Part shown: piece by piece, positions 1-64,000 of the stretch | Numbering within the stretch: the stretch's first letter is position 1 | Layout of the letters: every line of letters begins with the position of its first letter | Origin: Branchiostoma floridae | Taxonomy: Eukaryota; Chordata; Leptocardii; Amphioxiformes; Branchiostomatidae | Reading direction: 5' to 3' | Length of the DNA stretch: 64,000 nucleotides | Assembly: GCF_000003815.2 (NCBI RefSeq) | Contig: NC_049980.1 | Location: 11,561,460 to 11,625,459 of the forward strand | Position numbers and translations under genes: made by a program | Notes under the pieces: model-generated | Databases searched by the model: none | The model's input: the letters and a program-made list of their open reading frames with translations, nothing else | What the model was told of the DNA's origin: nothing

Positions 1-245
1 TTGCTCTTGAATATCACAAACCTTTATTCACGACCAATGACTTAACAGCTATCGTTTCATTGACCATCTGTCACCTTCTTCAGTGAATGAGGAGTACCTT
101 TAATTTGCACTATACAGCTAGGTCTCACTGTAAACAATGTGATTACAAACATAGTATATTTTTTCACATACATAGATGTTACCAACCGTAAAGTTATGTC
201 ACATAGATATGTTGTTAGCAGTTGTTGTTCTTGTTGTTTATCTAG

Positions 246-2706
246 ATCAGCTCCCACCGGGCGTCTCAAACGACGCCTGGACCGTCAACATAGAGCACAC
301 ATGTTCTGGCACGGTGACCAGCCTGTGGGACTGTGACAAGACTTATTCAGAGCCCTGCTGGCTAACATACGCCGTGGGAGGAAGTGGGGAATGCCCTAGC
401 CTTCTCCAAATCTCGTGCGAAGGCGGGGCCCTGTTTCTAATCTTTCTTAATGGCCCTCACCTTGTCCTTTCTACTTATGGTGCAAACACCTATGTCCTTC
501 TTTGTGTCATTTCTTTCTTTATTTCAACAAGGTGTAATAGTTACCCCATGGGCGGGGCGAGGTTTCTGTGTATATCACCAGGCCCGCCCACCGAGGGGTA
601 TGCCCGAGGGGAGACTAGAAATCCCCGAGGTGGCGGGCCTGGTGATATACACAGAAAACGAGCCCAGGGCCATGGGGTAACTAACTTAGCCCATGGCATA
701 CTTCCCCGAAGCTTTTCTAGTTCATCAGCTTTACAAAATGTTACTTTATTTTGTCCTTAAAGTCCACAATCTTTCTTGTTATTGCTTGAAAAGCTGTGAC
801 AGACAGTGTCAGGCTGTAACAACACACGGTCATTAATCTTGTCAAGACCTTCCCGGCCAAGGTACCCGGAGAGACAGAAAGTCTGGTGATATTCCTCTGG
901 GCAATTAGAAGTGAAGAGTGGGATTGGTCAGTTATCACATGACACAATTCTAGTCCCAGAAGATGGGCTCAAAGGTAAGCTAGGGTTGGTCAGAACAGGT
1001 CACATGCGTATAGCACCCACACTTTTCAGGCTGATATCACCACAGTTTTCTTGATATCACCACAGTTTTTTCCTCATTTGCATGAAATAGCAGCACACTT
1101 TTTTTCGTAGCACCATACTATGTGGATATATCAACAGAAAATGGGGGCTCCTCATTGGCTGAGGGGAAGTAGCCATGGGCTAATTACTGATATCACCGTG
1201 CAAGGCTGTTCACATTTAGCCCATGCTTGACATGTTAGTAATGAAATAAGATATTTGATCTGCCAAATTTATTTGCATAGGTTGTAAAGCCAACCTCAAA
1301 GCCAACATCTTAACGATTTGTCTGATCATATAATGTTCATATCAACAGCGCAGCACTTGCTCAGCAACACGGACCTTGTATTAGAATATTGGAGATCAAC
1401 TTTTTGTTGTCATATTGACATGTATATCAAGTTTCCCTTTATTGTGAAAGATATGATAATATACATTTTAAAGAAACTTACAAGAATGGAATCTATCAGC
1501 AGCATGACAAGGACAGATAACACATGTACGTGATGGAAAGATTTAATGCTGTTCTATTGTCAATGTGCAGTAAACACGACGTTCCCTGACCTGATGTCCT
1601 GTCAGCCGCCCACGACAACCATTCCCAACCCAACCACGTCTGGTCCTGACGTCACAACACACACGGAAGGTAGGTTCACCTACAGATAGTTTGAAGATGG
1701 AGAGACAGGGTTAGTTCGCTTGCTCACATTAACCATCAAGCTGTAGAATGTTTCAGGTTTGGATTACAATATCTGAAAAAATCGACAAAACTCTTTAAGG
1801 TTAGCAAACACAGATTTAGAATATTTCATGGCCATATTATATAGTCACAACGTAACATGTTGTAATATGTAATGCATGAGATAACGTATTGCCGTAATGA
1901 TAATTACACTTACAGATAGCCTCACAACTCCGGGACACGAAGCATCACCTACTGCAGGGCTTTCTACAGGTAAATTAGACCTGGTTATATTCATGGTATC
2001 AAGAGGTGGTTTTCAAATTACAGCTGAATCAGTAAATATTGATATGGCTATTGTGACTAGTTGTGACTTCTTGTGGCAATTGTAACTAGTTGTAACGACA
2101 TGCAAATAAAAGCCTGACGTCTTGATATTGAAGTATTTTGATCAGTTTCATTGGGGTCAACCTTTTTAGTGTGTCTTGATTTTTCAGAACAGTGTTTAGT
2201 GAGTATGGTTTAAACCACTGATTATACAGATCACAAGGTTTCGATTATCAACTTTATCTAGCCTTGATGAATTTTTAAAATATTGTTTTCGACTACAGGT
2301 GAAAAGGTTGGCATTGCTCTCGGGGTGACTGCGTTTGTCTTGGTAGCGATGGTAGCTGGTTACTTTTGTCACAAAAGGTAACTATGTTGTTCATAAACAT
2401 GCGTCAAAAGAGGTATTCCTTTGTAGAATGATAGCTAACGTCTTTGTTTCACACGTTAATTGACTTTTAAACAGCTATAGTGCAACGGAAAAGGAACATC
2501 ATGTTGTTGACTTTTCATATTATGTTGCCTACATACTGAGCTACAGAAAAAAACGTTGTCAAGTGGCTCCAGCTACCACACAACCAGAGCAGACAAAGAA
2601 ACCTGCTGTCGGAGCAACAGATAAACAAGCAAGGGATAACAATCCCACTCAAGATGAACGGGAAATGAGTGACTTTGGGGAAGCTTCAGATGAGTCACAC
2701 AGCTAA
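246..2706 (+). CDS. Gene A: SRCR-domain type I membrane receptor, 3' part
   Basis: Five exons are visible: 246-422, 1571-1669, 1916-1969, 2299-2377 and 2547-2706. The first is the second half of an SRCR domain (four Cys, ending ISCEV); the first half lies left of the window. Then come a Thr/Pro stalk exon (PPTTTIPNPTTSGP), a juxtamembrane exon (TPGHEASPTAGLSTG), a membrane-helix exon (GIALGVTAFVLVAMVAGYF) and a tail of about 53 residues ending SDESHS-stop. Phases agree throughout (1,1,1,2). The first intron has a GC donor at 423. Intron sequence left of exon 246 is closely similar to that left of B's matching exon at 8110, so A and B are recent tandem duplicates. The tail stops early: homology to B's tail continues past the stop. 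A surface scavenger/pattern-recognition role is family knowledge; the ligand is unknown. Confidence 0.8.
540..681. repeat. Foldback element with ~58-bp arms
   Basis: An almost perfect hairpin in gene A's first visible intron. The left arm starts GTTACCCCATGGGC and the right arm ends GGCCATGGGGTAAC, with about 25 bases between arms. A TA dinucleotide sits on each side, compatible with a TA-target MITE (Tc1/mariner type). Family assignment is inference. Confidence 0.75.
1033..1070. repeat. Short tandem duplication
   Basis: The motif TGATATCACCACAGTTTT occurs twice directly in tandem in gene A's intron. Confidence 0.6.
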
Positions 2707-3005
2707 AGATCCATGGAAGTTCCGGAACGACAGCAAACAAAACTGTAAGAGACAGAGACAGTAACCAGGCCAGTCAGTTTGTGAAAGAGCAATCTGTGAA
2801 CCCTGAAAAAGAGCCAACAAACTTCGACAGCGACTCATCTATCAGCGACCTTTCAGCAAAGGTGACAAGCCATCAGGACAGAGCGCCCCCTGGCGAGACG
2901 ATACCATCCAGTGAGAGTAGTTACAAGGAGGTATAACGCTACCCTTTACTCTGTAGACTCTGTAGGCAAACTCCAAGCTATATGCATAGGTTTCTCATAT
3001 ATGAA

Positions 3006-3011
3006 AATAAA
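3006..3011 (+). terminator. Polyadenylation signal of gene A
   Basis: AATAAA lies 300 bases after gene A's stop and just before an unrelated LINE fragment, so it is the likely 3' end signal of gene A. Confidence 0.5.
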
Positions 3012-3029
3012 GAGATGAATAATATGAAA

Positions 3030-3595
3030 AAAATGTTATGAACAAGAAACATACCTTTATGATATAAACAATTTTGAAATTCGGAAAGCGATAACTCAGT
3101 TAAGAATCAGTCGCCATAAATTGAATATTGAAACAGGCAGATATTACAATGTAGCCCCTGACCAAAGGTTCTGCCCTTTCTGTCCAAAGCATATTGAAGA
3201 TGAATTTCACTTTTTAATGGAATGTTCTAAATACACTATTTTACGTAATGAGCTATTCACATTTCTAGAATCTATTACAGCAGATTTCAAGAACCTCGAT
3301 GCTAAAGACAGATTTGTATATATTTTTAGATGCCACAACTCCCATAATGCAAAGATAGGCAAATATATCAAAGACTGCTTTGCTATTAGAAAGAAAAATG
3401 AAACTCATGATTAGCCCGACTCGATTGTAACACTATATCAAAGACTTGTATTAGCCCTTCTTGTTATTTTTATTAGGATGTTAAGTCTCATTGTATAGAC
3501 CTATTTTTTTTTTACTTTAAATTGTGTAATAGTCGTTGCCATACATTGTACCATGTACAAATGTCGTGCAATAAAGTTCATCATGTAAAATGTAC
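3030..3595 (+). mobile_element. LINE 3' end (fragment 1)
   Basis: The segment encodes the C-terminal tail of a non-LTR retrotransposon ORF2. Residues read LRISRHKLNIETGRYY, then a Cys-x2-Cys (FCPFC) and IEDEFHFLMEC, the CCHC-like tail seen after LINE reverse transcriptases. A short 3' UTR ends in CAATAAAGTTCATC. The reverse transcriptase itself is missing, so this is a 5'-truncated copy. A shorter relative of its 3' UTR lies at 40165-40240. Clade not determined. Confidence 0.75.
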
Positions 3596-5560
3596 TTGAA
3601 TATTGAGTTCATTTTGTAGTCGTCGTGTCATACTTTGAATTACTTCTGCATATCCTGATACCTGTACAAACTTTGCAGACCTACATGTGATGTATCAATA
3701 GAATAGTATAACTGTCGTAAGTACAGAAGAATTATCATAAAAATAGTTGTATTTAGTCTGCGAGTCATGGTGCTTTATTATCCCCCTGTTTTTTGCAATC
3801 CAGACTTTGGGAAGTGCCACCTGATTGACGACCTTTCAGTGAGACATTTGTTCAGCAAACAGACATGTACTTACAAGCAGATGTAAACACTTCAACGGTA
3901 ATCATTGACAAGATTCACCTAGTTCGGAAGTTTTAAACTACATCCGGATCAGAGATACGACACATGAAATGACGGACTTGGTAACTTTTCTATTGCAACA
4001 TATAAATACATAACGTGATGTTGACACACTCAAGCTCAACACGCTTATCTTAGTGTCGTCATCAGAAACAAACTGGAAGGACAAAAGAGCATTAAAACAA
4101 ATACAGACAAGCAAAGAATTTTAACAAAAGTAATGTTCAAGTAATAAACCACATTAATAAAATCAAGGATAAGAAAAAAACACATTTCTAAAGAGATGGA
4201 TTATGAACAGATACGCCAGACCAAGCTGGCAGGTCAGAAATTTAGTTATTCAAAACTTTTTGTTTATTTTATGAATGATAGTACATACTGAAGAAGTTTG
4301 GCGTCAGTTGAATGCTGAACATCGAAGCATCAAGTGGCATTATCAGGAAGATTACCCAGATTTATGGCGAATTTTACCAGCTTATGTGGAAAGCTGAGGA
4401 GGTTGCTACAGTATTGAGTGTAGTTGGGGCAGTACAAAACTTCAACAAGTATATTTATTATCATATTATTTAGTATCATTATTATCATTATCAATCAATA
4501 TAATTGCTCGTTGTGAGAGATTTTCTGCGGTATTCGTACTTTTCTTAAACAATCATTAATGTGCAGACACGGAACGTGAATGAGATTAAGTTATCATTAC
4601 ATGTTTGGCTACAAGTCAGGTAATGATGAATTTCGTTTTCTTATATCTGATTAGCGAAGACATCAATGCAAGGGGAATTATAAGTGGGAACCTTCCAAGT
4701 ATTTTCGCATTTTTGCATCGTGAGATGTTATTCACAATTACAATCATCAAAATGCACTTGGTAACTGTGATGTAGATGATGTAATCAAGATAGATTTCCT
4801 TGACAATGAGTGAAAGCGGTGTTACCGAGTATTCTCCATCGTTTCCGTCTCCCGCGACCTTGACAATGAACAGGGCATCACCATGTACTCTTAGTTGCTT
4901 AAGTTACTAAAGTACTTCGAAAGAAGAGTAAATACCGAGTCATCCATTTTTGTGGGCTCATTTATACATGTCAAATGCATGAACAATGGTAGACAGTCAC
5001 AACTAGACATGCGAAGTGGAATGTAAATATTTCAAGTAAACTGTACAGGAAAAGAACGCGTATTAAAACCCAACCCTTATTACAGAGTGTTTTGTAGTCA
5101 AATTCAAAGATGCATAATAGGTGTCACTGTGCATTGTTTCTATGATATTCATTTCGACATTTCAGTCAAATCTTTACAACACCAAGTTAAACTCTTGAGC
5201 GGAGTGGCTATCGTGTCAACAAAATAACAAATACATAATTTCTTCCGCCAATCTGTGACACTTTAAAAACACGTAAGACACGCACCGCCTTCAAAGAGTC
5301 ACTGATTGACTAACATTCAATTGACTTACTCATATGTAACTAATGAACCCCGTCAACGATATATTCTTCCACGGTGGCTTTACTATAGGCCCACATGTAA
5401 GGGCAAAGAGTATTTTGTAAGGGCAAACAATTCAAGGGTCGTCACAGTGATCAGCACGGGAAACGCCATATTGGAAACGCAGTGAGTGGTGTCCGGTTTT
5501 CCGTTCCATGAGCTGCGAAGAATGTCGTCATGCCGTTGTGTTTGTGACTTTTAACCAAAC
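3596..5560. other. Intergenic, A to B
   Basis: No gene or RNA was recognised. The sequence is AT-rich, with no ORF resembling a known family. The last few hundred bases should hold gene B's promoter; I saw no confident core promoter motif. Confidence 0.4.
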
Positions 5561-8500
5561 ATGATGTTTCTGAAGATTTCGCTGTTTCTCTGTGTGGTGA
5601 TAGGGCCGCTTAACAGCACCCTTGCTCAAACCAACGGTAGGTCTTTTTGAAGAGGAAGTTTATTTAGTGTAGTAACATATTTTCCGCCTCGCCTAGATAA
5701 CAAATATATTCTTCGGACCACATCCATTTTTAAATCTGTACATAAAGTAAACAACCGATAAATCTGTTTTGGGACATATGTATGTAATAGTTATCCGTTT
5801 CCACCAGAGATAAAAATGCCTATGTTGTGATGCAGTATCCCACTATAGCATAGGCCTTTTAAAATATCCTACCCAACTATGGGCACTTTTGTAGCACAGT
5901 CGTCATGCCGTTCCTTAACGTACAGTAAATGAAGGATGTAGGCCTTTGTGAATCGAGAGTTCGACAGAAGCTGCTGTATTGACAGTTTGTCTGAAACAAC
6001 TCTTGTTATAGATCTGATATTGATTGCTAGATCGATGGGGTGATGCCCCCTGTACACTAGACGACGATCCACTGCGCTCTCACTGCGACTTGAATGTTTT
6101 CAACCTTCAGTCATACATAATGAAAAAGTGTGACTGAAAGGAGAACGAAGCCCACAAATGAAAAGCATAAAAAGATTCATTGAGCGATTCGTCAAATTAT
6201 TGGTCTCAAAGAGAGCCCCGCGAGTCCGCCGTCCAAGTGGAAATAGCATGTGACCTCTCGTCCATTTTGTTTAGCTCGTACTTATAAACATGCATAAGAT
6301 ATTCAGAAAACATTTTTATGACTCTCCTCAGGAAATGTTACAAATACAGCACATATAATGAGGCCTTATCTAAAGATTCTTACTGAAATTCTTTCCTTTG
6401 CAGATTGTGTCGGTCCTCCTCCATCATACAACAATAGTATATATCAAGACTGTGTAGCGAATCAGCCGACAGGCGGTTGTAACTGCAATGAAACGGGTAA
6501 GACCTGTATCCATGGTGACCAACTGTACTACAAATGTGACCATGGCATAGACTTGGACTTCATCATCACCTGCGACCGTAAAGATTGGGACGCAAACCTG
6601 GGATTCGTCAGCTTGCCAGATTCGAAAGACGAATTTGAAGCCTGCACGGGTAAGATTGTGCTCTTGAATTCTCATTGTCTCAAGGATGCAGTTGAAATGC
6701 AAAATAGCTTAAGTTTGCTTATGTAGGTCGAAGAGGTGGTTTACGAAAACAAAATCACGTTTACAAAATCATGTTTCAAGCGTAATGCATTGTACTGTAG
6801 ATGCTGCTGTTAGCAACGCATTTTGTTTAAATTCGTCCTTTTTTAAGCCATTCTCTGAGCAGTCTTCTGAACTGGTTCGTCGGCCCTGGAATATAATACA
6901 CTCTGACTTTTGTTAAAGTGCGTCTACAGTTACCAAAATATCCCAAATATAGCAGAGAACTTTTATACATATCTCTTTTCACTATCCATAAGGCTCCCCG
7001 GCCCCGGTGCAGTCAACGCTACCACCACGAACAACATTTCCTCCCTCTGAGTGCTCCAAGTTTAATGTTACAACCTGGCCACCGGAAGGTATACGACAAG
7101 ATGTATTTACATTTTTAAAAGAGTCTCCTAACCTGACCTCCCCTACCTTCAACGAATGTATGAAAGTACCTTTTCTGAATTCTCAGTTTTTTTAATGCTT
7201 TAATGAATTGTTAAATCTGATACTTTTTTTTATTCCCGATACTCTCCCTATTCTTCACTCTAGATGTATCGAATATAATCCAGATCACTTAAGCTTAGAA
7301 AAAAGAACAATCTTCCGCACAGCAACACGAGACGTGTTTTTCATCCAGGCTGCATCAGGCTTATTGGAAATGAGACGATGCCCCACGAGACGACAGGCAT
7401 ACTCCAGGTGTACTACAACAATAAATGGGGAAGCGTGTGTCAAACGGCTACCTGGAATCAACCCACCGTACTCGACATCGCATGTAGGATGCTAGGGTTT
7501 AACAGCCGCGGGTCGCCGGCAGTGCAAGTTGCAATACGTAAGTTATGTATCACATCTTTCTAAACAACTGCCTTTTGTTCTGCCATGTGTGCGCAGTAGT
7601 AGCAATCAAAATGTTTAAAAACTATCTAACATGATACACGAAATTGTTGTTGAAGTTGGGGTAACATGGCATTGTACACATTTCTTTATTCACAAGAATC
7701 ACAACTACAGATTTGGCTAACGTCACACTTCTACAAAGGGGCCCGACCGGGCAGTTTGGGGGAACGAATAGTACGATATAAAAGACAGCAAAACTCAGAA
7801 GGGATCAGAAATAATTCAACAGCATGCCTTGTGCATATTTATTTGCATAAACTTTAATTTTCGTTTCCGCAAACAGCCCCAGGTAGGAAATGTGACGTAG
7901 GTCTTTAACAGCCAGCAACCATCCGTCATCTTCTTCACACTACAGCTAGGTTTCACAGCTAACAATGCGGTTACAAACATAATATATTTTTAACATACGT
8001 AGATACTCTTAAAGAAACAAAAGATGGGATAATTCGTTTCCAACCTTAACGTTATGTCACATATACATAGATATGTTGTTGATAGTTGTTGTTCTTGTTG
8101 TTTATCTAGATCAACTCCCATCGGGCGTCTCAAACGACGCATGGACCGTCAACATACAGCACAACTGTCCTGATACGGTGACCAGCCTGTGGAACTGTAG
8201 CAGGACAGAACCCTGCTGGCTAACATACGCCGTGGGAGGAAGTGGAGCATGCTCTAACCTCATTAAAATCTCGTGCAAAGGCAGAAGCTTGTTTTCTTAT
8301 CCTCCTTAATGAATCCTTAATGGTTCTCACCTTGTGGGGTCATTTGGAAATAAGACCAATAATTGTTCAAAATGGTCAACATGGTGCAAAACGTCTATGC
8401 CCATCACTGTACAGTTTCGTATTCCTTGCAACGATTAATGTGTACGGATATCATCATGCAAGGCTGTTTGGCATGTTGGTAATGAAACAAAATGGTTGAT

Positions 8501-10386
8501 CTGTCAAAATCAAAGCCAACATCTCAACGTTCTGTATGATCATAAACGTCCAAATTAACTGTAGTCTTTTTCAGCAAGAAGGGCCTAGTATTAGAATTAT
8601 TGAAGGCAATGCTTGATAATCATTTTCGTTGTCAAATCTACACGTCATGTAACGATATGTCAAGTTACCATTTCTTGTGAAATATATGATAATCTACTTG
8701 ACGTTTTAAGTGTTGAGAATGCATTCTATCAGCAGCATGGCAATGTAAGATATCACCGAGCGTACATGTATATGAAGGAAGCCTTTAATGTTGTTCTCTT
8801 GCTAATATACAGTAAACACGACGTTCCCTGACCTGATGTCCTGTCAGCCGCCCGCGACAACCATTCCCAACCCTACCACGTCTGGTCCTGACGTCGCTAC
8901 AGAAGGTAGGTTTACATGAATATATTTCAAAGATGGAGACACAGGGTTAAGGTGCACTCGCACTGCACTTGCGGCATGCTTGAGTCACTGCGGGGTTCGA
9001 AAGATACTTAAGGAATTTCTGAGATAAAGAACGAATTTTCTTACTTTTTGTTTATTATGTCGTCTTCAAATTTTTACATATTACGCAATATCTAAATTAT
9101 AAAAAAATCGGAGGAAATAACAAAACAGTGACGCCGTGAACGAACCCCGCAGTGACGCAAGCTTGACGCAAGTGCGGTGAGAGTGCAACTTAAGTTCGGT
9201 TGCTGACATTAACCATGCGCCTACTGTAGAATTTTTGGGAAATGTTTCGATTATAATATGTACATAATGTTTAAAATATATTCGGCAATAATATTCAGAG
9301 GATTTGCAAACACACCATGATATGTCAAATACGCCAAATTAAATAGTCACAAGGTAACATGTTGCGATATGTAATGCTTGTCGTTTTTTTCGTAAATTGC
9401 ACTTTCAGATAGCCTCACGGACAAAACTCCTACAGCGTCGGGACACGAGTCGTCATCTGGGTTTTCTACAGGTAATCAGACAGGTTTATTCACGGTATTA
9501 GGGACGGTTTTCAACTAACAGCTGAACCAGCATACTCGTATTTGTATAGTTGTTTTCGCGTGGCATCTGTGATTAGCTGTAACGGCATGCAAATAAAGGT
9601 CTGACGTTTGACATTGAAGAACTTTGATCAGTCCTTGTTTCATTGACATTCTGGTGTTTCTTGGATTATCAGAAGTACATTTTGTGTGTATAATGTAAAT
9701 CACGTCTTACACAGATCACGTTGTTTGCGCTGTCAACTTTATCTTCTTGAATTGTTGAATTCGGATACAGGTGGAATCGTTGCTATCGTTGTCGGGGCGA
9801 TTGCGGGTGTCGTCCTGCTAGCACTTGTAGCTAGCAAGCTTTGTTGCAAAAGGTATGTTGATCATAAACATACGTCAAGAGAGATAGTCCATTGTTGAAG
9901 AATACTTAACTATGGTTTTAAATTTGTATTTCACACATAATTGGCTAACACGTTTAGACAGCTATTTACAACGTTTCTGTAAATAGGAGGGAAAATAACT
10001 ACACGTCTTTCGTGGTTGACTATTGATATTTGTTGACTAAATACAGAAACAACCGTAACAACCGTCGAAGGGGAAACGCTGCAGCTCATAATTCACAAAG
10101 GCGGGCACAACCACCACCTGTCGGAGAAACAAATGAACAATCAAGTGACAACAACCCCACTTCAGGTGAACCGGCACAGCTGCAGGAAATGAGACAAGTC
10201 GGAGAGGCTTCCGATGAGAGACTCAGCATTGAAGTGAAGGATGGAACGTCAGGAACGGCAGCAAACCAAACGTCAACAGATCCAGATTGTAGCCAGCCTA
10301 CCGGCGAACCATCAGCATCAGAACCATCAGGTCAAACGGACAGCCCCAAACGTCCTGGCAGCGCTATGACACCGATCGACTCATAG
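5561..10386 (+). CDS. Gene B: CCP-like + SRCR type I membrane receptor
   Basis: Nine exons: 5561-5636, 6404-6649, 6993-7088, 7349-7537, 8110-8280, 8813-8905, 9409-9471, 9771-9852, 10047-10386. They total 1356 nt and give an unbroken 451-aa protein. Residues 1-25: signal peptide (MMFLKISLFLCVVIG; ATG at 5561 or 5564). Residues 26-107: 8-Cys module with sushi-like spacing (GDQLYYKC...IITC). Residues 108-139: Pro/Thr linker. Residues 140-259: one SRCR domain split by an intron (WGSVC...IACRMLGF / LWNC...ISCK). Residues 260-311: stalk and juxtamembrane exon. Residues 313-337: membrane helix. Residues 339-451: Ser/Thr/Pro-rich tail with no tyrosine. Split coding of SRCR is typical of group A domains. 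The donor after exon 5 is GC. Likely a cell-surface recognition receptor; ligand unknown. Confidence 0.85.
6066..6240. repeat. Foldback element of the GC-rich-ended family
   Basis: The left side reads CCACTGCGCTCTCACTGCG and the right side GAGTCCGCCGTCCAAGTGG. The ends match those of the larger foldback element at 23258-24156. It sits in intron 1 of gene B. The element has no coding capacity. Confidence 0.5.
8947..9193. repeat. Inverted-repeat element between TTAA sites
   Basis: Terminal inverted repeats of about 27 bases with a few mismatches begin TTAAGGTGCACTCGCACTG and end GAGTGCAACTTAA. The AT-rich core contains GAGATAAAGAACGAA, also found in the element at 23258. TTAA at both ends could be part of the repeat or a target duplication. 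Located in an intron of gene B. Confidence 0.7.
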
Positions 10387-12783
10387 TAGTTGAAATCTTT
10401 ACCCAAACGCTTCATTCAGACATTCTATGGACTGAGCAGACAAAATCTTAGCATAGATGGATTCAACAGAAGTAGGCGGAAACAACATTCAGACCACAGA
10501 AGAGACCAGACACAGACACTGACCATCATCCAACAGTAACTAAATCAATCAAATATTGACAAACAGTAAAATAGCAGAACATCATATGACGATGAACAGA
10601 AGAGAGAGTAGTTTGTGTGCACCAATTACGTTTAGCATCTGTCATGCGCTCAGAATATATCGTATGCAAATCTTTAAATCATATCCATACTTGAGTAACT
10701 GGTTTTGGCGTCTTTTTTAGCAATGTTTTATATTGAAGATACAATAACAAAGCAGTGCTGGTTTACCTATCTGTTGAGGTCACAGTCCACACATGGTTGG
10801 ACTGCAACCTACACCCACACTGCAAGTATGAACATTTGAAGCAAACCAAACATTTCATTATTTGAATGTATAACCGTCTTACGGTGTAATACAAAAGCTT
10901 CATAGGCACGCGGCGCGGAAGCAGCTTTACTACGCTGAACGAAATGTCACACAGAACTTTTACACATGTCGCTGAAAGCTACTCGTAAGTGTTCTTTAAC
11001 GCTATCCAGCAAAGATGCCCCAACTTTTCTACGGATTCCATTTCTAACACGCTTATAGCATAGCAAGTGTGGTTTACTTACAAGTGTTACATTGATATAA
11101 TGCTCTATTTTACCTTTTTGTGAACTTTAATGTGCAAGAAAATACGAAATATTTGTGTCAGTTCTCATCTTTGTATAGTTTGTGTCAGCGAAGTTGCGAC
11201 CACCGGCATGTCGTCGTAGGTCCATGATAGCACATTACTGTATTCGTACGTACATACTTGATCGCATATATCGTGATGGACTGTGGCCAAGTTCTTGCTG
11301 CGTCGTTAGTATATCTAATAATAGTTTAATCTCAAAGCAGATCTTCAGAGACAAAATCGTGACGGTTTCTGACTGGACGCGAGTCAGGCCTAGATCTGAC
11401 CGCTATACCCCTTATGGCCGTATGTCAACAAAAAGGAACAAAATAGAAGAAGGTCTCAATCGTCCCAGCCAACATCTGCTTGGAGAGCATAAATATTGGA
11501 GGTGTCCGCAGATATATCTGAATGGCCTAGCAGTCAGATCTTGGGGTCCAGAAACGGTACGAAAGTCTACTTGGAGATTGATTTGCAACAGCCCACGACC
11601 CTTGTCAATTAAGTTATTTTGTTTTGAAAGGCGTACGTGTGTGTCAGCAGAAAGTGGTGCATGTTCGTATATTAACTAGACAAGTCAATAATAGCCGCTG
11701 TCAGGGCACGGGTTCAACCGAAGGGCAGCGGGAGAAATGGGGCACAAAATACTGATGGCAAATATAGAAAAGTACTGATTCAGCAGTATGCAGCACTGAT
11801 TAGTACCGTCGGGACTGTGTGCACCGTTCCCTGGGTGCTTCCAACAAAAGTAGGGAGGGTATAAATGGGGCGTTGGAAATTGTGTCATTTCTGTACTTTT
11901 TGAGATGAAATCTTGCCATTTTGATGTCCATGGGTATAGACCATACATGAAGCATTATACCACAACACAAAGGCCTTTCTTTACACGTCAATATTTGTCA
12001 AGCCATGAGGAAGTAAAACTCCTTTAGTGGTAAGACAAATGGTATACGAACCAAACATTTGCTCTTTATCAGAGGTATTGTGCAATCAGTTAACAGGTAC
12101 GTTACAAGGTACAATGTCGGTTAACTTGGTAACCACTAACGTAGAAAACTATTCAGGAACATTTTTCACAAATGGTGTTGTTGGATAGGCAGCGACCTTG
12201 GTGGGTCGTACAGACAGATAAAAGTGTATAAGTCGTCAATCTTACAGTTCCTCCTAATCCGACCCGAATGTTAACACTGACTTCAAGTTATTCTTACTTG
12301 CTACTCCTGACATCACTAAAAGTGGACTCTTGATGACCTACATGTAGAATGAAGGTCAGCCACCAATCAAAGAAAGCTGTAGGCATCCTGGAGGACAAAC
12401 CAAACCAGACATCAAATATTCATCAACCAGCAACAACTGTCAATCGTTTGGATTGATTTTCTTTTTCTAGAAAGGAGAACAACGATGTTTTAACCGTCAC
12501 TCTTATTCTCAGTCATGTGGTAGTTAGCTTGGCAGACATTGTATCTGAGCACCTTAGCAATGCAAAGTCTTTACAACAATAACGCGAATATACATAGCAT
12601 GTTTGGTATTTAGTCAATGCCAGCTCATACAGTGAAAGCGCGTACACAATAAAGAAACCTCCATCCTTCAATGTAACTAGGCAAGTAACAAAGCCACAAA
12701 CAGAACCAGGAAACGACTAAATGTTGTTGACTTCGTAAAGATCAGAAAGTGTCTGACTTCCATATCCTAAACAAGGGACAAAG
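10387..12783. other. Intergenic, B to C
   Basis: This holds B's 3' UTR and C's upstream region. An open frame of 165 codons at 11182-11679 shows no domain, codon bias or homology I recognise and is not called. No RNA gene was seen. Confidence 0.4.
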
Positions 12784-15700
12784 ATGAGGCTTCTGAACAC
12801 CGCACTGTTTGTCTGCGTGGTGGTGGGACAGGTAGCAAGTACTGTTGCTGTAAACAACGGTATGTTTGTCTTTCAAAAGAAGTTTGTGTGGTTGACATGT
12901 TTGACAAACGTTTGGTACTTGTTTTAACGATGGCAATGTGTCACATTTTAAAGGCTCTCACCATACATAGCTGACCATGGCCCCCTGACCTTCTCCAGAA
13001 CATAGTCGTGAGGCAGGTATTTGCGTCGGGGAAGTCGTATCATTCTTAGATATGATAATAGGAACAAACTGAAGCTAGAATAGGATGAATTCTAGGCTAA
13101 TTTTAATCCAGTGCCGACCTTGGGATTAGAGAATGGTTTGGGACAAAGTCACAAGAAGGTCCTATGTGACAGGCTTTACGCAAGCAAGGAATAACTGCTT
13201 GGAAACTGTCCAAAACCATATCCAGTTGTTTGAGTAACTGCTTTTGGCGTATCTTATTACCTGAACGTCTAACCTTCATCGACGTAACTGTTTGTATAGC
13301 TAGTGACATCTAGTAATACTACGTCACAACATTCGTTGTATGTGGATGACCTTAGGGTACCTTAATTGTACACTATTTTGCCGGTTTTCCTTTTTAGATT
13401 GCACCGGTCCTCCCCCTCAGTACAACAATAGCGCGTTCGATCACTGTACCGAGCAGAGGCCAGGCGGGTGTAACTGCACAGCGGCGAACCAGACGTGCTT
13501 GTTTGGTGACCGGCTATTTTACAACTGTAGCCATGACACAGAGTTGGACTTTCTTATCGTCTGCAACTATAAAGACGCCCAGGGTAACCGCTACGGATGG
13601 GTTGTGGACAATGTTACAGAGAAGTTTGAAAACTGCACAGGTACCATTGCACTTCTGTGTCAATCTTGCAATCTTCATTCTTTCTTAGAGTTATTTTTTC
13701 CTTATTTTAATATCATGAGTTTACTTGTATTTTCAAAGGTAACAAGAACACACATTTGCCAATTCTTCTCAGTTTTGGTTACGTTAAGTTAATTCTTTAA
13801 ACATAAGAAAACAGAATATCTGAAAATCTCTGTATATAGCCCCCTTCGGTAAAGGTGGTGTCTCACTGCACTTGCGTCGCACTTGCACTCAGTATGTTCA
13901 CTGCGTAACTGTTGTGTTACTTTCTTCGATTTTTATTTATAATTTAGATATTGCGTTATACGTCAAAGTATGACTTAGAAGAAAACAAAACACACAAGAT
14001 GTAATAGAATTCATTCTATATCTCTGAAATTCGTTGAGTATCTTTCGAACCCACAGTGACGCAAGTGCAGTGAGATAATACCTTAACTAAAGATCATTGT
14101 AAACTTCTAATCGATATCAATCCCACAAACTCGGCTATGGATTAACAGTCTTGTCTGAAAATCTGATATCGATTTTATTGATAAATTTTCAAGGTTCCGA
14201 GGCGCCAGTGCAAGAAACAACAAAGCCACGACCAACAGCATCTCCTTTTTTAGGCAAGTTAATGCGCTAATCTACATGCGTTAAGCGTTCTTTGAATTTG
14301 TCGTCGTCACTTTCATTGCATCTCTCTGTTTTGAATCATATTTTAGATGACATATAGAGAATAGCAAGTGTAATATGGCGTAGGTAAAAGGTGGGAAAGG
14401 TTTCGCCTTCCAATACCGTGCCCCTTGGGCCATAAAAAGTCTACCAATACCTTCTATCTGTTCCTTGTATGTGATGCTAATAAAACAAGCTACTGAATTT
14501 GGGTGCAGTGCCGCAATATCCTTGCCTGTCTGAAAGCAAATAAAACATGGCGTTAACATGAACGAATAGCAAAACGAGATTACACAATGTGCCCCCCCCC
14601 CCCTCCAGGTTGTATCAGGCTTGTTGAAAGTCAGACAACGCCAAACGAGACTACAGGCATACTCCAGATGTACAATGATACCTGGGGTAGCGTGTGTTAC
14701 ACAGCTGCATGGAATAGACCCACTCTGGCCAACATTACATGCAAGATGCTTGGATTTAGCAGTTCATTTGGCCTTGGGCAAATGCAATTGCCAATACGTA
14801 AGTATAAAAGACCTGTTTCTTGCAGATCACTTCAGTGTCACTGACGAAGGATAGTGGATTCTATCCGAAACGTCTGACCGTTTCNNNNNNNNNNNNNNNN
14901 NNNNNNNNNNNNNNNNNNNNNNNNNNNNNNNNNNNNNNNNNNNNNNNNNNNNNNNNNNNNNNNNNNNNNNNNNNNNNNNNNNNNNNNNNNNNNNNNNNNN
15001 NNNNNNNNNNNNNNNNNNNNNNNNNNNNNNNNNNNNNNNNNNNNNNNNNNNNNNNNNNNNNNNNNNNNNNNNNNNNNNNNNNNNNNNNNNNNNNNNNNNN
15101 NNNNNNNNNNNNNNNNNNNNNNNNNNNNNNNNNNNNNNNNNNNNNNNNNNNNNNNNNNNNNNNNNNNNNNNNNNNNNNNNNNNNNNNNNNNNNNCGCCGA
15201 GTTCGGAAGTAATAGATGTCCCAGCTTGTAAAGGTCTCGTGCAAAGGTATGTGTTGATTTAGTGTCGCCAATTCTTTCCTACTTTCCTCGTCGCCATTTT
15301 TCCTACTTCCCTGCAGTACAGAATCTCTCGCATTTCATTCTGAATGGTTAGCAATACATCAATTACATACACTGTAGCCACATATTCATCTATGTTTATA
15401 AAGAAGTAGACAACGTCATTGAATTGTCAAACGTATTTACCCAATATGTGTACAGTGTACATATTATGGCATCTCGGCATTTTGACTGTTATCCAGACCA
15501 AGGGATCCAAATAAAAAGAATAAACAGGAATAACGATGGATTCAACGGTGTCACAATTCCACCATATTAATTGTGAGCACAACTGCAACAACCCTAACTA
15601 TTTGATGATTTTCAAATACCTACGGGGGTCTACGTTGCCCCTACGACGAAGTTACTCATCACTTAGTAAAGCTCACAATGTATACAATGAGTAAAGTTCA

Positions 15701-18068
15701 GTTGTTAATGTTGTTGTGCTGTTGGTATACAGGAAACACGACCCTGTCAAACCTGACCTACTGCCCGCCGACCACAACCACACCGACTACAACAACGTCT
15801 GGATCTACAGGTAGGTTTGAAAACACTGAAAGAAATGTACACTACAATAGATCGGTCCCATTGCTCTGCTCACCTTCGTCAAAACGTAGAAATTTCAAAA
15901 CAAAAATTATGAAAAAATATTGGAATGTAAAAGTTTAAAGTCCGCGTAGTTATATTGGTTGAATAGCCAATTGTCATTCTCTCCCTGCTTTAAATTGATC
16001 AAGATAATTGTGATGGACAGTCGCATCGGTCTATTGCATGTAGCGATAGTACAGTTAGACATAAACCGATATGGAATTTCTAAGGTATCACATACGAGAA
16101 TTTCTAAGGTATGTTAAGGGCGCTTTCCATTACAAGGTCTGTAAATATTCTGTTAAATTTTTATTTCTTTCAAGAATTCACGAAAAAAGGGATAGTTAAA
16201 AAAGGTAAAAGAGAAAGTCGCAGTGAGACATCCTTAAATCTGTCACGTTTATTGGGGGTCTTTATTTTATGTTTTTCAAATCCTACACAGTGGCCTCTGG
16301 GAACGAACCTCCGGCTAATACAGGATTGTCTACAGGTAAATGAGACGTGTTGAATTTGATAAAGATTTCATCTGTGAAAGACGCCATAATGTTCTCAATA
16401 AATGTTGATTGCTGAAATTCGAAAATCTATATTAATGCTTTTATATCGAATCGCCCAGGACTTACCCTCGGGTGCATGCTATATGGGGCAATTCAACTAA
16501 TGCCAATACGATGTTGTGTCTCATTCTTTAAGAGGTGAAAAAGTATTTGTATCTTGAAAGTTCATCTATGTTTAACTAACTGGCCAATTAATATCTTTTA
16601 ACAGCTGCAGTTATCGCCATCGTTGTCGCCGTTGCAGTTCTACTTCTACTGTTATTGGTCTGCTGCTGTGCTTGCAATGGGTAAGTTGTCCACGGTCATG
16701 CGTAAAGCACTGTTATTCTTTTTGCTCATGACTGTACATGATTCTAAAAATCTTTGTTTATAAGCTTGGTCATGACAAGTACATTTTGAAAATTTTTGCT
16801 TCGCGACTATAGGGCTTTGTCCATACATAAATGTCAGAGTAGATATTGTAATCTGACATAATCTCCGATTCTGTTGGTAGCTATAGAGATCCCGATCGGG
16901 GCAGTTAAAACTTTTAAAACTTAAAGACAGTTAAAACTTTTAACTTCGATTTATGTGACTGACTTACATCAATAGAAGAACTTGGAATTTGGGATTTATA
17001 AATTGACCTACACCGGTAGGCTCGGCGATTCTGTCAGATCGCAATCTCTACATTGTGTAAACCACGTTACTGATTATTCTTATTTCTGGCAGATCTGGAC
17101 GGGACACTAGACGACGAAGGGTAAATCCAAATAGACAGCCTGCATGGACAAGAGAAAATTATCTAAGGGAACACCCATCCAGAGACAATAATCTTACAAC
17201 CGTTGATGAACCTCTACACGACATGGAAAGATTATTGGAACGTTTGGATGATACACATCACAATCAACTGACACATGAGCGCGCCATACGCCCAGCAGAA
17301 ACGGTACGCGCAGCAGAAACGGTACGCGCAGCAGAAACGGTACGCCCAGCAGAACCGGTACGCCCAGCAGAACCGGTACGCCCAGCAGAAGCGGAAACAG
17401 AAATAGAACCAAGGTCATCTGTGGAGGAACCTCCAGGAGCAAACACAGGTCCAACAGAGGATCCATTTCAGAACAGCTTAGCTACTGGCGACAACTTACC
17501 AACAGAAACAGCGACACTGACAGTGCCTGACATCCGTGAGACAGGAGAGGAAGACTCCAAGACAAAAGCAACAGAAGACACAGGAGAAGGAGACATAGAT
17601 CAATCTGCAAAGGAGACGACAAGCATTGATGTTGATCAGAAAGAAGTAAAAGAGCATTGTGAGATGGAAGCTCCAAACACAGCGGTTGTTTCAACAGAGG
17701 CTTCTGTAGAAACAGAGAACGATCCGGTCATAGAGGAACTTCCGGAAGCGACATCATGCCCTACAGGAAGATGTAGCATCCTCTCGTCGGACGCACATCG
17801 CGCGGCATGGACGGAGGCTACAGACGGGCCAGCAGAGGGAGACAACACTCATCAGCCTACAGCAGAACAAGCAGTAGGGGTGAGCCAAACAGGGAAGCCT
17901 GGAGGAAGACTATCCTCTGTTACTGACCCGATATTTCCTTCAGATGAACGGGGGCCGCTAGGGTCACCATTAAATGATCAGGACAATGAAAGTCCGACAG
18001 AAGACAAACTAGATAGTGCAAGACAAAGCGCACGAGAGCATGATGATCTGACAGAGGAAGATCTGTAG
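12784..18068 (+). CDS. Gene C: CCP-like + SRCR receptor with long acidic tail
   Basis: Exons: 12784-12859 (signal peptide MRLLNTALFVCVVVG), 13398-13640 (8-Cys CCP-like module), 14194-14253 (linker; GC donor), 14609-14797 (SRCR first half, WGSVCYTAAW), one exon largely in the gap and ending at 15246 (SRCR second half), 15733-15810 (Thr stalk), 16291-16335 (juxtamembrane, NEPPANTGLSTG), 16605-16680 (membrane helix ending in a Cys cluster), 17093-18068 (tail). About 637 aa if the hidden exon matches B. The tail of about 325 aa is Glu/Thr-rich and begins with a basic stretch, then six 6-residue repeats of the RPAETV type (17288-17395). The visible end of the SRCR exon is one base short relative to A and B. 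This may be an assembly error beside the gap or a real lesion. Confidence 0.8.
13854..14082. repeat. Inverted-repeat element
   Basis: Perfect 18-base inverted ends, TCTCACTGCACTTGCGTC at 13861 and its complement at 14058. They flank an AT-rich core that matches the core of 8947-9193 in the opposite direction. Non-coding, in an intron of gene C. Confidence 0.75.
14837..14878 (+). ncRNA. Hammerhead-ribozyme-like motif (candidate)
   Basis: The order is GTCA, CTGACGA, a 6-bp stem (GGATAG/CTATCC), GAAA, CGTC, TGAC. That follows a type I hammerhead layout: stem I GTCA/TGAC, core CUGANGA, stem II, GAAA, cleavage-site GUC. One extra A lies before stem II and stem III is minimal, so activity is doubtful. 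It probably marks a retroelement remnant running into the gap. Confidence 0.35.
14885..15194. other. Assembly gap (310 N)
   Basis: Undetermined bases. By comparison with A and B, the gap hides most of gene C's second SRCR exon and part of a repeat. Confidence 0.99.
17288..17395 (+). repeat. 18-base coding tandem repeat
   Basis: Six copies of an 18-base unit (ACGCCCAGCAGAAACGGT type) in gene C's cytoplasmic tail, encoding Arg-Pro/Ala-Ala-Glu-Thr/Pro-Val. Length variation between alleles is likely. Confidence 0.85.
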
Positions 18069-19871
18069 AAATCATAAAGGGGTAGAAGAGTGTACTTTTG
18101 ATAATGTCTTTCAGATACTGTCATGGGCAAATAACAACATTCATGTAACTTTTATTGTGTTTTCATTTTGAGACTGAGACTTTATCATATTTCAATTATA
18201 AAATCATGTGTCACATAAATCTTGTTTGGGTCACTTGGTGGTAGACTCTGTTGACCTTCGTATGGGGTATGGATCGTAGAGATTAGTCGTCAGATAAGGG
18301 AATGATTAGCCAGGGGAGTCACGGAAGGTTAACATTTTCCCCTCAGTCGTTGCCAAATAGACCCTATACGGTGGCCAAACGTCCCTGGCAAAACATATTA
18401 TTCCCTACGGTCAGCGTAGTCGGGTAGCTATAGAGACTAGCTCAGCGATCTTCGAATTCGTCTGTTGATAGGGGGTATACGTTATGACCGGGCTAGGTCA
18501 ATACAAGCTACTATTCTTGTTCAACAAAAGGGCAATGGGGAGCCGTGGTGAAGGTCCAAAGTACTTTCATGTCAAGCCAACATTGATCCGCCGCTGTGTA
18601 CATGTACCACTGTTATGCAGTCAATCACAAAGTACATAGTGAGTTATTGCTTTGTTAGCTTCAAGTGTTTATGACGACGAGGAAATAGGGTGGGAGTAAG
18701 AATTATGTCCCAGCTAAACGGTTTTTATCTGATTCTTTTGTCTGAATGAAGTTGTTTTCCCTAGACTATCGTTTTCACCTTTTTCCCTTCACCTACTTTC
18801 TAGAATATGAACCAAATCAAGCCACAGTGATTCGTTATTTACAAGTATTAGCCGAGCAATGAGGTAGGCAAAGAAAGTCTATCCATCATTTGCTCTTTAT
18901 CAGACTGGAGTATCGCGACCGTAATGAGGTAGTTACAAGTTTTTATGCTGTTCCATGGCAAATATTGAACCACATTTTGACTGTGTAAAAGTTTCATCTA
19001 TAGTCTTCTTCACATCGCTGATGTTGCCGCTTCGTTTCATCATAAAATTCGTTGAAAAATGTCAAAGGTTTGACGCCTAACTTGTCACTGTTTATTCACC
19101 AACAGTACAGTATTACAGAGTGTTTAACATAGTATCTGAATAGAGCCATAAATTGCATTTCGCTATTTTGCCGCTATGGGGCGTTGTGATACCATAGCCA
19201 CCGACAACCCAATTGTGCTGACATCTCGGAGAACGAACAGGCACTCGTGAGAACCAATCTGACATGGTCTAGATTGCAGTAAAATAACATTTGTTTTTCT
19301 AGGCCTGAAAACTAGTCGACTTTTTCACTGTTATTACCTTCGCCAAGAAGGTTAGATTTGGATATTTCTTTATCATTTCAATTTGTAGAACTAACGACAA
19401 CTTCCGAAAACTAACAACTTCGGAATGCCAGTGGTTGAGGCGGTCGTATCCATTGTTTATTCTTCAGCGTGTAAGTTTTTTAGTCCGTGCTGACTAGACG
19501 GTTATCATATATGATCATATCAACTATGGAGCACTGAACTATGCCTGTTAAAGTATAACAAGCTTACAATCAACGGGATTAGGATCCGTTATAAATGTAT
19601 TTGATGTCGCAAAGTTCACACATCCTCACATATCCATAACCTAAATATCATACGTGGCGTTGTGTGTGGCGTGTTTGGAAAGGCACTTTGCATACCCGAA
19701 GTACCGAGCGTCTTCGGCTATAGTGTTCCAAAACCAAACACGGATTTGGTGTGCCAATGTCCAAGTTTACGTTGTGTTTACGCGAATGCCTAATTAAAAT
19801 GCATTACTTGCCGTACAAACAGCGCTCCGTGTTTCATCGACGTACCATTGTTAGTAGAGTCAGTCTTGAAG
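18069..19871. other. Intergenic, C to D
   Basis: No gene recognised. A stretch near 18540-18570 (GTGAAGGTCCAAAGTACT) recurs at about 29015 and 37755 and is part of a dispersed repeat. The 90 bases before gene D resemble those before gene F. Confidence 0.4.
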
Positions 19872-22800
19872 ATGGGTAAGTCTTCGATCGTGAAACTTTT
19901 GTTTGTCATCACAATCATCTTCAACTGCCATGCACATCCCAGCCTTTCAAGGGGACACCATAGGAGCATCAAGTACAGAGGTATTTGCCGTAAAAACGTT
20001 AAAGAGTAATTCTGCGTTGGTACATTCTGATCATGAATCATGCCTGAAGCTCTCTTTGAGAAATTCATGAGTTACTAAATGAAATTATGTATCCATCACG
20101 TTCAAATGTGTAAAAACGGGTCTTTGTGCGCCTACACGACTGAGGTAAGACAAAATTTTCATCGTAAAAAGGCAATAGTTCGATAGATTTTAATGTCACC
20201 GACGATCCCTAAAATCATGTCTGATCGAGAAAATAACGGAAGTATTTCTGCAGAAATGACATTTATAGCTCATAGACTCATTGACCGATCGATTTTCGTG
20301 CAATATGATAGGAGTACTAAAATTTTGACGCTTTCATTGCGTGTGTACATCAGATCAGCCTTTTGAAAACCAATGGCATAAGTCTACCATTGCATATTGA
20401 ACTGAAATTGCATACTGAATTTTTATTGCAAAAAATGGGATGAACAGACAGGAAATAACTATAACTCAAGTATTCACGTAAGACCAGCATCGTAACGTTG
20501 TTAATAATGATTGACATAAGGATAGATATTCCAAAAGGTTTTAGACGCGCTGGTATTTAAGGATACAAATCTATACCAGAAAGCTTAAGCGGGGGATATG
20601 CAACACCATCCTCTATAGTACAGTGGAAATGATACTTGGAAGTAGCAATATAGGTCTGTTATTCACTTGTATTGTTTCAACATCTTCAGTCTGCAACTTC
20701 CCCCTTGGTATGGAGAATGGCAACATTTTAGACCACCAGATGTCAACTTATTACGAAAATCCTGGATATGAATCATGGAGAGGTCGTCTTAATGGTCCCG
20801 GAGCATGGTGGCAGCCAGACCACGTTCTGGTGAAGTATCTTCAGGTCAGTATATGTCTTCATAGCTATTATCAAGGCCAAAGTGCGACTGAAAATACGAT
20901 TAATGATACAATTCGTTGAGTGATCTGTCAAACTTAAGATCGCAGAGAGAGCGCTGCAAGAGCACCGTTATAGTAGAAAGGCGCCGTGAAGTTTCTCCCA
21001 GGGAGCCTCTCTAATGATGGATACAGTTTGGCATACGTTTTGCGACAAGGAAATACTCTTTGTGTTCTTTACAATTGGTGTCCGTAATACGGCAAACAAT
21101 ATGTCTTATGTGTCATTATATTTCAGCCATACCATAGGTATAGTGAAATATATATTGTATTCGTAACGTTTCTTTCTTTCTTTCTTTCTTTCTCCTGTCA
21201 AATCTTCAAATCGAATCAACTCCGCCGTTTTTAAACCGATTGACTTGAAATTTGGCACAAAGGTAGAGTAAGCCAATACCCTCAGGAGTTTTTTTTTTCA
21301 TTTTTTTAATATCTGCCTTTAAAATGATTTTATTGAGGTTTTTGTCAATTTTTATGTATATTTTGGGCTCCTGTACCCTGGTATTACAGCCGAATGACAT
21401 GAAATTTGGTACAAGGGTGCCCTGATCATATGTCCACCCAGATTTGATAACAGTTTTGGCACACGGTACAACAAAATGCTTAATTTTCCAATTTTTGGCC
21501 ATTTTTTGACAAAAAAGCACATTTTTGCCTCCTGTACCCTCGTTTTACAACCGAATGACCTGAACTTTGGTATAAAAGTGCCCTTCAATTATGTGCGCAT
21601 GAATTCAATAACAGTTTTTCCATACAGTATAACATAATGCTTAATATTGCGATTTTATGGCCATTTTTGGACAAAAATTGGACATTTTTGGCTCCTGTTC
21701 CCTCGTTTTACAACCAAATGACCCGAAATTTGGTAAAGAGGTGCTCTAGATATTTATCCAAATAATCCCTGTATAAGTTTTGGCATGAAACACTTTAAAA
21801 TGATATATTTGGGAATTTTTTGGGTCATTTTCCAATGGCCAAAGGGGTCAACGACCTCAAGGCCTATTGTTGCATGAGGGAGACGGCTGAAATATGTTGT
21901 ATTTGCTCTCAAGCAAATGTCGGCCTTTCTAGTTTAAACTGCTTTCTGACTTCCCACAGATTAATTTTGCCACCGATAGAAACGTGAGCGGCATTCAAAC
22001 ACAAGGTTTTGAAGATGGATGGGTGGAAACATTCCAAATAGAAACTGCTGTTACTGGTTCAATTACATGGACGCCTCAGTTTACGGTGATTGTGGGATTT
22101 TTTTTCTGTCACATTTTATTTTCATCGTATTGTGGTCGGATTTGTTTATGCTACGTTTATACCTGTCGTAGACCTATGCCGTTGGGGGGGGGGGGGGGGG
22201 CAAATATGTAGTGCGTATGGGCATTCTGTTATATTCTGTTTTTTTAATAGTTTTGAGTGATTTTTTACGTTGCAGTACAAGTCAGTGTTATCTTCGAATT
22301 CCACAGAACTTTGCTGGAAACACAGACAACAAAACAATCATACAGAATGAATTTAACCCGGTAATTAAGACTCGGTACATCCGAGTCCTCGTCAAGACAT
22401 ATCACGTTGCCGCCAAGATGAGGATAGAGTTCCTGGGATGCGATGGTAAGTTGCCATTCGTTTTTCGTCTTTCTGTCTGTTATGAATATAAATGAGCTTA
22501 CAGTTATGTATGCGAGATCCCTTTTGAAAACTGAAAGGCCTATTTGTCTACATTAGAAGAGTACTGTAAATCCTGGAGGTTGAAAGTCAACCTTAAAAAG
22601 ACAAAGATTGTAGTTTTCACAAAGGGTGGTCGGTTACCAAAAGACTGTTCCTTCTTGTTCAATAGTAATATAGTAGAAATTGTATCTTCATATTGTTAGT
22701 TAGGCATAATTGTCAACTCAGCCGGCACATTCAAAGCCAATCACAAATACCTATATAACAAGGGACTGGGAGCTTTGTTTGGAGTCAGACAATCCCTGGA

Positions 22801-25800
22801 GAAAGCTGATGCCCCGTTGTCTGTTAAAAACAAGTTATTCGACTCCTGTGTCAAACCTACATTACTTTATGGGTCGGAGATTTGGGGTTCTTTCAAAAGT
22901 TCAAAATCTTGCCCAATCGAATCCGTACATGTAAAATTCTGCAAACAATCCCTCAATGTCCCCAAAACAGCTAGCAATCTTGCTGCACGGGCGGAATTAG
23001 GGAGGTACCCCTTACATTTGGAGGCCTCCCTAAACGCCATTAAGTTTTTCACCAGAATCTGCTTAAATGTACCGGCTGATAGTCTCCAGGCAGACGCACT
23101 TTTATGTCAATTAGAATTAGACTCTTTAGGTAGTAAATGCTGGGCTTCCGGTGTGCGGAAAACTTTAGAAGAATGTGGTTATGCCTTTGTCTGGCATTCT
23201 CCACACTCAATTGTTTCAAAAGTGCCTTCAATCATCTCTGCTATTCAACAACGTTTAAGGCCCCCATTCCACTTGACGGCGCTCTCACGGCGATGGAAAA
23301 TTCGCCCCATCGCCGTGAGAGCGCCGCGATGGCAGAAAAAGCTGCTCTAGTGGAATCTCTACTGCGACGCCAGCGCGCTCTCAGCGCGACGGAAAACTCA
23401 AAGGTCAGCAATTTTTATGAGCTGCCAAAGACTTTAAAGATTACTGAACGAATGTCAGAGATAAAGAACGAAATTTCTTACGTTTTGTGTATTATATTGT
23501 CTACTAAGTCATACCTTTTTGTCTCACGCAATTTTAAATTACAAAATCAAGGCTGTAAACAAATCCAATTTTGTTCACTGCACAGGGCTCAGCGTGAGTC
23601 TAAGATAACCCAGACGTTTGAATTGCTGTGTTTTTTTTAAATCAAATTTGCCGTGTAACTTGTTCAAAATGAATATCATTATCATGCCACGTTATTATCG
23701 AAATTTATACAATAGTGAAACGATTTGATCTATTGACAATAAGTCTTCCATAGTGTCAATCTACAGGTTAAGAACATGATAACTAAAATGTTATTCTCTT
23801 GAAATTTAAAAATAAGTCAAGACATGATAAACCTTTGTGTTCTTCTTCATTCCATCTCAGGTTAATTCATTGTACATCATTGGCACGTTTTAAACATTTC
23901 TCCGACATCTTTCTCGTGAATTTGTGTTATATCTAATATGGAGAAATCATGTGATTCGAAACGCTGAATAAAAGCATTGTATGTGTAGTTGTCCAAATTG
24001 TATTACCCATGATTTTAATTAGGAAGTGATTAATGACACAAAAGTATGATTGACCAAAAAATTCATAAAATATACTTCTTCAAGAATAAAGATTGTATGA
24101 ACTATATATGAGAGCGCAGCGAGAGCGCGGTGAGATCGCCGTCCTAGTGGAATGGGGCATATCATATACCATTGTTTAGCCCTATTGTCGCTCTCCGCGC
24201 TCTCTCGGCGCTCTCATGGCGCTCTCACGGCGATCATTGTTGCATCGCCATGCTCGGCGCTCTCACGGCGATGGTATGGCAGGGCTCCATACCATCGCCG
24301 TGGTGACGGCGCTCTCGCGGCGATGGCATTCCCACCGCGCTCTCATGGCGCTTTCACGGCGCTCTCACCGCGCTCACACAGCGACCTTGGCGATTTCACA
24401 GCGCTCTCACCGCGATGGTCCAAATTTGCCATCGCCGTGAGAGCGCCGCGAGAGCGCCGTCCCAGTGNNNNNNNNNNNNNNNNNNNNNNNNNNNNNNNNN
24501 NNNNNNNNNNNNNNNNNNNNNNNNNNNNNNNNNNNNNNNNNNNNNNNNNNNNNNNNNNNNNNNNNNNNNNNNNNNNNNNNNNNNNNNNNNNNNNNNNNNN
24601 NNNNNNNNNNNNNNNNNNNNNNNNNNNNNNNNNNNNNNNNNNNNNNNNNNNNNNNNNNNNNNNNNNNNNNNNNNNNNNNNNNNNNNNNNNNNNNNNNNNN
24701 NNNNNNNNNNNNNNNNNNNNNNNNNNNNNNNNNNNNNNNNNNNNNNNNNNNNNNNNNNNNNNNNNNNNNNNNNNNNNNNNNNNNNNNNNNNNNNNNNNNN
24801 NNNNNNNNNNNNNNNNNNNNNNNNNNNNTTTCAACCCCCCCCCCCCCTCCCCCCCATTTGATCTATGACAGCCCGCGTGGGAACCCTAGAAGCACTGATT
24901 CGTGACTTCGCCCATCGCCTTTGATTTGTATTTAGCTATTTCCACGCGTGCACTTTCCCGCCGGTTCGCCGTTCAACCATTGGAGCTCTAGGAATTTCGT
25001 GGAACAAGCCACAAAGTACAAAAATAAAGTCCGTTTCAAATGCATTTGCCGATCACAGTACCGTTACCTTATATTCCCATCGATTTTATTTCACTTTGCT
25101 TCATACTTCGTTCCTTTTCGTTCCTTTTCGCACTTTCGGTACTTTCCTTTTCGTTCCTTTTCGTTCCTATCCAATCTGTTCGTTCCTTTTCGTTCCTTTT
25201 CGCACTTTCGGTACTTTCCTTTTCGTTCCTTTTCGTTCCTTTTCGCACTTTCGGTACTTTCCTTTTCGTTCCTTTTCGTTCCTTTTCGCTCCTTTTCGTT
25301 CCTTTTCGTTCCTTTTCGTTCCTTTTCGTTCCTTTTTGCTCCTTTTCGCTCCTTTTCGTTCCTTTTCGTTCCTTTTCGTTCCTTTTCGTTCCTTTTCGCA
25401 CTTTCGGTACACCGGTATAAAGGACATCTACTTTCAGACATTCCTACGCGAAATCCATAATGACAACAAAGGCAAATTCGCAAAGAACAAATTACGCTCA
25501 TACAGACTGTTCAAATCCACCTACAACGAAGAAGAGTACCTTAGAATTCCGAACGAACGACAAAGAACTACAATAACCAAACTGCGACTCAGCTGCCACA
25601 AACTCCGTGTTGAAACAGGGAGGCACAACCGCACACCTCTGGAGCAAAGAATCTGTCAGTTTTGTAACATGAACAAGGTCGAAGATGAAGCCCACTTTTT
25701 ATTAGATTGTAGTTTATATAGTAATGATAGAAGTATTCTTTTTAGCTTTATTATAGGAAAGTTCCCTCGCTTTTAATCTTTGTCTAGTGTTGAAAAATTC

Positions 25801-27200
25801 ATTTTTCTTATGAGGTTTCATCGAACGACATTATACAAACACATCTCAAGCTACATATTCAACATTACTAAGAAACGAGAAGAAGCCGAACAAATATATT
25901 AGACTAGTTTTAGAATCCATGTTTTAGAAACCATGTGTACTGCATTACTACCTTTGTATCTACGAGTATATGCCTGTACTTAGCCCGATAGGGCATGAAT
26001 GTGCAATAAAGGCTATTATTATTATTATTATTATTATCTGATTGTCCATATGAACTAAGAGTGACGGCTCAAAGAGCGGGGTACATCCAGCGGTTTCGCT
26101 GTTGGATGTCCCTGCGTAGGAGGATGGACAGATGCATATGCTGACTGAAATATCGCAAACAATTTTGCATTTCTTTTTTCCCCTCAAGATACCGACGACT
26201 GCCAGTCCGACCCCTGTAAGAACGGCGGTACATGTGTGGACGGGCTGGACTCCTACTCTTGTAACTGTACTGACGGATTTAGCGGAGACACGTGCGAAGG
26301 TACAACTTCATGCTTCACACAGATATTAATCATTAATCATTCCATACTGAAGAATGTGTTGGACATTGGATGACGATATTTTAGGTAACTCACAAGTTAG
26401 AGCTCTCATCTTTAAAACTTCTTTCTACCCTATTTTGATTATTGATAAAATCCAAGATTGAATTCCCCTAAGGACAGAACACCTTTGCTCGGTGTGATTA
26501 TGATGAAATAGATTGTGATAATCACGACCTTATTGGCATAACAAATGAGTCATGACGAAACATTTGGAAAGACATAAACATCTAAAGATTCAAATTTTGG
26601 ATTTAATGCGCTACATTTTGCGACAGATGCAAAGCAAGAAGCACCTACGGCTTCCGGTAATGAATCTCCCACCAACTCCGGATTGTCGAAAGGTTAGTAT
26701 GATTTTACGAATATACTGAAACTGATACCAGTTCTCGTTGTTTCTCAATACGTTTTAATCATGAGATACCACTATTTCTCTAGACGGCGATCGCGCCGCG
26801 AACTCACTGCGTTTGAATTTAGTAAGCCTTGACTTCAGAATTGGAATATCACGTAAAAGGTATATCTGAAAATAGAAGAGAGCAGACGACATTCGTTATT
26901 TCTGTCAATCTATGGAATTCGTTGTAATCCTGTCAAACCACGAAAATCTACGGAATTCTGTCAAATCATTCAAATTCTGTGAGTCACGGCGAGGTCGCGG
27001 TGAGGTCACCACCTTATTCAGACAGGAATGTTAGTGAGTGTAACCTTCTAGACTTATACAGGAGACTTCCGTATGTTTTCTCTCCTCTAGGCGACACCAT
27101 TGCTATTGTCGTCATCTGTGTTGTGGTGGGTGCAGTGGCAATTATAGTTGTCGCTGCGATTGTGATCGACCGCAAGAATCCACAGATATGTATGGGAAAG
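19872..27200 (+). CDS. Gene D: FA58C (discoidin) + EGF membrane receptor, 3' end uncertain
   Basis: Exons: 19872-19980 (signal peptide, [17 protein letters not shown]), 20690-20844, 21960-22085 and 22307-22445 (FA58C domain, residues 37-176: [42 protein letters not shown]), 26189-26299 (EGF; six Cys; C-x-D-x4-Y-x-C-x-C matches the Asx-hydroxylation pattern), 26627-26692 (juxtamembrane, [18 protein letters not shown]), 27091-27200 (membrane helix). All phases agree. FA58C domains bind lipids or glycans in known relatives; the ligand here is unknown. The usual phase-2 donor after the helix is absent; the frame runs on to a phase-0 donor, and I could not find a convincing last exon. Closest paralogue in the window is F, but D has a far shorter stalk. 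Confidence 0.75.
20905..20990 (+). repeat. End of a GC-rich-ended foldback element
   Basis: Contains ATTCGTTGAGTGATCTGTCA followed by AGAGCACCGTTATAGTAGAAA. This matches the right end of the elements in G and H (54200, 61430). Partial or diverged copy in gene D's intron. Confidence 0.45.
21119..21932 (+). mobile_element. Helitron-like element, copy 1
   Basis: Its 3' end has a 7-bp stem with 4-base loop (ATTTGCT-CTCA-AGCAAAT), ten bases, then CTAG followed by T. That is the standard Helitron 3' terminus. The inside has a TTTC microsatellite and about three tandem units of about 162 bases (each starting CTCCTGTACCCT). The 5' end does not show the usual A/TC start. No protein is encoded. It ends 27 bases before D's exon 3. 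Confidence 0.65.
23258..24156. repeat. Foldback element with GC-rich subterminal repeats
   Basis: Left end CCCCATTCCACT then GACGGCGCTCTCACGGCGATGG, with a nested palindrome just inside. The right end is the complement of CCCCATTCCACTAGGACGGCG. The core is AT-rich and non-coding (GAGATAAAGAACGAA as in 8947-9193). It interrupts the LINE reading frame at TTTAA; the LINE resumes after TATAAAG at 25421, consistent with a TAA target duplication for the whole insertion. Confidence 0.65.
24180..24467. repeat. GGCGCTCTCACGGCGATGG repeat array
   Basis: Dozens of copies and part-copies of GGCGCTCTCAC and GGCGATGG in both orientations. They amplify the subterminal motif of the adjoining foldback element and run into the assembly gap. 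The open frames across it are products of the repeat. Confidence 0.75.
24468..24828. other. Assembly gap (361 N)
   Basis: Undetermined bases between the GC-rich array and a poly-C tract. The missing part probably includes the far end of the foldback array. Confidence 0.99.
25108..25412. repeat. 10-base minisatellite (CGTTCCTTTT)n
   Basis: About thirty units of ten bases. The variant CGCACTTTCGGTACTTTC recurs at the start, middle and end, giving a higher-order pattern. Because ten is not a multiple of three and the unit has no stop, several frames stay open on both strands. Confidence 0.9.
26780..27010. repeat. Foldback element of the GC-rich-ended family
   Basis: Left TCTAGACGGCGATCGCGCCG and right TCACGGCGAGGTCGCGGTGA bracket an AT-rich non-coding core. 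Same family ends as 61237-61430. It lies just upstream of D's membrane-helix exon. Confidence 0.5.
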
Positions 27201-27309
27201 GTACTGTCAATGTGTTTTTTTACAATCGTAAAGGTCATATGATATATACATATTTTCAATAACAAAACTGAACATTTAAAGAAATAAACAATCAAGACAT
27301 TCCTGTACA

Positions 27310-27745
27310 AAAAAGTTGATAGATATTCTGCATGTGACAGAGGACACTTTACTAGACGAATTACTAGACGATTACTAGACGAAAGTCACTTTGTTATAGA
27401 TTGTTCACGATATAATGACAAACGCACAGAGCTGTTCACATTACTTTCCGCTTACTCTAAAGAATTTGCTACCCTCTGTTCGATAGATAAATTCAACTAC
27501 ATTCTGGGAGGCGATAATCCTCACTGTGTACAAGTAGGCAAATATATCCACGAATGCTTACAAGTAGAACCAATAGTATAAATGACACGTAGATATAGAT
27601 CCAATATGTTGATTTATTCATACCTATAGATTCCATATAATATGGCTGTTTAGTTGCACTGTAAGTAGTTGTTATACATGTAGACCTTACGAAAGTCGCT
27701 GCACTTTTGTCGTGCCAATAAAGATTTGTATTCTAATATATATGC
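27310..27745 (+). mobile_element. LINE 3' end (fragment 3)
   Basis: Encodes the tail SHFVIDCSRYNDKRTELFTL and QVGKYIHECLQ, then a stop and a 3' UTR ending GCCAATAAAGATTTG. Similar in layout to 3030-3595. A small tandem repeat (TTACTAGACGA) precedes it. It sits right after D's helix exon and may have separated or removed D's last exon. Confidence 0.7.
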
Positions 27746-28900
27746 ATTTGTATATGTATATATTTAGCCTCTCGGCATGGCCCATGACTTATTTTTCCCA
27801 CCTCATAACGGAAAAATCAAAACAGTCTAATTTATGAAATAAATACGCTCCTATGCGCATGTTCTGAAATAAATCTGCAAATGTGCATATGGTTTATAGG
27901 GCACTTTATCAAAATCTGAAAAAGTGACTTTATGTCACAGTGACCCAATGATGTTGTCTGATTTATAACGTTGTCTGATTTATATTCTTACCATTAACTC
28001 CTAACCCTCTAAACCCCTACGTAGCAACAATTTAGACATAGAAGAAATTAGAAATTTAGCTCGACACCGGGTACACATGCGTACTTTCATGTCAGATAAT
28101 ATTGTTGATCGAAACAAAATCAGACAATTACTTGAAACGTTTACCTTTCATGAAAATCTGTTAATTGATTCCTGTTCTTTCTTGTAAACAGATTGGGATG
28201 TATTAACGATCCAGACCATGGACAGGTGAAACATCCGGGCAACTGGCACTGATGAAGCACCCTTTACCTGCATTCGTGTTGGTGGGACATATTCCATGTA
28301 AAGTTTGTTCATAATTATATGTCATAATGTCATAGACATTGACAGGATGTTCCTGTTATTGGCATGGTGTTCCTGTCAATAGTGAAAAAAGGTCTTGACA
28401 TTCTGTTTGGTAGTGCAAGAAGTTTGTAGTTTTGACAGGAAAATCCTGTAAATAGCCGGCATAAAGAAAGCCATACCTACAAAGTAAGGATTTGATTAGA
28501 GTACGTTGTATTCGTTTTGTGTGTTTTGCAGACAAGAATTCCATTCTTTGGGCAAGACCTGGCAATAGAATTGTTGAGAATTTCTATGTACTAGTATTCG
28601 GTTTCATTTATCTACCTTCGTATTTCTTCACTGGTTTCCTTTTCTTCTACGAGCTTATAGTCCACAATAAAAGAAACTCCCACTGACAAGAGATACGAAT
28701 ATTGTGCTAATTTCTATATGTGTGTCTGTTGGTGTCTCTAGGAGTGTATGCTTGCGATTCATTATCTTAACTTTGCAACGAACTCCTTACTAAATGTTTA
28801 TCAGTCAAAAATGGCACGATATGAAAACTTAGAGATGATTATAACACATAACACACTCTCTGTGAAACCGGACTCGCCCTTAAAACATACAGGTAGACAA
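27746..28900. other. Intergenic, D to E
   Basis: No gene confirmed. A weak acceptor at 28191 (TTGTAAACAG) could start a short last exon of D, IGMY-stop, but this is guesswork. TTGACAGGA-type phrases recur at 28340-28445 without forming a clear repeat. Confidence 0.3.
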
Positions 28901-28929
28901 CGTTTACTCACGATTAACACATGATTGCG

Positions 28930-29540
28930 CAGTCTTTCACCATGAGGAGCTGCACATTGGGGCGCACTGACCTGGCAAAATAAGCGTGCCGGGTCATCTC
29001 TGGGTCAGTGAGCAGGTGAAGGTCCAAAGTACTCCTATATCAATAGAGAAGCAAACACTGACCTGGATCTATACCACTATTGCCGTTGCGCAATGACGCA
29101 GCGACCAGGTGGTTTGAGAGTTGCAAGTTGCTAATAATTAGGCAATTTAAAGCTATAAAATGGAAGTGACAGAGCCGCCTGGAGGAACTTTACAGTGTCA
29201 CCGGACGGATGACTGAACTGAACTGAACTAGTCACTATCATCCAGGGGCCAAATGTATTATTTACGGTAGAAATCGATGGCAGCCGTAATTGTAAGAAAG
29301 GGTGCATATCTAATGCGACCACAAGATGACGGCCAAGCCGTTTCAATGTCCTGAAACCTGAGATTTTTGGAGATGTTGCATTGCTTTGTCCTGTCGCTAT
29401 GCGGCGTTGTAATCTTAGTCAGGCGACATAGCACTGTACACTGACAGTGACATCCAGGTGTTCGCACGGACAACGGGATAATGTATGCATGTGTTCGAGA
29501 CTTACTTCGTTTGTCTGTCTGGGTAATGTGAAATTGGCCC
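28930..29540. repeat. Segmental duplicate upstream of gene E
   Basis: Matches 37690-38460 upstream of F. Both have GCACTGACCT...GGGTCAGTG, GTGAAGGTCCAAAGTAC, GACGCAG-GACCAGGTGGTTTGAGAG, then GCATTGCTTTGTCCTGTCGCTATGCGGCG and CACTGTACACTG. It may contain shared regulatory sequence. Confidence 0.7.
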
Positions 29541-30114
29541 CAGCTAAAACATCTGATTTTTTTTTTCTTTTTGTATTCATCTGTTCTCAACTCAAATGGC
29601 AAAAGCTAACGGAAACATTTCCACTGTGACAGGCTTTACTTGTTTGTTCATTCTCTATTTCATTTTGGTTTTGCTTTTTATTTCGCATTTGCTTTCCGCT
29701 TGGACAATAATCATATCATTTCGAGTGTATTAAAAGTAACGTTTTAATCGACGTATACTTCAAGCAAATGTGAAATGAAAAGCAAAATGAAATTGGCTTG
29801 CATGGCAAATTTCTTTAAAAGGGGTAGTGTCTGAACCTGACCGTACCAATAATAGCATACCTGCATATCTAAGCAGCCAAACAATAAAGTACGGTTACCT
29901 ATTGGATGGAAGCCCACACACGTACATTGAAAGTGCCCAGTAGCCATTCATCACTATGGTAAATGTACCAAGACCGCCAAAGGCCATAAAGGGAACTTAG
30001 ATCAACAACTTCAACTCTGTGGTGAATCAACTTTTTGTCAGTACGTGTATACGATTGCCTGTCTCTGTTTTTTTTTTCAGGATAGCGTCTGTCGTGTGGA
30101 CGACAGAAAGGAAA

Positions 30115-33100
30115 ATGTTGGTGAAGATCAGTTTTGTAATAATTTTCCTGGTGGCGCTGGCTCGCGATCGTAGTAACGGTAGGTCAATCTTCTTTAAAAG
30201 AGGAGGGTTCCAGCCACATGCTTGTTTGTTGCCATGGTTGACAAACTACTTTCTCGGGACAACGGCAACTTTAGCAGTGCTACCGTTTACGCATGTATTA
30301 TCACCAGCACTCACAATTTGGTATACATATTACGTTTTGTGAAGTGAATGGACGAGATAGAGTACTTTCATGAGTGTGACATTTCCAGTCTTAAAAAACA
30401 AAACCATTCATAATTGGTACGAGTATGGTTGCTATAACGCTGTAAACAATCACAGGTTATGCAATACAAAGCCTCGGATTTCTTAGAGGCCATATACATG
30501 TATTCAAGACGTCATGAAATCTACAGAACATTTCAGACGGAGACAACATTACGTTCTCACGTTTATGGTAAATACGTCTTAAGAAATATCTGAAGATCTG
30601 TGTAAACAGTAAACAACTTAATGTTTTAGTAATAGGTTGAATATCCCCGCCGCCTATTTAAAGAGCAGAAGATGAATGTGTCTTCTCATTAGACAGATTT
30701 ATTTATAGTTTTTAGTTTTGTCTCCTTTCTTGTAAATGATTTGCTCTTATTTAACATATGCATTGCGACAGTTCGTTTAGACGAACATACTTACGAAACA
30801 CCATGTATAGCTAACATTTATTGGTAACGTTACTTTTACTAAGATTTCCCGGGTGCCACGTCACCAGAGCAAACAGCTCCTCCTGGAAGGCTGAAGAGCA
30901 CTTGGCCACCAGACGGTATTGACATTTCATGCGAAACATAATCACAATCTTTGTACAAAAGCTATTTCATGTATGTATTTGCAATATATTTATTTCAGAT
31001 GTTCCGTGAGATTATTACATCAGATTATCAATCTTTAATAATATTGAGAATTGAATTTCATTCTTTAAAGTTGTCCAATTTTGTATGAATTAGCTCCATC
31101 ATATGCAGCATAGTCTAGATGGACATTGTTATATACAACATACATGTATAGCGCTAGCCGCTACATGTATATGTGCCGTAAGCTGGACAGGACCATTCGT
31201 TTTTCTTTTAGGATGTATCAGGCTCGTCGAAAGTACCATTAATACGGCGCCTATCGAGACGATAGGTTACCTTCAGGTGTACTACAGTGGTGCTTGGGGG
31301 AGCGTCTGCCTGACAGGTACCTGGGCTCCAGGACCGGCAACTGTCGCATGCAGGATGCTTGGATTCAACACCCACGGATCGACTTGGGCATCGCAGACAA
31401 GTAAGTAATTCACTAAACAGTGAAATTCAATCTCATTGTCTTTTTACCTCCATGAAATGTCATGGAGGTTATATTTTACCCTGCGTTTGTCTGTGTGTCT
31501 GTGCGTAAACAAGATAACTCAAGGACGGCTGGGTGGATATGTCTCATACTTGGTGTGTTGATAGAGTGCGATGAAAGCTGGACATGAGTAGATTTTGGGC
31601 CCCTATTGCCTTCCCTTGGTACTGCAGCGTAACTTCCGGGTTTGCCATCTCATGTTCTTAACGAGCTATGGTCACGATTTTTAGGCATTAAATAGCTCTC
31701 TTGATCAGGAATAAGTGGCATAAGTTTGGGCCCCCTAGCGGCTAGTTTTGTGGGGGTATTTTTGTCAAAAAAATCTGAAGACGATAACGTCTGAAGGGAA
31801 CAACCGATTTTCACGATTTTTGCTATGTAACGTTAGATACCTTAGACAATGTTGTACAAAATGAAATACTAATTATGCAAAATAGAAGCACATTTGCATA
31901 ATAAATGAGAATATTCTATCATAGCAGTTTTTTCTTTGTATGTCTTGTCCCAGATATGATATCTTCTTGACATTTAGCTGGTAGATAGCTTGCAGTGTCA
32001 TGACAAAGTGGGGCAGGTTTCAGCCCCCTAACATTTAATTTCGGAACTGCAGGGGTGTTTTGTCAAGACATTCCAAAGAGGATAACTGCAGGAAGGAACG
32101 ACGAATTGGCATCATTTTAGGCATGCGGGTAGCTTGCGCAAAGATGTTCATAATGATATACATGTTCTGAAAATGAAGACTTAATTTGCATAATTAATGA
32201 GGAAATTGAATACATGTGTAATTCCATTGTTTGCAATAACTGGACTTCAATAAATGTAACACTTGTTAATTATGATTAGTGGAAAATAAGCAGATACCAA
32301 ATATGGTAATGAGGAACTTGGTTGCATAATTTATGTGAAAATTTCAAAACCGCTTTATGATTAATGATGGGTATTTTGTAATTGTAACATGTGTACGTTA
32401 GTCAATGATGAACAACACCATGCATGAATTATGTTAATGTGCTAGTTAATTGCATTAAATTTACAAAAACTCTAAATATTTCATGGGGGTATGAGGTCGC
32501 CGAACTTAATTTTCATTTGTTTAAATAAGGAAAGCAACCCTTTTTGACAGTTTATGTAGTATATAAGTTGTATTCTCCTTTAGTAGTGTCAACTAGTTTG
32601 TCCGTCTGTCTTAAGTATCGTACAGGCAAACGGCCCTTGGATTGCGTGCAAAAATTACAAACAAAAAACGTAAAACTTGTTACTGTTGACATCTCTTCGT
32701 CTAGATGTCCTGCCAGTCGGCCATTCCAGCAGCGCATGGAAGATTAACATCGTGTACTGTTCTGGAACGGAGAACACCCTGTCGGACTGTGTGGTAACGC
32801 ACCCTTGGCTGACTCCAACCACGTTTGGAACCCCGGACTGTCAAATTCTGCTGAAACTCCCGTGCAATGGTCAAAAAAAAAATTCGTATTGTTTGCCGTT
32901 AATGTCTTATATTTCGGAACTTGCATACGCCCGCATACGATAAGAACCTTTCGGCTTTAGGTGTAAATAAATATCAAGTTCGGCTGACTTATAGCTTGAT
33001 GATTTCTTATATGTGTACGGCAATTGATGTCCTTATTGCATTTGTAGAGAGCAATGAAACACGTTTTACTGGATGATAAATGATTCATGCCAGTCGAATA

Positions 33101-35274
33101 ACGCCTTGTTCCTCATGTACAGACACTACGGCCTTCCCTGACCTAATATCCTGTCCGCCACCCCCAACAACCACTACCAACCCAACAACCCAACCGGTTA
33201 ATCCCAACAAGCCAACACATAACACAGGTAGGTTATAATTAACTTTTCACATTTCGATTTCATTGACGGTTTAAATGTAGTGATGATTTAGCAGGTATTT
33301 AAGGTACAATAGTCTCAAAAGATGAAGCAACCACTTTCTCAGGAGGTCCGTGTGTGATCCGTAACTTTATGTCATATCATTTAACCTTTTACGATACTAA
33401 TAGCTACTACAGAGATAACGTCCTTGAGAGATACTAATAGCATGACCTTTCATGACCCTAGAACCATCTACGGCTTCCGGACATGAATCTCAGACAAGTG
33501 TCGGCCTCTCTACAGGTAAATAAGTCTTTGACAACATACAGAAAGCTGAACAGCTGGAGACTGATAATTTCGTCAATTTCTGATGTTTAGATACTTCTTT
33601 TCTGGGGTCTGAAAATTGTTAACACTGTACACATTTTGATTTTTGTGACGATCTTATTGTAGTCTTGATTCTTTTTTTACGTTTTGTGAGTCGCAAAAAC
33701 TATCTGTGAGTGTGTTGGGGCCGGACGGCACAATCAGTGTGTATATTGAAGACAACTTAAAGTTGGTTTACATTCCCCTTTAATATACGAGTTTCTTTGA
33801 TCCAGTTGAGATCATTGGCATCGTCGTTGGTAGCCTGGTTGTTGTAGCACTTGTTGGTGGTGTGCTTGCGTACAACTATAACAAGAACAACAGAAGGTAC
33901 GTAGAAGCATTTTTATATTTCAGCCATACATAGTATGGTGAAATATATTGTATTCGTAATGTTTCTTTCTTTCTTTCTCCTGTCAAATCTTCAAATTGAT
34001 TCATCTCCGCCATTCCTGGACCGAATGACCTAAAATTTGGCACAAGGGTAGAGTGGGCCAATAACTTGATGCTTTTTTCTCATTTTTGTCATATCTGCCT
34101 CTTGAATGATTTTATTGAGGTTTAAAGGTCACGTTTTGACCAAAACGGTATATTTTGGCCCCCTGTACCCTGGTCTTACAATGGAATGGCCTGAAATTTG
34201 GTATAGATAGGCATTAGATAGTTGGTAAAATGATCCAAGTAAAATTTTTGTCCTAAACTACTTTGAAATGCTTAATTTCAGCACTTTTTTTAGGTGAAAT
34301 TGGTTTTCTTTCGGCCTCCTGCCTTGAACTCCAGTGACCCCACACACCTGCGGCAGCCTGCGCTTTGGGGAGAGTTAATTGAATTTAAAGAGCCAGCCAA
34401 TCAGCGCCGAGAAGGCGAATGCTAATTAATATTCATAAGCTGGCTTCCAATGCCGTATATACAGACAGAAACACATGCATATTACAGCATTACAGTGGCC
34501 ATATGTCACCCTGTGCCCGGTTTAAAATTGTAGTTTGCAAGGATTTGGAGTTCAGACAGGGTCATTTTGAGTGGTAGCAGACGGTACGCGTGCATTGAAC
34601 GTTAGAATACAAGTCTTTGTCGTTGAATTAACCAATATTCCGCATGGCGATATCCATCATTTTTGACAGAGTTGACTTTGGAAGGGGTTAGTCCTTGGGG
34701 TAGTTGAGACAATCGAGAAAATGTAAACGCGGGAAAATTGGCCAGTTTGCGTTTAGTTTTGATACGTAGGTTTGACAGTGGCGAAAATGATTATTTTCTC
34801 ATCAATATTTCTCGTCATAATCATTTAAACTGTAAATCTAAACAATTGACTTACATGTGCAATTTTTAAATGAATAAAGATCAGTGGGTACTAAAATTAT
34901 GTGTAACTTATTGCTCTTTGTCAATAGATCAGCATTTTTCTATAGTGGCCATATGTCTATAGTGGCAACATTTCTATCACTGTACTACTGGAAAGAAAAG
35001 TGATGTATTTTTTCCCGAGCAAATGTAGGTACTTCTAGTGTTGTTGTCGTTTTTATTACGTAAACTTTGTACATTCAAATTGTAAGTAACTTTAAACTGC
35101 CAGAGTTTTAGCCCAATAAAACACTCCCAGTACCAGGGTATCACCGCTGACCCCCGAAAAGAAACCCTCGAACAAGATAGAAACTCCTATCCTCCGGGTC
35201 TCGCACGCTACGAGCAGGAACTTATAACACTAACACAAGAAGATTACGCCCGATGGCTGTTGCATACAAAGTAA
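30115..35274 (+). CDS. Gene E: SRCR type I membrane receptor with ITIM-like motif
   Basis: Exons: 30115-30178 (signal peptide MLVKISFVIIFLVALA), 30844-30915, 31212-31400 (SRCR first half, WGSVCLTGTW), 32705-32869 (SRCR second half, NTLSDC), 33123-33227 (Pro/Thr stalk), 33462-33515 (juxtamembrane, PSTASGHESQTSVGLST), 33806-33896 (membrane helix), 35112-35274 (tail). They sum to 903 nt and give exactly 300 aa with a clean frame. A polypyrimidine tract and CAG at 30080 suggest a 5' UTR intron. The 8-Cys module of B and C is absent. The 54-residue tail has three tyrosines besides one in SQYQGI, which fits the ITIM consensus S/I/V/L-x-Y-x-x-I/V/L. An AATAAA lies at 35715. Confidence 0.85.
31446..32506 (+). 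repeat. 1.05-kb repeat with ACCTCCATGA ends, copy 1
   Basis: Starts with a small palindrome (ACCTCCATGA-AATG-TCATGGAGGT) and ends TCATGGGGGTATGAGGTCGCC. It is AT-rich, non-coding, with an internal duplication around GAGGATAACT...GGAACGACGGATT. A second copy is at 49983-51035. It occupies the intron splitting E's SRCR domain. Confidence 0.8.
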
Positions 35275-35505
35275 AACAATTTAATAGTGGTATGCAGGAG
35301 GATATACTTAACAAAGAAGGAAATGAAATATATAGATAAAGCCACATCAAGTTAAGTTGTTGGTCCTGGAATTTTTCAGAAAAGAAATGAAGCGAAAGAC
35401 CGACAAATTCTTTAAAAATTCGAGACGTTTCCGTTTATGCAATGGCTCATTTAAGTTTTAAGTTTTCAGCTTGAAAAAAAAAGAACACTTCTACTACATA
35501 GTACC

Positions 35506-35641
35506 TACTCTCCAAGCAGAGGTTAGGCTCCGGCTGTTTTTTTAACGTTTTTCTGTCATGGGTCAAAATAGAAAGCCCGATAAAAACGACTAAAAAAAAA
35601 CGTTAAAAAACAGCCGGAGCCTAACCTCTGCTTGGAGAGTA
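35506..35641. repeat. Foldback element with ~45-bp arms and 9-base target repeat
   Basis: Arms begin TACTCTCCAAGCAGAGGTTA and end with its complement. The flanks CATAGTACC (35497-35505) and CACAGTACC (35642-35650) match at 8 of 9 bases. A 9-base target duplication suggests a Mutator-like non-autonomous element. Located in E's 3' UTR. Confidence 0.75.
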
Positions 35642-35714
35642 CACAGTACCTGCACCTGATTGATAATTATTAAAACGCATGCCATACTTGAATAAAAGAA
35701 AAGTTCAATGTAAT

Positions 35715-35720
35715 AATAAA
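35715..35720 (+). terminator. Possible polyadenylation signal of gene E
   Basis: AATAAA 440 bases after E's stop. Confidence 0.35.
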
Positions 35721-37464
35721 TGTACCCACATCACTAGGAGCTGATAACGGTACTTAGACGTAGTTATTGTACAGGAAATTGTTGAATGGCTTCATGTAAT
35801 TTCACGATGAAAATCTTCTGAATGGAAGATGCGGTGTTCTTTTTTCACTTTCGGAAAAATAGGAGCTGCCGCGATATACTTAAAAACAATAAGTCATGCA
35901 TAGGGGCTCCTGTGGAAGATTATCTTCTTCCATATGGGCCAGGGGCATCTTGAGCAAGCTCTGTTTTGACCTGGAATCAATTCACAATACTAGTCCACTT
36001 TGGGGGATAATGTACTGTTAAGATGTTCCATTTTTGCGCATGGGTGATTTGGAACAGTCCAATGTTGCGTGGGAAGGGGTATGGCTGAAATATGCTGTAT
36101 TTGCTCTCAAGCAAATGTCGGCCTTTCTAGTATTCATTTACAATGTTACATGCTATATCCGTGCTTTATGAACCCATAGGGGAGAAGAAAAATTGCCATA
36201 TTTACCTCCCCCTTACGTTTATAAAAAGGTCAGCCCCATAGAAAAATTAAATTCTTATATACAACACGGGGGACATACTATTTTTCAGATCTTTTAATTT
36301 TTCTGCCATTATAGTACAGAAAGCAAGTAATTGGCAGGGGTAACATAATGTACGCATGATGTGGAAAGGCATACATATACATGGGGTGCACATTTGTGGA
36401 AACTTGAAATAGATAAATGGTACAACTGGTGTCCTGTCACACATGTATACATAATTATACGATCCAAGCCCAAAATGATATGAGTGGAAGGTATTACTGA
36501 GAGAAAAGCAACATGTAGTTGCCTGCAAATGTTGCATTTCCTGGAAATATCTGCATATTTACGCTCAACAAAGGCTGACAATTTAGGTCAGGTTTATCCT
36601 TAAAGGCTATACGTGTGTGTGTCAAGGCCAAGGGTTAATTACTTGTTTATGTATGTCACAAAATTGATCAGTCGAACTTCATGTCACCATTTGCTGATAT
36701 AGAATACACGATGGAGACATCCGAGAGGCGTCTACATCTGGTCAGTGAGCCGGCTTCTAATGAACGTCAGCAGTGACATACGGGGGACGTTTGCGGCGGG
36801 TGCAGGTCGAGGATTGCACAAGAGAATAGTTGATACAAGTTACAAGAAAAGTCACGGGCATGACGAAACTTCAAATGGTTTACCTTTTGCATTTACAAAT
36901 ACTTCGACGTGATGTGATATGCAATACGTTGTGTAACAACACTATTTTAGAATGTTTAAGTCACATGTGGTCGTCCGTTTAAAATGATTTAACAGCCCCG
37001 AAGAAACGACAAAAACTCTAGGGCTTGTCTAGGTACAAAACGGGTGCTAGCCACGCAAGGATTTGTGTCTTGTTTTTGTTTTTGCTTTGGTGAGCACAGG
37101 TTGGACATATTTCATTTGAAATGTTACATATTATCAATATAAATGTATTTGTTCAACAATGATAGAAAATAGAATTGGGAAAGGATGCTTGTCTTTCTTG
37201 AACTACTCTGTTCCTATATGGCCTGACGAACTCAAAGTAGTACGTTTACGTAGTATAACGAGTTGTTGCGTTTTATACGTATTGTATTGGGAGTACGGGG
37301 TGACCAAGTTTGGTGTGTCATGATATAAACTTCCATGATAACATACTACAACCTCTGTGTTTGTCTCTGCATTTTTGCTTGTGTATTCATCTCTAATATT
37401 CAGTAAAATAGTAAAGAGTAAAAAAAGTCCTCAGTCAAAAATGGCACTCTACTCGTACCTGGTG

Positions 37465-37865
37465 ATGCATATATGAACACTTGAATCTCTCAAACCACCT
37501 GGCCACTGCGTCATTGAACAACAGCAATAGTGTTATAGAACTCCGGGCCAGTGTTAGGGCCGTACGATTGGGCAATCGCCAAAACGTATGTACGTTTTTA
37601 CACTCTCTTTGTGAAGCTAGACTCCTTCTGAAAACAAGTCCTAGTACAGTGTGTACACACGGTAAATACGTACACAAATAAATTCTTAGAAGAGCACCTT
37701 GTGGTGCACTGACCTAAGTACGCGTGTCGGGTCAAACGTGGGTCAGTGGAGAGGTGAAGGTCCAAAGTACCCCTAACACTGGCCCGGAGTTCTATAACAC
37801 TATTGCTGTTGTTCAATGACGCAGTGGCCAGGTGGTTTGAGAGATTCAAGTGTTCATATATGCAT
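37465..37865. repeat. Long inverted repeat, ~95-bp arms
   Basis: The left arm (37465-37559) starts ATGCATATATGAACACTTG and the right arm (37771-37865) is its near-perfect complement. The central part is about 210 bases. A solo diverged arm occurs near 29060-29130. Non-coding despite open frames in both arms. Confidence 0.8.
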
Positions 37866-38460
37866 GGCAAATTATAGATGGGAGAAGGGGTGGATCAGAA
37901 GCAAAGCTCTTGACTAAGGCCCCTCTCTACTAGACGGTGATCGTTGAGCGACCGTAGGGCAAACAAATAGATTTTTGTGTGACTATTGATTTCATAATCG
38001 GGATATGCTGTAAGCAAAAGAAATATGATTCGAAAGACATAAAGAACGTAACACATCATCCTTCATCAATGAATTTTGGTTGGTTATGCGTCACATTTTG
38101 GTCACACAGTGGTCACAGTGTGGTCGCAGCCTTTAGTGAAAAGTGATAAGTCAAAATTGACTCTTCTGTTCACGGAAATGAAATTGAACAAAGGTATTAT
38201 CTACGGTAGAAATCTATGTTCTCAATTTGTCTATTGAAAACCAATTGCAAGAAAGTGTGTATATCTAATCCGACCACGCGATAACGGCCGAGCCGTTTTA
38301 ATCACCGAATTAAATTTTAGAGATGCTGCATTGCTTTGTCCTGTCGCTATGCGGCGCTGTGGTCTTAGTCAGGCGACTAGTCTTTACTTGCAATAGCACT
38401 GTACACTGGCATCCAGGTGTGCGCACGGGCATGTATAGATGTGTTCGAGGCTTGAAGTTC
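37690..38460. repeat. Segmental duplicate upstream of gene F
   Basis: Partner of 28930-29540. The block shared with gene E's upstream region is split here by a foldback insertion at about 37918-38150 (CTACTAGACGGTGATCG left end). Confidence 0.65.
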
Positions 38461-39400
38461 ATTTCTCTATAGGTGTGTGAGAAATTACCGTTGCTAAATC
38501 ATCTAGATCGCACACAGAGGGCGAAAGATAGAGAAGGATGGAGGGAACTTGTGCTGGAAGCGACCATAGTCCCGACCCTCTAAATGCCGGTACGTTGTCG
38601 ACAGATCTAAAGGCATTCATTGTACTGCCGCTTATACGTATTTTCTTACACCACAAGACGAACACAACAATATGGGAAAGACCAACAGTCATCATTAGTG
38701 TACCCAAAAACTTTTTAAAGCTTTGAAAGCCTTGAAAATGTAAAAAATCTCAATATAAAGACATTTATCTATTGGTAATTGGTACAATGGCGGAATGTTT
38801 ACTGGTTTTCTGCTGCTTTTTGATGGTTAGCAAATAAAAATCCGCGTACACGTACTAAATCTATCTAATATTGCAAAGTACACACGTTCCAAAAACGTAA
38901 TTAAAACCTCTAATCAACCTATGCATGTAAGGACATGAAGGAGGGTGAGACCAGCCGTAAACGTTGGTAACGGCTCGTCTAAACGGTAAACACGCTGACC
39001 CTTCTATTGATTATTCCATCAAGGTTATCTAGGGTCGTGATGAAGCGAATAACATTGCCGACCTGTTGACTGTACAGTGGACAGATGTGGGGCTGGTGCG
39101 GAAGGGCTCACATAGGGGTGGTCAGAAAAATGTACGGAGCTTTTATCAAGTTCTTTTGGGTACCCTGGTATACCGAATGATCGAATTTATCATTTTGTTG
39201 CAATCGGTTCAATTGAATCAGCCCAGTGCAGATAGCTATAGATTAGAAATAACGAAATATTTAACTTGATGATATTGTCATTTTAGGTGATACCAGAAAC
39301 CCCTTGGATATACTCTTGTCTTGTGATTACTTAAAAAAAATAGTGTTCAAATGGTACTCTGCGCCTTAACGTTGTACGGAGCGCAGAGTCAATCGGAACG

Positions 39401-42400
39401 ATGGCTACGTCTGGGATTGTGAAACTTTTATTCGTTGCCACTACCGTCTTTGTATATCCCAGCCTTTCAAGAGGACTTCCTGAAAGCGTCAAGTACAGAG
39501 GTGAGATACGCAAATGTTATCTCAGCGTCACAGAAAAGTCTTGAGTAGCTGAAAGACTTCATAATTCGTGTTGGCACTTGTCATCAATCATTCTGAAACA
39601 TGTAATGAGAGCCTTTTTCTCTGAAAGGTGAATTGGAAACGCTTTCTTCAGAATTACTAGGGAGAGCAAAATGGACGACTTCAATATGATGTTGCCTATT
39701 AAATTCTCATATCAACAAGTGTTGCCCACGCTGTAGGGTACTGTAATCTTTAACATGCATTGAAGAGAATATATTCCAACCGGGCGCGTGATCGCACCAC
39801 TAAACTAGCCATCGCAATGTTTGAAAATTACATATGAACACTATCTTGTCTACTCCGGATCAGTCAAAATCATGATCAACATTAAATTATGTTTTTATGT
39901 GTTTTGTTCAGCATCCTCAGTTGTCTGCAACTTCCCCCTTGGTATCGAGAATGGCAACATCTTAGACCGTCAAATGTCAAACTATTACGAAAATCCTGGA
40001 TATGAAGCATGGAAAGGCCGCCTTAACGGTCCCGGCGCCTGTTGGATTCCGGATACCATGACAGAGAAATGGTTGATGGTTAGTATGTTACCATTATTTG
40101 ACACTAACGTCCAGCCACATGTTCTTCTAATAACAGCAATTTCTTGAAGTGATGTATCACATACATCTATTTTGTACTTTGTGTAATAGTCGTTGCCATA
40201 CATTGTACCATGTACAATTGTCGTGCGATAAAGTTTTTTTCATCACAGTCCCACCTTAACGTATAACTAGCCGAAAATGGTGCAACATGCATTATGAATT
40301 TGTTATGCCTTAGTTATATGATAGTGTCAATACTTCCTGAAGTGTCATCTTCTCAAGCGAAAAGATGTTGACCATCCTGTTAGCTTAGCACCTTAAAATA
40401 GTTAAATTGTATAGTGTTGTTTCTGTTTTCTTGTATATGTCTGTTAATTCATATTATATGCAACCTGTACCTAGCCCGTCGAGGCATGAATGTACAATAA
40501 AGGTCTTCCGTTTATTCATTATAACTAAGGGTTAGTGACCCGCCCCGAGGTGTATATGGTGCCATAACGCCTGGTCCTTTGCTATAACCACCAAATAAAA
40601 CCGAGTGAGCGAACAAGGCGTTATGACACCATGTACACCGAGGAACAGGTGGGTCATTAACGTTATCATCATATAGCCTACCCAAACTTGCAAACCCTTG
40701 TATGACGCATAGATCCCTTGGTACTATACGTGTGAATTCCTTTGTCGAATTTTAGAAAATATACATTTGCTCTTTGGTACATACATATGTAAGGAGATTA
40801 CAGATTGCATTTTGAAACCAAAATTTCCACAGAAAATATTCGAAACATTGCAGTCCTTAGCTTTTTAGAACAACAAAACTCATTATCAATGTTAACAGAA
40901 TGAGCCATTCCCCCTTGCAGTCTGTACTTATTCCCTCTGCTCTGGCATATGTTTCGCTCCTTTTGATTGGCCAAGGCATACATATACCTTACTTTCTTGT
41001 GTGTATCGATCCTTCTGATTGGTCAAAATTAATCTACACCAGCACCGTTGTCGATTTGCATTGACACCGGTGCCGGTGTCAATTCATTCTGACCAATCAG
41101 AGGAGCGCTACACACCGGCCTGGCCGGAATCTATGTGTTACTGCGTCATAACCAACGTGGAACGGGGCCTTCTGATCGGTCCGTGGCGCCTGGCTATATG
41201 ATCATGACAACACAGCATCAAACGAATAAAAGATAGTCGTGGGACTAAAACAACTACAAGAACGAAACAAATAGTTGATCTTAGACTTGTCCTCTGCTAC
41301 CTTGAAAATTACGCAGACAAAAGGCAGGAAGTGGTATAAATGTTTTAAAAATTTGAACTAGTGATTGGCCTTCCTCAGGTTAATTTTATGGTTGAACGGC
41401 ACGTGAGCGGCATTCAAACGCAAGGCTTTGAAGATGGATGGGTGGAGACATTCCAAGTAGAAATTGGAAATGTTGGCACGTCAACATGGACACCTCTATT
41501 TGCAACGGTATGCGAAAGATTGTTTGTCCTTCTAGGAATAAAATGTTATCCTCTATTGCGTTTACACTTTTTGCAACTGTGCCTTGCATGGATTTCGAGG
41601 TTACATAAGTGTTTTCAATTTATTTTTTTTTTACTTTTGTTACCTACGTGTTTTCCAATTTTGCAGTTGTAATGGTTATCTTCCACAGGACCTAGCTGGA
41701 AACACAGACAACGTCACAGTCGTACAGAATGACTTCAACACGGTAATCGAGATTCAGTACATCCGTTTTGTCGTCAAGACTTACCATGTCGCCGCGAAGA
41801 TGAGGATAGAGTTCCTGGGATGTGATGGTAAGTTGTCACCCATCTGTCTTTATTCTTTCTTCTAGTCCACATCCAATATCGCAATTAAGAATACACAACA
41901 TATCCTATTTGGTACAAATAATTAATTATATGAGTTACATAGTTCAATCACGTTTGACGTATGTCCTTGCTTGTCCACGAAAGATGCTAGCCGAAATGTT
42001 GAAAATGTGCTTCCCATTCTTTCTTTTTCGCCTAAAGATACCGACGACTGCCAGTCCAACCCCTGTAAGAACGGCGGTACCTGTGTGGACGGACTGGACT
42101 CCTACTCCTGTAACTGTACTAACGGCTTCAGTGGAGACACATGCGAAGGTACAACGTCATACTTCACTTGAATATTCTTACATGTACTAAAGAAGACAAG
42201 AAAACATGATAAGATTTTCCGTTTAATTAGGAGACCTACATCGTATAATAAAAGAGGAAAATATCGGTATCTTTGTTTAGTTTGCCCATGACCTAAGATC
42301 ACCTAAGTCTGAAGGTGCTTTGACTGAATTTTATGCAAAGAAATGTAGTGGTTCGAAAACAGTAAACGCTCTGTTTTAAAGAGGTCGCCACCATATCGCT

Positions 42401-44940
42401 CCTAATTTAACTTTTCTCTTTGCCCCTTCAGAAAAGGCAACTACAATTGCGATGCCAACAACTACACCAATTGCTCTTACCACGAGCACTATCACAACGG
42501 TCACCCTGTCCCAGATGACTGTCCCGCCTACAACAGGCGTATCTACACCCCACGTGCCCACAACAACAACGACCCAGGCATCCACTACCGTGTTGTCAAA
42601 TGGGCCAACCGATCTTCCTACAACTGCTGACCTTCCCACAACCACACCAGGCACTACGGCCAAAGCAACCACTATGGATATACAAACAACTGTGACAGCG
42701 AACACCGTAACATCGACCACGCCTTTTCTTACCAACGATGTCTCGACCCAACACATAACCGCCAACGACAAACATTCTACGGCTTTAGGTCAATCCACGT
42801 TGGATTCAGGGACTATCAACACAAAGCCAGAGTCCACGTCAAAGTTCGCCTTGGAAGATTCAACAACAGATACCACTGAGTCATCAAACCAGCCAGTCAG
42901 TCAACCAGCTACATCCGGCGCACTGATCGGTAAGGAAAATGTTTACTTTGACCTTAGGTCATTAGGATAGGACATCATAATCGAATGGAGATACGTGTTT
43001 GGGAAAGGCCACATCCCACGCACGTTATTAAAGAACCCATCACACACCTTTCGAAAAAGAGTAGGGGCATACCCCGGTGTGCGATGGTGCAAACCTTCAG
43101 AATGTTGAAGGTGGCAACATCAACTTTCATAATTCCAACAGGTGCGATAAAATCGCTACATAAGAAAATATACGAATTGAAAGTGATTTAAAGATATGTA
43201 CCCATGCATCATCAGTAATGCTGAGGTACATGTATATACACTTCAGATATTTAGGCGTTCAAGACAATCTTGAGAAGAGATCTATAATAATGTTTTCTTA
43301 TGTGGCCGTATTATGGCACCCGATGGAATTATGAGAGCTGTTGTTAACCTCAAAAGAAAAATCAAGAATAAGTAGCATAGCAAAAATAATGACAATTTGT
43401 TGTCCAGGTGCCATTGTTGGCGGGGTCTGTGCTGGAGTTGTCGTCATGACATCACTTGTGGCAACAGCCGTGCTACTCCACAAACGGTAAGGGAAGTGTC
43501 AACACTTTTCGATGTACGTTCAACGTGACGGGGTTGCAATTTCAATTTTTGAAATCAAACTTGTCATGAAATTAGGATGAAATGTCTGTGTAATATCTAA
43601 AGAAAATCTGGGGCAGGGGAAATGTCATGTAGTCTATGAATTGGATGACTGCAACTGTACGATCCAAAAGGTTAAGATGGAGTTCTCAGTTATATTATTT
43701 TTGAATCTAAGTTCATTATTGTTATGGTTTGAGATCTGTTATATCACTGTTGAATCTAAGTTAACTACTGTTACAGTATCTCATATTATTTTTTGAATCT
43801 AAGTTCATTATTGTTATGGCTATATTGAAATCACTTTTGTTATTTTTGCTGTCATTTTGTTGGATGGTCCCCCAACTCTTGTTTGTCTTTGGTTATTTGA
43901 AAACCCAATGAAAAAAAAAAAAAAGATGGAGTTCTGGCTCATCAGCAATGTAAATGTACATACCACATATCCAAACCAGTTTTTCTGTGGTTTAGGAGGA
44001 ACATTAGAACTTCAAAGTATCTTTCAATCATTTTCCAATCGTGTTTGTTTCAACATATAATCATCCTCTTTGCCTTGTTGAAATAAAGAATACACGACCA
44101 TTTTATCTGTGAAACAAGTAGATGTTGTCCTCGGGATTGCTTTATTTAAACCATTCCTGAATAGGTGAGGTCAAAAGTTCTAAATGTAACTGCAAAACAA
44201 ATAAACCACCATGGTGCGAAAAAGTACACCCGCAAAAGTCCGTACATATCTCTTATTGATCTTCTGTGGTCCACTTCAGATAGCGCCCTTATCAAAGGTT
44301 TCCAATATCTCTCTATGAGTGAACCACAGTTGGTCCAAACACGAGGCTTAAGGTATTTACACGTTACTCGGCGTGTTTATTACACCTAGGTAGCGTCAGT
44401 GCGCCTCTGTCATCTCTGATGTGTCCACATAACCCCTGCAACTTTTATCTGGGGACCTTCGACACCGGGATCTAGAAACGGCACAGAATAGGGTACAGAA
44501 TTAATTGATTAACACAGCTGTGAAAGGGTTTATTAATGGCGTGTTGATTGAGTTAGGGACATGAATATATCAACCTGCTTACATTGTCACATATGGTTAA
44601 TCGATGAAATCATAGTGTTTAAGATAAGAAGAATACATTCCCAATATATAGTAACATGTTAATTATGGTCCTTTTTCAACTAAAGATTGATAGTTCAATC
44701 TTTATATGTCGGTATGGTGGTCTTGAAAAGACGTCTTCTACCAGGAAACACCTTTGTTCCGCCATACCTTCCATTGTAATTTGGAGAATTCCAATAAATA
44801 TATCAACCAAGGAAGGCAAATTGTGCGTCTTAGGTTTATAGATACGTCTGTCAGTAATCACAGTTGCGGTTATTTTCTTTCTCCGCAGAAAGAAACTCAA
44901 GAGGCAGGTGCTTCCATCTGACGACATCCGCTTGGTGTGA
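39401..44940 (+). CDS. Gene F: FA58C + EGF receptor with mucin-like stalk
   Basis: Exons: 39401-39500 (signal peptide), 39921-40078, 41379-41507, 41689-41827 (FA58C, residues 34-175), 42038-42148 ([19 protein letters not shown]; Asx-hydroxylation pattern), 42432-42929 (166-residue Thr/Ser/Pro stalk), 43408-43486 (membrane helix), 44889-44940 (short basic tail, [16 protein letters not shown]). The sum, 1266 nt, gives exactly 421 aa with no break. D is the nearest paralogue (same exon phases and lengths through EGF), but F has a long mucin-like stalk where D has a 22-residue exon. One Trp of the FA58C core (GAWW in D) is Cys in F (GACW). AATAAA occurs at 45683. Confidence 0.85.
40165..40240 (+). 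mobile_element. Solo LINE 3' tail
   Basis: TTGTGTAATAGTCGTTGCCA and GTACCATGTACAATTGTCGTG match the 3' UTR of the LINE end at 3530-3580. Confidence 0.7.
40440..40515 (+). mobile_element. Solo LINE 3' tail of second family
   Basis: CCTGTACCTAGCCCG...GGCATGAATGTACAATAAAGG matches the 3' UTR of the interrupted LINE at 25970-26012. Confidence 0.7.
40531..40661. repeat. Foldback element, ~45-bp arms
   Basis: GTTAGTGACCCGCCCCGAGG at the left pairs with CCGAGGAACAGGTGGGTCATTAAC at the right, with GGTGCCATAACGCC / GGCGTTATGACACC within the arms. In F's intron. Confidence 0.7.
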
Positions 44941-46131
44941 AAAAGTCCAGTTCAACGGGACCACCACGAAGTTACAGAGTTTACAGTGACACGCCTTGTT
45001 TTACTTAGACAGTAGATGTGTGCACATAAAAAACATTGCGTTTGAAGCTCTTTTCGTCAAGATTGAAAGATTATCATAGTTGATTACAGACATTTTCTGT
45101 GGGTTGCCCATACCTGCATTATCTGCTTTTCAATTCAAATTCTATCCTTTTAATTTCAATCTTACCCTCCATGTTATTGACCTATAGGGACTAATAACTA
45201 TATCTAGCAAGCTTTTGACAAAGGAAGGTCAAGGTCAGAAGACATGATAGAATATCAATCATACATATGTACCTAATCTTGTCATCAACATTAAGACTCT
45301 ATGCATACATAGATTTCTGTTTTTGGTTATGATACAAGATTACAACATGCTTTAACACTAAAAAGACCATTTCTGTTTGGATGTCATTAAATAACAATGG
45401 GATGTACTTTGAAACGCTTGATAACTGTAAGCATGATCCTCCAATGTTTGCCTAATTAATGATTATCTAACGTTAAGTTTGTAGAAGTAGGTTTATATAA
45501 ACGCTGACAAGGCTTAAGCACACAATCTCAAAATTCGAGTGCATGTTCCCTCTCTTTAGGCGTGTCCAATTATTTCTATTTCTTGGCCTTTTATGTTCTG
45601 ATGTGAGCATTTGTTTGGGTAAAGTATTTATCTGGTAATGCAAATATTGTCAGTTTAAATTTCCCGCTACTATGTGTGTTTCAATAAATGAATGGTATGC
45701 TCTTATGTTTGAAAAGTTACGCGTTTCACTGCAGGAAAGGAGTGCCTTCATAAGTTATGGTATTCGTGATGAATTGGCATATATCACTGAGTCCACCATG
45801 TGGAATTGATCTGAATTGCAGTGTAGATTCGCACTGATAACACGACACATCACAAGACAGTGTGTCTCTGATAGGGTTTTCCAAGGTTCAAACCACAGAG
45901 AACCTAATTAAAGAAAACAAACATCGATTATCCAAAGTAGGCATTAAACGACTCTTAATTGTTAGTATAATATGACAAATAGACCATATAAATGGTTAGT
46001 CAGCTGTAAGCTGGTCAGGTATTACACTGACAGACTACTGTAAACCCGCATGTGGATGCTCGTTGGATACCTTCACTCACTATTTCAAACTTTGCTCATT
46101 CTGATCGTATCGAGGACAGGTGAACTCAAGG
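44941..46131. other. Intergenic, F to G
   Basis: F's 3' UTR with AATAAA at 45683, then G's upstream region. No gene recognised. Confidence 0.4.
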
Positions 46132-46494
46132 ATGACCTTTGGTTTCCAGTCGCCCGTTTTTGCCGTGCTGCTTTCCGTGGCTGCATGGTTGGGAGCAGCT
46201 CAACCATCCACGAGCCAATCACAGGGTAGGCATAGTTCATTTCGATGACAAATTTGGTATTGTTTTAGCGTGTCATGATACATTATCTTTATGCGTGCGA
46301 AATTAGAACTGATCCAAGACCAACGTTAGACCTATATGCGTGCGAAAGTATAACTGATCAAAGACTAAAGGTGATTGGTGACTGGAAAAACGTCTATACA
46401 GTCACATAACGTTATATACATCAATGTCGTACATAATTCATCTAGTCTCTAGAGTGCAGTTGAGTGTGGTTCGGGGATTGAAACTTAAGTTACT

Positions 46495-46690
46495 AATACC
46501 CCTTTTTACTAGGACGAAGCTCTCCCTGAAAATGTGACAGTTCGCACAACGAATTGTATAGAAAAAAAACGGATCTTTGTGCGCTTTGTGTTTTTGTTGT
46601 CTTTTTAGTCATACTCTTACATTTTGTATTATATGGCCATTATGAAATCGGAGGATACGGAGACATCCGCTTTAGTTCACAGTTATTGTT
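46495..46690. repeat. Possible foldback element (left end)
   Basis: ATACCCCTTTTTACTAGGACG resembles the left end at 61237. A matching right end was not clear. In G's intron 1. Confidence 0.35.
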
Positions 46691-47246
46691 TTGTTTTTCT
46701 TTGAACTTTTAAAGTTTGTCATGGAATCACGTTTGTTTTAATATTGCCGAGAGGGACATTCATTTTAGCCGGTTTTTGGTAAGCAAACTGTCCTATGGTG
46801 TATACCCCCATTTCATGACGTACAGTTTGTCGACCAATTAGATAAAGCTTTACTTCTAAAAGGGAACTTAGCATGTCAACGTAACTTTAAATGTATAGTG
46901 TCTCTGTCAATCGATCGCAGTTTTGAAAGTTACGGTCGCTCTTTAAATCCGTAGGTTACATGATGGAAACGTTCAAAAACTTTCTATCGTTGTAGACATT
47001 TAATGGTTAGGAATTATCATTACTGTTAATGCTGTGTCAAGTGAAATAACACCGAATGCACATGCAGGCAAACATATTCTCTCCAAGGTCTCCATTTCTA
47101 AATTCCAAGCAGGAAAATCACTACATTGTTGTTTGCCGTGCAACTGATAAAGTGCGTGCAGGGTGCATGCCTTACAAAGAATGAGACTGATTTGAGAAGG
47201 ATTGAAGTTCAGCAAAACACAGGTCACGATAAGACAAGACACCCGT

Positions 47247-47291
47247 ACCATGAACTACATTCTGCCAATCTCTGCACGTAGTTCATGGTAT
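47247..47291. repeat. Small hairpin
   Basis: TACCATGAACTAC pairs with GTAGTTCATGGTA across 19 bases. No known function. Confidence 0.5.
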
Positions 47292-47477
47292 GAGTTCATG
47301 CCTGGTATGAGGAAGATAAAACGAAACTTTCTAATAACGCTTGGTTCTATCTAGATACAAAGCCATGATCGCAACAGCTATAATCACATGTTTATCATTT
47401 CACTACAATCCATTACTAGTCGCTCAAGTAAAACACACGGTTGCCAGTAAATTTAAGATCTACAAAGTAGATTTGAA

Positions 47478-47543
47478 TGTAGTTTTGAATGGCAACCTCT
47501 AAGGATGTACGGTATTCCTTAGAGGTTGCCATTCAAAACTACA
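47478..47543. repeat. Perfect 28-bp hairpin with 10-base loop
   Basis: The left arm starts TGTAGTTTTGAATGGCAACC and the right arm ends GGTTGCCATTCAAAACTACA; 28 of 28 bases pair. Its size fits a miniature foldback element or a small-RNA precursor. It lies in G's 2.5-kb first intron, which is otherwise featureless. Confidence 0.8.
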
Positions 47544-49628
47544 GACCCATTTGGTCTGAAAGAGATGGAGGAGATCTAGCAATAGTCAACTCCAGAAGAT
47601 GAAAGGCGGTGCCGTGTTGTTGTTGTTTGTGTGATGTTGACTTGTAAAACAAATAGATTTGGCAGAGTAACGTGTGAAGGCGGAAGGACGAAAAGGCCAG
47701 TTCCCCACAATGGAGATATGGACAACGACTTCAGCATTGCGACCTTGCTTTTGTATGTGTTTCAATAGTTGAAACTCTGTTTTTCATGACGGCCTACAAT
47801 AAACACAAAGCTCATACCACACACAAAGGTCAGATTCACATCAACAAAATAGGAAGGCACTGCCAAACATTAGCGAATTCTGAAGGAAACTGATAGCTCG
47901 TTGGTTACGCTTCTATCGTTTTAAACCCTTCATAAACGCATGTCCCATTCTGAGCCAGAGCACCGAGCAACATGTACAATGATGCCGTCCTCACAACAGA
48001 TTAGGTAAGCTGTGTCAATCTGAGTGACCTTGATTTGTGTCAACAGAAATTTTGTTGCTCTGATCAAGGTCTTTCGCTATAGTCGGTGTCACAATTACCA
48101 ATGTTCAGTTTAAAATCGTTTGAGTTTTGATTTAGTTGGAAGACAATTCAACAGTTCTTACATGTTTTGCCGACTAAACGCTGATACAACAACCTCTGTT
48201 ACACATTCAGAACCTGCCCATGACTTTGTTCCCCAGGCCAAGGCGCCGGGATAAAAGTAGCCTCAAATCCTTCATATTCTAGCTCCACTTTGCTCCCCGA
48301 TCATATCCAAGTAGAATATTACTTTCTCGACTACTTACACGACTGAAATTCATAGAAGGCTGGCGCAAACAAAAGACTTGCAGGCAGACTCGCCGACCAA
48401 ATCTCTACAACATTATGCTCACGACTAGCTCCAAGCCGTGGTTTGGCGAAGGTCCGGGGAGAGGTCGACGCTATGTTCGGCTACGCATGTGTGCGAAGGG
48501 GTTTATTTAGATTGCCTGCGTTAGGGTCTTGATCTTTAAGAATAGCAATACGTTTTGTTAATATGATATGGCAATGCGATATCACGTCCTTTTAGCTAAT
48601 TTGTGATTTACACAATAGTGTCCACAAAGAAGCTAACATAGAAATGTAACATTTCAAAAGTTTCCGATTGATTCGTCGTCCGTCTTGGACACACAGTCTC
48701 CTCTGTGGTGTTTACAGCCGGCTGTAACACCACTCTGGGTATGCGGAATGGTTTGATCGAGAACGACCAGATCAACGTTAACGCCTCGTCCTACAACAGG
48801 ACCGGGTACGAGGGGTGGCGGGTACGTTTGTACGGGGCCAAGGCCTGGTGGATAGCTCTCGGTGACACCGACAGATGGGTACAGGTGGCAATACTTTTTG
48901 ACTATACTTGTGATCTTTGAAATTTTGTGAGTTAACGTAAGCAGTACTTAAGAATATCATATCTTAGTACATTTGTTTCACTTTATTACCGCTACGTTTA
49001 ATACCTTTTTTTTTATTATCTCTTTCCAGGAAAGTTGCAATCGTGGCAAAGATAACGTTATCTGTCCACATTATCTTGTTCATGATCATTTTCTCACATC
49101 CCATCTTTTCCTCCCAACCTTACATCGCTTTTTCTCTGTTAGATTGATTTCAGGTCCCGGGCCCCACGCATTGTCACGGGTATCCAGACACAGGGACTGT
49201 AGGGAGGATGGGTCACGTCATACACCGTCTCCTATAGCAACGACAGTGTGGACTGGTCCATGTATGGGGGTGGACAGGCAAGCAACAAGTTTTGCTATAT
49301 TTCACGTTTGAGAAACGATGCATTTTAGATATCGTTTTTTTTTTAGCTTATCTCTTTTATCTATTGTTTTTGTCAGTGATCTCTGTGATTCATTTCCCTC
49401 AGTCCAGGCTAAAGCTATTTGAGACAATACGAGCTTGATACTCTATTAACAGATTAACGTATACGTATACGTTTTCCTCATAGCCCCTCGCTGGAAATAC
49501 AAACGGTCAAAACGACACGATACAGCACGACTTCACACCGCCTGTAGTGACCAGGTACCTCCGTGTTAACGTCCTGACATGGCACGATCAGATAGCACGG
49601 CTCAGGATGGAGCTACTGGGATGTGACG

Positions 49629-49982
49629 GTACTGGAATGACTCACTCACTCATTCACTCACTCATTCATTCATTCACTCATTCACTCACTCACTCATTAA
49701 TTCACTTGCTCATTAATCCATCTACTCATTCGCTCATACCCCACTCACTCACTCACTCACTCTCATTCGCTCATTCTCTCACTCACTCATTCACTCTCAT
49801 CTCCTCACTAACTCACTTTCTCTCACTCTCATTTCCTCACTCACTCATTATCTTATTCACTCACTCATTCATTCACCCATTTATCTATGCATTCATTCAT
49901 TCACTCACTCATTTTCCTACTCATTCCTCACGCACTTCTTTACCCATACGTTCATGCACTCATGCATGATCACTTACTCATT
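49629..49982. repeat. CACT/CATT microsatellite
   Basis: Degenerate tetranucleotide (CACTCATT)n beginning within ten bases of G's exon-4 donor. It resumes at 51036-51165 and 51738-51805. Confidence 0.9.
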
Positions 49983-51035
49983 ACCTCCATGAGATGTCAT
50001 GGAGGTTATATTTTACCCTGCGTTTGTGTGTGTGTCTGTCTTCTGTGTGTAAACAAGATAACTCAAGAATCGCTGGGTGGATCGGTTTCATACTTTGTGT
50101 GTTGGTAGTGTGTGATGAAAGCTGGAAATGATTATATTTTGGGCTCCCTAGCGGCTTCCCTTGGTACTGCAGCGCAACTTCCGGTTTTGCTATCTCGGTG
50201 TTCTGAACATGCTATGGTCGCGATTTTTGAGTATTAGATAGCTCTTGTGCTCAGGAAGAAATGACATAAGTTTGGGCCCCCTAGCGGCTAGTTTTGGGAT
50301 AGCAGGGGCATTTTTGTCAAAAACTTCTAAAGAGGATAACTCAAGAAGGGAACAACGGATTATCATGATTTTTAGTATGTAGGTACCTTAGACAATGTTG
50401 TACACGATAAGATACTAATTATGCAAAATAGGAGTACATTTGCATAATTAATGAGAATATTCTATAATAGCAGTTTTTTCAATGTATCTCTTGTTTCAGA
50501 CAAGCTATGGTCTTGATATTTAGGTGGTAGATAGCTTTTAGTGCCATGACAAATTGGGACAAGTTCCCTAACATTTAATTGTGGAACTGCAGGGGCATTT
50601 TTGTCAAGACACTTCAAAGAGGATAACTGCAAAAAGGAACGACGGATTGGCATCATTTTAGGCATGCAGGTAGCTTGGGCAAAGATGTTCATAATGATAT
50701 GCATGTTATGCAAATGACGACTTCATTTACATAATCAATGAGGGAATTGTATAATTCCATTCTTTGCAATAACTGGACTTCAATAAATGTAACACTTGCT
50801 AATTATGATAGGTCTAATATAAGCAGAAATCAAATATGGTAATGAGGAACTAATTTACATAATTTATGCAAAAATTGCAAAACCGCCCATTGATTAATGA
50901 TTTTATAATTTTGACATGTGTATATTAGTCAATGATGAATAACACCATGCATAAATTATGTTAATGTATTAATCAATTGCATGAAATTCACAAAAGCTCT
51001 AAATATTCATGGAGGTATGAGGTCGCCGAACTCTA
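49983..51035 (+). repeat. 1.05-kb repeat, copy 2, inserted in microsatellite
   Basis: Same ends and internal phrases as 31446-32506 (ACCTCCATGA start; GGTATGAGGTCGCCGAAC end). CACT/CATT repeats flank it on both sides, so it entered the microsatellite. Confidence 0.85.
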
Positions 51036-52171
51036 GTTTACTTACTCATTCTCTCGCTCACTCATTTACTTACTCATTCTCTCACTCACTCACTCACTCA
51101 CGTTTTCACGCACCCACTCTTTCACTCATTCATCCCCTCATTCGCTCTCTCACTCGTTGGCCGACTCAAGATCTGGATCGTAGATAGCTAGGTTAAATCG
51201 ATTATAAGCTATCGTTGACGCAGATTGACACAAGTTCCTCCCGGGCAACCTCTAGTAACCCCAAACACGTAGGATGCAAACTCAGGTGAACACAACGATT
51301 TGAACCCCAATATTGGCGAAGTGTACTGTACACAATCATCAAGAGTGTACAAAGAGTCTTTAAACTTACCATGGGCATGCGGAAATTCACTCGATGATCG
51401 CAGAACTCAGTTATGACGCCTGGAGGCTGGGGTGCTCTGGAATTCCATTGTTCTCACCCTCCCACTCTTGCCAACGCCGGTAACTTGCATGATCTGGTCA
51501 CTATTCTAAATAACACGAACCGCTCAAGTTCTGTCGTCAGTGTGTAGCGATACAGTTCATCTGCCGCCCTGTGTGAAGATTAAGGTCCGATATGTCCGCA
51601 AATGACCAGAAATACGCGTTTAATGAGAACTGAAACACACCAACACGTAAACACTACCACTGCTAAAAGCGCCACCTAGCATTCATCAAGTATATCATCT
51701 GTGAAGCCAAATAAATAAGCAATAAATCAAAAAGTTTATATTCACTCACTCACTCGCTCTCTCATTCACTCACTCACTCATTCTTTAATTATTCATTCAC
51801 TCACTCAAAATAAGAATCTTACCACAACTCTTCCTTCTTCTTCTTTCATACTGCCTAGCCTCTAATTCAAGAGATTTTTGGCAGACAAGAAGAAGAAGAA
51901 GAAAACAACAGCATACAACAGTATAGATTAGCGTCATTGACTTTAAGTGAAGATAAATCTATTCTTTAAAAGTTTTGAATGTCTTAGATTTTCTCAATTC
52001 ATTTCCATGAAAACATCCTGATGATTTCCGATACTTTTCTGCACGTCCCAAGCATCGATGACTGTGCATCCCAACCTTGTGCTAACGGGGCCACGTGTTT
52101 GGATGGGCTGGACATGTACACGTGTGTCTGTGGGCCAGGGTACACCGGGGACAACTGCTCTGTTGGAATAG

Positions 52172-54006
52172 GTGGCAAAATTGCGCCAATATTACAGGTC
52201 ATATTCTCCCAGTCAATATCCACGGGAGATGTTCCTGAAGATTGGAGAACAGCTAACATCGCTCCAATCTTCAAAAAGGGGGACAGAACCTTGCCATCAA
52301 ACTATAGGCCGGTGTCTCTGACATCGGTCTGTGGTAAAGTGCTCGAACACATCGTGCACAGCCACATGATGAAACATCTAGACGCTCATGGCATTCTGTC
52401 CCCTGCGCAACACGGCTTCAGGAAGGGTCTGTCCTGCGAGAGCCAGCTGGTGCTTACCCTCCAAGACCTGGCCAAGAACATGGACCAGAACAAACAGGTC
52501 GATGCCGCGGTGCTTGACTTTAGCAAAGCATTCGATCAGGGGTCTAGCCAGCGTCCGTTTTTCCGTCAATTGACGGAAATTTGCTGCGTCTGACGGAAAA
52601 ATTTTAAAACCAATCCGTCAACCTTGACGGACAAAAATCCTTGGTGGAAGCTACAGGCGGCTTGGGGACGCCGTCCACGGCCGTAAAAGCCACACACTGT
52701 TTGTTTTGCTATTGTTATGATTGTTGACAATGTGTGTCGGTGCCCTTTCGCATACGATAATCTCATTAAAACCCGTTTTTCAAGGTCTCAGTTCAGCCCT
52801 TCTAATTAATTTTCGCGGTTTTCGCGACAATTGTAATTGGCTGACGGAAAAAAATTTCGAGCTGGCTAAAGCCCTGCATTCGATACTGTGCCACACGAAC
52901 GTCTGCTGAGCAAGCTCGAGCACTATGGTATTTCTGGCCTCCTTCAGTCTTGGCTTAGGGCCTTCCTTACGGAGAGAACCCAGAGGGTTGTCTTTGACGG
53001 TGGAACATCTAAAGCTGTCAAGGTCACCTCTGGAGTTCCGCAGGGTACTATGTTAGGCCCTCTGCTATTCCTGCTCTACATTAATGACCTACCTGATTCC
53101 GTTGGCTCACATGTTCGACTGTTTGCTGACGATTGCTTGATTTATCGAACTATCAGCAAGCCTTCTGACGCACAAGGGCTGCAGTCTGACCTCGATGCGC
53201 TAACAGAATGGCAAAATCGTTGGCTCATGTCGTTCAACCCCTCTAAATGTCACATCCTCCATATCACCCGTAAAAAGCACCCCATCATAACTCAGTACTC
53301 CCTCTGTGGAGAAGCCCTTACCGGTGTTAAGTCCCACCCCTATCTTGGAGTACAACTGTCCGACGATTTGCGGTGGGACACCCATATCAACCACGCCACT
53401 AGCAAAGCTGGTAAGGTCCTAGGAGTCATTCGGCGCAACTTGACCCATTGTCCATCTAGGGTCAAGGCCACTTGTTACAAAGCGCTGGTACGGCCTCACT
53501 TGGAATATAGTGCCATCGTCTGGGACCCGTACACCGACAAAGGGATACAGGCGGTGGAGGCCGTCCAGCGCAGGGAAGCCCGAGTGACCCTAAATGACAA
53601 CCGGCAGACTAGCAGCGTGACACAAATGCTTTCAGACCTGCAGTGGCGCCCTCTCTCCGAAAGGAGGAGGAACGCCCGCCTCACCTTTTTCTATAAAGTA
53701 GTCAACAATAATATTAACATAGACGCCAGCAATATTCTGAAGCCTGCCCAAGGGCGCACCCGGGGTAGTCACGACTTCAAATATCAACACATATTCGCAC
53801 GCACCGATATCTACAAACATTCTTTTTTCCCCACGCACAATTCCCGAGTGGAATGCCCTGCCTGGCACGGTTGTAAGCGCTCCCAACGTTGAGCACTTCC
53901 GTGCCAGGCAGGCGGCCTGCCCGTCCTAACCCGGGAGCCTCAGCTCCCCCCCCCCCCTACTTTTGCCCCTCGCGGGGTCATTTGGGGGTATCTTATGCAG
54001 ATGCAG
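52172..54006 (+). mobile_element. 5'-truncated LINE (Jockey/CR1-like RT) inside G's EGF exon
   Basis: Encodes RT from the fingers ([45 protein letters not shown]) through palm (VPQGTMLGPLLFLLYINDL; catalytic FADD) and thumb (LGVQLSDDLRW) to the tail. The endonuclease is absent. One extra base near 53830 shifts the last 30 codons (FFP/RTIPEWNALPGTVV in the next frame). The 3' end has ATGCAG twice in tandem. A hAT element interrupts the palm at 52537-52876. Confidence 0.85.
52537..52876. mobile_element. Non-autonomous hAT element
   Basis: Ends CAGGGGTCTAGCCAGC and GCTGGCTAAAGCCCTG are inverted repeats (13 of 16 match). An exact 8-base duplication CATTCGAT flanks it (52529-52536 and 52877-52884). 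CAGGG ends plus an 8-base duplication are hAT hallmarks. Removing it rejoins the LINE frame as SKAFDTVPHERL. It encodes nothing. GACGGAAAA phrases near both ends form subterminal repeats. Confidence 0.9.
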
Positions 54007-54035
54007 AACAACGGTTTGGGTGTCGGTAAGTACCC

Positions 54036-54200
54036 CTTTCCACCAGACTACGACCTAAAGCAGATCGGTGTAACTTTCGATTTTATACTGGGTACATCAT
54101 ACAACAAAACACACAAAGAGTAAACTACAATTCGTTGTGCGATCTGTCAGAGAGAGAGAGAGTGTGTGCGAGGCTAGAGTGCCGTCCTAGTAGAAATGCT
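54036..54200. repeat. Foldback element in G's intron
   Basis: CCCCTTTCCACCAGACTACG left and AGAGTGCCGTCCTAGTAGAAA right. The same insertion is present in H at 61237-61430, so it predates the G/H duplication. Confidence 0.6.
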
Positions 54201-55269
54201 ATTTGAGAAAAAGTGTAATTCATTATTATCTTTTGTTCAAGTGTTTTTTTTTATATCATGATCATATCAGCTTTTTGTGTTAAGATAAGATAATGTCACA
54301 ATTGCTGCAGTACACTAAACCTTACACGCTTGGTATACAGATGACATATTGCCACATAAATGCCACAGATACAAAATTGTAGATACAACTACAGTAATAT
54401 GTAATGGAAAGTCGTACAGTGTGATGAAATGTCTTACAAAGTTTGACCCTTGAACCCTAGGTGCCATTGTAGGTATTGTTCTCGGGATCCTCTGCTTCCT
54501 GTCACTGATGGCTGTACTAGTCTACTACTTGAAAAGGAGGTGAGAACACATACCTTATAGATAAGCCTCTCATTATTATCCTATTACTTTTCATTGAAAT
54601 AGGTCAGCATGGTAATGTTCATCATAATTTCTACGTACAACATTGCGCACTAGATTTTTATTTAAAAAATATAGTTGCTTGGATGAAACACTTGAAAGCT
54701 CAAAATAAACAAATATTTGTAGTAACTTAAGGTGGTAGACTTCACGGCTCACTTGTGTTTTCCAGATGGATGCCTAGATCACAAATCCAGCCAGACATGT
54801 CACCCGAAGCAGCTGGCGAAGAACGCACTCAATAGAAGTCCGTGCAAATAACGACAACATAAGAATCAGTCGGGGAAACGTCAACCCATCATGGCGGAGA
54901 ACTGGACACGGCTGGCTTATAGCTCTACCAAACTGAGATAGGGTTATACAAATTGTTGAATGGCATAAACATGTCTATCAGTGATAACCGTTGAGTGTAG
55001 GCTCTTTTACATAACCATAGTGAAATACACATTTCAATTTCTAACCCTAAACCGACTACATGGGGTACGTCATCTATATGTACCATATCAACATGTTTCT
55101 TAGAGAAAAGAAATATTCTACGAATTTATATATAACAGATAGCGCATTTGTGATTAAGCTTTCAAACTACAAGCGGAATTGGACTTGCACGACCCCATAC
55201 CTTCGCCAAATGATTTCAACCTTTCCAACTGATGCATTTTACTTGTGTTTGTCATATATTTTATATCGA

Positions 55270-55460
55270 GTTGAGAATCTGGAAAGGGAGGCATCCATTT
55301 CACATGGGGTTAAGGATCTGGAAAGGGGCCATCCATTTCACATGGGGTTAAAGATTCTTGAAAGAAATCCTATGGTAGTGGAAAACAACCATTCACATGT
55401 GGTTAGACTCCAGAGCTAGAGGGGGGGGGGGGGCAACCATTCCACATGACGTTGATGGTT
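55270..55460. repeat. Minisatellite, ~40-50-base unit
   Basis: Three to four units with the shared phrase CCATTTCACATGGGGTTAA preceded by ATCTGGAAAGGG. The last units are diverged, with a poly-G tract. Confidence 0.65.
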
Positions 55461-56100
55461 CTGTGAGGTAAGGCCTGGTTGAGGGTGTGAGAAGAGAGAA
55501 CCAAGCCATTTTAATTCTACTGTAAAAAAAAACACGTACACTACACAATCATCCGATTTCAGCATATTTGTTTAATAGCAAAATAGAGAAATACAAAGTG
55601 TATAATACATGAACTGCATAATAAATGAAGATACTCTAGCATAAAAAAAATGAACATCTAACTCATTTAGGTTTACAACTACCCTCACTCTAGGACATAG
55701 TGGATAAAAAAGCTAAAATCAGTAAATATTGACATTGTCAGTACATGGTATAGAGGTAGCGTGGAGCCTTTGTACTTAAAGAATCATAGAATTGTTTCAG
55801 TCTAAGGCTAAGGCAGCTGATTATTAGTGTCCGTCAAAACTGTTGTGTTTGGTGGCGTTAGTCTGTTAGTGTGTATGTGTGCATGTGTCTTCTTGTGTTA
55901 GTGTCAGCGCCAGCCTTAGCCTCAGTTACTTGGGAAATTTCCAAACAACTGATTTAAAGGGCTACAACCTCTACACAATAAACGGACAATGCTGACATTT
56001 ACTGAATTCCAACATGTAGACCACTTTTCTGCGGCAATAAAATAAAATAAAACACAAAAAAAAAAAACATTCTAGCGTCAGCCACCTCTGTACTGGAATG
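55461..56100. other. Intergenic after G
   Basis: AT-rich with A-runs and no gene seen. Confidence 0.4.
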
Positions 56101-56109
56101 GCATCAAAC

Positions 56110-56900
56110 AAATACACTCAGAAACAGAGGCTGCTAACAAAAAGCGTCTAAACAACATTACATCTCCAAGCCTCTTTCCAAAAAAAAAGCCAATGTACCT
56201 TCACTCAGAAATATTGGGAAAGCTATACCTAACACCTAACGTAAGCAAGCTGAACTATATGTACATGTATCTAACATCGTGTTATACATGATAACTGTAA
56301 AATTGTACACTTTGCATTCTGTTTGTATTGATTCGGTTTCTGTGACTGCGTCGATACCAAGAAGTCTAGCATTATCTAAAGGACATAAATACTAATATAA
56401 AGAAGGCTTTTTCAACCACATGCCTTCTTTTCTGGCCTGTGCCGTTCTCCTGGTTCGGGACCCAAGAAAACAACACGAGGCAGATTATGTAATGGTCTAG
56501 GTCCCCGACAACCACTGACCATGACATAAAACAGAAATGACAACAAATGGTGAACCAGGGAAAACCCTGTTTATAAAGAACAAAATTAACAGTAACTGAC
56601 TGAATACAATCCTGGCCATCGACACAGTCACAAAAACAAAATCAGCCACACACCAAGCTTGTACACCACAGAAACCCTGAGGGCAAAAGGAGCCTCCATT
56701 TACAAAATGTCCTAACGCCCTACTGGCTAAATCACTCAGATCACAGGGCGCACACACGAGCACCGATCTTTCTGGACGTCACAGTGGAGATGGTGTCGGA
56801 CAATCTCTCACCAGGATAAGTCCCACCATGAACGTTGTAGCTGCAGTTGATCAGGAATTCATGGCATCAATGCGGTCCCGGAAGCTGCTGAGAGATGTCT
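56110..56900. repeat. Tandem duplicate block, copy 1
   Basis: Matches 58440-59400: TTCTGTGACTGCGTCGA, CTGGCCTGTGCCGTTCTC, TCGGGACCCAAGAAAACAAC, CAGGGAAAACCCTGTTTATA. Each block ends with an H2B-like fragment. Open frames in it (56497-56763, 58822-59132 on minus) match no family I recognise. Confidence 0.75.
56768..56880 (-). pseudogene. Histone H2B-like fragment 1
   Basis: Aligns base by base with the fragment at 59565-59735 (TGGGACTTATCCTG, CACCATCTCCAC, GTGACGTCCAGAA) but with stops and small gaps. Its H2B nature is taken from that better copy. Confidence 0.45.
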
Positions 56901-57540
56901 CCTTCCCAACTTATTGTGACTGCAAGAAAGTGGATTACAATCAATGATGATGAGCTAGACTTCCATCGTTTTGTTACTAGCTTTCTAATCAAAATATTTT
57001 TGAAGGAAGGAAGCCTTATGCCCTGCAATGAGTAGAGATTGTGACAAATTATGCAGAGGAAGTTAATAGACTACTGTAATGTACGTATCGCTAAAGTGTA
57101 ACGCGAATGGTCAAATTATTGCTTACTGATCTTAACCAGGTCAAAGTTGGTAGAGACGGTTCAACAACAGTGACAGTGGCCTGAATTTTTGAAAAATTTG
57201 TAGGCAGGGTCAGGTTGGAACGAGTTGTAGACAATGCACCCACCTATCAACAGTCTCATGGTCTGCTTCCTCCCTCCCACACAGGTGCAGAAGAAGAGCT
57301 GGGCCGGAAGGTGAGCAAGCATCATCTGACTCACAGCCTAACTGTTCAACCAGTCCTAATCTTGAAAAGAAAAAGAAAACTCTATCAAGCATTGTTCACC
57401 TCAACATTGTTCATCAACCATTGAAACTAAGCTCACATTCGCCAAGTTACAAGGACATCAGTCATTAATAAAGGTTGCTATGCTACAAACTGCATTCAGA
57501 CAATATTGTACAACACAAACAACTTATCATATAGGAAAGA

Positions 57541-57656
57541 CTGTCCACCTCCTTGGTGATGCACTCGGTGTTGTCACGAAGCACGATATTGTCAGTGACG
57601 GTGATGCTTTACACCTCCATTACCAGCACCTCTCCTCCCTTATGGCGTCTGGACAT
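57541..57656 (-). pseudogene. Histone H4 pseudogene 1
   Basis: Reads MSRRHKGGEVLVMEV-stop then VLRDNTECITKE. This lines up with the H4 N terminus ([15 protein letters not shown]...[12 protein letters not shown]) with one stop and an indel. No second half follows. Confidence 0.7.
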
Positions 57657-57782
57657 TTCTAACATAGGTAAAAGAAACAAACATGCATCATTTGTCTCAA
57701 CACCGCTGCACAAGGCTTAATGCCTGTCGAAAGGCAAACGGGAATTTGGTCAATACCTTGTCTATGTTGGGAAACACTTGTG

Positions 57783-57865
57783 CCTCCTTGGCTTGGTGAT
57801 GCACCGGATGCTGTCACGAATCACTTTCAGTAGCGGTGACGCTTTACACCTCCATTCCCAGCCAG
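57783..57865 (-). pseudogene. Histone H4 pseudogene 2
   Basis: Contains GGVKRHRY-stop and, in the next frame, VIRDSIRCITKP, matching H4 [20 protein letters not shown]. Tandem partner of 57541-57656. Confidence 0.65.
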
Positions 57866-58254
57866 CACCTTTCCTCGCTTACCAACTAGACAGTTCTAAC
57901 AAATCGGTAGTAGAAACAGACGTATGTATAAGCTGCCATAACTCAGCCGCGACAAACACAAAAGGCTCAATGCCTGAATGGCTAGTACCTAGAAACTTCA
58001 CACCCAAAATACTAGTACACACTACTGTCTATGACCAAATTGTTTTACCTGAGCCGAGCCATATTACACATGCATGAATTGATATACATACTTCACTCCA
58101 TTCAGAGCCACATAGGCAAATAAGAAAAAACAAAGACTACTGAACTTTTTACTGAAATTTTTAAGGTACAAAAAATCAAATTGATTTACGGTGTAAACTT
58201 AAACTTGACAACATAAATGAAAAAAAAAAGTTATTAATTGACAAAGACTATTGT

Positions 58255-58375
58255 CCTATAGCTAAAAGCTGTGTGTTGTCACACAATACAGTACGATATA
58301 CCTTGTCATAGAAGACTGTGAAGCCCGTTCGCTCACGTTCGGCACCTTCCTTCGCCAGTCCTCGCCTCCCTTTCC
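58255..58375 (-). pseudogene. Histone H4-like fragment 3
   Basis: An open frame reads KGRRGLAKEGAERER and, after an insert, YRTVLCDNTQ. It resembles H4 [24 protein letters not shown]. More diverged than the other copies; identification leans on the neighbours. Confidence 0.4.
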
Positions 58376-58439
58376 GCATCCAGACAATTCTTCTACATTG
58401 CGATGATCCTCGGGAGAAAAGACGAGACAAAATTAAACC

Positions 58440-59398
58440 TAACCCAGAAATATGGGAAGACTATACATAACAATATACATAAAAGAAATCCCAGCTACGT
58501 GTATTGGCATGACAGGAAGTTCACTTGTTTTGTCATTGTAATTTCAGTTCTAGTTTTAACATAGAAATAGCGAGAGAAATCATTATACCTCTTGTTTGTT
58601 GGCAGGGTGTTGAGTGTGCTTTGGTTAAATCCTAAGTAATGCTGCTTTTGGCATAATGCTGCCTTTGTTTTGCTTGAATTTTCGAGAGCAATTGCTACTT
58701 CTGCACTCATTGCTTCAGTCTGCTTCTGTGATATACAAGCCCAATGCATAGCTGATTCAGTTTCTGTGACTATGTCGACGCCGAGATGGCAAGTTTTATC
58801 TAAACGACTAAACTATTAATATTAAATAGGCTCTTCAGCCACCTGTCCTCCTTTCTGGCCTGTGCCGTTCTCTTGGTTCGGGACCCAAGAAAACAACACG
58901 AGGCAGATTATGTTATGGTCTAGGTCCCCGACAACCACTGACCATGACATAAAACAGAAATGACAACAGATGGTGAACCAGGGAAAACCCTGTTTATAAA
59001 GAACAGAATTTGAAAAAATTGACCGAATACCATTCCGGCCTTCGACATAATCACAGAAACCAAACCAGCCACACACCAGGCCTGTACACCACAGAAACGG
59101 ACTGAAGCCCTGAATGCAAAAGGAGCCCCCATTTACAAAATGTCCTAATGTAAACCCCTCCCGACAACATCGCTCGGAATGTCAACAGAACACACTCAAG
59201 CACCTTACCTACAACCAAGAATTCAATTAACGAAACGTCACAACTAATTTACTTCCTATCATGCCGATCTCTGCTATATATTTCCATTTTACACCCCATA
59301 AGACATAAGAGTACTTAACTTAGTTTCAGGTTCCTTGGCTGGGCGTAAACCCGAGCACCGATTTTTCTGGACGTCACCTTGATGGCACCAATAGGGTC
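58440..59398. repeat. Tandem duplicate block, copy 2
   Basis: Partner of 56110-56900. It ends with a deleted H2B-like fragment at 59326-59398 (minus strand) reading VTSRKIGARVYAQP, which lacks the middle of the histone fold. Confidence 0.7.
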
Positions 59399-59564
59399 CT
59401 GGAAGCAACAAAGCGAAATTTCAATTAGTTAAAGACAGGCTTCTTGCTTTTTTTGTAAGGCCGCGCAAATTATTTCCTTCTTATCATGCCACCGACAAGT
59501 CATTCCCAGCCCATCGATCTCTGCGAGATGTTTCCGTTTTACACCCAATAAAACAAACAAGAAC

Positions 59565-59735
59565 TTATCTTAGTTTCAGGTCCTCTGGCAGGGTGTATAC
59601 AGAAGCACCGATCATTCTGGACGTCACCGTACAGCTAGCCGTGGAGATGGCATCGGACAACCTCTCATCCAGGATAAGTCCCACCAGGAACATTGCAGCT
59701 GCACTTGATCCGGACTTGATGGCACCAATGAGATC
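59565..59735 (-). pseudogene. Histone H2B-like C-terminal fragment
   Basis: From an acceptor (TTGCTTACAG) the frame reads GSSAAAMFLVGLILDERL and CTVTSRMIGASVYTLPEDLK, then stops. This follows H2B [21 protein letters not shown] and [22 protein letters not shown] in order and spacing. It is open throughout, but many core residues differ, so it is either a decayed copy or a very divergent variant. Confidence 0.5.
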
Positions 59736-59996
59736 CTGTAAGCAAGAAAGTGAAATAACAATTAGTTTAAGACAGACTAACGTCAAGAAATGATTAAGGC
59801 AATAGATAAGGCACAGGTATGCCTTGCATGTAAGTGAAGCTTGGTCTGCGTTTTTGTATCATCCGACGGTCACAAAAGAATTCAACGTTTACGTATACGC
59901 TATCAATTTTTGAAATAACATTGGACTGATAATAAGTTATACAAAACGTATAAACACACATAAAAACACTCTGTAAAGTACGACCAAACTAACCTG

Positions 59997-60146
59997 TTAT
60001 CTAAGGAAGGACGCTGAAAGGACAAAGGACTCCGTCACCGAGCGGCCGTGATGTTGTTCTGTACTGGTAAGCTGCGAGGTATTTAAGCCCGTCAACTCAG
60101 ACACCTGGCAGACATATGACGCGACGCTGTCCACGATTCTTCTAGT
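59997..60146 (-). pseudogene. Histone H2B-like N-terminal fragment
   Basis: Reads RRIVDSVASYVCQVSELTG, then SVTESFVLSASF and a stop. This parallels H2B [22 protein letters not shown] and [11 protein letters not shown]. It lies upstream of 59565-59735 on the same strand, so the two may be halves of one broken gene. Confidence 0.5.
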
Positions 60147-60420
60147 CTAAAAATACCACATGGTGTCATTGGTCAAAAGAATGCACTTCTTCGATTGGCT
60201 ATTTGAAATAATGAAATTACTTGCAGCACATGACCAGGACCAATGATGCCTGAGGGATGACTGATTGCTTGACCAATCACTGACCAGTAATTATTTTCAC
60301 CTGTGTTGGACACACATTTGTTCATCTCCCCCAGACCATTTTCGATTCTTTTACAACATGAGGCCTTAACGTTACCTGCTTCTTCTCACGAACTCTCACC
60401 ATAACCAGAAATATCTACAC

Positions 60421-60538
60421 ACGGCAAGGGCTGCCGAAGGGAGATGCCAACCGTTACCGCTTCGCGACAACACCCCGGGATCCGGAGATGTAGAGAAATA
60501 TCCGGGGTCATCTACGAGACGACCGTGGCGTTTTATAC
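60421..60538 (+). pseudogene. Histone H4 pseudogene 4
   Basis: GKGLPKGDANRYR followed, after a deletion and frame change, by KISGVIYETT. H4 has GKGLGKGGAKRHR and RISGLIYEET in that order. Confidence 0.65.
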
Positions 60539-60916
60539 GGTGAGAATAACGACAGGCTCTGCTTAGCATACGATCGATCGCGATGATGTCACGGTAGTGG
60601 TAGGCAAAAAGCAGGTGTTTGGCAAAATATTGGTTTACATATTAACCAGTAATTTGATCTGCTGATTTAAATATCAATTTTTAATCCAATCTTCTGACGT
60701 CCTGGTAGGCACCAGCCGTCAAATACTCCGGATATAAACAACAACAGCGATCGCTCTTAATTCATTGCAGTTTATGAGATTTGTGTAGTTCTTATTGTGT
60801 GGCCCACATTACCCACTTACCGTTGGGTATCCGTTGAGCATTTTGCGTTTGTTACAGCGAGGCGAGGCAGCTAATTCGAGCCCGTCTCTTTTCATCTCCA
60901 ATCGATCGGTATCGGA

Positions 60917-61029
60917 GGCAAGGGCTGCGAAGGGGGAGGCCAAGGCTCACCGTAGCGCGGGTGCTACACGACACATTCCGGAAGACGTCGGCAGAATCTC
61001 CGGGTTCATCTTTGAGGAGATCCGAGGTG
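60917..61029 (+). pseudogene. Histone H4 pseudogene 5
   Basis: Reads ARAAKGEAKAHR and then RISGFIFEEIRGV, the H4 signature RISGLIYEETRGV, with the intervening 25 residues replaced. It is in an open frame at 60795-61097 that then departs from H4. Confidence 0.7.
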
Positions 61030-61142
61030 TTCAAACAGCAGGTGGGCGCCTTGGTCTTCCCCAGACATTTGAAAAGGCAATGAAGCTGTACATGTAGTGG
61101 TAGCACGCATCATGAAAAAGAATGTCATTGTCAAGCACGGCG

Positions 61143-62048
61143 GAGCTGGACATGTACACGTGTGTCTGTGGGCCAGGGTACACCGGGCACAACTGCTCTG
61201 TTGGAATAGGAGGAAACAACGGTTTGGGTGTGGGTAAGTACCCCTTTTTACTAGACGGCGATCGCGCTGTGCTGTGCTCTGACTACGACCTAAAACGGAT
61301 CGATATAACCTTCTATTTCATACTGGGTACATCATACAACAAAACACACAAAGAGTACTACAATTCAATATGCTATCTGTCAGAGAGAAAGTGTGCGGTT
61401 AGAGTGCCGTCGTAGTAGAGAGGATATTTGAGAAAAAGTGTAATTCATTATTATCTTTTGTTTAAAGTGATTTTTTTTTATATCAGGATAGCAGCTTTTT
61501 TGTGTTAAGATAAGAAAATGTATCAACAATTGCTGCAGTACACTAAACCTTACACGCTTGGTATACAGATGACATATTGGCACATAAATGCCAAAGATAC
61601 ATAATTGTAGATACAACTACAGTAATATGTAATGGTAAGTCGTACAGTGTAAAAGAATGCCATACAAATTTTGACCCTTTAACCCTATAGGTGCCATTGT
61701 AGGTATTGTTCTCGGGATCCTGTGCTTCCTGTTACTGCTGGCAACACTTGTCTACTGCTTGAAAAGGAGATGAGTACACATACCTTATTAATAAGCCTTT
61801 TATCATTACACAATTACTTTTCATTTAAACAGGTCAGCATGATAAATGTTGCTTCATAATTTTTAGGTACAACATTGTGCATTTGATATATGCAGTTGTC
61901 CTGTACCAAACACTTGAAACCTCAAAGATTTGTAGTAACTTGAGGTGGTAGACTTCACAGCTCACTTGTGTTTTCCAGATGGATGCCTAGAACTCAAATC
62001 CAGACAGAGATGGCATCCGAAGCAGCTGGCGAAGAACACGCTCAATAG
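61143..62048 (+). pseudogene. Gene H: 3' partial duplicate of G
   Basis: 61143-61233 is the second half of the EGF exon with the junction still whole (GIGGNNGLGV). 61691-61769 is the membrane helix and 61979-62048 the tail exon. Homology to G runs on to about 62330. No 5' half exists; homology starts abruptly at CTGGACATG. The donor after the helix exon is AT instead of GT (G has GAG|GTGAG, H GAG|ATGAG). Without splicing, the frame stops at once (TGA 61771). H lacks the LINE found in G, so it preserves the older state of that exon. Confidence 0.75.
61237..61430. repeat. Foldback element, clearest copy of the family
   Basis: Left TTTACTAGACGGCGATCGCG and right AGTGCCGTCGTAGTAGAGAG bracket a non-coding core with CAAAACACACAAAGAGTA. 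Present also in G. Confidence 0.65.
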
Positions 62049-62669
62049 CAGTCGGTGCAAATAGCCCCAGCCCCAGAATCAGTCGGGGAAACGTCAAATC
62101 ACCATGGCGGTGAACTGGTAATGGCTTGCTCTACCAAACTGAGGGTTATGCAAATTACATGAACATGTCTGTCACGGATTACCGTTGACTGTTCTTTTAC
62201 ATACCATATGGTACCATAGTGATATGTACATTCTAACCTTAAACCAACCATATGGGTACGTCATCAATATGTACCATACCAACATTTTTCTTCAGAGAAA
62301 AAAATTCTACGAATTTGTTTGTATCTATATCTTTAATACTTTTTACCGATATTTGCCCATTGCTGTAGACGTTATCTTGAAATGTTTTGTGTGGCGCTGT
62401 GGGGTCCAAACGTAGCATATCGTCTTTCCCAAAGCCGTTAGTAACAATCACGGATCTTAAGGGAATCATTTAGCCACGAAAACATAACAATGTAAAAATA
62501 AATGTAAAACATGTATAAAGATTGTTACATTCTGTATAGAGTAGCAGTAAAGTCAATGTTCTCTAATATCTAAGGTCTCGATGCTGTGTACTTTTCATTG
62601 GTTTAGCTAAACATACACACTGGCTTTGATTTCATTTTCTTGCCCTACAGATTGTGTCTTTTCTGGCTC

Positions 62670-63645
62670 TTAAGTTTTCCTCCCTTTTTCTTTCGTCTTT
62701 ATGCGTTTCGATGTCTTCTTTTCCTTCTTCTTTTCTTTCAATAGCAAATTATCAAACAGTTGTTTGGGACCGGCCTTTAAGAATCCCCTTTTTCGTTTTG
62801 ATGCTTTCTTTTTTGTTTTCAGTTCCAAACTAATTGAACCAGTCTTACTACCGAGATTTGTAATATTTGCAGCAGGAACAGAAATCTCGTTGGATTTTCG
62901 GAACTCTGCATTTTGTCGTAACCCAAGCTTTGCGTCCCAAATACCTCGCGATCGTTCGATCGCCACACAGAGCGCCCCGTCCGATTCAAACCTGTCGTGC
63001 CACCTACTTTTTTCCACTCCAAAATGAGTGAAATTTCGCCCGCGATGCCCCCTACATCCTTCAAAATACACCCACGAATTCAAACGTCTAAAATACTGTA
63101 CTTCGTTCATAAAACCTGGACCGATGCGTTTGGACGTTTCATTGAACATTTTTTGAGAGTAGTCATAGAGGGCAAAGTCAATGCTGCTCCAGTTTCTGAA
63201 CGCCATCTCTTGTTTGTGACGTAGAGTTACATTTGTGTAGCGGTTCGTCTCAAAGTTACTGACAGGCTGGTATAAGATATCCTGCGTGTCCCAACACATG
63301 AGTCTCTTGAGCATAACCAACGATTCGTCGAATCGCTCAACGAGTAACACGACTCTTATTGTTTTTGCCAACTCCTTAAAGTGAGCCTTGGTATGCTGAT
63401 CACCCCATTGCCAACTCGTGTTGAATCCTAAGTCGAACGCCTGGCGGTTTTTGATGGGATGATATGTCTTGAAGGTGGCTGAATCGTTGATGGAGTACAG
63501 GTAAGGATCCTTAAAAAACGCATTGACGGGGTCCTTACTGCTGATGTTGTAGTGTTTATGGAGTCTCCACTGGTGGAAGGAAGACTTCATGTGGCTCACT
63601 GGGTGCTGGAGTATGGTGAAATAAACTGTGTCCTCTGGCATCTTC
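62670..63645 (-). CDS. Galactose-3-O-sulfotransferase family protein, 3' exon(s)
   Basis: The segment reads YFTILQHPVSHMKSSF, FDLGFNTSW, VVLLVERFDESLVMLKRLMCW and DILYQP in the order seen in Gal3ST enzymes (Golgi type II proteins that move sulfate from PAPS to galactose O-3). An acceptor (CCCATGTAG) sits at 63646-63648, so 63645 is an exon start. The 5' part with signal anchor and first PAPS motif lies beyond the window. The usual ILREP of the 3'-phosphate site reads ILQHP. After the catalytic part there is an added tail of about 115 residues. Its last 50 are Lys/Arg-rich (KKKEKKTSKRIKTKEK), which is unusual for a Golgi-lumen enzyme. The frame is open to a stop at 62670. Confidence 0.8.
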
Positions 63646-64000
63646 CTACATGGGTAACGGCGGGGACAGTACTCAATAAGATCAAGATCTTTACTTTGAA
63701 AACATCAAAGTATATATGAAAAGTAACCAAGTGGCCGTGTACAAAAGAAATTTACTGTAACGGGAACACTAAAAAATACGTTGAGATCCATTTTCATCCA
63801 AAAGTATGTTCATATAAGAAGAGCAGACTAGGGATATAAGAATTGCACACCCCATTTGCCAAGAACGTACTTCGTGCAATTATCCAACTGGACCGCAGTA
63901 TTTTTGGATTTGGGGATTCCGTGAAATTAATAATATTAATACCGTGTGCGGTAATCCGTTGTGCTTAACTGGCTTCTATTGTATAACAATGGAAGATATT

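Follow-up and report, generated by a model that had tools for sequence, protein, structure and literature searches.

Do the receptor genes of this cluster, whose ectodomains are of different kinds, have one membrane-anchoring cassette in common, as the initial annotation proposed? We addressed this question in a window of 64,000 nt (G000:C2:11561460-11625459), extended the scans to 100 kb on each side (264 kb, with 13,232 of 264,000 bases being N), and searched the genome of 513 Mb in 431 contigs. The gene models are our own, read from the DNA and not from annotation (Table 1). Four genes on the + strand of the window are of the SRCR type (A, B, C, and E), three are FA58C/EGF genes or what is left of them (D, F, and G), and H is a partial EGF/helix copy. 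The order A, B, C, D, E places D inside the SRCR run.

Table 1. Exons of the receptor genes discussed in the text, in window coordinates.
Feature	Position	Strand	Remarks
A cassette exon (SRCR gene)	1916..1969 (54 nt)	+	phase 1-1
B cassette exon (SRCR gene)	9409..9471 (63 nt)	+	phase 1-1
B membrane-helix exon	9771..9852	+	phase 1 to 2
C cassette exon (SRCR gene)	16291..16335 (45 nt)	+	phase 1-1
D first exon	20629..20844	+	possible signal sequence (by eye), first part of FA58C; paralogous to F 39900-40045
D second FA58C exon	21960..22085	+	
D third FA58C exon	22307..22445	+	3' border by eye
D EGF exon	26189..26299	+	phase 1-1; ~91% identity to F over 26170-26318
D cassette exon	26627..26692 (66 nt)	+	phase 1-1; reads (D), 21 residues, (G)
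D membrane-helix exon	27091..27200	+	phase 1 to 0
E first SRCR half-domain exon	31212..31400	+	
E second SRCR half-domain exon	32705..32869	+	
E cassette exon (SRCR gene)	33462..33515 (54 nt)	+	phase 1-1
E membrane-helix exon	33806..33896	+	phase 1 to 2
F EGF exon	42038..42148	+	
F Thr-rich mucin-like exon	42432..42929	+	phase 1-1; occupies cassette position
F membrane-helix exon	43408..43486	+	phase 1 to 2

The five short exons of 45-66 bases lie where they had been reported and encode the peptides that had been written for them; 5/5 are open, have a length that is a multiple of 3, begin and end in phase 1, and are bordered by AG before and GT after. Common to all five is the motif TASG(H/N)ES...GLSTG. 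When the D peptide was scored against those of A, B, C, and E together, the summed score was 195, which 0/20000 composition-keeping shuffles reached (largest 144, z 11.9); as a control, three Thr-rich stalks from the window gave 78, 79, and 94 with their best 23-residue pieces. A motif matrix trained without D gave D 42.75 and the best noncassette site 27.75 (264 kb, six frames), and in leave-one-out scans of the same sequence every left-out cassette beat all noncassette sites. We also built a null from all splice-feasible 1-1 exons of 45-69 nt on both strands of the 264 kb (n = 6259, of which 14 overlap cassettes). Against the four copies in the SRCR genes D scored 172, while the top of the other 6245 was 91 (mean 44.6, SD 10.2); eight loci in other parts of the genome (~30 kb) added 1122 candidate exons, none of which scored above 94. 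The outcome that would have undone the proposal, a similarity no better than that of random Ser/Thr stalks, did not occur: the best of the 344 exons in the null with ≥40% Ser/Thr/Pro scored 87. Judged by sequence, the D exon is homologous to the stalk exons of the SRCR genes, its similarity lying far beyond chance and beyond that of generic Ser/Thr stalks.

At the DNA level, D 26637-26668 and gene E 33460-33491 agree at 28/32 bases (87.5%; E-value 3.5e-5 for that segment pair), the D exon meets C only at an E-value of 2.4, and no match to A or B was found at E ≤ 10. Between D and E, 5/9 same-residue codons are identical, the most for any SRCR neighbor, and the shared codons include synonymous ones; in its 3' half, D has two codons identical to C (GGA TTG). 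Since E has the most codons in common with D but C has GGA TTG, E is one candidate donor among the SRCR neighbors, the apparent affinity between D and E resting on few codons.

The ectodomains are of two types, as the initial annotation had stated. Two domains of D and no others exceed the Pfam cutoff, F5_F8_type_C (E 9e-14) and EGF (E 6e-9), and SRCR is absent from the matches at E ≤ 1. The SRCR domain, which is split over two exons here, is recognized by Pfam in B and E; A is assigned to this type by the match of its SRCR halves to those of B (69 and 73%) and not by Pfam, and the visible half of C, a gene partly covered by a gap of 310 N, scores below the cutoff. D and F are paralogues at the DNA level, with three FA58C exons at 85, 92, and 81% identity, an EGF exon at 91%, and FA58C followed by EGF in both. 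Their similarity stops 19 bases past the EGF exon (26318 in D, 42167 in F), and their introns are otherwise mostly unalignable. Beyond this break, D continues with the cassette and a helix exon, and F with a Thr-rich exon of 498 bases (166 residues) and a helix exon of its own. A gap of 361 N lies in the D intron between FA58C and EGF, and there is none between EGF and the helix.

The simplest and most likely reading of these data is that D gained its stalk exon from an SRCR neighbor, and we give this reading, including the ancestry, insertion, and spacer role set out here, a probability of roughly 0.68. The cassette would be a short juxtamembrane stalk exon, rich in Ser/Thr/Pro/Gly and inherited by the local SRCR receptor genes from their ancestor. 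A copy, closest by DNA to the one in the next downstream gene, E, would have settled in the D intron between the EGF and helix exons, where its symmetric 1-1 phase leaves the frame intact. Included in the D mRNA, as we predict, it would most likely provide a flexible and, to judge from composition, probably O-glycosylated spacer from ectodomain to membrane. As in 1-1 exon shuffling, symmetric phase and intact borders are found in 5/5 cassettes, D and the SRCR genes have this homologous exon and otherwise nonhomologous ones, and the close paralogue F has another exon in place of the cassette.

The copying event itself is not visible, because no intron sequence common to D and the SRCR genes was found around the exon; both introns flanking the D cassette match nothing else in the 264 kb at E ≤ 1e-4. 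Given that the introns of D and F are mostly unalignable despite similar exons, diverged introns around the cassette are no argument against a local copy. Direct copies with 74-75% identity lie between D and E (28952-29554) and between E and F (37694-38504); these show local DNA duplication around E and not the route of the exon. Reverse-transcriptase-like open frames (by eye) occur in and after D at 22700-23347 and 27288-27578.

The location of D inside the SRCR run could instead mean that its 3' end is the remnant of an SRCR gene that stood between C and E, with FA58C-EGF replacing the upstream exons and cassette and helix remaining together. The D helix begins IAIVV, which is also the start in C and is close to VAIVV in B, and its score with the helices of the SRCR genes is somewhat elevated (215/5000 shuffles reach it). 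Nevertheless, the D helix exon ends in phase 0, not in phase 2 as in A, B, C, E, and F; we saw no SRCR-type cytoplasmic exon or tail frame after D; and neither an SRCR relic nor one of the Thr exon was found in the D region at E ≤ 0.05. We regard this reading as unlikely. Among the SRCR genes, the score of each helix against the other three is reached by only 1-7/5000 shuffles; the corresponding counts against the SRCR helices are 513/5000 for F and 0/5000 for G, and the helix of an unrelated LRR receptor scores 23 with D, equal to that of B. The grouping of the helix exons does not follow ectodomain type, and the stalk exon is therefore the only one shown to be common to D and the SRCR genes. 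The original proposal of a common membrane-anchoring cassette thus needs to be narrowed: shuffles, Pfam, the motif scan, and the exon null bear out one homologous juxtamembrane exon that, within a single cluster, adjoins ectodomains of two unrelated types, but a helix or tail unit common to D and the SRCR genes is unsupported, since the D helix is not significantly SRCR-like, ends in another phase, and has no SRCR-type tail behind it.

The possible last exon of D reads IGMY-stop at ~28193 (by eye). In the SRCR genes, the tail frame of B is without tyrosine and that of C has one. The cytoplasmic frame of A (2464-2933) is B-like and stops after GEASDESHS, with the rest continuing in another frame; the tail may be shorter in A, the gene may be decaying, or the assembly may be wrong here. 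The stalk and helix of E (33123-33896) matched Podoplanin (PF05808) with 33.6 bits against the Pfam cutoff of 30. Scores for the same family are 14.4-14.7 in A, B, C, and, as a control, an unrelated LRR receptor, and the stalk and helix of D are not listed at E ≤ 10. We rejected kinship of E with Podoplanin; the match is probably compositional.

Within the window, 4/4 SRCR genes have the cassette, and of the three FA58C/EGF genes only D does. The motif scan of 264 kb found none in F or G, and no further copies turned up within 100 kb on either side (264 kb including 13,232 N). This distribution bears on another explanation, in which both families inherited the cassette and it disappeared from, or was replaced in, F and G. 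A symmetric exon can be lost without a change of frame, and the Thr-rich exon of F occupies the same position; this explanation nevertheless requires at least two losses, and no cassette turned up in the 17 kb read from a distant FA58C/EGF cluster on C5, both helix ends seen there having a Gly-rich stalk instead. We consider ancestry in both families very unlikely.

Direct protein queries of the whole genome are insensitive in this case, and known copies were missed by them. The D exon as query recovers itself alone; a query of A+B+C+E with X as joiner recovers those four, with a weak place on C18 (E-value 2.09), and misses D; and the consensus finds D at an E-value of 0.109 and misses A, B, C, and E. 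On reading, the C18 place shows no cassette. A place on C9 that the consensus query ranked better than D (E-value 0.0098) is a simple repeat of the SGQRTPTC type, and matches to the B stalk and helix on C4 and C12 (four loci read) are, by eye, LRR-type receptors without the cassette. The SRCR genes that we read are those of the window; given the SRCR matches elsewhere in the genome (150 scored, none in the window), the cassette may be older or more widespread than this locus suggests. The SRCR group of A, B, C, and E itself looks local, because the first Cys-rich module of B (residues 1-59) has three matching places, all at this locus, among the 72 matches listed.

Skipping a 1-1 exon would not break the frame, and the D exon might on that ground be an unspliced relic within an intron. 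Its open frame, AG acceptor, and good donor (AAG|GTTAGT) argue against this, as do its residues, which are conserved while the flanking introns are not, and we find this explanation hardly credible. Least probable of all is convergence of Ser/Thr stalks without common origin: the peptides are short and biased in composition, and the weakest pair, A/C, is reached by 8/2000 shuffles, but for D the shuffles, the stalk controls, and the exon null all weigh strongly against it, as do the synonymous codons in the match to E, and we rejected it.

The cassette may have a more specific role, as a functional membrane-proximal signal (e.g., a glycan-attachment or ectodomain-shedding site) kept by selection on different recognition domains, with neighbors trading an output or release switch by 1-1 exchange. 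We hold this to be distinctly improbable. A fixed glycan or cleavage site in the putative stalk is possible; the Ser-Gly before (H/N)E becomes Pro-Gly in A, and the N-x-S sequon (NES) is present only in D among the cassettes.

Exon shuffling in lancelets is known to favor 1-1 exons: a comparison of two lancelets reported thousands of exon rearrangements, and 40% of the exons that had been shuffled were in phase 1-1 (Huang et al. 2014, PMC4284660). The D exon resembles these cases in that a symmetric 1-1 exon occurs in nonhomologous lancelet genes, and gene D also contains reverse-transcriptase-like frames (by eye). It differs from them in that the moved exon is a stalk of ~15-22 residues with no named domain and the apparent donor is a close neighbor. 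FrLRR of Branchiostoma belcheri is described as a functional membrane receptor built from parts of two genes, with exon shuffling proposed (PMC10199209). Like FrLRR, D would be a lancelet membrane receptor assembled from parts of two genes; FrLRR is proposed to have arisen when LRR exons entered a folate-receptor gene and has protein and functional data, whereas D concerns one stalk exon read from DNA. Amphioxus SRCR genes have been reported to be expanded (PMC10855680) and to combine varied domains (PMC2575513). The SRCR genes of the window likewise stand in tandem; the differences are that D is without an SRCR domain and that the SRCR domain is split over two exons here. Among the matches listed from the open-licence literature, no title or opening of an abstract described the cassette. 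D seems to add one more case to a process already described; its unusual side is that a nondomain stalk exon appears to have moved between neighbors.

A span of 45 kb holds the family presumed to be the donor, the recipient, its paralogue without the cassette, and the D/F break point, and so offers a small, base-level case of likely exon exchange between neighboring receptor genes. Such a case bears on the dispute over whether the turnover of lancelet architectures is genuine (PMC4284660) or arises from annotation, Banyai and Patthy having attributed many apparent lancelet architecture changes to gene-prediction errors (PMC4967905). It does so because the exon, a predicted one in D, was read from DNA and not from annotation. 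Surveys based on Pfam would miss the spread of a nondomain stalk exon.

Several further features of the locus were recorded. The EGF exon of G (52057-54047) seems to be broken just after CSVGIGG by ~1.8 kb containing a reverse-transcriptase-like open frame (by eye), and the second FA58C exon of G has an in-frame stop. H (61145-61247) reads CSVGIGGNNGLGVG without the interruption seen in the EGF exon of G. An N-terminal Cys-rich module (C-x-GPPP-x-Y...) belongs to A, B, and C and lies at 6404-6649, at 13398-13640, and ~1.7 kb before the window start; that of B has no Pfam match, and by eye the module might be a sushi-like domain in derived form. A (422/423) and B (8280/8281) seem to close their second SRCR exon with GC, not GT, donors, and the probable counterpart in C is GT (by eye). 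On the - strand, a long open frame at 62673-63704 is sulfotransferase-like by eye.
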